A model generated the notes under the pieces. The model worked only from the letters and a program-made list of their open reading frames with translations, was not told the DNA's origin and did not search any database. Of a stretch of DNA of 40,652 bases, positions 1 to 40,652 are shown in pieces; position 1 is the first letter of the stretch, and every line of letters begins with the position of its first letter. The translations under genes were made by a program, and so were the position numbers. Source of the DNA: Clostridia bacterium (GTDB lineage: Bacteria; Bacillota; Clostridia; Christensenellales; Pumilibacteraceae); contig JAGAPA010000087.1 in NCBI GenBank assembly GCA_017623455.1, positions 1-40,652 on the forward strand. Direction: 5' to 3'.

Positions 1-373
1 ATCGCCCCTACAAAATAACTAGCTATGCTCAATTACTAGTGTTTACTCAAAGCACAATATCAGGTCAAGCTTTAAGCTTGGAGATTGCCGCGCTTCGCTC
101 GCAATGACGTCGGGAGGTTTATATATTGGGTATACGCCTCACTCCGTCTGCGGATTTCCTACATAAATCGTACGGGCGATTCGTGAATCGCCCCTACAAA
201 ATAACTAGCTATGCTCAATTACTAGTGTTTACTCAAAGCACAATATCAGGTCAAGCTTTAAGCTTGGAGATTGCCGCGCTTCGCTCGCAATGACGTCGGG
301 AGGTTTATATATACGCCTGCGCACCGTCCGCGGATTTCCTACATAAATCGTACGGGCGATTCGTGAATCGCCC
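1..373. repeat. Two tandem copies of a ~186-bp intergenic repeat
   Basis: Copy 1 (1-186) and copy 2 (187-366) are near identical; a third copy starts at 367 and is cut off after about 11 bases. They differ by a short indel near 130-140 versus 315. Each copy carries three self-complementary parts: a CAAGCTT/AAGCTTG palindrome (66-80, 252-266), an ATTGC...GCAAT imperfect hairpin around 85-106, and a perfect hairpin with arms GGGCGATTC/GAATCGCCC and a 2-nt loop (174-193, 354-373). The block lies just 3' of the minus-strand kinase gene. No ORF or tRNA was seen. The stretch AATTACT to AAGCTTGG (31-81, 217-267) belongs to the dispersed module also found at 9.4, 22.5 and 27 kb. Confidence 0.9.
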
Positions 374-396
374 CTACATATTGTAATGATAAAGTT

Positions 397-1716
397 TTAG
401 TTATAGCGTATTAGTTTTCCCGCACTCGCAAGCGAAGGAAAAAGTCCTAAGCTTACGCCTGCGAACAGGCACGCACCCACAGAAGCTTCCTCGTTATTGC
501 GCGGTATTTTAAGCTCTGCACCAAATTTTTTTTCAGCGCACTCAACAAGTATGGGATTGCGTTTTATTCCATTGCCTGAACCCACAAGTAAAGTCTTTTT
601 ATCTAAATCCTGAGCATAGCCGTAAAGCTCGTCAATCATGCCGTGAATAAAACCAAGAGTAAGCGCGGACGGGGTAAAATTCTCCTCGTCGATATCCTCT
701 ATCCTGCCTTTAAGATCGGGATTCTTACGTGTTCCCGAAAAAGTGGTAACGACCTTTAGCGGTTCTTTAGCGGTAGAGGCAAGCTTTTCCATGATAGAAT
801 ACATCTCACCCTCCACCCCAAGCTCCCTTGCAAAAGCAGAGAAGAACTTTTCTAAAAGAGCGTACGCCCTTCCTCCGCACAAACTACAGCCCACGGCAAG
901 ATATTTACTGCCCAATAAAGGTCTTAGCTCGCAATGCTTAAGCTCCTTGTATTCGGTAGTTGCGGAAACCTGACTGCCCGTTCCTACGTTAAGTAAAATT
1001 CCATTGTCCACGTCGGACACAGAGCCTATAAAACTCGCCTGATTATCCCCTATTGCCACAGATACGGGAATACCGTTATATATGCCTGCGATGCGCGCAG
1101 AAGACGTTACGGGCGGAATAAATTTAGGATCTATCCCCACGGCTTTCAGCGCGTTTTCGTCGAAACGGTTGAGCTTAAGATTGAAAAGTCCCAAGCTTGC
1201 TCCGTTGCTTGCGTGCATTTTTGGAATAAGCCCAATAAGTGAACAAACTATATAATCCCCTATAGTGCAAAGCCCCACGGCTTCCTTTGGAACAAGCCCA
1301 CTTTTAACGTTATAATAATGCGTGGCAAGTCCATATCCCGAGGGAACGTCGTAGCCTGTAAGCTCTTTTATTTCCTCCACGCTCGTTTTACCACTACTTA
1401 GCGGAATAAGTGCGCGTTCGTCTTGCCAAGTATATAATGGACTTACCGCTCTTCCCTTTCTGTCGTAGTATAAAATGCCGTGCATCTGCCCTGTTACGCC
1501 AATGCTTTTTACGTCGTATTTTTCGGTAAGATCTCTTGCTATTGTCTGTACTTTCTCTGCTATCTTTTCCACCGACTGTATGCGCTCGCCCTTTTTTTCG
1601 GTTTGTATAAAGGAGTCGTTCTTTACCGTAACCGACTCAAGTGCTTCTCCGTCCTTAAGCGATATAACTACTGCGCTAACAGTTGTCGTTCCCACGTCTA
1701 TTCCCAAAATACACAT
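397..1716 (-). CDS. FGGY-family carbohydrate kinase, sedoheptulokinase-like
   Basis: Likely phosphorylates a sugar or ketose with ATP in the cytoplasm. The 439-aa length fits the FGGY family. Residues 6-12 carry the DVGTTT phosphate-binding motif, GQMHG is at 76-80, TWQDER at 96-101, the likely catalytic aspartate is D224 in GDNQAS, and the second actin-like ATPase domain has NVGTGSQ at 243-249. The GQMHG and TWQDER pair resembles sedoheptulokinases more than glycerol or xylulose kinases, but substrate cannot be proven from sequence. Start ATG follows a GGAG-type ribosome site about 11 nt upstream. It is monocistronic: its own promoter is at 1756-1785 and a repeat block lies immediately 3'. 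Family is sure; sedoheptulose as substrate is inference. Confidence 0.9.
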   Translation of the reverse strand: MCILGIDVGTTTVSAVVISLKDGEALESVTVKNDSFIQTEKKGERIQSVEKIAEKVQTIARDLTEKYDVKSIGVTGQMHGILYYDRKGRAVSPLYTWQDERALIPLSSGKTSVEEIKELTGYDVPSGYGLATHYYNVKSGLVPKEAVGLCTIGDYIVCSLIGLIPKMHASNGASLGLFNLKLNRFDENALKAVGIDPKFIPPVTSSARIAGIYNGIPVSVAIGDNQASFIGSVSDVDNGILLNVGTGSQVSATTEYKELKHCELRPLLGSKYLAVGCSLCGGRAYALLEKFFSAFARELGVEGEMYSIMEKLASTAKEPLKVVTTFSGTRKNPDLKGRIEDIDEENFTPSALTLGFIHGMIDELYGYAQDLDKKTLLVGSGNGIKRNPILVECAEKKFGAELKIPRNNEEASVGACLFAGVSLGLFPSLASAGKLIRYN

Positions 1717-1755
1717 CGTGTTATTTTCTCCATAAGTGCAAATTTCGTCGAATAA

Positions 1756-1785
1756 ATTGTATCACAAAACAAACTGCACTGTCAA
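1756..1785 (-). promoter_or_regulatory. Sigma-A-type promoter for the FGGY kinase
   Basis: Read on the minus strand, TTGACA (1780-1785), an 18-nt spacer and TACAAT (1756-1761). Transcription would start about 30-40 nt before the kinase ATG at 1716. Confidence 0.7.
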
Positions 1786-1822
1786 GATTAAATCAAAAAA
1801 TAACAATAACAAGTAAAAAAAT

Positions 1823-2160
1823 GCAACGCGAGTATAACCAAAATTGCTTTGCAACGGTGGTTGTACTCCGACATAGTAAAAGACCTCTACGAACTGTGGA
1901 GTCTTTTCTGTAGAGCCGCTACGGAGCAATTTATTGCGGAGCACGAGCAACGCGAGTATAACCACAGTTGCTTTGTTGGATGGTTATGCTTGGACATAAT
2001 AAAAAATCTATGTTTTATAGAGTTTTACATGGAGCTGCTACGGAGCAAACTTGTTTGCGGAGCACGAGCAACGCGAGTATAACCATAGTTGCTTTGCAAC
2101 GGTGGTTATACTCCGACATAGTAAAAGACCTCTACGAATTGTAGAGGTCTTTTACTATGG
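1823..2160. repeat. Three diverged tandem copies of a ~122-bp repeat beside tRNA-Thr
   Basis: Copies begin at 1823, 1947 and 2068 with GCAACGCGAGTATAACC (spacing 124 and 121). Each continues with TTGCTTTG, a CCGACATAGTAAAAGACC-like stretch forming a hairpin, and a TGGAGC(T/C)GCTACGGAGCAA segment. In the copy nearest the tRNA (2068-2160) the hairpin is perfect and acts as the tRNA terminator; in the other two it is degraded. No coding potential is evident. The copies look like duplications of the region just downstream of tRNA-Thr. Confidence 0.85.
2117..2159 (-). terminator. 19-bp perfect hairpin, terminator of tRNA-Thr
   Basis: Arms 2117-2135 and 2141-2159 are perfectly complementary around the 5-nt loop GAATT. 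The tRNA-proximal arm overlaps two bases of the encoded CCA end (2158-2160). There is a TTTT stretch in the distal arm but no long U-run after it. Its length is unusual for a simple terminator. Confidence 0.75.
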
Positions 2161-2233
2161 AGCTGATAACCAGATTCGAACTGGTGACCTCGTCCTTACC
2201 AAGGACGTGCTCTACCAACTGAGCCATATCAGC
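2158..2233 (-). tRNA. tRNA-Thr (anticodon GGT)
   Basis: The minus strand folds into a full cloverleaf of 76 nt: acceptor GCTGATA/TATCAGC, D-arm GCTC/GAGC, anticodon stem CGTCC/GGACG with loop TTGGTAA (anticodon GGT, reads ACC and ACU threonine codons), T-arm ACCAG/CTGGT with TTCGAAT loop, discriminator T and an encoded CCA. A consensus promoter lies at 2318-2346 and a terminator at 2117-2159. A truncated copy of its 5' half lies between promoter and gene. Confidence 0.97.
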
Positions 2234-2260
2234 ACACATTTATTCTGCTCGCTCATTACA

Positions 2261-2288
2261 GGACGTGGTCCAACTGAGCCATATCAGC
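2261..2288 (-). pseudogene. Remnant of the tRNA-Thr 5' half
   Basis: Minus-strand bases repeat the acceptor 5' strand and D-arm start of the intact tRNA (GCTGATATGGCTCAGTTGG), then jump to ACCACGTCC, so the second half of the D-arm is deleted and the anticodon loop and 3' half are missing. It cannot fold as a tRNA. It lies downstream of the tRNA promoter and should be transcribed as the 5' leader of the tRNA precursor. Confidence 0.85.
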
Positions 2289-2317
2289 ACATACATCTTA
2301 ATCACATATGCTCATAT

Positions 2318-2346
2318 ATTATAGTAAAAACTGCAAAGAATGTCAA
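2318..2346 (-). promoter_or_regulatory. Consensus sigma-A promoter of tRNA-Thr
   Basis: Minus strand: TTGACA (2341-2346), exactly 17 nt, TATAAT (2318-2323). Both boxes match the consensus perfectly. The predicted start near 2311 would give a leader of about 78 nt containing the tRNA-half remnant. Confidence 0.85.
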
Positions 2347-2434
2347 ACAAAATACCGCTATTTTTCAAAAATATTTTATACAAGTTATACTTTAATTGCT
2401 CTTTACACCTGATTTTTACACAAATTTCTTCTAG

Positions 2435-2941
2435 TCAGTAAAGATTTATTATCGTTTTTGAGTGCATTTGGGCGTACGTATATGCTTGCCTTGTACCGCT
2501 GTTTGCGGTTTTGCCGTTGGGATTATAATAAAACAAGCAGTAATCACTATCGTTGATCATGGCATAATTGCGCTGAACGTAAGAGGATTTTCCTGCAACG
2601 TGCTTACCGTCAAACTCGACTTCTTTATCAAAAGCCAACACCTTTCCATTTATTGACATATGCTCATAAATCCATATCATTTCCTGCTCCTCGGCAAAGC
2701 TGACGAATGCCTCGTGCTTACACGTGTAGACGCACATGCAGATATCAAACCGTTGCTTCACGTCAAGCACTATCTCATAACACAAGCTGTTAAACTCGCT
2801 CCTGCTTCCAAACAGAAAGTTTTTTACTCCCTTGTTTTGTATAAGATCGTAAACTGCAGAATAAATGCGCTCCTTTAATTCTTCGGTAACCTCAATATTT
2901 CTATGTCCTATAATTGCACAAGATTTATATCTCTCACACAT
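2435..2941 (-). CDS. SLOG-family (DUF1273/YpsA-like) protein
   Basis: The 168-aa protein has the Rossmann-like SLOG signature: a first strand ending in GHRN (12-15), then a glycine-containing turn FLFGSRSEFN (42-51) typical of nucleotide- or nucleotide-derivative-binding pockets, and a C-terminal strand with YYNPNG near 138. SLOG proteins are thought to bind or process nucleotide ligands, including in stress and conflict systems; the ligand here is unknown. ATG is preceded by AGGAG 6-7 nt upstream. A TATAAT box (2984-2989, minus strand) probably drives it. It is divergent from an XRE regulator gene, with a perfect palindrome between them, so the two may form a regulated pair. Confidence 0.8.
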   Translation of the reverse strand: MCERYKSCAIIGHRNIEVTEELKERIYSAVYDLIQNKGVKNFLFGSRSEFNSLCYEIVLDVKQRFDICMCVYTCKHEAFVSFAEEQEMIWIYEHMSINGKVLAFDKEVEFDGKHVAGKSSYVQRNYAMINDSDYCLFYYNPNGKTANSGTRQAYTYAQMHSKTIINLY

Positions 2942-3014
2942 AAAAAACTCCTAAATTCGTCATTTTGAATACTGTCAACACATATTATACCACAACTTTA
3001 TGTGTTTGTGTATT

Positions 3015-3030
3015 CATTTTACGTAAAATG
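3015..3030. promoter_or_regulatory. 16-bp perfect palindrome, candidate XRE operator
   Basis: CATTTTACGTAAAATG equals its own reverse complement. It sits between the divergent SLOG and XRE genes, about 25 bp upstream of the SLOG -10 box (2984-2989, TATAAT on the minus strand), where a -35 element or activator site would be. A symmetric site in the intergenic region of a small HTH regulator is the usual place for its own operator. Confidence 0.55.
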
Positions 3031-3077
3031 TTAATATTTTATGTATAGGACTGCATTTCTCTTTATGCTTAATAGTT

Positions 3078-3083
3078 TATAAT
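3078..3083 (+). promoter_or_regulatory. -10 box of the XRE regulator gene
   Basis: TATAAT lies 31 nt before the ATG at 3115. No good -35 hexamer is seen at 16-18 nt, consistent with a weak or regulated promoter. Confidence 0.45.
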
Positions 3084-3114
3084 GATTATATAAGACTATT
3101 GTTATGGAGTTTAT

Positions 3115-3414
3115 ATGGAAATTAAGGACGTTTTAAACAGGATAGGTTACGTTAGAATAAATGCAGGACTATCTGCAAGAGAATTAAGCTTAAGGCTGGG
3201 TATGAGTCCGCAATATATTTCACAAATTGAAGGAGGCAGAATTTCCATTTCCGTTGAAAAGCTATTACAGATTTTGGAGATTTGCGATTTTCCCATAGAG
3301 AGATTTTTCAGCTCCGATATAAACGATTATGAAGTAAACAACGAGCTGAAAGATTTGATAGAAAATCTGCCCGAAAACAAAAAGAAAAACATAATAGAAT
3401 TTATTAAGCAATAA
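3115..3414 (+). CDS. XRE-family HTH transcriptional regulator
   Basis: The 99-aa protein consists of a Cro/C1-type helix-turn-helix (about residues 10-62): the first helix is LSARELSLRLG, followed by the recognition helix MSPQYISQIEGGR. A short helical tail of about 35 residues rich in Glu, Asn and Lys follows. There is no ligand or peptidase domain, so it probably acts as a dimeric DNA-binding repressor or activator. ATG follows GGAG with 5-nt spacing. It is one of few plus-strand genes here and diverges from the SLOG gene; the palindrome at 3015-3030 is a natural target. A strong terminator follows directly, so it is monocistronic. Confidence 0.9.
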   Translation: MEIKDVLNRIGYVRINAGLSARELSLRLGMSPQYISQIEGGRISISVEKLLQILEICDFPIERFFSSDINDYEVNNELKDLIENLPENKKKNIIEFIKQ

Positions 3415-3419
3415 ACAAA

Positions 3420-3464
3420 AGCAGAAGTACAGGATTTTATTCTCTGACTTCTGCTCTTTTTTTG
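3420..3464 (+). terminator. Rho-independent terminator after the XRE gene
   Basis: Stem AGCAGAAGT (3420-3428) pairs with ACTTCTGCT (3447-3455) and is followed by a T-rich run. It lies between the convergent XRE and CNNM/CBS genes. Confidence 0.85.
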
Positions 3465-3505
3465 TTTGTTGTAAAACCAAGATATTAAGTTTATTTTAAC
3501 CGCAA

Positions 3506-4786
3506 TTATTCTTCGTCTTCGCTTTCTTTGGTTACGGTTATCTTGACCTCGTTTACACGGGTTTCGGATGCGTCGGTAATCTCAATTTCGAGGTTTTTGA
3601 AAGTGAATTTTTCGCCAACGGTGGGGATCTTATCCATTTGCTCGGTAACAAATCCGCCAACGGTGGTCGCATCGACACGTTCTTCCTCGTCGTTTTCGTT
3701 AAGCGTGATGTCCACGATATCCAAAAATTCTTCTAAGTTCTGCTCACCTGCAACCACGTACTCGGTATCGGATATCTTTTTGCAAAGCTCCTCTACTGCA
3801 TCGTGCTCGTCGTAAATTTCGCCGACAAGTTCCTCAAGAACGTCTTCGAGCGTTACGATACCCATTGTACCGCCAAACTCGTCCACAACTATTGCAAGAT
3901 GTACTTTGTTGTGCTGAATCTCGCGGAGCACGGAAGATATTTTCATGCTTGACGGTACGCAAAGCGTTTTTTGAATGATTTTGCTGATATCGCTCTCGCC
4001 GTCGTGCATGAATTTGTAAAAGTCTTTTTCGTGAATGATACCCACGATATTATCTATCGTATCCTTGTATACGGGCAAACGCGAATATCCGCTCTCTATG
4101 TACGTGTTATATATTTCCTCGTTATTATCCTCGATATCCACCGCAACAACGTTAACGCGGGGAATCATGATATCAATAACCTCGCTATCCTCAAACTCGA
4201 TTGCAGAGCGGATAAGTTCGGACTCGTGAGCTTCGATCTCGCCCTCGTTTTCGGCATTTTCTACAATGTTGATAAGCTCTTCTTCGGTGTACGACGCTTC
4301 TTTTTTAAATCTGAAAATCTTACCCATAAGCTTTTTCCAACCCGAGAAAACAAGGTTGAAGGGGAAAAGCACGTAATAACAAAATACAATGAACGGGTAA
4401 AAGCCCATAGCTGCCTTTTCGGGACGTTCTTTCGCAATGGTCTTGGGTGTAATCTCGCCAAAAATAAGCACAACAACAGTTACAACAACGGTAGAAACAG
4501 TGTTTGCCACGTCGTTGTTTGCTATAAGCGATGAAAACAAGATCGTACCGAGAGTTGCGCCGGTAATATTTACGATATTGTTTCCGATAAGTATTGTAGA
4601 AAGTATTCTTTCGTAGCGGTCTAAAAATTTGAGAACCTTTCCGGCTCTCTCTTCTCCGTCGTCAGCCATTGCCTGAAGTCTTGCCTTTTGCGCGGTAGAA
4701 AAAGCCGTTTCGGAGGCGGAAAACATTCCCGACAATATAACCATAACCAATAATGAGACCAGTACTACTATGTCGCCAACTTCCAT
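3506..4786 (-). CDS. CNNM/CBS/CorC family membrane protein (TlyC/hemolysin-like)
   Basis: The 426-aa protein has the standard three-part layout. A DUF21/CNNM membrane domain covers about residues 1-190, with four hydrophobic segments and the SASETAFS motif near residue 25. A CBS pair covers about 200-330, and a C-terminal CorC_HlyC domain about 340-420. Family members act in divalent-cation (Mg2+, Co2+) transport or homeostasis; the old name hemolysin is not supported as a function. The AGGAG is 14 nt from the ATG, longer than usual, but no better start is seen. Upstream is an 89-nt structured leader. The gene is convergent with the XRE gene and appears monocistronic. Confidence 0.9.
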   Translation of the reverse strand: MEVGDIVVLVSLLVMVILSGMFSASETAFSTAQKARLQAMADDGEERAGKVLKFLDRYERILSTILIGNNIVNITGATLGTILFSSLIANNDVANTVSTVVVTVVVLIFGEITPKTIAKERPEKAAMGFYPFIVFCYYVLFPFNLVFSGWKKLMGKIFRFKKEASYTEEELINIVENAENEGEIEAHESELIRSAIEFEDSEVIDIMIPRVNVVAVDIEDNNEEIYNTYIESGYSRLPVYKDTIDNIVGIIHEKDFYKFMHDGESDISKIIQKTLCVPSSMKISSVLREIQHNKVHLAIVVDEFGGTMGIVTLEDVLEELVGEIYDEHDAVEELCKKISDTEYVVAGEQNLEEFLDIVDITLNENDEEERVDATTVGGFVTEQMDKIPTVGEKFTFKNLEIEITDASETRVNEVKITVTKESEDEE

Positions 4787-4821
4787 GATTTAATAAAAAT
4801 CTCCTTTTATATATGTTTTTC

Positions 4822-4910
4822 GGACAAACACAAAATCGCCATACCAAACGGTAAGGCGTCCTGAGGTATTATGTTCCTTTCTTCGTAAAGGATTAGGTGA
4901 AGGTTCGTCC
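4822..4910 (-). ncRNA. Structured 5' leader of the CNNM/CBS gene, unassigned riboswitch-like element
   Basis: On the minus strand an 8-bp closing stem is formed by GGACGAAC (4903-4910) and GTTTGTCC (4822-4829). It encloses CCTTT/AAAGG (4876-4891, 6-nt loop) and GCCTTACC/GGTATGGC (4838-4857, GTTT loop), giving a possible three-way junction. The unpaired stretches ACCTAAT and ATAATACCTCAGG contain CCT/AGG pairing options. It starts where transcription is predicted to start and ends just before the ribosome site. Compared from memory with M-box, yybP-ykoY, purine, TPP, ZTP, fluoride and NiCo consensus sequences, no class fits well. Confidence 0.5.
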
Positions 4911-4922
4911 ATAATTTATTAT

Positions 4923-4950
4923 AGTATAACAAATATTTACGTTATTAGCA
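4923..4950 (-). promoter_or_regulatory. Possible promoter of the CNNM/CBS gene
   Basis: Minus strand TTGCTA (4945-4950), 16 nt, TATACT (4923-4928). A TATAAT at 4918-4923 is an alternative -10. Either gives a transcript beginning near the first base of the structured leader. Confidence 0.5.
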
Positions 4951-4979
4951 ATAAAAAAAGCACTCTTTTGTAAAAATAT

Positions 4980-5621
4980 TTAAATATTAAGCGATTTTAA
5001 GTGGATTTTTTGTTCTTTTGTCAGTCTGAAACTATCCAAACCCTTACGTATCGCCATTTTTTGTATGACGGGAGAAAAGCTTTGCATATACACAAGTGCG
5101 AGCTTAAAATCCAATGCAAACAGAACGGATATATACCAGGCTATTGCCATATCCACGTAATACTCGCCCGTTTTAATTTGCTTTATCTTATCCATAGCAT
5201 AACTTGACGTCGGGCAAAAATCCATCACAAACACGATATAAAACCGTTTGAAAAACTCGGTTACGTTACAAATTTCAAACAGCTCTATTTGCGCGCGCTC
5301 AACGTTTGTTTTAAGGCTCTTACACGAGGGAACAACACAATCCACAAAAGCCCAGCTATCAAAGTTTTTTACAACTGTAGGGATAAGATTTTTTATTTCC
5401 TCATAAGAAAGCTTCGCCATTGTCAGACCTTGAAGCATAACGGTTTCGTAAATCTCCGTGCTTTCGTTTTTAACGTCGTCGTAACAAAGAGTTTTTGATA
5501 TTTTACGCAAATCAGGCATACGTACGCCCAAAATCCGTTTTTTTGTGTTTGCTATCCTGCTATGAAAAACGGCATAGCCACTGTCTGCCATGCCGTTAAG
5601 CTTTTGTAAAATCTCACTCAT
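4980..5621 (-). CDS. DNA alkylation repair (AlkD-like HEAT-repeat) protein
   Basis: The 213-aa protein matches the AlkD family in length and in the N-terminal signature: a short helix followed by ILGVRMPDLRKISK (about residues 30-43), then helical HEAT-like repeats with FDSWAFVDC near 87. Family members are DNA glycosylases that remove bulky or cationic alkylpurines without base flipping. The conserved aspartate and tryptophan region is present, but catalytic activity is inferred. Its ATG overlaps the acpP stop codon by one base (TAATG), so it is translationally coupled to acpP; this pairing does not suggest a shared function. No clear terminator follows. Confidence 0.8.
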   Translation of the reverse strand: MSEILQKLNGMADSGYAVFHSRIANTKKRILGVRMPDLRKISKTLCYDDVKNESTEIYETVMLQGLTMAKLSYEEIKNLIPTVVKNFDSWAFVDCVVPSCKSLKTNVERAQIELFEICNVTEFFKRFYIVFVMDFCPTSSYAMDKIKQIKTGEYYVDMAIAWYISVLFALDFKLALVYMQSFSPVIQKMAIRKGLDSFRLTKEQKIHLKSLNI

Positions 5622-5839
5622 TACGCCTTAAGCTCGTTGATCTTGTCTACAAGCTCTTTTACGGTTTCGATCTGGATATCGTCGGGGAAAGTGATGTCGA
5701 ATTTCTCCTCAACTGCCATAATAAGTTCTACTCTGTCCAAAGAGTCGAAGCCAAGCTGAGCAAATACGGAGTCCTCGGTAAGAGTAATTCCGTCACGGTA
5801 ATCTTTTACAATTTCGTTAAGTTCGTCTAAAATGTTCAT
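5621..5839 (-). CDS. acpP: Acyl carrier protein
   Basis: A 72-aa carrier protein with the phosphopantetheine attachment motif DSLD (serine 33), followed by the recognition helix RVELIMAVEEKF. It carries acyl chains during fatty-acid and phospholipid synthesis. The start chosen is the ATG at 5837-5839, with GGAG six bases upstream. An in-frame ATG four codons earlier overlaps that ribosome site and is rejected. A perfect-consensus promoter lies at 5875-5903. The gene stands apart from other fatty-acid genes here, so it could serve another acyl pathway, but the sequence is typical of the main ACP. Confidence 0.93.
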   Translation of the reverse strand: MNILDELNEIVKDYRDGITLTEDSVFAQLGFDSLDRVELIMAVEEKFDITFPDDIQIETVKELVDKINELKA

Positions 5840-5874
5840 AATCTTCTCCATTTTATAAAATTTTTGATAGTTAT

Positions 5875-5903
5875 ATTATATCACAGCTTCAAAAAACTGT
5901 CAA
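5875..5903 (-). promoter_or_regulatory. Consensus sigma-A promoter of acpP-alkD
   Basis: Minus strand TTGACA (5898-5903), 17 nt, TATAAT (5875-5880). Perfect match in both boxes. Confidence 0.85.
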
Positions 5904-5944
5904 TACCTTTTTTTGTTTTTCGGGAACACGCAAATTAACAAGAA

Positions 5945-6862
5945 CTAAATTCTTCCCTCTTTTACCATAATTTCCTCAACCTCTTCGATTGTGGGAATAC
6001 TTTGAGCGGCGCCCGGTCTTGTAACCGTAACCGAGGAAGCCACTGAAGCGAACTTGCAAGCGGTAACGATATCCACACCTGCGTCGAGCTTTGTAGCAAT
6101 TGCGCCTACGTAAGTATCGCCTGCGCTCGTGGTATCTACAGCTTTAACCTTTCTTGCCTCAATGGGTACGATATTGTTTCCGTACGTTACGATTGCGCCT
6201 CTTGATCCCATTGTTATTACTACGTTTTTAATTCCGTACTTATAAAATTCTTTTACTGCAAGAGCAAGCTCTACCTCGCTTTCGGGTAGTATGTTGGTAA
6301 GGATCTCGGTTTCAGTTTCGTTGGGAGTGATGATATCCACGTTGCACAACAGATCCTGTCCCAAAGGCACAGCGGGAGCCGGGTTGAGAATAACCGTCAT
6401 ACCCTTCTTTTTTGCAACGTCCGCGGCATACGTTACGATATCCATAGGGATCTCCAACTGCATAATGAGAATATCTCCGCTCTTTGCTTTACAAAGCCCC
6501 TTGTCTACGTCTTCTTTGGTAACCTTGAAGTTTGCTCCCGGATCCAATATAATACGGTTGTCGCCGTCTACTACGATAATAATAGCAATACCGCTATTAC
6601 AACCCTCCGCAACCGTTACGTCCTCTACGTCCACGCCGTAAGAAGCGAGATTGTTCTTCATAACGGGGCCGTAAGCATCCGAGCCTACTTTGCCTATCAT
6701 TTTAACCTTTCCGCCCAGCTTTGCAATAGCTGACGCCTGATTTGCGCCCTTTCCACCGGGATTGGTATAATACTTGTTTGCCGTGAGCGTTTCTCCCTCT
6801 TTGGGCATATAGGGCGTAACCGCTACCATATCCATATTAATACTACCAAGCACGTATATCAT
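5945..6862 (-). CDS. rbsK: Ribokinase (PfkB family)
   Basis: Phosphorylates ribose to ribose-5-phosphate with ATP in the cytoplasm. The 305-aa length is typical. It has the N-terminal PfkB signature GGKGANQA at 36-43, ribokinase-type SINMD at 7-11, and the C-terminal motif DTTSAGDT with likely catalytic base D249. PNET near 180 is also conserved. ATG follows AGGAG with an 11-nt gap. No ribose transporter or RbsR lies nearby, so induction by ribose cannot be read from context. Its promoter region contains a CG-centred AAACGTTT sequence of the sort bound by LacI/CcpA-type regulators. Other PfkB sugars cannot be excluded. Confidence 0.9.
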   Translation of the reverse strand: MIYVLGSINMDMVAVTPYMPKEGETLTANKYYTNPGGKGANQASAIAKLGGKVKMIGKVGSDAYGPVMKNNLASYGVDVEDVTVAEGCNSGIAIIIVVDGDNRIILDPGANFKVTKEDVDKGLCKAKSGDILIMQLEIPMDIVTYAADVAKKKGMTVILNPAPAVPLGQDLLCNVDIITPNETETEILTNILPESEVELALAVKEFYKYGIKNVVITMGSRGAIVTYGNNIVPIEARKVKAVDTTSAGDTYVGAIATKLDAGVDIVTACKFASVASSVTVTRPGAAQSIPTIEEVEEIMVKEGRI

Positions 6863-6896
6863 AATATTGTTATCTCCTAATTTTTTCTCTTTTGAT

Positions 6897-6926
6897 ATTA
6901 TACAACATTATCACTTGACTTTGCAA
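6897..6926 (-). promoter_or_regulatory. Ribokinase promoter with possible LacI-type site
   Basis: Minus strand TTGCAA (6921-6926), 18 nt, TATAAT (6897-6902). The -35 hexamer overlaps a TTTGCAAACGTTTTT stretch (6920-6934) that contains the palindrome AAACGTTT with the central CG step usual in LacI/CcpA operators. Confidence 0.55.
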
Positions 6927-6945
6927 ACGTTTTTAGTAAAAAGAG

Positions 6946-6981
6946 CAAAAATATTGCGTTCCGCCTTATGCGAAACGCAAT
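6946..6981 (-). terminator. Terminator of the Na/Pi cotransporter gene
   Basis: Minus strand stem ATTGCGTTTCGC pairs with GCGGAACGCAAT (one G-U) around an ATAAG loop (6953-6981), followed by a T-run at 6946-6952. Confidence 0.85.
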
Positions 6982-6990
6982 ACGTAATAA

Positions 6991-8643
6991 TTATTTGTTT
7001 TCAAGGGTTTCTTCTTTACCAATCGGGTTTACGATACTGTACGCAACGTTTACAAGGTGATCGGCAACACGCTCCAAGCCCGACACGAGCGAATAGAAGT
7101 ACGCGCCAAGCTCTACGGAACAGTCACCCTTTGCCATTCTGCTAACGTGACCTGCGGAAAGTTGATCCTTAAGTCCGTCCACCTCGTCCTCAAGCTCTGC
7201 AATCTGATAAAGATGATCTTTGTCAGTTTTGTCGAATACGTTCATAGCAATTTCGAACATTTTCTCGATTTTTGAATACATCATCATAAGATCTTGCTTT
7301 GCTTTTTCGGAGAACTCAAGATTCTCTTCGTTCATCTTCTTGTTGATGTCAAGGAAGTTTTCGGCATGGTCACCGATACGCTCTAAGTCGTTTACAACGT
7401 GGAAGAACGATCCGACAACTTTCTCGTCATTGCCCGAAACAACGGGACCGAGCTTTATGAGGTAATGCGTAAGCGAAGTGTTTGTAAAGTCAAGAATATC
7501 CTCGTTTGCAATTATCTGATCAGCTTCCGCAAGCGATTTTTTAGTAAGCGCATTGAAGGAAAGCTTGAGGTTGGTATGAGCAAGCTCTGCCATATACTCG
7601 ACTTCCTTTTTTGCCTGCTGAACCGCAATGGGGGGAGTTTTGATGAAAAGATCATTAATATGCTTGTTGGTAAAGGCTTTCTCGTCCTTTTTCTTTTCCT
7701 TGATGATCTTGCACGCAATTTTGGTCAGGAGCTTTGCAAACGGCAACAAAACCAAGGTCGTGGTAATATTGAAGACAACGTGGAACCAAGCAAGTTGCAT
7801 TCCGGGATCTGCAATAAGAGTTTTAAGTAAAGAACAAACTTGCGCCTCTAAGAACGAAAGAACGATAAAGAACAACATTCCTCCGATAAGGTTGAACAAT
7901 AGGTGAATAATAGCAGTTCTTCTTGCATTTTCGTTCGTTCCACTAGAAGCGATAAACGCAGTGATACAAGTACCGATATTTGCACCGAGAACGATGTAAA
8001 GAGCTGTACCTAAATCCATAGCACCCGTTCCTACAAGTATAATCAAAAGACCTGTAGTTGTTGAGGAACTTTGGATAAGAGCTGTAAATGCCGCTCCTAC
8101 CACCACAAGAAGAATGGGGATTTTTATGGAAAGGAACACGTTTGCAAAAGCATCGGTAACAACGGGATCCTTGAATGCTCCGCTCATTATGGAAAGACCA
8201 ACGAAAATAAGACCAAATCCGCAAAGAATTTGTCCCAATCTCTTTATTCCTTCCTTCTTGATAAACATCAGCATCACGCCAATAAAAGCAAATGCAGACA
8301 CAAATTCGGAAATCGGGAGAGCAGACAACGACACAATTACACCCGTAACCGTCGTTCCGATATTAGCACCCATTATTATGTAGGTCGCTTGAAGCAGTGA
8401 CATAACTCCTGCGTTAACGAAACCTATCGCCATAACGGTCGTTGCTGCGGAAGACTGGATAATTCCCGTAACTACGGCACCTGCGCCAACGTTAATAAAA
8501 GGATTATTACTTACCTTTTTGAATATTCTCTTCATTCTTTCGCCAGCACTCTTTTCCAAGCCGTCGCCCATAAGATTCATACCGGTAATAAATACGCCGA
8601 TACCTGCAAGCAAAGATAACATACAAAGAAGAATTGGACTCAT
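6991..8643 (-). CDS. Na+/phosphate cotransporter with PhoU-like domain
   Basis: The 550-aa protein has two inverted Na/Pi-cotransporter membrane repeats in the N-terminal 320 residues, each with the substrate-site motif QSS: QSSAATT at 63-69 and QSSSTTT near 192. From about residue 350 a soluble PhoU-like helical domain follows, with E/D-rich motifs DLERIGDHAEN and GLERVADHLVNVA that bind metal in PhoU. It likely imports inorganic phosphate with sodium across the cell membrane. ATG follows AGGAG at 11 nt. It has its own strong promoter (8692-8720) and terminator (6946-6981), so it is monocistronic. No Pho box was recognised. Confidence 0.93.
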   Translation of the reverse strand: MSPILLCMLSLLAGIGVFITGMNLMGDGLEKSAGERMKRIFKKVSNNPFINVGAGAVVTGIIQSSAATTVMAIGFVNAGVMSLLQATYIIMGANIGTTVTGVIVSLSALPISEFVSAFAFIGVMLMFIKKEGIKRLGQILCGFGLIFVGLSIMSGAFKDPVVTDAFANVFLSIKIPILLVVVGAAFTALIQSSSTTTGLLIILVGTGAMDLGTALYIVLGANIGTCITAFIASSGTNENARRTAIIHLLFNLIGGMLFFIVLSFLEAQVCSLLKTLIADPGMQLAWFHVVFNITTTLVLLPFAKLLTKIACKIIKEKKKDEKAFTNKHINDLFIKTPPIAVQQAKKEVEYMAELAHTNLKLSFNALTKKSLAEADQIIANEDILDFTNTSLTHYLIKLGPVVSGNDEKVVGSFFHVVNDLERIGDHAENFLDINKKMNEENLEFSEKAKQDLMMMYSKIEKMFEIAMNVFDKTDKDHLYQIAELEDEVDGLKDQLSAGHVSRMAKGDCSVELGAYFYSLVSGLERVADHLVNVAYSIVNPIGKEETLENK

Positions 8644-8691
8644 AAAACTCTTGTCTCCTGTAATCTTATCATAAATTTTTATACCTCTATT

Positions 8692-8720
8692 ATTTTAGCT
8701 TATACCTTATAATTTGTCAA
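8692..8720 (-). promoter_or_regulatory. Sigma-A promoter of the Na/Pi cotransporter gene
   Basis: Minus strand TTGACA (8715-8720), 17 nt, TAAAAT (8692-8697). Confidence 0.8.
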
Positions 8721-8786
8721 ACGTTTGACCCGCCCATTCGACAATTTTTTGTATTATAAAAATTTATGCAAAATCGTATATTCAAT

Positions 8787-8815
8787 AAAAAACGGACAGG
8801 TAGTTTTCCCGTCCG
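8787..8815 (-). terminator. Terminator of the rubrerythrin-like gene
   Basis: Minus strand stem CGGACGGG pairs with CCTGTCCG (one G-U) around a 7-nt loop (8793-8815), followed by six T (8787-8792). Confidence 0.85.
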
Positions 8816-8821
8816 AAATAA

Positions 8822-9283
8822 TTACACAAACACGTTATAGCCACAAAAGCAACACGTGCCTATTCTTCCGCTCTTGTCCGTCTTTCCGCAGAGCGCACAT
8901 TTTTTCAGTTTGTACGCATCCTCGCTCTTCATATCATCCAAAAGCCTTTCCGCCGTTTTTAAGTGGCTTTGCTCCAACTTTAAGACAGATGATAGCAATG
9001 CCTTATCTTCCACGCTCTCCTCGGCTTTTTGCGTTCTCTCCACATCCATACGCGCGCCGTTGACCGTATCGGTCAGATTTATTTCCGTGGTATCATCGTA
9101 GCCTAAACGCTTCAAAAGCGCAAAAGCTTGATTTAACTCGCTTTTTGCAAAACCGCCCAGCGTTTCGGCAACGGAAAAGAAGCCTTCTTCCTTTGCCTTT
9201 AACGAATAATAACGGTACTTAACGTGCGCCGTGCATTTTGATATAAAAATTTTTATAAGAACGTTTTCCTGATTTTCTTCCAT
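8822..9283 (-). CDS. Rubrerythrin-like protein with C-terminal zinc-ribbon/rubredoxin-like knuckles
   Basis: The 153-aa protein resembles rubrerythrin in layout: a helical ferritin-like part (about residues 8-120), then two cysteine knuckles, CALCG and CCFCG, near the C-terminus. The first helix pair keeps KAKEEGF but the expected ExxH in the next helix reads ELNQ, so a metal-ligand histidine is missing; the last helix retains EQSH. Rubrerythrins reduce peroxide in anaerobes, but this one may have lost part of its diiron site. The start is the ATG at 9281-9283, six bases after AAGGAG; an in-frame upstream ATG overlaps that site. It is monocistronic with a terminator. Confidence 0.65.
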   Translation of the reverse strand: MEENQENVLIKIFISKCTAHVKYRYYSLKAKEEGFFSVAETLGGFAKSELNQAFALLKRLGYDDTTEINLTDTVNGARMDVERTQKAEESVEDKALLSSVLKLEQSHLKTAERLLDDMKSEDAYKLKKCALCGKTDKSGRIGTCCFCGYNVFV

Positions 9284-9338
9284 ACGCATCTCCTTTTCCT
9301 TATTATATATACGCAAAATAAACGCGTTTATGAAAGAA

Positions 9339-9372
9339 AAGGTTTGAAGTAAAAAATCTTACTCCAAACCTT
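9339..9372 (-). terminator. Terminator 3' of the glucokinase gene, beyond the repeats
   Basis: Minus strand arms of 14 bases (9339-9352, 9359-9372) pair fully with one G-U around a 6-nt loop, then TTCTTTC. It is separated from the glucokinase stop by about 245 bp of tandem repeats, suggesting the repeats were inserted between gene and terminator. Confidence 0.6.
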
Positions 9373-9397
9373 ATTGATTTTTAACTAAAATTTCAGG

Positions 9398-9631
9398 TAA
9401 TTTTTACCTCAATTAAAGCACAATATCGGGTTAAGCGTCACGTAAATAAAAATCAATAGATTTATTAAAACCAACTTACTTTGTATGCTAAATTACTGTA
9501 CTTTCTTAAAGCACCATTTCGGATCAAGCGTCACGTAAATAAAAATCAATAGATTTATTAAAACCAACTTACTTTGTATGCTAAATTGCTGTACTTTCTT
9601 AAAGCACCATTTCGGATCAAACGTCACGCTT
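9398..9631. repeat. Three copies of the dispersed 45-bp module at exact 93-bp spacing
   Basis: Repeat units start at 9413, 9506 and 9599. The first two intervals share the whole 93-bp sequence (AGCGTCACG, an AT-rich stretch with AATCAATAGATTTATT, then ACTTACTTTG). The third unit is cut after CACGC by the glucokinase coding end. Modules span about 9398-9442, 9491-9535 and 9584-9631. The 333-bp gap between genes 9284 and 9616 holds only this repeat and the terminator at 9339-9372. Confidence 0.9.
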
Positions 9632-10579
9632 ATCGGGGATTACGAGGGATGCTGCACCGATAATGCCTGCATTGTTACCAAGGGTAGCAATAAGGATTTC
9701 GGGCTCGGGGATATTCTTTCCGCCGTACGTATGCTCGTGAACGAACTTCTTAAGGGGCTTGGTAAGGTACTCGCCCTGAGCGCACACACCGCCACCGAGC
9801 AAAATAGCCTGAGGACGGAAAATATTAACGAAATTGGACACACCTTCGCCAAGGTAAGCGATATACTCGTCAACAACCTTCTGAGCAGAAGCATCACCCT
9901 GCTTTGCGCACTCGAAAGACGTTCTGCCGTCTACCTCGTCAAGAGTGGGAGAGAACTTCCACATAAGCGAATTCTTATCCTTTTCCATTGCGCGTTTAGT
10001 ATCGCGGATAAGAGCCGTTGCGCTTGCGTACGCCTCCAAGCAACCTTTTCTTCCGCAACTGCACTGCTCGCCGTCGCGCACTATAACCATATGACCAAGC
10101 TCTGTTCCCTTGGACTCAAAACCCTCGAAAAGCTTGTTCTCGATAACAACACCGCCACCTACTCCGGTACCGAGCGTTACGAGAATGGTATCGTGGTATT
10201 TCTTACCTGCGCCACACTTAGTTTCGCCGAGCGCCGCAACGTTTGCGTCGTTGCTTATCTTAACAATTTTACCCGTTTCCTGTGCAAGCGCGGGAGCAAG
10301 GGGAACTTCTTCCCAATGCAAGTTGTTAGCATAGTCAACGGTACCCTTTTCGCTGTTGATAGCACCGGGACATCCTATACCGATCGCACCAACCTCATCC
10401 CAAGTTATACCGTTCTTTGCAATAAGATCACCGATCTGCTTTGCAATATCTTTTACGATAACCTTATAATCAAAGCTTTTATCGGTAGGAATACTGCTCT
10501 TATCGATAAGAGTGTAATCATCCTTTACAATGCCAGTCTTAATTCCTGTTCCGCCAATGTCAACACCAATATAATACAT
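9617..10579 (-). CDS. ROK-family glucokinase
   Basis: Phosphorylates glucose (or another hexose) with ATP in the cytoplasm. The 320-aa protein has the N-terminal ATP motif DIGGTGIK, GTGVGGG in the sugar-binding region, GHM near residue 150 and the ROK zinc motif CSCGRKGCLEAYAS, all typical of glucokinase GlcK. The chosen start, ATG at 10577-10579, lies seven bases after AGGAG; an in-frame ATG two codons earlier is too close to it. There is no N-terminal HTH, so it is an enzyme and not a ROK repressor. Its last three codons and stop (R-D-V-stop) fall inside a copy of the dispersed repeat, so its C-terminus has probably been replaced by repeat sequence. Confidence 0.92.
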   Translation of the reverse strand: MYYIGVDIGGTGIKTGIVKDDYTLIDKSSIPTDKSFDYKVIVKDIAKQIGDLIAKNGITWDEVGAIGIGCPGAINSEKGTVDYANNLHWEEVPLAPALAQETGKIVKISNDANVAALGETKCGAGKKYHDTILVTLGTGVGGGVVIENKLFEGFESKGTELGHMVIVRDGEQCSCGRKGCLEAYASATALIRDTKRAMEKDKNSLMWKFSPTLDEVDGRTSFECAKQGDASAQKVVDEYIAYLGEGVSNFVNIFRPQAILLGGGVCAQGEYLTKPLKKFVHEHTYGGKNIPEPEILIATLGNNAGIIGAASLVIPDKRDV

Positions 10580-10648
10580 AATCATTCTCCTTTTCCTTTT
10601 GCAATATATAAGGCGACGTCACAATAAACGCGGTTGATTAGAGTATAT

Positions 10649-10678
10649 ATTTTAGCGAGGAAAACACAAGAAAGACAA
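10649..10678 (-). promoter_or_regulatory. Likely promoter of the glucokinase gene
   Basis: Minus strand TTGTCT (10673-10678), 18 nt, TAAAAT (10649-10654), about 70 nt before the ATG. Confidence 0.55.
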
Positions 10679-10690
10679 GCATTATTGTAA

Positions 10691-10712
10691 GGGCGCGTAC
10701 CTAAGTGGTACG
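10691..10712. repeat. Short GGGCGCGTAC hairpin element
   Basis: CGTACC (10696-10701) pairs with GGTACG (10707-10712) around TAAGT. A related form, GGGCGCGTAC then TAAATCGTACGC, occurs at 27364-27385, and GTACGGGCGATTC in the first repeat block is similar. It is probably a second dispersed palindromic element. Confidence 0.5.
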
Positions 10713-10791
10713 TTAGAACAAAATGCGCGGTATTTCGTAGTGTTTTTCCGTTAAAAATCAACCGTGTGTTTAGACAGTGCCTATAACAAAA

Positions 10792-10814
10792 GGGACAACG
10801 TATACCGTTATCCC
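10792..10814 (-). terminator. Terminator of the coiled-coil protein gene
   Basis: Minus strand GGGATAACG pairs with CGTTGTCCC (one G-U) around GTATA, followed by TTTTGTT. Confidence 0.8.
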
Positions 10815-10835
10815 TCGGTTTTTTACAGTGTAAAA

Positions 10836-11312
10836 TTACTCCTGCTCTTGAGCAACGTTCTCCACGGGAGCTTCAGCAACGTCTTTTTCCTTTAGATATT
10901 CTGCTATAAGGATATCGTTACGGTTTGCAAGCAAAAGCTTAAGCTGAGCGGAATTGTAATAAACGCGCTCTCTTTCTCTCTTTTCTGCATCCAATCTCTT
11001 ATCCTCAAGGTCTCTTGCAATACGCTTAGCATCACGCTCTGCCTTCCAAGCATCGAGTTTTTCCTTTCTCGCGTAGTGCTTTTGCATATCGCGAACCTGC
11101 TTCTCTTTAATCTTCTTAAGTTTCTCAGCTTCCTTAGCGGCAATAGCGGCTTCCTTGGCAGCCTTCTTTTCTTCTTCCTCACGGAACTTACGAAGTCTTT
11201 CTTCTGCCAGTCTATTCTCTTCTTCTCTCGCCTTTTTAACTTCTTCACTGAGCTCTACTTTGGGAGCCTTAGCTTCTTCGACTACAATTTCGTTTTTCTC
11301 GTCCATTTTCAT
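10836..11312 (-). CDS. Highly charged coiled-coil protein of unknown function
   Basis: A 158-aa protein made almost wholly of Glu, Lys, Arg and Ala, predicted to form a long helix or coiled coil from about residue 20 to 125. It has an acidic N-terminus and an acidic tail ending in EQE. There is no signal peptide, membrane segment or known domain. A more ordinary patch, YYNSAQLKLLLANRNDILIAEYL (about 118-140, quoted in part), could be a folded helix pair. A perfect-consensus promoter at 11355-11383 and a strong terminator imply a well-expressed single gene. Low complexity makes homology unreliable; a structural or nucleoid role would be a guess. Confidence 0.75.
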   Translation of the reverse strand: MKMDEKNEIVVEEAKAPKVELSEEVKKAREEENRLAEERLRKFREEEEKKAAKEAAIAAKEAEKLKKIKEKQVRDMQKHYARKEKLDAWKAERDAKRIARDLEDKRLDAEKRERERVYYNSAQLKLLLANRNDILIAEYLKEKDVAEAPVENVAQEQE

Positions 11313-11354
11313 ATTCCGTCCTTGAATTTGTTTTTTGTTTCAAAACTTATATAT

Positions 11355-11383
11355 ATTATATATGTAAATTCAAAATATGTCAA
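11355..11383 (-). promoter_or_regulatory. Perfect-consensus sigma-A promoter of the coiled-coil gene
   Basis: Minus strand TTGACA (11378-11383), 17 nt, TATAAT (11355-11360), about 40 nt before the ATG at 11312. Confidence 0.88.
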
Positions 11384-11416
11384 CGATTTTAGGCAAAAGG
11401 TTAAAATTTAATCTTA

Positions 11417-13666
11417 TTAATCCGCAATTATTACCTTACAAACCACCACAGTCATATCATCCGTGGGTGTTTTGACGCGTTTTTTTGCTTCTTCGAGAAT
11501 CGCTGAAGAAAGAAGCGACGGGTTTTTTCCGCTACTGTTATTGATAAATGCGGACAACATATCCCCCGAAAAGCAATCGTATACCCCGTCCGTCACAAAC
11601 ACGAAGCAATCCCCTGCCTCGCACTCCCTGCTCGAAACGGCAGGCGTTATCTCGTTCACTATCCCTATAGGCAAAGACGAAGCATCCACCCTTACCGTCG
11701 TATTACGCTTTTTGATGAACGTAGGCGGAGAAGCAAGCTTAACGATATCCGCACATCCCGTCTTTCTGTCAAAAACCATCGTATCGAGCGCGGAAAAGCT
11801 CTCGTCGTTATCTATTCTTAAAAACGCGTTCACGCTTTTTACCGTTACATCATGATCAAACCCCGCTCTGTAAAAATTCTCTATAAGCGAGATTGCGTTA
11901 TCAGACACCGCCTCAGCCTTTTCTCCGCTACCCATTCCGTCACAAAGCGCAACCATAACCTTGCTGTCGGAAAGCTTGGTAAACGAATGAGTATCACCGC
12001 TTCGCTCTCCGTTTTTTGGCAACGACGCTACGGATACCACAAGAGAATATCCGGGTTTTTCGGTAAGCGTTACAACACTCCATCCGCTTATAACGCTATC
12101 GTCTGCTTTGGTTATTTCACACCCTATCTTAAGCGCTCCGCTTACCGCGCGTTCTATACTGTTTTTATCAAAAGTTTCACGTTTTAGCAACAACGTTACC
12201 TCGAAATCGTGACCAAGCGCGATATACACCTGCTTACAGATCATGCCCGACAACGCAAGCTCTTCCTTGATTTTCTCCTCTCGCTCATAATCAAAACCCA
12301 AGGGCGAGCTTATCTTTTTTTCTTGCTCTGCGAGTATATCACAAATATCCGAAAGCGATCTCGACAGCGTAGCCTTGACCTGATTTTGAGTTGCTATTTT
12401 CGCAACGTCCTTGCGTATAGCAAGAGAATTATTGTACGAAGCCCCTACAAGCGAGGCAAGATGCAAACATTCGTTTTCCAAAAGCGGTGGAAGCGAGGTT
12501 ATCGTTGCTTTGTTTTTTATCAGCGTAAGACGGGAAAGCGTTATTAGTGCGGACGGCAATTCCTTTTTTGAACATCTGCCGTAATTTTCACATTTTCTGC
12601 ACACGTCCTCTTCCGTCTTTTTCGCAAGGCGCAAGGATACTTTTTCGGTATCGCCTTTGAGAAAGGAGAGCGACGACGACATTTGCAAAAATATCTCCTT
12701 AAGCCGTCTTACCTGCATTGCGGTATCTATACGGTTTTTGTTTATAAGATATCTGAGCGCAATACCGCTACTCTCCGCCCTGCGGTGCTTTCTTAGTTCG
12801 TTGACTACGTTGCTTGGAATAAGCAAGAAAACCGTTCCGCCCAAGGCGAAAAACAACAGGTGCAAGGGCAACGCGGTATAATTAACCGCGAAATACAGCT
12901 CGAAAACGGTAAGACCCATAAGCGCAGACAAGAGCGGAAAAATACGTTTTGCCGACACAAACGGCACACAGCATAACGCGCAAAAACCGAATAATGCGAT
13001 AAAAGTTATCTCATACCTGCAAACGGCATACCCACACCCGAGCGCAAGCGCGCACACAAAACCGTACGTTTTACCAATTACGCACATGAAAAACAGTATG
13101 GCAAAACCTGCCACAAACACTATAAGGGGCACTGAAAAAACGAATATTTGCGAAAATCCGGCACCAAACGCAAGTACTGAAAACGCAAAGCACCCGAGCA
13201 CCGTTTCCGAAACGAACACCTTTACTCCGCCACTAAGCAAAGTGTAACAAAGTCGGAAAACATACGAAAAGCTCAACGTTATTATTCCGTTTATTATAAG
13301 GTTTACGGCATGCACGGAGTTTATCGCGCTTGCCGACGCGATACAAAAATGCACTACGCAAAACACTATTCTTAAAACCGTGGACATTCTTTTGTTTGAA
13401 ACTTTAGCATAAACAAGGTAAAATACGAACGGTAAAAGCGACGCTACGGTAAGCAACATCTTAAAAAAACTCACACCGTCAAAAAATGCAGTTAGCAAAA
13501 GCCCTACAATGCCAATCGCACCAATCTTATCCGATAAAAAGCTCGCATAAAAAAACGCATAGTGAAAGGGGGAAAGAGAATTGATTTTCCCAAACGATAG
13601 AACAATTAGGCATAAAAGGATGATAACGTTTTCCTTGAATTTTTCCACTCGTTGATTTTCCGTCAT
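11417..13666 (-). CDS. spoIIE: Stage II sporulation protein E, serine phosphatase
   Basis: The 749-aa protein has an N-terminal region of about ten hydrophobic segments (residues 15-290), a central region of about 290-530 with cysteines in CRKCENYGRC, and a C-terminal PP2C phosphatase (about 540-745). Catalytic aspartate motifs are ALCDGMGSGEKA, FVTDGVYD and PTDDMTVV. In endospore formers SpoIIE dephosphorylates SpoIIAA at the asymmetric septum and so activates sigma-F in the forespore. Upstream, a TATAAT at 13699-13704 and a hairpin touching it form an unusual leader. No free ribosome site is visible: the best match (AGGGTG) lies in the hairpin arm. Its presence marks the host as sporulation-competent. 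Confidence 0.95.
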   Translation of the reverse strand: MTENQRVEKFKENVIILLCLIVLSFGKINSLSPFHYAFFYASFLSDKIGAIGIVGLLLTAFFDGVSFFKMLLTVASLLPFVFYLVYAKVSNKRMSTVLRIVFCVVHFCIASASAINSVHAVNLIINGIITLSFSYVFRLCYTLLSGGVKVFVSETVLGCFAFSVLAFGAGFSQIFVFSVPLIVFVAGFAILFFMCVIGKTYGFVCALALGCGYAVCRYEITFIALFGFCALCCVPFVSAKRIFPLLSALMGLTVFELYFAVNYTALPLHLLFFALGGTVFLLIPSNVVNELRKHRRAESSGIALRYLINKNRIDTAMQVRRLKEIFLQMSSSLSFLKGDTEKVSLRLAKKTEEDVCRKCENYGRCSKKELPSALITLSRLTLIKNKATITSLPPLLENECLHLASLVGASYNNSLAIRKDVAKIATQNQVKATLSRSLSDICDILAEQEKKISSPLGFDYEREEKIKEELALSGMICKQVYIALGHDFEVTLLLKRETFDKNSIERAVSGALKIGCEITKADDSVISGWSVVTLTEKPGYSLVVSVASLPKNGERSGDTHSFTKLSDSKVMVALCDGMGSGEKAEAVSDNAISLIENFYRAGFDHDVTVKSVNAFLRIDNDESFSALDTMVFDRKTGCADIVKLASPPTFIKKRNTTVRVDASSLPIGIVNEITPAVSSRECEAGDCFVFVTDGVYDCFSGDMLSAFINNSSGKNPSLLSSAILEEAKKRVKTPTDDMTVVVCKVIIAD

Positions 13667-13698
13667 AAAAAAGCACCCTACTTGTATTAGTAGAGTGC
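13667..13698 (-). terminator. Hairpin plus six T directly before spoIIE
   Basis: Minus strand GCACTCTACT (13689-13698) pairs with AGTAGGGTGC (13673-13682; one G-U), followed by TTTTTT (13667-13672) and then the spoIIE ATG. It should terminate transcripts arriving from the serS-membrane protein unit. Its 5' arm abuts the spoIIE -10 box. Confidence 0.8.
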
Positions 13699-13704
13699 AT
13701 TATA
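13699..13704 (-). promoter_or_regulatory. -10 box of the spoIIE promoter
   Basis: TATAAT on the minus strand; transcription would begin about 13692, inside the hairpin's first arm. No -35 is present at 17 nt. A TTACAA lies 21 nt upstream; B. subtilis spoIIE and spoIIG promoters activated by Spo0A also have a wide spacer of about 21-22 nt. No clear 0A box was found. Confidence 0.55.
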
Positions 13705-13759
13705 CCATGATACGTATGTGGGATTTTGTAACAATTTGACTTAATTTAGAGTTTAGTGT

Positions 13760-14473
13760 CTATCTTATCGGGTTCTTACGCTCGGTCTTTACGTGTTCTA
13801 AACCGTTCAAGGTTTTACGGTAAAAAACAAGCCTGTCGGAGTATTCGTAGATAAGCAGATTGGGGTCCATTCGCGTCCTGAAAATCAAAGGTTTTGACGA
13901 GGTCATCTGAGGATGTTCGCACTCAGAGGGCGAAACGTACTGAGGAGGCACGTCGTTGATCTGCAAGGGCGGATAGCTTTGCATTTCGCCACTACCTACG
14001 TTTGCAGTCGGATAAGCAGGGTTTTGATAAGGCTGGTACGTTTGCGGTTGCATTTGTACGGAAGTTGGCTGTTCGGCAACGGGTGGGACCTCGGGAGTCT
14101 GAACGGGCTGAGCTTCCGTCTTAGCTTCCTTCTGCTCCTTTTCATCCTTGCTCCTATCCTCGGTTTTTGCTGACTTTTTACGTTCTTTACCCTTAGCTCT
14201 TTTCTCCTCTCTCTTCTTGTATCTGCGCCGCTTTGCGCTCATTACACGCAAGAAGATAATATAGAAGGTGAAAATGAGTGACACGGCAAGCCCCACCAAA
14301 TAAATGGCAAGAACCTGCGAAAAATCAATTTGAAAAATTGCGCACAGCAAAATAAACAGCAGGGAATATATTGCCGGGATCCACAATCCCAGCACCTTAA
14401 GCAAAAACAAAAGCAGTCTTACTATTAATTCTATTATTGCCGTTATAGCATCGAGCAACTTTTCGAAAAGCAT
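13760..14473 (-). CDS. Membrane protein with Pro/Gln-rich linker, unknown function
   Basis: The 237-aa protein starts with two hydrophobic segments (about 10-45 and 48-75). A very basic stretch rich in Lys and Arg (77-110) follows, then an acidic and Pro/Gln-rich linker (115-185) with repeats such as QPYQNP and QMQPQ. A compact C-terminal part (about 190-237) contains FRTRMDPNLLIYEYSDRLVFYRK. The N-terminus is probably a membrane anchor with the C-terminus in the cytoplasm, by the positive-inside rule. RBS AAGGAG is 5 nt from ATG. It follows serS by 54 bp with no terminator, so they may be co-transcribed. No known family was recognised. Confidence 0.8.
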   Translation of the reverse strand: MLFEKLLDAITAIIELIVRLLLFLLKVLGLWIPAIYSLLFILLCAIFQIDFSQVLAIYLVGLAVSLIFTFYIIFLRVMSAKRRRYKKREEKRAKGKERKKSAKTEDRSKDEKEQKEAKTEAQPVQTPEVPPVAEQPTSVQMQPQTYQPYQNPAYPTANVGSGEMQSYPPLQINDVPPQYVSPSECEHPQMTSSKPLIFRTRMDPNLLIYEYSDRLVFYRKTLNGLEHVKTERKNPIR

Positions 14474-14527
14474 ACTTACTCCTTCTTGTTTTATTTCGCC
14501 GTAAATTCAATAAAATGAACCGAAATT

Positions 14528-15790
14528 TTACTTAATAATATCTGTTCCCATGTAAGGTACAAGCGCTGAGGGGATAGTTACGGTGCCGTCCGCGTTTTGG
14601 AAGTTTTCCAAAATAGCGGCGGTGGTTCTTCCTACTGCAAGACCCGATCCGTTAAGCGTGTGCACAAATCCGCTCTTACCGTCCTTGGTTCTGTACTTGA
14701 TATTCATTCTTCTTGCCTGATAGTCTACAAAGTTAGAGCACGAGGAAATCTCCACGTATCTGTTATACGAGGGCATCCATACCTCGATATCGTAGGTCTT
14801 GCAAGACGAGAAGCCGGTGTCACCCGTACACAAGCAAACTACTCTGTATGGAATTCCGAGCTTTTTGAGGATAAGTTCAGCTTCTGCGGTAAGTGTTTCA
14901 AGCTCCTCAAAGCTCTTTTCGGGCATAGCGAACTTAACGAGCTCTACCTTATTGAACTGATGCTGACGGATAAGACCTCTCGTATCTCTTCCTGCACTTC
15001 CTGCCTCGCCTCTGAAGCATGCGGTATACGCGCAGTAGTACTGGGGAAGATTATCCTCGCTGACTACGTCGTCACGAAGCATATTGGTTACGGGAACTTC
15101 CGCGGTAGGAACAAGGAAGCAGTCGGTATTCTTTACCGCGTAAGCATCCTCTTCAAACTTGGGAAGCTGACCTGTACCCGTCATGCTTGCTCTGTTTACC
15201 ATAAAGGGAGGGAGAATTTCGGTATATCCGTTTGCAGTGTGCGTATCAAGCATGAAGTTGATAATTGCACGCTCGAGTCTTGCACCGAGTCCGCGGTATA
15301 CGTGAAATCTTGCGCCCGTGATCTTGGTTGCGGTTTCGGGATCTAAAATACCGAGGTCGCTACCGATATCCCAATGTGCTTTAGGCTCGAAATCGAATAC
15401 TCTGGGAGTTCCTACCTTTCTCATTTCCACGTTCTCGCTATCGTCCGCACCCACGGGAACGGAAGAGTGAGGAATGTTGGGAATAGAAAGAAGAGCCATC
15501 TTAAGATCGGCTTCAACCTCTGCGCGAAGAGCGTCGAGTTCTTTGATACGGTCGTTATTCACCTTGATTTGAGCAATGATATCGTCGGCAGGGAGCTTAG
15601 CCTTTTTAAGCTCTGCTACCTCTTGAGAAATCTTGTTCTTTTCAGCCTTCAAGCTTTCTACTTCGTAAATAATTTCTTTACGCTTTTTGTCGAGGTTGAG
15701 TACGGCGTCAACGTCGTACGAACCGCTTCTGGTGCTCATCGCCTTTTTTACAAGGTCGGGGTTTTCTACAACAAATTTGAGATCTAACAT
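14528..15790 (-). CDS. serS: Seryl-tRNA synthetase
   Basis: Charges tRNA-Ser with serine. The 420-aa protein has the N-terminal coiled-coil tRNA-binding arm (about residues 25-100) and the class II core. Motif 2 is [21 protein letters not shown] (quoted in part; about 255-275) and motif 3 is GSGLAVGRT near 380. The chosen ATG at 15788-15790 gives the usual [14 protein letters not shown] start; an upstream in-frame ATG would add 11 residues and is rejected. An AGAGG lies 11 nt before the ATG. A promoter sits at 15826-15854 with only about 30 nt of leader, so there is no room for a T-box riboswitch. Confidence 0.97.
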
Positions 15791-15825
15791 ATTTTCTTTT
15801 GCCTCTTTTTGATATTGTAGCATAT

Positions 15826-15854
15826 ATTATATACTAAATAAACAAAAAAATCAA
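15826..15854 (-). promoter_or_regulatory. Sigma-A promoter of serS
   Basis: Minus strand TTGATT (15849-15854), 17 nt, TATAAT (15826-15831). Confidence 0.8.
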
Positions 15855-15878
15855 CAAATTGGCGGTATTAAGTTGAAT

Positions 15879-17384
15879 TTAACGCGGTTTCAGATGCGTA
15901 TTTGTCAATTTTTCAGGCAAAAAACCGTCAAACGCAGGCACGTGCAGTCTTATAATCACGATGCAAGCGACACTAAGACCGCAAATAACGCCCACGCCGC
16001 AGCCTAACAGAGTGGGAACGAGTAAGTAGATTGCTCCTGCAAAAAACAAAAACGACAGAGCGGACAGCACAACAGTAAACAGGGTTTTTAGCGAAAACCC
16101 AAACCCGTATTTGAGCGACTGAAAACACCCAAGCACAAACGCAATCAGGTATGAAATCACGGTGCAAGCCTGCGCTCCGTACACCGAAAAGGTTTTTACC
16201 GCTATAGGAGTAAGAATTACTTTAAGCACGGTTGCAACGAACAGATTTATGGTAGGTAGGTGCGCCTTATCCAAACTTTGAAGATAGACGGTAGTAAGAG
16301 CAAGTGCGCAGGCGATAAATATTATGGGCGAACCGACTTTAAGCAAGCTTTCGCTCACGCTACGCTCCGTTCCGCTTAGCGGATACAGTACGGAAAGAAT
16401 AAGCTCTGCGAAAAAAAACACACATACTGCTATTATCAGCGATAACGCAAGCGGATATTTTGCATACGCGCCAAACGTTGCTCTGCGATTTATCACGCTC
16501 GTTTTACAGAGCTTGGGCAACAACCAAGAACAGAACGAGGACGTAATAACGGCAGGCATGGAGATGAGCGGATTCACTACGCCCGTAAGTAACCCGTAAA
16601 GTGCGGTAGCTTGATCTTTTAAGACATATCCCGACAGCACGTTCACGATTATCGCGCTGTCAAAAAAGGTGCTTAACGGCAAGATAAGCGCACCTAACGA
16701 CACAGCCACAGTACGCGGAAGCAGGCGTCTTAGCACGCTGAGTACGGGCTTAAGCGAATAAGCTTTGCTTTTAAGATAACCCACAACAAGAATAATTGCG
16801 GTAACCGCTTCCCCTATCGTTATACCGAGCATTGCACCCATAACGGTAAAAGTGGGTAAAAAGCGTGAGAAAAGCAACGCAACTATCACTCCCGAAAGCT
16901 TTAATACTTGCTCGCTTAAAAAGCTTGCTCCCACAACCCACGTTCTTCCATTACCTTGATAATAACCGCGCATAAGAGAAATAACCGAGCTGAAAAACAC
17001 GGACGGCGCTATGGCAATAATAGCCCAAAATGCGTCCGAATTACCCAAAAACACAGATACGTATTGCGAAAACAAAGTCAAAAGCAACGCGACTAAAAGT
17101 CCGATACCACCAAAAATAACAAGCGCGGTATCCGTTGTTTTTTCAATCCCCTCCCTATCGTTTTGTTCGTTCTTTTGCGCAACAGAGCTTGAAAGTGAAA
17201 CCGTTGTTCCGCTGAAAAAAGCAACCGTGAGTGCGTAGACGGGAAACACTAACTGGTACAAACCGATTCCGTTTGCTCCAAGCACTGCAAAAAGCGGAAT
17301 ACGGTAAAACACGCCAATCGCCTTTGCTATAACGGATAATACAATAAGAAGAATTACTCCGTTTTTCGTCTGTCGTTTTTCCAT
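15879..17384 (-). CDS. Polysaccharide/lipid-linked flippase, SpoVB/MurJ-like (MOP superfamily)
   Basis: A 501-aa integral membrane protein with about 14 hydrophobic segments. The N-terminal signature is GVFYRIPL near 24-31, followed by GANGIGLYQLVFPVYAL, typical of SpoVB/YtgP-type oligosaccharide flippases. These move lipid-linked cell-wall or polysaccharide precursors across the membrane; SpoVB acts in spore cortex synthesis. Membership is clear, but SpoVB versus a vegetative paralogue is not decided. No Shine-Dalgarno is visible before ATG, and a CATAAT box lies 6 nt upstream, so the mRNA may be leaderless. It is divergent from the beta-galactosidase gene. Confidence 0.88.
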   Translation of the reverse strand: MEKRQTKNGVILLIVLSVIAKAIGVFYRIPLFAVLGANGIGLYQLVFPVYALTVAFFSGTTVSLSSSVAQKNEQNDREGIEKTTDTALVIFGGIGLLVALLLTLFSQYVSVFLGNSDAFWAIIAIAPSVFFSSVISLMRGYYQGNGRTWVVGASFLSEQVLKLSGVIVALLFSRFLPTFTVMGAMLGITIGEAVTAIILVVGYLKSKAYSLKPVLSVLRRLLPRTVAVSLGALILPLSTFFDSAIIVNVLSGYVLKDQATALYGLLTGVVNPLISMPAVITSSFCSWLLPKLCKTSVINRRATFGAYAKYPLALSLIIAVCVFFFAELILSVLYPLSGTERSVSESLLKVGSPIIFIACALALTTVYLQSLDKAHLPTINLFVATVLKVILTPIAVKTFSVYGAQACTVISYLIAFVLGCFQSLKYGFGFSLKTLFTVVLSALSFLFFAGAIYLLVPTLLGCGVGVICGLSVACIVIIRLHVPAFDGFLPEKLTNTHLKPR

Positions 17385-17439
17385 AAAAATATTATGTCTG
17401 AAAGATTTGAAAATTATTAAATAAATTTTCTATTTACTA

Positions 17440-17468
17440 TTGAAAAAAAACGTAGTTTATGTTATACT
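17440..17468 (+). promoter_or_regulatory. Sigma-A promoter of the beta-galactosidase gene
   Basis: TTGAAA (17440-17445), 17 nt, TATACT (17463-17468), about 40 nt before ATG at 17508. No clear cre site was seen in this short region. Confidence 0.8.
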
Positions 17469-17507
17469 AATAAATAGCTTGATACAAAACCTTTAAGGGA
17501 GAATTTT

Positions 17508-19529
17508 ATGAAGAAATATTTTAACGAGAATTTTAAGCATTTTTTACACGGCGGAGATTATAATCCCGAGCAATGGATAGACACTAAGGAAGTATGGGAC
17601 GAAGATATGCGCCTTATGAAGCTGTCACACTGTAACGAAATGAGTGTGGGCATCTTTTCTTGGTCTATTTTAGAACCAAAAGAGAACGAATACGATTTTT
17701 CGTTTATGGACGAAATTCTGGATAAAATCTATGAGGCAGGCGGAAGAGTTTTGCTTGCTACACCCTCGGGCGCAAGACCGAGGTGGATGGCGGAAAAATA
17801 TCCCGAAGTTTTGCGCGTTAAGTCCAACGGACAGAGAAACGAATTCGGAAGACGGCACAACCATTGCCTTACCTCGCCGTACTACCGCAAAAAGGTGTAT
17901 GAAATGAACTCTATTTTAGCTAAACGCTATGGCAAGCATCCTGCGGTTATAGGCTGGCATATTTCGAACGAGTACGGCGGAGATTGCTTTTGTCCGCTTT
18001 GCAGAGAGGCGTTTACAAAATGGCTCGAAAAGAAGTATGAGGGCGATATAGACAAACTCAACTTCCAATGGTGGACAACCTTCTGGAGCCACAGATTTGA
18101 CAATTTCTCACAAGTTGCTCCCCCACTTCCTCACGGCGACAGCTACGCCTCTTTGGAGCTTGACTGGAAGAGATTCGTTTCCGATCAGACCCAAAGCTTT
18201 ATCGCAAACGAGATTGCAGGCGTAAGGGAGTACTCCGACCTTCCCACCACCATCAATATGATGCCGTATCAGTACATAAACTACACCAAGATCGCAAACG
18301 AGATAGACGCGGTTTCTTGGGATAGCTACCCCTCGTGGCACAAACCCGAACATCTTTCGCTTGCGCCTGAAATTGCTTTTTGGCACGATTTCTTCAGAAG
18401 CATGAAGCAAAAGCCTTTCCTTTTGATGGAAAGCACGCCTTCAAACACCAATTGGCAGGAATTCAACAAGCTTAAGCGTCCCGGAATGCACAAGCTTTCC
18501 TCCATTCAGGCGGTAGCGCACGGAAGCGATTCGGTACAGTATTTCCAATGGCGTAAATCAAGAGGCAGTAACGAGAAGTTCCACGGCGCGGTCGTAGACC
18601 ACGTAGGACATGAAAATACGAGAGTTTTCAAGGACGTTACCGAGCTTGGAATTTGTTTGGAAAAGATAAACGAGGTGCTTGGCACAATGCCGTCCGTTAA
18701 GGTTGCGCTTATCTACGACGTTGACAACGATAACGCGCTTAAAGTTGCTCAGGGCTTCCAGCTTAAGGATAAAAAATATATGCAGACCTGCTATACTTGG
18801 TACAATCAGTTGTGGAAGAGAGGTATTGACGTTGATATAATAAACGCCGAGGCTGATCTTACCCCGTACACGCTCGTTATCGCTCCCATGCTTTACTCCA
18901 CTACGGAAAAGACGGTTGCAAACATCGAAAAATACGTAAAAGAGGGTGGAACGTTTATTGGAACTTACGCTCTTGCTATGGTTAACGAGAATGATTTGTG
19001 CTATCTTGGCGGATTCCCTGCCAACGACCTCAAAAAGGTGTTTGGCGTATGGGCTGAAGAGATAGACACGCTGTATCCGGGCGAGTGTAATTACGTAAGA
19101 TGCAAAAACAATGAATATAAGGTAGTTGATTACTGCGAGCGCATCAACCTTGCTCCCTCTGCTCAAACAGTGGGTAAATATCAGGACGATTTTTATGCAA
19201 ACGAACCTGCCGTTGTAAAGAACGCGTACGGCAAGGGAACTGCGTACTACGTTGGCGCAAGAGGAACGGGCGAACTTGAGGATTTCGTTGTCGGCTCTGT
19301 TCTTAAATCTCTTAAGATTGAAGGCAACATCAAAAAGCTTCCCGACGGCGTTACCGCGCACAGCAGAGAGGACGAAAACGCAAAGTATATATTTGTGGAA
19401 AACTACAACGGAGATAAAAAGATTATTGACATCGGCGAAAAAATGCTCAATCTTGAAACCGGTGAAACGGAAAGCGGAGAGGTTGTCATTCCCTCATTCG
19501 GGCTTAAAATTTATAAAAAAGCAAAATAA
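17508..19529 (+). CDS. Beta-galactosidase, glycoside hydrolase family 42
   Basis: Hydrolyses beta-galactosides, probably lactose or plant and mucin galacto-oligosaccharides. The 673-aa protein has the GH42 start GGDYNPEQW (15-23), acid/base E155 in HISNEYGG, nucleophile E308 in LLMESTPS, and the zinc-site cysteines C120, C160, C162 and C165 in the usual spacing. A trimerisation domain (about 390-590) and a small beta C-terminal domain follow. There is no signal peptide, so it is cytoplasmic and needs imported substrate, though no transporter is nearby. GGGAGA precedes the ATG. It is co-directional with the small membrane protein gene 23 bp downstream. One of few plus-strand genes here. Confidence 0.96.
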   Translation: MKKYFNENFKHFLHGGDYNPEQWIDTKEVWDEDMRLMKLSHCNEMSVGIFSWSILEPKENEYDFSFMDEILDKIYEAGGRVLLATPSGARPRWMAEKYPEVLRVKSNGQRNEFGRRHNHCLTSPYYRKKVYEMNSILAKRYGKHPAVIGWHISNEYGGDCFCPLCREAFTKWLEKKYEGDIDKLNFQWWTTFWSHRFDNFSQVAPPLPHGDSYASLELDWKRFVSDQTQSFIANEIAGVREYSDLPTTINMMPYQYINYTKIANEIDAVSWDSYPSWHKPEHLSLAPEIAFWHDFFRSMKQKPFLLMESTPSNTNWQEFNKLKRPGMHKLSSIQAVAHGSDSVQYFQWRKSRGSNEKFHGAVVDHVGHENTRVFKDVTELGICLEKINEVLGTMPSVKVALIYDVDNDNALKVAQGFQLKDKKYMQTCYTWYNQLWKRGIDVDIINAEADLTPYTLVIAPMLYSTTEKTVANIEKYVKEGGTFIGTYALAMVNENDLCYLGGFPANDLKKVFGVWAEEIDTLYPGECNYVRCKNNEYKVVDYCERINLAPSAQTVGKYQDDFYANEPAVVKNAYGKGTAYYVGARGTGELEDFVVGSVLKSLKIEGNIKKLPDGVTAHSREDENAKYIFVENYNGDKKIIDIGEKMLNLETGETESGEVVIPSFGLKIYKKAK

Positions 19530-19552
19530 ATACTGTATTTAGCGAGGTGTAA

Positions 19553-20215
19553 ATGAAAAAACCGTTATTGTTTTACTTATTATTTATAGCAGGCGTCGCG
19601 CTTATTATCGGCGCTTGCGTTATGCTGGGATTTATTATTTACTATATCGCAATAGGAGCGACGCTTAATACTTTAGGTCTTGCAATCAGCTTCCCGATAG
19701 TAGCCGGAATCGGCATTGCTTTGCTGTGTTATGCACTTAAGATGCTAAAGAGTATAAACACCGTATCTACACTTATCTCGTTATACCCCGATTTTATCAA
19801 AACGGACAGTATGGAGATAAGCTCACACCCTTTTTCGCGTTCGCAACTGCTGATTGACGGAATACACAGAGTGTTTATATTTTTACTGAAAGGTCAGATC
19901 GTTCCTGCCTATTCGTTTGACTCTATCATCTCCTACACCGTATACGAAAACGGCGTAAACGTTTTTGAAAGAACACGCGACAATATTGATAAGGATAGGT
20001 TTTTGGGACACGTAGGCACAAGAGGCGGTAATTTGATGTCTGACTACGTTAGCGATCTGCACCTTGCAATAAAAGTGAACGATCCGCAATGTCCTGATCT
20101 CGTAATCAGTTTTCTGGGTATAAGGGGCGTGGATAGACTGAGCGTGGATTATAGAGATCTTATAAGCACGATAAATAAACTGTGCGCTAAAATTGACAAA
20201 ATGATATCCTTATAA
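19553..20215 (+). CDS. Small membrane protein of unknown function
   Basis: The 220-aa protein has two hydrophobic segments (about 5-30 and 38-65), then a soluble domain of about 150 residues. That domain is rich in beta-forming residues and contains FSRSQLLIDGIHRVF and VYENGVNVFERTRDN. It has no signal peptide cleavage site and no cysteines in the soluble part apart from a few near the end. GAGGTG lies just before the ATG. It follows the GH42 gene closely and shares its strand, so the two are probably co-transcribed up to the terminator at 20271, but no functional link is evident. No family was recognised. Confidence 0.78.
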   Translation: MKKPLLFYLLFIAGVALIIGACVMLGFIIYYIAIGATLNTLGLAISFPIVAGIGIALLCYALKMLKSINTVSTLISLYPDFIKTDSMEISSHPFSRSQLLIDGIHRVFIFLLKGQIVPAYSFDSIISYTVYENGVNVFERTRDNIDKDRFLGHVGTRGGNLMSDYVSDLHLAIKVNDPQCPDLVISFLGIRGVDRLSVDYRDLISTINKLCAKIDKMISL

Positions 20216-20270
20216 GTAAGCCGTCTAAAGGGCTTCCGATAAAACACAAACTAACTAATACATTCATATA

Positions 20271-20303
20271 AAAAGCTCACTTCTTTTCGTGAAGTGAGCT
20301 TTT
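20271..20303. terminator. Bidirectional terminator between convergent genes
   Basis: AAAAGCTCACTTC (20271-20283) pairs perfectly with GAAGTGAGCTTTT (20291-20303) around a 7-nt loop, with T-runs usable from either direction. It lies between the plus-strand membrane gene and the minus-strand exonuclease gene. Confidence 0.92.
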
Positions 20304-20318
20304 TGTTTTGTCGCGTTT

Positions 20319-22298
20319 TCAGTATAACGTTTGCACGTTTTTAGGTTTTTTCTCCTGTCTTTTGGGGTTTTCTTCCTCATCTGCAAATACGGACTTGTCG
20401 TACACCTTTTCGACTAAAGCAGGCACCCATTTCGACTTGATTGCAGTACTTGGATCGCCCTTATCCAAAGTATAATATTTCTCTATCCTTGCAGTTATAA
20501 ACTGCTCGAAATTCTTTTTGATAACGTCGTTACAGCCGTAAACAAAAGTATAATCCAACGAATCGTTAAGTCCCAATTCTTCGGTAAGCTTTGCAACGTC
20601 TGCGTTTTTATCGGCAAAAACAACGAATATTTCCGATCCACCCTTGCTCTTACCAAAATCCGAATTTGCTTCACGTTCCAAAACTGCGCAATTAAACGAC
20701 GTGCCTATCATTATGCTTTTAGGCAAGCTCAATTGCTCGTGGCACGTTCTTACGTCCGCCGTATGTACAAACCAATGACGTACGCTTGCAAGCTTATATT
20801 TCTTCTGGATTTCTATAGCATTGTTTATCGCGTCGATATACCCGGTATATCTCTCGATATCGCACGCAAACAGCTCCTTGTCCCAATCAAAAGACTTGAT
20901 AAGCTCTTCAGCCTTGTAAATCTCAAATCTAAGGTAAGCAAGAGAAGTGTCGATTGCGTACAAATACGCCTCTTTTGCGCCTTCGTTATAAAAACTGAAC
21001 TCCTTCTCTTTATAAAAATCAAACCTTGCTTCTATTTCTTTTCTATATCCGTTTATATCAATCAGTCTGTACTTTTCATCTTGCGGTTGATATCGTATTC
21101 TTATCTTTTTGTTGTCCACCACTACTCCGAGATTATTACCGTGATTGTCGATAATAGGCTCGCCTGTAGCATACTTGTCGGTATAATCCGCAAAATTAAC
21201 CTGCACTATCTCGCAATCCGGAGAAGTGTCGATAATTTTTTGCCTAAGCTTTTCCGCAACGTCCGTAGCCTCTTTTAAGGTTGTGTAATGCGTGGACGTT
21301 CTTGCTCTCGCCCTAAGCAGTTTAAGGTATAAAACTCCGCCCTTAATTTTTTCCGAAACGTAATAATTGAACTCGTTCATTTTTACGATCATAATATCGG
21401 ATTGAAATTTGCCTGATTTAGCTTTGTTGCGCATGTCGGATTTTGCTTGCGATATTACAACGGTTTGAGGTTGAGTACATCCGTTATCCGCAACCTCCTC
21501 CGCAAGAGTCGTTGCGCTCTCCTGCCGTGTCTCCTCGTCTTCCTCGCTGTCCGAAAACGCGGTCACATCTAAGCCCTGTGCCTTGAAAAGATCTGCAAGC
21601 GGAGTAGAACCTGCCTCTTCGATATAGCTTGTAGGCTTGCGTTTTCTGTGCGGTCTGTGCTCTTGCTTTTCGCGCTCTAACCGCCTTGCTTTCGCCTTTT
21701 CTCGCATAACGGTAGTTATTTTTCCGTTCACCGTTTCGCCTTTGCAGTTCTCGAACATTTCGATAAGCGCAGGAACGTCCGCGCCAACTTCCTCACACAG
21801 ACGTTTTACGATAATCATGGTAGTAACAGCATCATCCTCCGCTCTGTGCGCTTTGTGCTTAATCTGATTTCCAACGGTTTGACTTATTGTTTCCAACGAC
21901 TCGGCAAAATCGCTATTATTGTGCGATGCGTACATTTCTTTTGCATCGTAAAATTTGTAATTAAAGTATTTTTTATGATACCTTTCCGCCTCATCGTTGA
22001 GATATTTTGCGTCCGCGTCTACGGTATGCCCGATATAAAGCACGTCCTCCATATCAAACAACCTCTTTATTTTGCTGTAGAAAGTTTCGTAGGAAGGCGC
22101 GGATCTGTAAACTTTTGCAGGGTACGAAAGCATGTGCCTGAGCACGTACTCGTCAAACGTGCTTTGGGGATTCATTACGTACTCATCACCCTCTATTTTG
22201 TTAAAATTTTCATCTGTAAGCACGTAACCGAATTCGCAAATCTTACCCTTTCCGTCCTCACAATTCGCGCACTCTATGTCAAAAAAACAGTATTTCAT
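20319..22298 (-). CDS. DEDDh 3'-5' exonuclease-domain protein with long unknown C-terminus
   Basis: The first 190 residues of 659 form a DnaQ-like exonuclease. The DxE of motif I is FFDIECAN (D7, E9), motif II is GHTVDADAKYL near 98, and motif III is HRAEDDA near 152. A basic linker (about 200-235) and a Thr/Glu/Asp-rich stretch (245-270) follow. Then comes a large domain (about 290-640) with VRHWFVHTADVRTCHEQLSLPKS and a Rossmann-like segment EIFVVFADKNADVAKLTEELG that could be BRCT-like. It probably degrades nucleic acid from 3' ends in repair or RNA turnover; the partner domain is not identified. ATG follows GGAG. A perfect-consensus promoter lies upstream. Confidence 0.8.
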   Translation of the reverse strand: MKYCFFDIECANCEDGKGKICEFGYVLTDENFNKIEGDEYVMNPQSTFDEYVLRHMLSYPAKVYRSAPSYETFYSKIKRLFDMEDVLYIGHTVDADAKYLNDEAERYHKKYFNYKFYDAKEMYASHNNSDFAESLETISQTVGNQIKHKAHRAEDDAVTTMIIVKRLCEEVGADVPALIEMFENCKGETVNGKITTVMREKAKARRLEREKQEHRPHRKRKPTSYIEEAGSTPLADLFKAQGLDVTAFSDSEEDEETRQESATTLAEEVADNGCTQPQTVVISQAKSDMRNKAKSGKFQSDIMIVKMNEFNYYVSEKIKGGVLYLKLLRARARTSTHYTTLKEATDVAEKLRQKIIDTSPDCEIVQVNFADYTDKYATGEPIIDNHGNNLGVVVDNKKIRIRYQPQDEKYRLIDINGYRKEIEARFDFYKEKEFSFYNEGAKEAYLYAIDTSLAYLRFEIYKAEELIKSFDWDKELFACDIERYTGYIDAINNAIEIQKKYKLASVRHWFVHTADVRTCHEQLSLPKSIMIGTSFNCAVLEREANSDFGKSKGGSEIFVVFADKNADVAKLTEELGLNDSLDYTFVYGCNDVIKKNFEQFITARIEKYYTLDKGDPSTAIKSKWVPALVEKVYDKSVFADEEENPKRQEKKPKNVQTLY

Positions 22299-22355
22299 CT
22301 TCTTCTCCGCATCTTCCCGAATACTCGGTTTTGTCTGTATTTGTTTTTCTATTAT

Positions 22356-22384
22356 ATTATAAAATGTAACGTGGTTTTTGTCAA
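22356..22384 (-). promoter_or_regulatory. Perfect-consensus promoter of the exonuclease gene
   Basis: Minus strand TTGACA (22379-22384), 17 nt, TATAAT (22356-22361). Confidence 0.85.
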
Positions 22385-22520
22385 TAGCATTTGCTCACTT
22401 TTGTCATATACGCTATTAAAAATAACGGTCATATTAATCAAACGCCACGGAAAATACGTAACGTATAATTCTATATATGCCTTGCTCCATTCTTTCAGTT
22501 GATTAATAACAAAGTAGGAT

Positions 22521-22656
22521 TTAATTTTATAAATTACTATATTGGGTTAAGCGTCACGCCTAAAAAAACTTAGATAATGTGTATTGTTATTGCACTTTGC
22601 TTTATCGTAAATTTAATTTTATAAAATAACAATGGTGGGTTAAGCGTCACGCTTAA
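22521..22656. repeat. Two copies of the dispersed hairpin module, 93 bp apart
   Basis: Modules end in GGGTTAAGCGTCACGC at 22544-22559 and 22637-22652; the GCGTCACG cores are 93 bp apart, the same as at 9.4 kb. The sequence between the cores differs from that at 9.4 kb apart from short shared words (ACTTTG, TAAATT). The 411-bp gap between genes (22299-22709) holds this repeat, the exonuclease promoter and the ferredoxin terminator. Confidence 0.85.
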
Positions 22657-22696
22657 AAAAATTCCGAGCCTGCATAAAACGGGCTCGGAATTTTTT
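22656..22696. terminator. Strong terminator of the ferredoxin gene
   Basis: A 15-bp stem: AAAAAATTCCGAGCC (22656-22670) pairs with GGCTCGGAATTTTTT (22682-22696). It abuts the last repeat module, whose CGCTTAAAAAA end runs into the stem. Confidence 0.9.
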
Positions 22697-22709
22697 GTGT
22701 TGTGCGTTA

Positions 22710-22974
<265 letters not shown>

Positions 22975-23003
22975 TAGAAAATCAACATTTAGTTGTAATT
23001 TTT

Positions 23004-24341
23004 TTACGCTTCTGCTTTAGGCTCGGACGGCGCGGCTGTCTGATTGCCGTTTTTATGGAAGCGTTTCTTCTTGCGCTTGTGGAACGGCTTATCCTTAGCC
23101 TGTTCGTTCTCTGCATTACCGTTCTGCTTAGGCTTGTTATCCTTGTTTGTTTCAGGATTGCCTCCCTTTGCATTATCGGGCTTGCGATTATCGGAATCGT
23201 TGCGGTTTTTATCTCTGCGTTCGTCCCTGTTTTTTTGTCCGTTGTTACGGTTATCCTTGTTTGTCTGTTCTCCGTTACGGTTATCCTTGTTCTGGCTGTG
23301 GGGATTAGGCTGACCGTTTTGAGAATTTTGCTTGTTGGGATTATTGTCCTTGTTCTTTTTCTTTTTGAACTTCTTATCGCGCTTATCATTCTGCTTTTGC
23401 TTATTATCGCTTAGCTCGGTCTTTGATCCGTTTTGCTCAATCTTCACTTCAAGCCCTATATCCTCTTCAAAAATTTCGGGAACGTCGTCCTCCTTATCGC
23501 TTGCAGAACGCAAAGAATACGGCTGTTCTGCGTTTTCAGCGCCAATATCCTTAAGTTCCACGTCCGCAAAGCTAACTTTGTCGCCATCCTGCATCTTAAT
23601 CCTTACGCTTGACTTAAGCTGATTAAGCGACACGACAACACCCTCACGTCCACCCGAAGCCTTGATGTATTCGCCAACTGCCGGAAGAATCTTATTAAGC
23701 TCGGTATAAACTTCATTCTCGTACGAAAGACAGCACATAAGTCTGCCACAAAGTCCGCTAATCTTTGTTGGATTGAGCGATAAGCCCTGATTTTTAGCCA
23801 TTTTTATGGTAACGTGAGCATAGTCGGGCATATGGTTTGCACAACAACACACTCTGCCACAAGGTCCAAGACCGCCAAGCATCTTGCACTCGTCTCTCGC
23901 TCCTATTTGTCTAAGTTCTATTCTTACGTGGAAAGCCGAAGCAAGATCTTTTACAAGGTCACGAAAATCCACTCTGCCGTCCGCGGTAAAATAGATAATG
24001 AGCTTACTTCCGTCAAAAGTATACTCGCAGTCGGTAAGCTTCATATCCAGCTCGCTCTCTGCAATTTTTTGCGCGGAGACTTTAAGCGCTTCCTCACGTT
24101 TTTGTGCTAATTTTTCTATCTGATCTATATCTTTTTTCGTTGCAAGTCTTACTACGGGCTTTAGGGGAGCGACAATCTTATCCTCGTCCATGTCGGTGGG
24201 CAACATACTCACAAAGCCCATCTCCGTGCCACGCGCTGTTTCTACGATAACGGGAACGTTTTCCGAATACTCAAAATCGCCCGCTTCAAAATAGTAGACT
24301 CTGCACGATTTTTTAAATTTTACGCCAACTACTTTCGGCAT
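23004..24341 (-). CDS. ricT: RicT/YaaT-like PSP1-domain protein
   Basis: The N-terminal 280 residues are the PSP1 domain of the Firmicute protein YaaT/RicT, with conserved cysteine clusters GPCGRVCCCANHMPDY and GLCGRLMCCLSYE. In B. subtilis RicT forms an Fe-S complex with RicA and RicF that supports Spo0A activation and guides RNase Y mRNA processing. Here the protein is 445 aa and has an extra tail from about residue 315, made of Asn, Lys, Asp, Arg and Gln with KKKKN and KDNRN repeats, ending in KKKRFHKNGNQ: probably disordered and RNA-binding. GGAGGT precedes ATG. It overlaps holB by 13 bp, the usual tmk-holB-ricT order in Firmicutes. Confidence 0.93.
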   Translation of the reverse strand: MPKVVGVKFKKSCRVYYFEAGDFEYSENVPVIVETARGTEMGFVSMLPTDMDEDKIVAPLKPVVRLATKKDIDQIEKLAQKREEALKVSAQKIAESELDMKLTDCEYTFDGSKLIIYFTADGRVDFRDLVKDLASAFHVRIELRQIGARDECKMLGGLGPCGRVCCCANHMPDYAHVTIKMAKNQGLSLNPTKISGLCGRLMCCLSYENEVYTELNKILPAVGEYIKASGGREGVVVSLNQLKSSVRIKMQDGDKVSFADVELKDIGAENAEQPYSLRSASDKEDDVPEIFEEDIGLEVKIEQNGSKTELSDNKQKQNDKRDKKFKKKKNKDNNPNKQNSQNGQPNPHSQNKDNRNGEQTNKDNRNNGQKNRDERRDKNRNDSDNRKPDNAKGGNPETNKDNKPKQNGNAENEQAKDKPFHKRKKKRFHKNGNQTAAPSEPKAEA

Positions 24342-25303
24342 TTTGCTTTTACCTCCAATATGGAATATAACGTACTGTCAATTACCGCCGTAACCGACGC
24401 GTTAAATTCCAGTTTTTGCTTACTTTCGGCAATACGTGGTAGGATTTTCAGTGCAACCTCGCCCGTATACCCCATGCTCTTTAGCGTAAGCAAATCTTTT
24501 ATATTACTTTTAAGTTTAATCAGTGAGCCTTCTTTCGCGTCCAAGACCACAAGGTCCGCCATGATACGTTCTACGTTATCAAGCAGTTCGTAAACGCGTG
24601 TTTTCTGCGCAAGCCATTTTGCCGAATAATGCAACATATCCTTGCTCGTTTTCATATACAGCAACGTTTCCCTCACTATCTGAAACATTGCATACTTACT
24701 CCTGTCTTCCATCGCGCTGACCGCAATTCCCGGAAATCCACCCGACACCGAAAGCGCAAAATTGAACACGTCACTTTCGGGATAATATCTGAGCATTTGC
24801 TCTTTAAGTTGTTCGTATGAATACGGGGTAAGCTCTACGCGCTGACACCTTGATTTGATGGTAGGAAGAATGGTTGCCGTTTTTGCGCACTTGAGGATCA
24901 TGCAGGCAGACTGAGGAGCTTCCTCCAAAGTTTTGAGCAGTTTATTCTGCGCCGCCTCGTTTGCCGTGTGCGCTACGTTTATGATATAAAACTTTTTATC
25001 AAGCTCCGTAGGGGTATAGTAAACGTCGGAAATAAGCCTGTCAACGTCTTCTACTTTTACCTTGTCACCCTCGGGAAAAACTCTGACGTCTACGTATCCG
25101 CCTCTTAGTACTCTATCTGCCACGTCCTCGGTATATTGACCGTTTTGGGCAATACGGTATGCTATAAACAGCGCAACCGCCTCGTCAAGCAGTGCCGAAT
25201 CCTCACACACGAACATGTACGCGGAAAGCACGTTTCCGTTTTTTGCTTCCGCATAAATAGGGGCAAGCGATAGAGATGAATTAAGTAAAGACGCAAACTT
25301 CAT
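24329..25303 (-). CDS. holB: DNA polymerase III delta' subunit
   Basis: The 324-aa protein is a clamp-loader delta' type AAA+ relative. It has no intact P-loop, as expected for delta', but keeps the KLLKTLEEAP box and the SRCQ motif that supplies the arginine finger to gamma/tau. It helps load the beta clamp at replication forks. It is shorter at the N-terminus and lacks the four-cysteine zinc module. Start ATG overlaps the tmk stop by one base (TGATG), so it is translationally coupled. The 3' end overlaps ricT. The tmk-holB-ricT order strongly supports the call. Confidence 0.9.
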   Translation of the reverse strand: MKFASLLNSSLSLAPIYAEAKNGNVLSAYMFVCEDSALLDEAVALFIAYRIAQNGQYTEDVADRVLRGGYVDVRVFPEGDKVKVEDVDRLISDVYYTPTELDKKFYIINVAHTANEAAQNKLLKTLEEAPQSACMILKCAKTATILPTIKSRCQRVELTPYSYEQLKEQMLRYYPESDVFNFALSVSGGFPGIAVSAMEDRSKYAMFQIVRETLLYMKTSKDMLHYSAKWLAQKTRVYELLDNVERIMADLVVLDAKEGSLIKLKSNIKDLLTLKSMGYTGEVALKILPRIAESKQKLEFNASVTAVIDSTLYSILEVKAKCRK

Positions 25304-25926
25304 CAGACAACACCCGCTTTTTTCATAGCGTCGACTATCTGCGCAAACACTCCGTCGACATCCTTGGACGAGTCTATTCTTACTACTCTGTCCTTGTTGT
25401 TTTCAGCTACGGCAAGATATCCCTCATATACGCGCTTGTGAAAGTCAAGCTTCTCATTTTCGAGCCTGTCGTTCTTGTCCGCTCCACCCTTTCTTGCAAA
25501 CCCAAGCTCGGGCGGAAGATCCAAAAATAGAGTAAGGTCAATGTTTACGTCTGCCATGGCAATACGGTTAAGCTCGCCGATTAGCTGTTTATCGAGATTT
25601 CGTGCATAGCCCTGATAAGCCACGGTAGAGTCTGCATATCTGTCACAAACCACCACCTTACCCTCGCTGAGTGCCTTGATAATCTTTTCCTCGGTGTGCT
25701 GACGACGCGCCGCCGCATAAAGCAAAAGTTCGGTAACGGGCGTAAGAGCCTTATTGTTTGCATCCAAGATAATACTTCTTATCTTTTCCGCCACGTCCGT
25801 ACCACCCGGTTCACGCGTAAAAATCGCATCTATACCGTTATTTTCAAAATATTCTTTCAAGAGCGCAAGCTGAGTGGATTTTCCCACTCCCTCGCATCCT
25901 TCTATCGTAATGAATTTCCCTTGCAT
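25303..25926 (-). CDS. tmk: Thymidylate kinase
   Basis: Phosphorylates dTMP to dTDP with ATP. The 207-aa protein has the P-loop GCEGVGKST (9-17), the DRY motif in VCDRYADSTVAYQGYA (about 94-109), and the LID region ending in RKGGADKNDR. Typical bacterial length. GGCAGG lies before the ATG. It is the second gene of a four-gene unit (membrane protein 25951, tmk, holB, ricT) with 24 bp upstream spacing and one-base overlap downstream. Confidence 0.96.
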   Translation of the reverse strand: MQGKFITIEGCEGVGKSTQLALLKEYFENNGIDAIFTREPGGTDVAEKIRSIILDANNKALTPVTELLLYAAARRQHTEEKIIKALSEGKVVVCDRYADSTVAYQGYARNLDKQLIGELNRIAMADVNIDLTLFLDLPPELGFARKGGADKNDRLENEKLDFHKRVYEGYLAVAENNKDRVVRIDSSKDVDGVFAQIVDAMKKAGVV

Positions 25927-25950
25927 AAATACCTGCCGTTTATCTATATA

Positions 25951-26814
25951 TTAATAGCCGTAAAAATATCTTTCCAAAATAAATCCCGCAACCATAAACG
26001 TTTCGTTGTGATCGTCGTAATCACTTCCGGTGCTGTACTTTCCTACGGTGTAGGCGGTTGCATGCGAGTTTACTACCAAATACCCCTTGTCTTTTACGGG
26101 AATAGGTTGTCCATGCTCGTCCAATACGAGCTCCTCGTTCTCGTCCTTTTCGTACAAAATCTCCCTTCCGTCATACTGATAAAACTCAAACGGGCAACGC
26201 GCAAGGTTGTCAATCCTGAACCCGTAAATATTATCTTCTATACCTTTATAGTAAGAATCGTAATATCTGTCGGGATTAATCTCGCACTTGAATTGGAAAA
26301 GGTTGTCCATAATTCCGCTTCCGTCCGCATTGAAATAGTTATTAAGAACTCCGCTATCCTTAAGAAGATAGTCCTTAACGAAAAAGTCCGCATTGTCAAG
26401 CATGCTCGTACCGTTTTGCTTGTACTTATTACTTACCGCGGTAAGCACCTGATGTCCGGTAAGATTCATTTCGGACTCCGGTAAAATAAGAATGGTAGAA
26501 CCCGAACCGCCGTTAGCCGTATATAAATCACGGTACTGAGGATCTGACGGTGATACGTGCGTAACGTATACGTCGCGGATCATATTATCTTCGATATTGT
26601 CGTCCAAAAACTTTTTAATATCTGCCTTAAGCGTATCGTCGTAAAACTTGTTGCTTACGATATAAATATCTAACCTTTCCCATGCTTTTGTTGTGGCTAT
26701 CCAATCGAATAGAAAAATAGAAACAAATACCGCAATAACTGCAACTACGAGATATTTGAACCAGTCGTACTTAAAATGTTGCGCCAAACGTGGCTTTGTA
26801 ATTTTATTATCCAT
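25951..26814 (-). CDS. Single-pass membrane-anchored protein of unknown function
   Basis: The 287-aa protein has one N-terminal hydrophobic segment (about 20-38) after a basic stretch. The rest is probably outside the cell: a soluble domain rich in Asp, Tyr and Asn with motifs NKFYDDTLKADIKKFLDDN, LPESEMNLTGHQV and YYDSYYKGIEDN, and a Tyr-rich end (ERYFYGY). The signal segment has no obvious lipobox. It may be an exported binding or regulatory protein. GGAG precedes ATG. It leads the tmk-holB-ricT unit with a 24-bp gap, probably by operon position only. A hairpin CGTCCGT/ACGGACG occurs in its leader (26842-26872). No family was recognised. Confidence 0.75.
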   Translation of the reverse strand: MDNKITKPRLAQHFKYDWFKYLVVAVIAVFVSIFLFDWIATTKAWERLDIYIVSNKFYDDTLKADIKKFLDDNIEDNMIRDVYVTHVSPSDPQYRDLYTANGGSGSTILILPESEMNLTGHQVLTAVSNKYKQNGTSMLDNADFFVKDYLLKDSGVLNNYFNADGSGIMDNLFQFKCEINPDRYYDSYYKGIEDNIYGFRIDNLARCPFEFYQYDGREILYEKDENEELVLDEHGQPIPVKDKGYLVVNSHATAYTVGKYSTGSDYDDHNETFMVAGFILERYFYGY

Positions 26815-26927
26815 TCTTTCTCCGTTTTTTGTTTAATCTGCGTCCGTACTTGTATAAATTTGAACGGACGTTGCGTCTTTGGGATTGTGGGCAGACCCAC
26901 TCTCAATTTGAAGGACTAACTCTTACT

Positions 26928-27070
26928 AATTACTTGCTTTGCTAAAGAACAATAATTGGGTCAAGCGTCACGCTTGGTGCGGAGGCGCACTCCCAATATG
27001 AGAAAACTGACGATAGATAATTACTATCTTTTGCTAAAGAACAACTTATTGGATCCAACGTCACGTTGGT
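26928..27070. repeat. Two copies of the dispersed hairpin module, 93 bp apart
   Basis: Module 1 (about 26928-26977) ends in CAAGCGTCACGCTTGG, and module 2 (27019-27070) in CCAACGTCACGTTGG; the cores are 93 bp apart. The arm change from CAAGCG/CGCTTG to CCAACG/CGTTGG preserves base pairing. The upstream half, TAATTACT then TTTGCTAAAGAACAA, is shared by both. Confidence 0.88.
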
Positions 27071-27437
27071 CAAATGCGAGCAAGAGAAGCAAACGAGGTT
27101 CTACCTGCAGGGCGCGTCCTTTTAAGGGGTTAGATGCGAGCAAGACAAAGATTTACACGTTCTTGCGCCGGGCGGTGCGGAGGCGCACTCCCAATAATAC
27201 AACCAAGCAAGGTTGTGGAAATATGCAGTATTGCAAAGTATATAAGCCCTTGGGCGCGAAGTTTCAAATGCGAGCAAGAGAAGCAAACGAGGTTCTACCT
27301 GCAGGGCGCGTCCTTTTAAGGGGTTAGATGCGAGCAAGACAAAGATTTACACGTTCTTACGCAGGGCGCGTACTAAATCGTACGCAACCAAGTAAGGTTG
27401 TGGAAATCTGCAGTATTGCGAAGTATATAAGCCCTTA
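27071..27437. repeat. Two tandem copies of a ~190-bp repeat before lysS
   Basis: The units start with CAAATGCGAGCAAGAGAAGC at 27071 and 27265 (194 apart) and each ends with AAGGTTGTGGAAAT then AGTATATAAGCCCTT. Within each unit GATGCGAGCAAGA recurs. The middle differs: GGCGGTGCGGAGGCGCACTCCCAATA in copy 1 (quoted in part), also present at 26978, versus GGGCGCGTACTAAATCGTACGC in copy 2, itself a hairpin. Together with the module pair above, this fills the 626-bp gap between 26815 and 27440; it has no credible gene. Confidence 0.88.
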
Positions 27438-27440
27438 AAA

Positions 27441-28943
27441 CTATTTTTTGATGGGTTTCATCGTGGGGAAGAGCAACACATCACGAATAGAGGAAGAATC
27501 GGTAAGAAGCATAACCATACGGTCGATACCGATACCAAGTCCACCAGTAGGAGCAAGACCGTACTCGAGTGCATTTACGTAATCTTCGTCCATCATCTGC
27601 GCTTCGTCGTCACCCTTGTCACGAAGTGCTACCTGACGCATAAATCTTGCCTTTTGATCAATAGGATCGTTAAGCTCGCTGTATGCGTTACCCATTTCTC
27701 TTGCGAACATAAAGAACTCAAATCTATAAGTCATTCTGGGATCTTCGTTGCTACGCTTGGTAAGGGGACTTACTTCTACCGGGTAGTCGCAAATAAACAC
27801 GGGCTGAATAAGCTGGCTTTCTACAAGCTGATCGAAAGTTTCGTAAACGATTTCTCCCCAGCTCGTCTTGTCGCCAAGCTCTACACCCTTTTCTTCCGCT
27901 ACCTTCTTAGCTTCCTCTGCGCTCATCTTATCGTAGTCTACGCCTACGTACTTGTTGATTGCCTGAAGCATGGTAAGACGCTCCCAAGGCGTTGTAAGAT
28001 CGATTTCTACGCCCTGATAGCTGATTTTGTTACCCTTACCCGTTGCGGTAAGAGCCGCAGTAAAGATTTCCTCGGTGATGTCCATCATATCGTGATAGTC
28101 GTCAAATGCCGAGTAAAGCTCCATCATTGTAAACTCGGGGTTGTGCTTAATATCCATACCCTCGTTTCTGAACATTCTGCCAATCTCGTAAACCTTGTCA
28201 AAACCGCCTACGATAAGACGCTTAAGGTAAAGCTCGGGAGCAATACGCATATACATATCGATGTCAAGCGTATTGTGGTGAGTAATGAACGGTCTTGCAT
28301 TAGCTCCGCCTACGATAGTGTTAAGAATGGGCGTTTCCACCTCTACAAATCCCTTGCTGTCCAAAAGCTCTCTAATAGCTCTTATTATCTTTGCTCTTAC
28401 CATAAACTTTTCCTTAACTTCAGGGTTTACGATAAGATCAACGTATCTTTGACGGTAACGAAGGTCATTATCCTTAAGACCGTGCCACTTTTCGGGAAGA
28501 GGAAGAAGGGACTTGGATAAAAGAGTGATAGCGGTAGCGGTTACCGAAACTTCGCCCTTGTGCGTCATAAACACAAAGCCGGTTACACCTATAATATCAC
28601 CGATATCAAGCTTTTTGAAGTCTGCATAGCTATCCGCTCCGAGATTGTCGAGCTTTACGTAAATCTGAATCTTGCCCTTGCTGTCAAGAATGTGGGCAAA
28701 GCTTGCCTTACCCATAACGCGCTTGGACATAATTCTACCTGCAATTGATACTGTTTTTGTGTCAAAACTCTCAAAATTATCTAAAATATCCTGAGAATAC
28801 GCGTCACGAACAAACTTTGTCTTTGCAAAGGGATCGTCACCGCGTTCTTGAAGCATTGCAAGCTTTTCTCTTCTTATGCGCATCTGTTCGCCAAGATCTT
28901 GTTCTTCGGTTACTTCGTTAATGTTGTTATTCTTGTTTTCCAT
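27441..28943 (-). CDS. lysS: Lysyl-tRNA synthetase, class II
   Basis: Charges tRNA-Lys. The 500-aa protein has an OB-fold anticodon-binding domain (about residues 60-165) and the class II catalytic core. Motif 2 is [14 protein letters not shown] near 265 and motif 3 is [12 protein letters not shown] near 475. AAGGAA lies about 9 nt before ATG. It follows greA by 14 bp, a common Firmicute pairing, and ends the acn-lrp-aminotransferase-greA-lysS run. No T-box leader is possible given that gap. Confidence 0.97.
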
Positions 28944-28957
28944 TGTAGTATTTCCTT

Positions 28958-29695
28958 TTATTTAATGCTGATTATTTTGTACATATCCTTATTCTTGCCG
29001 ATAATAACAGGAACCGTATCGCCGGCTTTTTTGCCTACTACCGCCTTTCCTAAGGGAGCAACGTTGCTTATCTTTTGGGGAACGGAGTTAATATCACTCT
29101 CGGTGGCGCCCACAAGCACGAACGTCTTCTCTTGCTTGGTCTTAAGATTGCGAATAGTAACCGTTGCGCCGGGTTCACCTACGTCATAGCTGGTTTTGGG
29201 CTCGATAATTTCGCAGTTGTCGGTAATAGCCTCAAGCTCGGAAATTCTTGCCTCGATAAGCCCCTGCTGTTCTCTTGCAATCTGATACTCCGCGTTTTCG
29301 GAAAGATCGCCAAACTCTCTTGCAGTCTTGATATCACGTGCGTTTTTAAGACGCGCTACGTTCTTGTATATCTTGAACTCTACGTAAAGCGAAACGTAGC
29401 TTTCGAGCGTGAGCTTCGTATACTCCTTGTCGGGATCGGCAATAGTGGTTTCGCATTGCTGTAAAATGTTCTTGTACGCATCGCGCTCTCCCACCAAAAC
29501 TTCTATATCGCTATACTCAGGCTCATTTTTCAGGTCTTCAAACGAGCATCTTCCTCCAAACTTACCTACTTTGCCCACGATGGGAGCAAAATCAACCGAA
29601 CTCTCGTCCTTGTGATACTGAGAAATAAGGTTGTTATTTTCATCAAGAAGTTTTTTAACTTTCTCTTTTGTTGTTACTGAAATTCTAATTGGCAT
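28958..29695 (-). CDS. greA: Transcription elongation factor GreA, with an N-terminal insertion
   Basis: Rescues backtracked RNA polymerase by stimulating RNA cleavage. It is 245 aa instead of the usual ~158. The tip motif GDLSENAEY, with the catalytic acidic pair, falls at residues 129-137 rather than about 40-48. The start ITKE-type helix is at the N-terminus as usual, so about 88 extra residues (roughly 30-118) are inserted into the first coiled-coil strand. The C-terminal FKBP-like domain (about 165-245) is normal. AAGGAGA precedes ATG. The gene lies upstream of lysS as in many Firmicutes. Confidence 0.9.
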
Positions 29696-29733
29696 TATAT
29701 TTTCTCCTTACCGTTTGTGCGGTAATATATTTT

Positions 29734-30918
29734 TTATTGTTTAAGCGTCTGAACAAACGCTCTTATTTTGTCGCAAGCCTTCTTTAACGCCTGCAAGCTG
29801 TATGCGTAAGAGCATCTTATAAAATACTCTCCGCTCTTTCCAAACGCTGAGCCGGGTACTACTGCAACCTTTTGCGAATATAGCAGTTTTTCGGCAAACT
29901 CCGCTCCCGTCATTCCCAAGCTTTTTACGCACGGAAATACGTAAAACGCGCCTTTGGGCTCAAAGCACTCAAGCCCCATTGAGTTAAACTCTTTTACCAA
30001 GAACTTTCTTCTCGTATCGTACGCCTCGCGCATTTCTTCAACGGCTGAGAAATTATCCTCAAAACCGCCCTTAATTGCAGTATACGCTCCGTACTGTGAA
30101 GCTGTGGACGCGCACATTATGGTGTACTGATGTATTTTATACATCTGCTTCATAACCTCTGCAGGCGCACAAACGTATCCTACTCTCCAACCCGTCATGG
30201 CAAACGCCTTGGAAAATCCGCTGATAAGCACGGTGCGCTCTTTCATTCCGTCAAACGACGCAATCGAGCAATGCTTACCACCGCCGTACGTAAGCTCTGC
30301 GTATATCTCGTCGGAAATTACTATAAGATTGTGTTTTTTAATAATGGGAATTAATTTCTCCAAATCTGCCTTTTCCATAATCGCGCCGGTGGGATTGTTT
30401 GGATAGGGCATTATTATGGCTTTACTCTTTGGAGTGATTGCGTTCTCCAACGCCTCGGGAGTAAGTCTGAATTCTTGCTCTGCGCTTGTTGCAATAGGCA
30501 CGGGAATACCTCCCACAAGCGAAACGTTGGGCTGATACGAAACATAGGACGGATCGGGAACAAGCACTTCCTCGCCCGGTTTCACAAACGTTCGTAGTGC
30601 CATATCGATAGCCTCGGACGCGCCTACCGTTATGATAATCTCGCTTTTAGGTTCGTAGCAAAGCGAAAACCTGTCGGATAGGTATTTGGAAATCATTTCG
30701 CGAAGCTCTATCAGTCCTGCGTTGGACGTATATTGCGTCTTGCCTGCGATTATAGATTTTATTGCGCTATCGCGAATATACCAAGGCGTAACGAAATCGG
30801 GTTCGCCCACACCCAGCGAGATACAATCCTTCATTTCCGATGCAAGATCGAAAAACTTACGGATTCCACTCGGTGGCATATCCCTGACAACGGGATTTAT
30901 TATATCGTCGTAATTCAT
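29734..30918 (-). CDS. PLP-dependent class I/II aminotransferase
   Basis: The 394-aa protein is a fold-type I aspartate/aromatic aminotransferase of the AspC/PatA/DapL-like group. The PLP lysine is K237 in SGFSKAFAMTGWRVGY, with PNNPTG (173-178), D203-E-I-Y206 and a C-terminal substrate arginine in YFIRCSYA. Substrate cannot be decided. The ATG overlaps the lrp stop (ATGA), so it is coupled to an Lrp/AsnC regulator that may control or sense its amino-acid product. Aconitase upstream supplies 2-oxoglutarate precursors, consistent with glutamate-linked amino-acid metabolism. Confidence 0.92.
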   Translation of the reverse strand: MNYDDIINPVVRDMPPSGIRKFFDLASEMKDCISLGVGEPDFVTPWYIRDSAIKSIIAGKTQYTSNAGLIELREMISKYLSDRFSLCYEPKSEIIITVGASEAIDMALRTFVKPGEEVLVPDPSYVSYQPNVSLVGGIPVPIATSAEQEFRLTPEALENAITPKSKAIIMPYPNNPTGAIMEKADLEKLIPIIKKHNLIVISDEIYAELTYGGGKHCSIASFDGMKERTVLISGFSKAFAMTGWRVGYVCAPAEVMKQMYKIHQYTIMCASTASQYGAYTAIKGGFEDNFSAVEEMREAYDTRRKFLVKEFNSMGLECFEPKGAFYVFPCVKSLGMTGAEFAEKLLYSQKVAVVPGSAFGKSGEYFIRCSYAYSLQALKKACDKIRAFVQTLKQ

Positions 30919-31403
30919 GGTTGTATTATAAGCCTCTCTTTTTTCTGTCTGTCCAAAGCCACGCCTTCAATCTTGTACTTTTTGAGAATGAAATGCGTGG
31001 AAACTGCCTGCACCTGATTTATACACGAAAGCTTTTCGCTTACGAAACGGGCGACTTCTTTGAGGTTTCTGCCCTCAATGAAGATGGCAAGGTCGTACGC
31101 TCCCGACATAAGATAAAGATTTTTAACTTCGGCAAACTGCTCCACGTATTCGGCAATCTCGTCGTAGCCTTTTTCTTTCATGGGGTTTACCTTAACCTCG
31201 ATAAGAGCCTGTACTCCGTCGCCGAAAAACTCGTCGTCGTTTACGATCGCGGAATACTTTACGATAACTCCGTCACGCTCGAACTCTTCGATGGCCTTTT
31301 CCACCTCGCTTTTTTCCAAACAAAGCATGTCGGCAATATGTTGCGCGGTATATCTCGCGTCGTTTTTGAGAAGATCAAGGATCTTTTTCTGGTTTGCTGT
31401 CAT
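30915..31403 (-). CDS. Lrp/AsnC-family transcriptional regulator
   Basis: The 162-aa protein has an N-terminal winged HTH (about residues 5-60) with DARYTAQHIADML, and a C-terminal RAM/AsnC ligand-binding domain (about 70-145) containing GAYDLAIFIEGRN. It likely senses an amino acid and regulates this transcription unit. AGGAG is 7 nt before ATG. It lies between aconitase and the aminotransferase with a 4-bp overlap downstream, so it is produced together with them. Confidence 0.92.
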   Translation of the reverse strand: MTANQKKILDLLKNDARYTAQHIADMLCLEKSEVEKAIEEFERDGVIVKYSAIVNDDEFFGDGVQALIEVKVNPMKEKGYDEIAEYVEQFAEVKNLYLMSGAYDLAIFIEGRNLKEVARFVSEKLSCINQVQAVSTHFILKKYKIEGVALDRQKKERLIIQP

Positions 31404-31422
31404 AATACTACTCCTTAAATAT

Positions 31423-33330
31423 TTATTCGCTCTTTAAGCTATTGAGAACACCGCCTGCTTTGAGGAAAGTTCTCTGTCTTTCGGTAATGGACAAAACTAC
31501 GGTAAACTCCACGTTCTTTGTAACGTTCTTAACGATAATCTTTTCATTGTTGATCTGTTCCGTTGCGTTTTCGATAGCAAGAACGTCCGCCATATCGATA
31601 TTATCGTAGTCGCTCTCGTTTTCAAACACAAGGGGAAGAATTCCGCTGTTGATGAGGTTATCTCTGTGGATACGCGCAAAGCTCTTTGCGATAACCGCTT
31701 TAATTCCAAGATAAAGAGGCACGAGCGCCGCGTGTTCTCTTGACGAGCCCTGACCGTAGTTAGAACCTGCCACGATAATTCCGCCCTTTTTCTCCTTTGC
31801 TCTCTTTGCAAACTCGGGATCAACGGGGTTCATGCAGTAATCCGAAAGGTAGGGAATATTGGAGCGGTAAGGAAGAAGTCTTGCATTTGAGGGCATAATG
31901 TGGTCGGTAGTAATATTGTCTTCCGCCTTAAGCAATACTTCGCCTTTCACTGTTTCGGGCAACGCGGTATTTAAGGGGAACGGCTTAATGTTAGGTCCAC
32001 GGGTTACTTCTATATCCTTAAAGTCCTCGGGCTTTAAGATAAGGTTATCGTTAATCTCAAAGCTTTCGGGCATTTGTACGTCGTAAAACTCACAAGCAGA
32101 AGGATCGGTAAAATATCCGTTGAGCGCGGTATACGCTGCTGTTTCGGGAGAAACAAGGTATACGCTTGCACTTGCCGTTCCGCTACGCGCGTAGAAGTTA
32201 CGGTTGAAGGTACGAACGGAAACAGCGTTATTTTTTGGCGACTGTCCCATACCAATACACGGACCGCACGCACACTCTAAAACTCTCGCACCTGAAGCAA
32301 TCATATCTGCAAGAGCACCGTTTCTTGCAAGCATTGTGAAAACCTGCTTGGATCCGGGGCTGATTGTGAGTGATACGTTGGGGTTAACCGTCTTGCCCTT
32401 AAGAATACGAGCAACCTTCATAAGATCGCGGTACGATGAGTTCGTACAGCTTCCAATACATACTTGATCTACTTTGATATCGGTAAGCTCGCTGATTTTT
32501 TTGATATTGTCGGGAGAGTGAGGACATGCGGCAAGAGGACAAAGCGTAGAAAGATCGATAGTGATCGACTCGTCGTACTGTGCATCATCGTCAGCGCAAA
32601 GGGGCGTATAGTCCTGCTCTCTGTTTTGAGCTTTCAAGAACGCCAACGTTTGCTCGTCGGAGGGGAATATAGAAGTCGTTGCGCCAAGTTCCGCACCCAT
32701 ATTAGTAATGGTAGCACGCTCGGGAACGGTAAGAGTTTTTACACCCTCGCCCACGTACTCTATAACCTTTCCCACACCGCCTTTTACAGTGAGGACTCTC
32801 AAAACTTCCAAAATTACGTCCTTTGCCGTAACGTTGGGGCGAAGAGCGCCGACAAGTTCTACTTTTACAACCTTTGGCATGTTAAGATGCAACGCACCGC
32901 CACCCATTGCAACTGCTACGTCAAGTCCACCCGAACCGATCGCCAACATTCCGATACCGCCTGCGGTAGGAGTGTGAGAGTCCGAGCCGATAAGAGTCAT
33001 ACCGGGCACTCCAAACCTTTCCAAGTTTACCTGATGGCAAATTCCGTTACCGGGCTTGGAAACGTAGATACCGTGCTTTAACGCTACGGACTGAATATAT
33101 GCGTGATCGTCTGCATTCTCAAAACCGGACTGAATGGTGTTGTGATCGATATAAGCTACGGAGCGGTACGTTTTTACCTTATCCGTGCCAAGCGCCTCAA
33201 ACTGAAGATACGCCATAGTACCCGTAGAGTCCTGCGTAAGAGTCTGGTCGATTTTAATTGCGATTTCCTTACCGGGAATCATTTCTCCCGATACGAGATG
33301 AGCTTTGATTATTTTTTGAGTTAAATTCAT
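31423..33330 (-). CDS. Aconitate hydratase
   Basis: Interconverts citrate and isocitrate by way of aconitate, with a [4Fe-4S] cluster. The 635-aa protein has the cluster cysteines in CIGSCTN and CACGPC, the SDSHTPTAGGIGMLAIGSGG stretch (quoted in part) near 115-135, and the C-terminal swivel domain with GSNYGQGSSREHAAL. This is the shorter, roughly 640-residue type common in Clostridia. The start is the ATG at 33328-33330, after GCGGAGG; an upstream in-frame ATG adds 10 residues and overlaps no ribosome site. First gene of the acn-lrp-aminotransferase-greA-lysS unit, with a promoter at 33429-33457 and a leader hairpin. Confidence 0.95.
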   Translation of the reverse strand: MNLTQKIIKAHLVSGEMIPGKEIAIKIDQTLTQDSTGTMAYLQFEALGTDKVKTYRSVAYIDHNTIQSGFENADDHAYIQSVALKHGIYVSKPGNGICHQVNLERFGVPGMTLIGSDSHTPTAGGIGMLAIGSGGLDVAVAMGGGALHLNMPKVVKVELVGALRPNVTAKDVILEVLRVLTVKGGVGKVIEYVGEGVKTLTVPERATITNMGAELGATTSIFPSDEQTLAFLKAQNREQDYTPLCADDDAQYDESITIDLSTLCPLAACPHSPDNIKKISELTDIKVDQVCIGSCTNSSYRDLMKVARILKGKTVNPNVSLTISPGSKQVFTMLARNGALADMIASGARVLECACGPCIGMGQSPKNNAVSVRTFNRNFYARSGTASASVYLVSPETAAYTALNGYFTDPSACEFYDVQMPESFEINDNLILKPEDFKDIEVTRGPNIKPFPLNTALPETVKGEVLLKAEDNITTDHIMPSNARLLPYRSNIPYLSDYCMNPVDPEFAKRAKEKKGGIIVAGSNYGQGSSREHAALVPLYLGIKAVIAKSFARIHRDNLINSGILPLVFENESDYDNIDMADVLAIENATEQINNEKIIVKNVTKNVEFTVVLSITERQRTFLKAGGVLNSLKSE

Positions 33331-33380
33331 AATGTGCCTCCGCTTAAGTGATTTACTCATGTTCTTTGGGTTGTAATAAT

Positions 33381-33414
33381 AAAAAAATGTATGCGGTAAA
33401 ATAGATTTACCGCA
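33381..33414 (-). promoter_or_regulatory. Hairpin with U-tract in the aconitase leader
   Basis: Minus strand TGCGGTAAA pairs with TTTACCGCA (9 bp, 5-nt loop, 33392-33414), followed after four bases by a run of seven T (33381-33387). It lies in the 5' leader, about 60 nt before the ATG, and resembles an attenuator. Confidence 0.5.
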
Positions 33415-33428
33415 ACGAATTTTAATAT

Positions 33429-33457
33429 ATTATATTAAATTTAACGCTTTTAGTCAA
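33429..33457 (-). promoter_or_regulatory. Sigma-A promoter of the aconitase operon
   Basis: Minus strand TTGACT (33452-33457), 17 nt, TATAAT (33429-33434). The leader is about 90 nt. Confidence 0.82.
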
Positions 33458-33459
33458 TC

Positions 33460-33496
33460 AAAAAACCGCCTTTTTAGAAGAAAAAACGGTTTTTTT
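33460..33496 (-). terminator. Terminator of the metallophosphoesterase gene
   Basis: AAAAAACCG (33460-33468) pairs with CGGTTTTTT (33487-33495) on the minus strand and is followed by T residues. It also touches the -35 box of the aconitase promoter, so termination and initiation zones abut. Confidence 0.75.
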
Positions 33497-33524
33497 TGCG
33501 AATATTTTGTCAAATCATCACATT

Positions 33525-34604
33525 TTAGCGCTCATAGCCGTCTTTTACGGTAAACTCACGCAATATTTCTCCGCTCTCGTGCACATATTTTACGGTTGTT
33601 CCGCTCTTTTTGAAAGTTACTGCAGAGCCCACCATTCCGCCGTGAATATTTGCGCCTACGATTACAGGATAGGAGTGGGGGAACTTGTTGCGAGGGTCGG
33701 TACTGCTTACGTAATCAAGCTCGTGCTGATGTCCGCAAATCACAAACTCAATGCCAAGTCTGTCAATCTCCTTACCCCACTTAGCATAGGTTTCGGGCAT
33801 AATATCAAACACTCCGCCCATGCTTCTGCTACTCATAAAGGGAACGTGGCACACGGCAAATTTGAACGGACGGTCTGCAAGCTTAAGCTTTTTGAGGAAT
33901 GTAAGTTCGTCCTTTCTGTACTGCTCAAAGAAGTTGAGCGAACAGTATTCGGGATGATCGTCAAGCTTGTCCTCTCCGCAGTCCAAAACCAATCCGCTAA
34001 GAGGTCCTGCAACAAAGTCAAAGTACGCTCTTCCGTCATACGTAGCCATGTAATCGGTTACTTTTTCTGCTAATGCGCCTCTCGTATCGTGGTTACCTCT
34101 GCCTACCAATGCAGGTAAAGAACCGCCCGTTACGTCACCAATAAGCTTGGATAATTTTCTCAAATTCTCGTGACTGTCGGACTCTGCAAAATCTCCGTTT
34201 ACGACAAACAAATCAAGATCGTCGCCAAAGTAAGACGCTACTTTCTTTGTGCCGTCCCATTCTCCGTGAATGTCGGCTGTGTAAATCATATTTACGTTAT
34301 CTTCCTTTTCGATAGGCTTAAACGCATACGTTACACACTGCTCCTCACCTACTTCGGGGAAATACGATTTTCTCTCAAAAACTCTCTTGTAGCAAACGGT
34401 ATAGCTCTTTTGCTTATCAAGATGCTTTTGGGGAATAAGGAATTTTTGAACGAGATTTACGCTGGGCATAATTCCCGTATTGTTCGCATAATAAGTTTTC
34501 CTTCCCACCTTAATATAGCATACGCCTTGTTCCAAAACGTTGACGATGATCTCGTAATTGTTCTTTACCAATAAAACGTTGGGATTACAATACAAAAAAC
34601 TCAT
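33525..34604 (-). CDS. Calcineurin-like metallophosphoesterase
   Basis: The 359-aa protein has an N-terminal beta-rich region (about residues 1-100), then a complete metallophosphoesterase domain: DIHGE (111-115), NGDF near 137, GRGNHD near 170, VCHVPF and CGHQHELD in the C-terminal half, giving the two-metal site. The N-terminal part resembles the purple-acid-phosphatase-like layout, though shorter. There is no signal peptide, so it is probably cytoplasmic. Substrate is unknown (phosphoesters, cyclic nucleotides). AGGAG precedes ATG; promoter at 34641-34669 and terminator at 33460-33496 make it a single gene. Confidence 0.88.
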   Translation of the reverse strand: MSFLYCNPNVLLVKNNYEIIVNVLEQGVCYIKVGRKTYYANNTGIMPSVNLVQKFLIPQKHLDKQKSYTVCYKRVFERKSYFPEVGEEQCVTYAFKPIEKEDNVNMIYTADIHGEWDGTKKVASYFGDDLDLFVVNGDFAESDSHENLRKLSKLIGDVTGGSLPALVGRGNHDTRGALAEKVTDYMATYDGRAYFDFVAGPLSGLVLDCGEDKLDDHPEYCSLNFFEQYRKDELTFLKKLKLADRPFKFAVCHVPFMSSRSMGGVFDIMPETYAKWGKEIDRLGIEFVICGHQHELDYVSSTDPRNKFPHSYPVIVGANIHGGMVGSAVTFKKSGTTVKYVHESGEILREFTVKDGYER

Positions 34605-34640
34605 AATTTTCTCCTGTTAGAATTTTATTTAGCTTTATAT

Positions 34641-34669
34641 ATTGTACCACGATATTCTGCATTTGTCCA
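34641..34669 (-). promoter_or_regulatory. Promoter of the metallophosphoesterase gene
   Basis: Minus strand TGGACA (34664-34669), 17 nt, TACAAT (34641-34646). Confidence 0.65.
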
Positions 34670-34831
34670 CAAGAAAATCAAAGAAATAACAGATAATTTC
34701 AATTTATTACCCCCTAAATTGCAATTCCAAACACAGCCCTCACAAAAAATGCTCGCCACTTTCCCGCCCTTGCAAGCCACTTAAGCGTGGCAACTTCTAT
34801 CCTTTGTTTTATAAATGTTTATAAAAAAAGC

Positions 34832-34860
34832 TTGATAAAAATTTTTTTATATGCTAAAAT
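34832..34860 (+). promoter_or_regulatory. Promoter giving a probably leaderless transcript
   Basis: TTGATA (34832-34837), 17 nt, TAAAAT (34855-34860). The ATG of the small protein is at 34867, six bases after the -10 box, so transcription should start at or near the start codon. Confidence 0.7.
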
Positions 34861-34866
34861 ACATTT

Positions 34867-35157
34867 ATGAAGATTTGGATAAAGTTACAAAAGGGCGATA
34901 AAACGCCTGCTCATATCGTGGTAGAAATGCCACCAAACGCAACCTACGACGAGTTTCTTCTCGCACTCCGTGAAGGCTGTCACGCCTTAGACGTTTCCAC
35001 TCCATCCGTGCTTGCATCGCATCACGCAAGATTTATGCGCTTTGGTACGGTACGCTTTTACCCTGACGACTTTGTTGAAAGCGTCGCCTTTGACAAAATG
35101 GAGATAGAACAATTCCGCTCCAAAAAGCCCCACGTCCCCTCAATCTACGACGTGTAA
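34867..35157 (+). CDS. Small conserved-looking protein of unknown function
   Basis: A 96-aa acidic/basic protein: MKIWIKLQKGDK start, then EMPPNATYDEFLLALREGCHALD and RFGTVRFYPDDFVESVAFDKMEIEQFRSKKP (quoted in part). It has no cysteine pair, membrane segment or known motif. Regular alternation suggests a small alpha/beta fold. There is no Shine-Dalgarno; the -10 box lies six bases before ATG, so it looks leaderless. A clean terminator follows, supporting a real single gene. One of few plus-strand genes in this half. No family was recognised. Confidence 0.75.
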   Translation: MKIWIKLQKGDKTPAHIVVEMPPNATYDEFLLALREGCHALDVSTPSVLASHHARFMRFGTVRFYPDDFVESVAFDKMEIEQFRSKKPHVPSIYDV

Positions 35158-35179
35158 GAAATAGTTACAAAAAAAACGC

Positions 35180-35217
35180 AAATCATCCCTCAAACAAATC
35201 CAATGAGCGGATGATTT
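35180..35217 (+). terminator. Terminator of the small leaderless gene
   Basis: AAATCATCC (35180-35188) pairs with GGATGATTT (35209-35217), with an inner CTCA/TGAG pairing and six T after the stem. Confidence 0.85.
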
Positions 35218-35269
35218 TTTATTTGAAAACACCGCGAATAAAACACCATTAAAGCACATAAAAAAACAC

Positions 35270-35317
35270 AAAATGCACGAAAATCTCATATACGTATACA
35301 AGTTTTCCGTGCATTTT
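35270..35317 (-). terminator. Terminator closing the AAA+/radical-SAM cassette
   Basis: AAAATGCACG (35270-35279) pairs with CGTGCATTTT (35308-35317), extended by AAAA/TTTT with one bulge. T-run on the minus strand follows the stem. It is about 60 bp after the radical-SAM gene stop. Confidence 0.8.
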
Positions 35318-35376
35318 TTGCTTTGTTAAGTAGCAATGGATTAGATTAAACAGTATTATTCTTTAACTTTATACCA

Positions 35377-35964
35377 CTAATGCTCCTCGTTCGTTTTTAT
35401 AATTTCTTTTAGCAATTGCTCAAATTCATCAGTTCTAAAACCACGTGATTGCATTACACCATCCTCGCTCAGGCGTAATATCGCAACGGTTTTCCCGTCT
35501 TTAATTTTATAGTTTGAGTATTTTCCTTTATGTACATACACTCTTTGATTTGTTGACCCTCTAAACTGAAGATAAATATTACGTTTGTCTTCTATATATC
35601 TCCCCGACACCACTATATCAGACAGATTCCATATCTTTCTTTGAATACTGTTTAATTCTTTATAAAGATATCCCGTAAAAAGAACTACAGTCTTTCCATT
35701 AGCCTTTAACGTTTTAACAAACCCATATAAACCTTCGGCTTGATCCAACGGTTCTCCGCCATGCAAGGTAACACCATCAGTGTCCATACAAAGCTTAACA
35801 AGTTCTGCAGTTGATATGTTTTTTCCAACACCAAACTCCCATAGGTGTTGATTAACACACCCTTTACATCTCAACGAACAACCTTGTGTAAACAAGAGCA
35901 ACCGCTTACCGGGACCGAACAAATGCTCATTTTCTTCATACGAATACGTTCTATAGTTAATCAT
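35377..35964 (-). CDS. NrdG-like radical-SAM / 4Fe-4S single-cluster activating protein
   Basis: The 195-aa protein starts with the activase layout GPGKRLLLFTQGCSLRCKGC: the radical-SAM CX3CX2C cluster ligands are C29, C33 and C36, and the SAM-contacting GGEP is at 69-72. Length and fold fit glycyl-radical activases such as NrdG. No glycyl-radical enzyme or class III ribonucleotide reductase (nrdD) is next to it, and the neighbours are a DUF2997 protein and AAA+ cassette genes, so its target may be one of those proteins. Its ATG overlaps the DUF2997 stop by 8 bp. Last gene before the cassette terminator. Confidence 0.88.
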   Translation of the reverse strand: MINYRTYSYEENEHLFGPGKRLLLFTQGCSLRCKGCVNQHLWEFGVGKNISTAELVKLCMDTDGVTLHGGEPLDQAEGLYGFVKTLKANGKTVVLFTGYLYKELNSIQRKIWNLSDIVVSGRYIEDKRNIYLQFRGSTNQRVYVHKGKYSNYKIKDGKTVAILRLSEDGVMQSRGFRTDEFEQLLKEIIKTNEEH

Positions 35965-36160
35965 TCTTAACCTTCACTTTCGTATCGTTAGAAATCTTTT
36001 CCTGAAAATATTCATTTTTTTTCTTGCGAGTAACATTGCGTGCAATATCTTTCATTAACCTATCCAGCTCTGTAACACACTCTGTACCAACAAACCCATC
36101 TGTAGTTGCATGTATTTGTCCATCCTCAAAGACATCTATTGTTATTTTCTTTTCTTCCAT
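35957..36160 (-). CDS. DUF2997 small protein
   Basis: A 67-aa protein of the DUF2997 type: beta strand KKITIDVFEDGQIHATTDGF, then GTECVTELDRLMKDI with the conserved cysteine (C29) after a glycine, then a basic lysine-rich tail. From what I recall, DUF2997 genes occur beside ycf46-like ATPases and DUF1257/Ycf35-like genes. Its start overlaps the upstream stop by one base (TAATG) and its stop overlaps the radical-SAM start, so it is translationally coupled on both sides. It could be a small carrier or substrate with a modified cysteine, by inference only. Confidence 0.8.
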   Translation of the reverse strand: MEEKKITIDVFEDGQIHATTDGFVGTECVTELDRLMKDIARNVTRKKKNEYFQEKISNDTKVKVKND

Positions 36161-36918
36161 TAATCATTCCTCACCAATACCAACTGAATCTGCTTATCAA
36201 CTTGCTTTTTCTGAACAGTATAACCCATTTTTTTAGCTCTATCTGCGAGCAGTTCAATAGTTCCATTTTGAACATGTTTCTTTATTTGACAAGTTTCTCT
36301 CCTGATATCAGATAAAAACTTTTGCAATTTTTCTTCAACCCTGTATCTATCGGATTCCACTCCTTGCGACTCATTATCAACAAATGTTTCTTTACCATCG
36401 ATAGACACAAAGCCCTCTCTCTTTATCTCCCTAATAAAGGACACCAGCTCTAAATCCGACAGATATCTATTGCTTAAATCACTAAATAGCTGCTTGTTAT
36501 CTATATTTACAGCTTGTTGCAATATACTAAGATTTTTAGTGTAATCATAACTAACACCGCTTATTTTTAACAATCCCGTAACAATATCACCTATAATATA
36601 CGTATTTCCCCTCATTCCCTCAATCTTGATAGGTTTTATCTTCATTCCAAACCCATTCACTATATCTATCAAGTTAGGCGAAATCCTATATCTGTCATTA
36701 ACAATCAAACAATCACCAACATTATAGACATTCATATTCTTCAGGATTACGTTTAATTTATCCAATTTCATATCTAAACATAACGTAAGAGCCTCCTCTA
36801 TTGTTTTAACATCGTTTTTTGAGATGGTATTTATGGACACTTTAATATTTTGCACTGTAATTATAGGCTCATAAACATAGTCATCCCAACCATAATCGTC
36901 ATCATCTTCACAGCTCAT
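36160..36918 (-). CDS. Protein with Ycf35/DUF1257-like C-terminus
   Basis: The 252-aa protein has an acidic N-terminus (EDDDDYGWDD), then a region of strand-forming residues (about 20-120) with DCLIVNDRYRISPNL, and a middle helical part. The C-terminal 45 residues, HVQNGTIELLADRAKKMGY followed by TVQKKQVDKQIQLVLVR, match the end of DUF1257/Ycf35 proteins in layout (helix, Gly-Tyr turn, two strands). The rest is not recognisable, so the link to DUF1257 is partial. AAGGAGGT precedes the ATG. It is separated from the 617-aa gene by three bases. Confidence 0.65.
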   Translation of the reverse strand: MSCEDDDDYGWDDYVYEPIITVQNIKVSINTISKNDVKTIEEALTLCLDMKLDKLNVILKNMNVYNVGDCLIVNDRYRISPNLIDIVNGFGMKIKPIKIEGMRGNTYIIGDIVTGLLKISGVSYDYTKNLSILQQAVNIDNKQLFSDLSNRYLSDLELVSFIREIKREGFVSIDGKETFVDNESQGVESDRYRVEEKLQKFLSDIRRETCQIKKHVQNGTIELLADRAKKMGYTVQKKQVDKQIQLVLVRND

Positions 36919-36921
36919 ACT

Positions 36922-38775
36922 TTACCTCCTTGCTAAACACCTTATTTTAAATTTTTCTTGTATATGCTTTGTTTCGTCGTATTCTTTTAAATCTTCAATA
37001 ACAATATATTGCTGTCCTTCTTTTTCAAAGACTTTATAATCTTCAGGAATTTCCACCTTTAATAACCTTTCGACTATTAAAACTGTTTTGTTTAAAAACT
37101 CTTTAATCTTATAAAGATACTTAACAACAAACTCATTCAGCATCATTATTTTTGTCTGCTCTGTCTTTTCTATTACCTGACCAATTGAATCTTCGCTTAC
37201 AGAATTCTTATACTGTCCTGCAAGTATATCATTGCATTTTTGCAAAAATGCTTGCAATTCTTTATTGCCATGGTTAGACGCATTTCCTTCAAACCGTTTT
37301 TTTAGACCAAGCAAATCGCTGATTTTCTTTTCCAAAGTCTTTACACGACTTGTATTTTTGAGAACGTCTATCCCTTGTTCAATCAAGGCTTTCTTTTCAA
37401 CTACTTGACGTTGATATCCTGCAATTTCATCGTCAAATTTATCGAACTTCGTATCAGAATTTTCAGTATTGATTTCAGAAAACATTTGCTCACAATACGA
37501 TAAAAGCCTTAATTGTGTATCTTGCAATAAGTTAAGAAATTGCGAGTTCTTAGAATAGTATCTCTTATAGGTGTATTCATCTACTGCTTTAACAAGCCAT
37601 TTATACCAATCGTTTATTTCCGCAAAAACAAAACTCAAACCATCTTGTTCAGAAAACTCTCTGATTTCGTCAATAGCATTTACAAAATTAATCTTATACA
37701 CCTTTTTTATCTCTTTAGCTAACGATAAAATTGGCTCATAAATACAAGACAGTTTATATGTATCATCCTTTATTGGCGGAATAAGTGTAAATTGATATTC
37801 CACACGTTTTGCTACCGCCGAATACTCATTATGCTTATTACAGATTGTCGCATCAAAAACATTGTTCACAAAGTCATCCATTGTAGGAATAACTTGACTT
37901 ATTTTGATTTGGTGAGAATCACCAATATTTAATTTTTGAATTTTACCGTTAATGCAAACATAGTAATTCCCAACAAGGTCTGCAGAAAGCACCTTATCAT
38001 TCAAGTAGCAACTCTTAAACAGTTTTCCAAAACAAGAAAAGGTGTCTTTTATGGGGTAAGTTGCATATATGTCATTTTTGAGAACCCTAAGAGAAAACAG
38101 TGCGTTATATCCATTATTCAAAAACACCCCACTGCCCACATAATCACTCACAAGCAGTGTTACGCCCATTTCTTTTGTCCAATCAAGGATTTGTTTTGAA
38201 AAGGCTTTTTCGGACACTACGTAGTATATTTGTTCGCAACATTGTTTTTTAGCCTCGGATATAAGCTTTGTATAATCACTGTCACCGTTTTTATCCATAA
38301 AGAAAACAGATTTATTGCTCTTAAAAAACTCATAGCTTGCAGATACCTGCTTATTATTAAAATAAACGTTATCTATAGTATCATCTACCTGAATAATGTC
38401 CGTATCAAGAACAACCTTGATATTATTACGCCCAACCACTCCTATATAGCTAAAATTAACAGTTTCGTCAACTTCAACTTTATTAAAGTGCAGGTCAGAG
38501 TACGATTTCAGCAAGCCTTCGTTTTTTACAATTATATTGAGTGTTATATATTTGTTTACCCACTTAAGCTCCGCAACAATTACACTTGGTATACAAACTT
38601 CTGAAAGAATAATATTTACAGTATTGGAAAACGTTATGGATGAAACCAAATCTACAAAATCCAACTGTTGAAATGAATAATTAACAGCATTGACAGAATT
38701 AAACGGCGTAAAAAGTGTCCAATAATTTTCAAAAATATTATTCTTTGTTATATTAATTATTTTATTTTCTATCAT
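36922..38775 (-). CDS. 617-aa protein of unknown function in the AAA+ cassette
   Basis: No family was recognised. Residues 1-140 are strand-rich with many Val, Ile and Asn (short repeats of VNIILSE and TLNIIVKN type). Residues 155-245 look Rossmann-like: SVFFMDKNGDSDYTKLISEA, then QIYYVVSEKAFSKQILDW and MGVTLLVSDYVGSG. A middle region of about 250-420 follows, then a coiled coil (about 455-545) with repeated Lys/Glu/Leu heptads and a C-terminal helical bundle with EYDETKHIQEKF. There is no Walker motif, no signal peptide and no membrane segment. Stop-to-start distances to neighbours are 3 bp on both sides, so it is an integral operon member. It is strongly AT-rich compared with the rest of the window. 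Confidence 0.85.
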   Translation of the reverse strand: MIENKIINITKNNIFENYWTLFTPFNSVNAVNYSFQQLDFVDLVSSITFSNTVNIILSEVCIPSVIVAELKWVNKYITLNIIVKNEGLLKSYSDLHFNKVEVDETVNFSYIGVVGRNNIKVVLDTDIIQVDDTIDNVYFNNKQVSASYEFFKSNKSVFFMDKNGDSDYTKLISEAKKQCCEQIYYVVSEKAFSKQILDWTKEMGVTLLVSDYVGSGVFLNNGYNALFSLRVLKNDIYATYPIKDTFSCFGKLFKSCYLNDKVLSADLVGNYYVCINGKIQKLNIGDSHQIKISQVIPTMDDFVNNVFDATICNKHNEYSAVAKRVEYQFTLIPPIKDDTYKLSCIYEPILSLAKEIKKVYKINFVNAIDEIREFSEQDGLSFVFAEINDWYKWLVKAVDEYTYKRYYSKNSQFLNLLQDTQLRLLSYCEQMFSEINTENSDTKFDKFDDEIAGYQRQVVEKKALIEQGIDVLKNTSRVKTLEKKISDLLGLKKRFEGNASNHGNKELQAFLQKCNDILAGQYKNSVSEDSIGQVIEKTEQTKIMMLNEFVVKYLYKIKEFLNKTVLIVERLLKVEIPEDYKVFEKEGQQYIVIEDLKEYDETKHIQEKFKIRCLARR

Positions 38776-38778
38776 AGT

Positions 38779-40374
38779 TTACTTCTTCTTGCTTATAAAG
38801 GGATTTGAATATTCCTGTTGAAGTCTGGGTACTTCTTCCCCAAGCTCCTTAACTTCTTCGGGCTTTTCACTACTTGCCATTCTTGCACGCTGTTCTGACC
38901 ATTTACGAAGATTAGCGATTGTTTCTGCCATAGTTCTTGAAAGCGGACTCGTTGCATCAATACAGTCAAGAAGATTCTTCATTTCCAAATCCTTTTGACC
39001 GTTTGCATACGCATTAAACAAGGCTTCGTTAACAACCTCTTCTATTTCCGCTCCGGAGAAGCCTTCACTTGCTCTTACAAGCTTTTGCATATCAAGACCG
39101 AGAGTTTTTGCATCTCGACCTTTGTTGTTAAGGTGAATATTGAAGATATTTTCTCTTTCCTTTGCGGAAGGCAAGTCTACAAAGAAAATTTCGTCAAATC
39201 TACCTTTACGGAGAAGCTCGGGCGGAAGCGAACTAATATCATTTGCTGTTGCTACAACAAATACAGGTTCTTTCTTTTCTTGCATCCAGGTAAGGAACGT
39301 TCCAAACACACGTGCACTCGTACCACCGTCAGTTCTACCACTGCTTTGCGATCCGCTCAAACCCTTTTCAATCTCATCAATCCAAAGAACACAAGGGGAA
39401 ATTGTTTTTGCAACGTCAAGTGCATAACGAATATTTCTTTCAGACTCACCTACAATGCCGCCGAACACCTTGCCCAAGTCAAAACGTAAAAGCGGGAATT
39501 TCCACTCATTTGCAATGGCTTTTGCTGTAAGAGATTTACCACAACCCGGAACACCGAGAAGCAACACTCCACGAGGAGTATTCAAACCGAAATCCTTTGC
39601 AGAATCGCTATAAGCATTTCCACGTTTATGTATCCACTCTTTAAGATTCTCAAGACCGCCAACGTTCGTTAAATACTCCTTTGGATGGAAGTATTCCAAT
39701 AGTCCGCTCTTCTTGATTATTTGCTCCTTTTCGCTGATAATAAGAGGAATTTCCTCTTCAGTAAGCTTTCGGTTCTGAATGATAGCTTTTGCAAAAGCAA
39801 GGCGTGCTTCCATTACGGTAAGACCAAGAGCCGACTCTAAAAGCTTTGAAGTAATTTCGCTTTCAACACAATACTCGTCATATTGCTTAACTACGCTGTC
39901 TGCTATAATTTCAATCGTGTCACGGTCAGGCAAATCAACCTCAATAACGGGAAGCTCTTTTGAAAGCTCTTCCGGAACAAACTTGCTCGGAGAACTCAAA
40001 ATAATAGCCTTTTTGTAGCTTCCCTCATAATTCTGTGGACGCATCATTTCACGCAAATACCTTATATTGGTAGGATGATTAGTTTCGCTGTAAGGATGAA
40101 AATCTTCCAAAACGAGAAGCATATCATTTTCTGCTTTTATATAGTAGTCTAATACTTGGGGAAGAGTAATACAATCGGGATTAATCGACTTAAACCCATT
40201 GCCAGCCCAAACCTTTAGTCCCGAAACACTACTCCACGAATACCAATCAACACCCAAATCTTCGGCAACGCAGTTGGCAAAACCGTGTACACGTTCCCAC
40301 TCAAACGAAGCAACTTCAACGACTTTTGCTCCTGCTTTAATTAAAACTTCTAATTCTTCTTCGTAATATCTCAT
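38779..40374 (-). CDS. Ycf46-like AAA+ ATPase
   Basis: The 531-aa protein has an N-terminal domain (about 1-215) with a degenerate P-loop fold and a LLVLEDFHPY strand (86-95), then a complete classical AAA+ module: Walker A GVPGCGKS (274-281), GGIVGESE pore-loop region (305-312), Walker B VLWIDEIE (329-336), arginine finger RKGRFDE (389-395) and sensor 2 GFSGAEI (438-444). This matches cyanobacterial/chloroplast Ycf46-type ATPases in layout and motifs. It probably remodels a protein partner encoded alongside. RBS AAGGAGAATAATT precedes ATG. It starts 14 bp after the preceding partial gene and ends 3 bp before the 617-aa gene. Confidence 0.88.
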   Translation of the reverse strand: MRYYEEELEVLIKAGAKVVEVASFEWERVHGFANCVAEDLGVDWYSWSSVSGLKVWAGNGFKSINPDCITLPQVLDYYIKAENDMLLVLEDFHPYSETNHPTNIRYLREMMRPQNYEGSYKKAIILSSPSKFVPEELSKELPVIEVDLPDRDTIEIIADSVVKQYDEYCVESEITSKLLESALGLTVMEARLAFAKAIIQNRKLTEEEIPLIISEKEQIIKKSGLLEYFHPKEYLTNVGGLENLKEWIHKRGNAYSDSAKDFGLNTPRGVLLLGVPGCGKSLTAKAIANEWKFPLLRFDLGKVFGGIVGESERNIRYALDVAKTISPCVLWIDEIEKGLSGSQSSGRTDGGTSARVFGTFLTWMQEKKEPVFVVATANDISSLPPELLRKGRFDEIFFVDLPSAKERENIFNIHLNNKGRDAKTLGLDMQKLVRASEGFSGAEIEEVVNEALFNAYANGQKDLEMKNLLDCIDATSPLSRTMAETIANLRKWSEQRARMASSEKPEEVKELGEEVPRLQQEYSNPFISKKK

Positions 40375-40388
40375 AATTATTCTCCTTA

Positions 40389-40652
40389 TTAAAATTCCCT
40401 AACAGCACATTTAACTTTATCGGTTGACTCAATTATTTCTCCATTTCGATTTTCAGCTTCTACCTTGACATAATAATCATAGCCGCTATGCTTTGGCGAA
40501 GAATATCCACCCCCAACAACGTGTACAGTCGATGCCGCCGCTGCCGAAATAGTTCGTCTTGTAACTCCATCTACTGCCGCTAAACCCGTAAAAGTGCAAT
40601 ACAATTCCGTTCTCTCGTTTATACGTTTTGAAATTGCTTGTTCATTGATATA
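40389..40652 (-). CDS. Unidentified gene, 5' end beyond the window
   Basis: The frame stays open from the window edge to the stop at 40389: 87 visible residues, ending NGEIIESTDKVKCAVREF. A TTG at 40602-40604 could be read as a start, but no ribosome site precedes it and the frame continues upstream without a stop, so the gene is longer than the window. The visible part is strand-rich with GGGYSS and SGYDYYVKVEAENRNGE. It precedes the AAA+ gene by 14 bp on the same strand, so it is the first seen gene of the cassette. No family was recognised. Confidence 0.7.
   Translation of the reverse strand, partial: YINEQAISKRINERTELYCTFTGLAAVDGVTRRTISAAAASTVHVVGGGYSSPKHSGYDYYVKVEAENRNGEIIESTDKVKCAVREF

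Follow-up and report, generated by a model that had tools for sequence, protein, structure and literature searches.

A candidate helicase-less form of a widespread AAA+/DUF1257/DUF2997/radical-SAM operon, possibly acting in phage or plasmid defence, in a Clostridia bacterium

Ycf46, Ycf35 (DUF1257) and DUF2997 have been recorded in plastids and cyanobacteria, and no molecular mechanism was given for them in the accessible parts of the literature searched. In the cyanobacterial duf2997-ycf35-fed7 cluster, as presented in the available part of PMC4284462, DUF2997 adjoins DUF1257 in the same manner as in the cassette analysed here. In contrast, a ferredoxin gene is found there in place of our radical-SAM (rSAM) gene, and neither an FN3-like gene nor a gene for the 617-aa protein called Y below is named. 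An AAA ATPase of the SpoVK/Ycf46 class is shared with IetAS and SGI1 sgiAT, but the likeness is distant (100 of 510 bits with IetA), and no subtilase was found among the cassette proteins. The rSAM protein has the CxxxCxxC and GGE motifs of the PflA/NrdG glycyl-radical activases and matched PFL-AE (3c8f, E 4e-10). However, it stayed below the NCBIfam equivalog cut-offs (NrdG, TIGR02491, 103.7 of 126.1 bits; PFLA, 57.8 of 231.75 bits), and no glycyl-radical enzyme was recognised among the cassette proteins.

The FtsH ternary vWA-MoxR conflict systems have an AAA+ operon with an rSAM protein whose proposed role is modification of a small effector peptide; these systems have vWA and MoxR components of their own, and neither DUF2997 nor DUF1257 is mentioned in the accessible text (PMC7159879). 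Type II/III CoCoNuTs (CnuH, a UPF1-like helicase; CnuE, wHTH plus nuclease domain) resemble the full form of our operon in joining a UPF1-like helicase to coiled-coil and nuclease-type partners, but they are McrB/McrC-type GTPase systems, with no rSAM core named in the available part of PMC11090510. No McrB-type GTPase was detected above cut-off among the cassette proteins. Mokosh has a PLD-like domain according to the part of PMC10952713 consulted. The full-form helicases of L024 and L032 matched the PADLOC model MkoA (5e-80 and 9e-82, respectively), as did the Bacteroidetes helicase of L040 (1e-113). Two Bacteroidetes proteins at the nuclease position were tested with PADLOC, of which that of L048 matched MkoB (2e-8) and that of L040 gave no match; a PIN domain occupies this position in L087. 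Compared with Mokosh, the operon adds AAA+, DUF1257, DUF2997 and rSAM, whereas the window form is devoid of the helicase and has no clearly recognisable nuclease. No description of this operon was found in the literature searched.

The window is the whole stretch of 40,652 nucleotides analysed, from a bacterium of the gut. The cassette at its end consists of six minus-strand ORFs (Table 1) with intergenic gaps of 14, 3 and 3 bp and overlaps of 1 and 8 bp, the layout given in the original prediction. It is also AT-richer than its neighbours, as had been claimed (GC 0.355 vs 0.429); the GC of single cassette genes was 0.315-0.41, and their GC3 was 0.26-0.34 compared with 0.49 in two measured neighbour genes. 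The single terminator proposed at the cassette end corresponds to a strong hairpin at ~35270-35318 (-26.7 kcal/mol, z -5.8), which was, however, absent from the list of a simple terminator scan. Fifteen ATACGTAT-core palindromes are present in the genome, one at the cassette 3' end and another across the site at C30:3535. The hairpins flanking the site may act as terminators and not as attachment sites.

Table 1. Features of the cassette. Positions with the prefix C30 lie on that contig, all others in the window.
Feature	Position	Strand	Basis
Long hairpin at cassette 3' end, ATACGTAT-core palindrome	about 35270..35320	.	palindrome search, folding energy
PflA/NrdG-like radical-SAM protein, 195 aa, CSLRCKGC	35377..35964	-	Pfam, NCBIfam, PDB profile matches
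DUF2997 protein, 67 aa	35957..36160	-	Pfam PF11211
252-aa protein, DUF1257 (Ycf35)-like C-terminal end, additional N-terminal region	36160..36918	-	profile comparison
Y protein, 617 aa	36922..38775	-	profile alignment of short-form vs full-form Y
Ycf46/SpoVK-type AAA+ ATPase, 531 aa	38779..40374	-	Pfam AAA, tree
FN3-like gene, 3' part; 5' end cut by contig edge	40389..40652	-	ORF call, continuation on contig C30, FN3 pattern
160-aa protein, coiled-coil + FN3-like	C30:238-720	-	alignment pattern
361-aa protein, FN3-like C-terminus	C30:744-1829	-	alignment pattern
325-aa protein, no assigned family	C30:1842-2819	-	ORF

The cut sixth gene resumes on contig C30, where G000:C30:1-228 is its 5' part and the contig ends have 141 identical bp in common; three further whole cassette genes lie upstream of it. 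The FN3-like proteins share a W/Y/L pattern (alignment A8) that is weakly suggestive of FN3, and Pfam fn3 matched one homologue weakly (E 0.027). The 325-aa protein may be HEPN-like.

The 531-aa ATPase matched Pfam AAA at 4e-32, with the AAA domain at residues 270-400 and the lid at 427-469; its N-terminal half resembles an AAA domain in degenerate form. The protein is probably of the Ycf46 type. The rSAM protein scored 114.5 bits with Fer4_12 (6e-33, cut-off 22) and 26.9 bits with PF04055, below the cut-off of 29.5, and the three cysteines of CxxxCxxC were present in 50/50 sequences. The 67-aa protein passed PF11211 with 28.9 bits (cut-off 24.1). Its Gly22 and Cys28 were invariant in 70/70 DUF2997 sequences, near-copies counted, in line with the small cysteine-bearing partner of the original prediction. 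The Gly/Cys loop was equally invariant in 20 sequences with no rSAM seen at the locus; of these, L017 and L020 end before the expected place of the rSAM, and several come from short records. Therefore, the cysteine probably does not serve the rSAM protein alone, and the notion that the rSAM exists only to modify it was rejected on the same ground. Among seven other genomes found through DUF2997 alone, none had an rSAM gene adjoining it.

The 252-aa protein did not reach the Pfam DUF1257/Ycf35 cut-off (PF06868, 22.2 bits), and no match was obtained in G000. A profile built without the short forms detected it at 21 bits, and relatives found under the same profile passed the Pfam cut-off in 7 of the 12 genomes or records tested. 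Comparison of DUF1257 profiles with short forms removed from one side gave an alignment of 88.5% confined to about 30 columns at the C-terminus, so the DUF1257-like C-terminus first proposed is a fair description. Against the PDB, the DUF1257 profile found nothing better than E 0.05. Y had no Pfam family. It carries a coiled coil and a conserved C-terminal part common to the window and full-form proteins; hhalign of short-form against full-form profiles with no rows in common resulted in 96.6%, E 6e-10, over residues ~262-618. By this comparison the window Y is homologous to the full-form Y in its C-terminal ~60% only. The N-terminal part of a mixed Y profile weakly matched the PLD nuclease NucT (6ehi, E 3e-4), a likeness that the window copy may or may not share, and the HxKxxxxD motif was absent from every Y examined.

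The order AAA-Y-DUF1257-DUF2997-rSAM was found in six related short-form loci (L010-L015), and the full-form order AAA/UPF1-like helicase/X/Y/DUF2997/DUF1257/rSAM in 20 of the 110 AAA loci counted, with both bacteria and archaea as hosts; Pseudomonas sp. A-1 and Methanococcoides are examples of full-form hosts. The expected recurrence of the gene order was thus observed, but the short-form loci are related and three (L010-L012) are near-copies; in L011 and L012 the record ends inside the rSAM gene. Random neighbours around the ATPase, tested on the same 110 loci, were rejected. The core was also detected in viral contigs. X may be an MIT_C/PLD-like protein with an HDRY motif; its profile found nothing in the PDB at E<=1. 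The rSAM gene was present in 18/18 uncut full-form loci and in the six short-form loci, and the short-form rSAMs formed one clade (99*), which supports its place in the operon of this clade. In the rSAM tree they fell within a group of 14 rows (94, not starred) together with 6/16 full-form rows, and in the AAA tree the short form was nested inside the full-form clade (100*, 97*, 95*). The cassette has FN3-like genes instead of the helicase and X, and no MkoA-like helicase was found in it or matched in its own genome (77.6% complete). Judged from gene content and trees, the cassette appears to be a trimmed, helicase-less form of the larger operon.

At E<=1e-60, the AAA was detected in 5/297 genomes of the order and 2/61 relatives, and in neither of two same-genus genomes; the Y profile found 1/391 class genomes, namely its own. 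In the same-genus genome G669, conserved flanks at the cassette site enclose different genes. Because AAA and Y are patchy among relatives and the site holds other genes in G669, horizontal acquisition, suspected from the outset, is supported. AAA homologues were found on 664 of 72,556 plasmids, 570 of those typed conjugative, and also on phages. No match was obtained with the window Y in phages, or with the Y of L028 and the 325-aa protein in plasmids. The Y of L032 gave none confirmed in viral contigs; L090 and L091 hold a Y, and therefore this search reaches close kin only.

Sampled flanks contained BrxC (L032), LmuB (L024), PD-T4-6 (L025), PDC-M26A (L017) and Dsr2 with PDC-S02 (L040). At E<=1e-15, 84 PADLOC families were counted (families, not proteins) in 69 flanking proteins compared with 10 in 70 control proteins; among the flank families listed, 22/25 were PD-T4-6 models, each matching two proteins. 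The flank set also drew on three loci with no helicase seen (L027, L029, L039), and one of its proteins belongs to the L044 operon itself. Five of ten hand-picked flank proteins had no PADLOC match at 1e-8, and PADLOC on the six cassette proteins and two C30 genes returned AAA-domain and weak matches only.

We infer a defence role and radical chemistry for the cassette. Our preferred reading, to which we give a probability of about 0.47, is that it is an acquired, helicase-less derivative of the widespread operon, most likely directed against phages or plasmids. Against this weighs the absence from the window of the helicase and X, which come closest to an established defence system, as well as the occurrence of the core or its AAA in viral contigs, in the cyanobacterial ferredoxin cluster and on phages and plasmids. 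The AAA+ ring would be the motor, with DUF1257 and DUF2997 as its small adaptor, and the PflA-like rSAM, dedicated to the system, would activate or modify this adaptor; the most plausible target is the Gly-x-x-Gly-x-x-Cys loop of DUF2997. Y, with its coiled coil, may serve as scaffold or sensor. Full-form operons would place the Mokosh-like helicase and its partners under the control of the AAA core; in short-form ones, recognition would pass from these to the FN3-like proteins, with the 325-aa protein as a possible effector. In a bolder version, which we consider quite unlikely, DUF2997 would be a very small protein that either bears a glycyl/thiyl radical or is modified by radical chemistry, its loop being charged by the rSAM and the protein used or loaded by the AAA+ ring. 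This would give a prokaryotic immune module, present across bacteria and archaea, with a radical-licensed ATPase, and the window would hold a form with FN3-like recognisers in place of the helicase. Ycf46, Ycf35 and DUF2997 here form the core of an operon common to bacteria and archaea, joined by the rSAM and, in full-form loci, by a Mokosh-like helicase; the window form shows that this core can exist without the helicase. For three little-known families the operon offers a testable role and a set of partners, and it may be a new defence system.

The cassette could alternatively be a protein-maturation or stress module. Its AAA+/DUF1257/DUF2997 core would then remodel a target in metabolism or redox chemistry that the rSAM activates, and the proximity to defence genes would be a by-product of residence in mobile islands. 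Such a role would suit the resemblance of the rSAM to PflA/NrdG activases, the ferredoxin gene of the cyanobacterial cluster (available part of PMC4284462) and the 90 AAA loci that are not full-form (six short forms included), of which 42 have DUF1257 in the gene chain and 44 have DUF2997; these counts also bear out the predicted Ycf46/DUF1257/DUF2997 association. We regard it as somewhat unlikely, given that the cassette is patchy, site-variable, AT-rich and missing from both same-genus genomes, and that its nearest clades have the Mokosh-like helicase, some adjoining defence genes.

An addiction island, with the AAA and small partners restraining a toxic Y or 325-aa protein, would have a precedent in the AAA antitoxin and protease toxin of SGI1, the antitoxin being SpoVK/Ycf46/Vps4-related (consulted part of PMC10954446), and would agree with the plasmid homologues. 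It is improbable in view of the IetA score and of the scanned cassette proteins, where no protease or known toxin domain exceeded the cut-off. The FN3-like genes, and an rSAM-AAA pair among VgrG/baseplate (contractile-injection) genes on the Treponema plasmid pTRESU01, could point to a phage-tail-like or contractile structure with the AAA as disassembly factor. However, no tail or baseplate family exceeded the cut-off in the scanned cassette and short-form proteins, and no FN3-like gene was found in the short-form locus L014, making this highly improbable.

Under the preferred defence reading, Y and the FN3-like parts would be the diversifying components. Between the window and L010, L013 and L014, the AAA proteins were 82-86% identical, the DUF1257-like proteins 29-36% and Y 29-38%, where 29% barely exceeds shuffled sequence (22-26%). 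A recent sweep of the AAA alongside an old Y was rejected, as synonymous sites were saturated or nearly so in both.

The acquisition, the recurrence and the descent of the cassette are well supported. ORF analysis bore out the six minus-strand genes, and the gaps and overlaps between them, as described in the original prediction. The cassette was also AT-richer than its neighbours, with a mean GC content of 0.355 vs 0.429 across the contig's first 35 kb (500-bp windows, sd 0.04). Domain scans named the AAA+, DUF2997 and radical-SAM (rSAM) genes and gave no useful match for the 617-aa (Y) and 252-aa genes. The window is one entire contig. Since the window's end is repeated exactly in the first 141 bp of another contig of the genome, C30, and a gene of the related locus L010 shows homology across the joint, the operon very likely extends onto C30. 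The putative continuation comprises the rest of the FN3-like gene, genes for a 160-aa coiled-coil/FN3-like protein and a 361-aa protein with an FN3-like end, and a 325-aa gene. In a profile search of loci L001-L120, FN3-like genes were detected only in the own genome, L010-L013, L015 and L019.

The recurrence of the gene order was determined from the AAA-protein search, in which the ORFs of the best 80 of 581 confirmed genome loci and of 31 viral contigs were profiled; 110 AAA loci were counted, the near-copy L091 being left out. The order of the window, AAA-Y-DUF1257-DUF2997-rSAM (short form), recurred at six loci, L010-L015, of which L010-L012 are near-copies and L011 and L012 have the rSAM cut by the record end. 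A chain with a helicase and X or Y (full form: AAA, SF1 UPF1-like helicase, X, Y, DUF2997, DUF1257-like, rSAM) was present in 20 of the 110 loci, including the near-copies L032/L033 and L030/L090. Both helicases tested were Pfam AAA_11/AAA_12. The AAA gene stood first, last or internally (L018), and DUF2997, DUF1257-like and rSAM genes swapped order. DUF1257 and DUF2997 were each counted in 19/20 full-form loci and rSAM in 17/20. L017 and L020 end before the rSAM position, and in L044 the DUF1257, DUF2997 and rSAM genes all lie farther along, outside the distance limit; rSAM is thus present in 18/18 uncut loci. In the other 90 loci, the six short forms counted in, the chain held DUF1257 in 42, DUF2997 in 44 and rSAM in 28, and AAA was alone in 43.

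With DUF2997 as an independent anchor, Pfam matches were obtained in 8/398 genomes of the phylum (7 above cut-off). Among the seven other than the own genome, one of them doubtful (L147), the AAA gene adjoined in four (three at only ~1e-35), DUF1257 adjoined or was fused in four, and rSAM adjoined in none. The three single-frame DUF1257+DUF2997 fusions (Table; the DUF1257 part of L142 is weak and L144/L145 are near-copies) suggest that the two proteins act as one unit. Of 12 genomes or records selected from the set, 7 carried Pfam DUF1257 above its cut-off at profile-picked ORFs. These neighbour counts therefore indicate a general AAA/DUF1257/DUF2997 core, to which rSAM is a regular addition in the full/short clade and in Gastranaerophilales-type loci; at other loci its occurrence is scattered.

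Of the two unnamed proteins, Y was related by profile search: short-form and full-form profiles without common rows matched (96.6%, E 6e-10) over approximately residues 262-618. The full-form profile alone picked up L014 (1e-4) and L015 (3e-6) and missed the Y of the window. A mixed Y profile matched the PLD nuclease NucT (E 3e-4) over ~90 N-terminal positions; the HxKxxxxD motif was in no Y of the test set. The predicted DUF1257-like C-terminus of the 252-aa protein held for the last ~30 residues only (88.5%; 21 bits with a profile built without short forms), and Pfam DUF1257 remained below cut-off in the own genome. Ser2 was kept in 61/64 aligned DUF1257-like proteins; as called, 50/64 begin with Met-Ser, vs Ser2 in 108/835 other ORFs. 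In DUF2997, Gly22 and Cys28 occurred in 70/70 and Gly25 in 68/70 sequences, a set with near-copies counted and sampled by a profile favouring the motif. The motif was the same in 50 sequences with rSAM somewhere in the locus, the window's own copy included, and in 20 without. The rSAM is PflA-like and has C29, C33 and C36 in 50/50 sequences. From the family resemblance and the invariant residues we infer a radical step.

Between the window and L010, L013 and L014, identity was 82-86% for AAA, 29-38% for Y (shuffled Y, 22-26%) and 29-36% for the 252-aa protein, with synonymous sites saturated or almost so, and AAA thus appears to be a rigid motor with fast-changing partners. L010 and L012 have near-identical AAA, Y and DUF1257 (dS 0.02-0.08) and rSAMs of 75% identity with saturated dS, a pattern that either a mixed assembly or 3'-end recombination would explain.

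In the AAA tree (103 rows, quick search, SH-aLRT support only), five short-form rows formed one clade (100*), nested with the full-form L016/L017 (97*) and then further full-form loci (95*). The short form has therefore, most simply, lost the helicase and X. The own genome (77.6% complete) gave no helicase match in a weak search without positive control. In the rSAM tree, seven short-form rows formed one clade (99*) within a 14-row group (94) holding 6/16 full-form rows; the remaining full-form rows fell into other groups, with the forks between them mostly open. A Bacteroidetes group was sister in the AAA tree (98*), with the helicase detected in L040, L048, L050, L053 and L060. The L040 helicase resembles MkoA of the Mokosh defence system (1e-113) and the nuclease-position protein of L048 matches MkoB (2e-8), whereas that of L040 has no MkoB match; that of L087 carries a PIN domain. 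In the Bacteroidetes form, the DUF1257-like protein (hhalign 88.8%) resembles DUF2997 only weakly in its C-terminal part (16%), the Cys loop being absent from 8/8, and no rSAM was detected by profile.

A role of the full form in defence is likely, and one of the short form is plausible. The full-form flanks hold BrxC (L032), LmuB (L024), PD-T4-6 (L025) and PDC-M26A (L017), and Dsr2 and PDC-S02 adjoin L040; of 10 flank proteins picked by hand, 5 gave no match at 1e-8. PADLOC defence profiles matched with 84 families among 69 flank proteins vs 10 among 70 controls, a rough measure, as families and not proteins were counted and 22/25 displayed were PD-T4-6 models. A description of the operon was not found in searches of open PMC text, passages of PMC4284462, PMC7159879, PMC10853773, PMC10954446, PMC10952713, PMC11090510, PMC10250203 and PMC11291487 among them.

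The AAA gene was detected at E<=1e-60 in 5/297 genomes of the order and 2/61 relatives, in neither same-genus genome, and the Y profile matched in 1/391 genomes of the class, the own one. In the same-genus genome G669 both flanks of the site are conserved (83-87%) with other genes between. By inspection, these encode a 1035-aa protein appearing secreted and two HTH-like proteins. Palindromes with a ATACGTAT core lie on both sides of the variable site in both the own genome and G669 (Table); at one mismatch, 15, 14 and 1 were counted in three congeners. The hairpins are perhaps REP-like repeats or terminators marking an insertion hot spot. In a plasmid collection, AAA homologues (E<=1e-40) were present on 664/72,556 plasmids, 570 of them typed conjugative and many enterobacterial. 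An rSAM-AAA pair was observed amid VgrG/baseplate genes on the Treponema succinifaciens plasmid pTRESU01.

Table. Coordinates of the hairpins, fusions and compared sites
Feature	Record	Position
ATACGTAT-core palindromic hairpin	window	35278-35309
ATACGTAT-core palindromic hairpin	L131 (C30)	3535-3566
ATACGTAT-core palindromic hairpin	L132 (G669)	6322-6369
ATACGTAT-core palindromic hairpin	L132 (G669)	10991-11039
Other genes at the site	L132 (G669)	6399-11052
DUF1257+DUF2997 fusion	L142	8394-8927
DUF1257+DUF2997 fusion	L144	8168-8836
DUF1257+DUF2997 fusion	L145	8091-8759
rSAM-AAA pair	L121 (pTRESU01)	9345-11500
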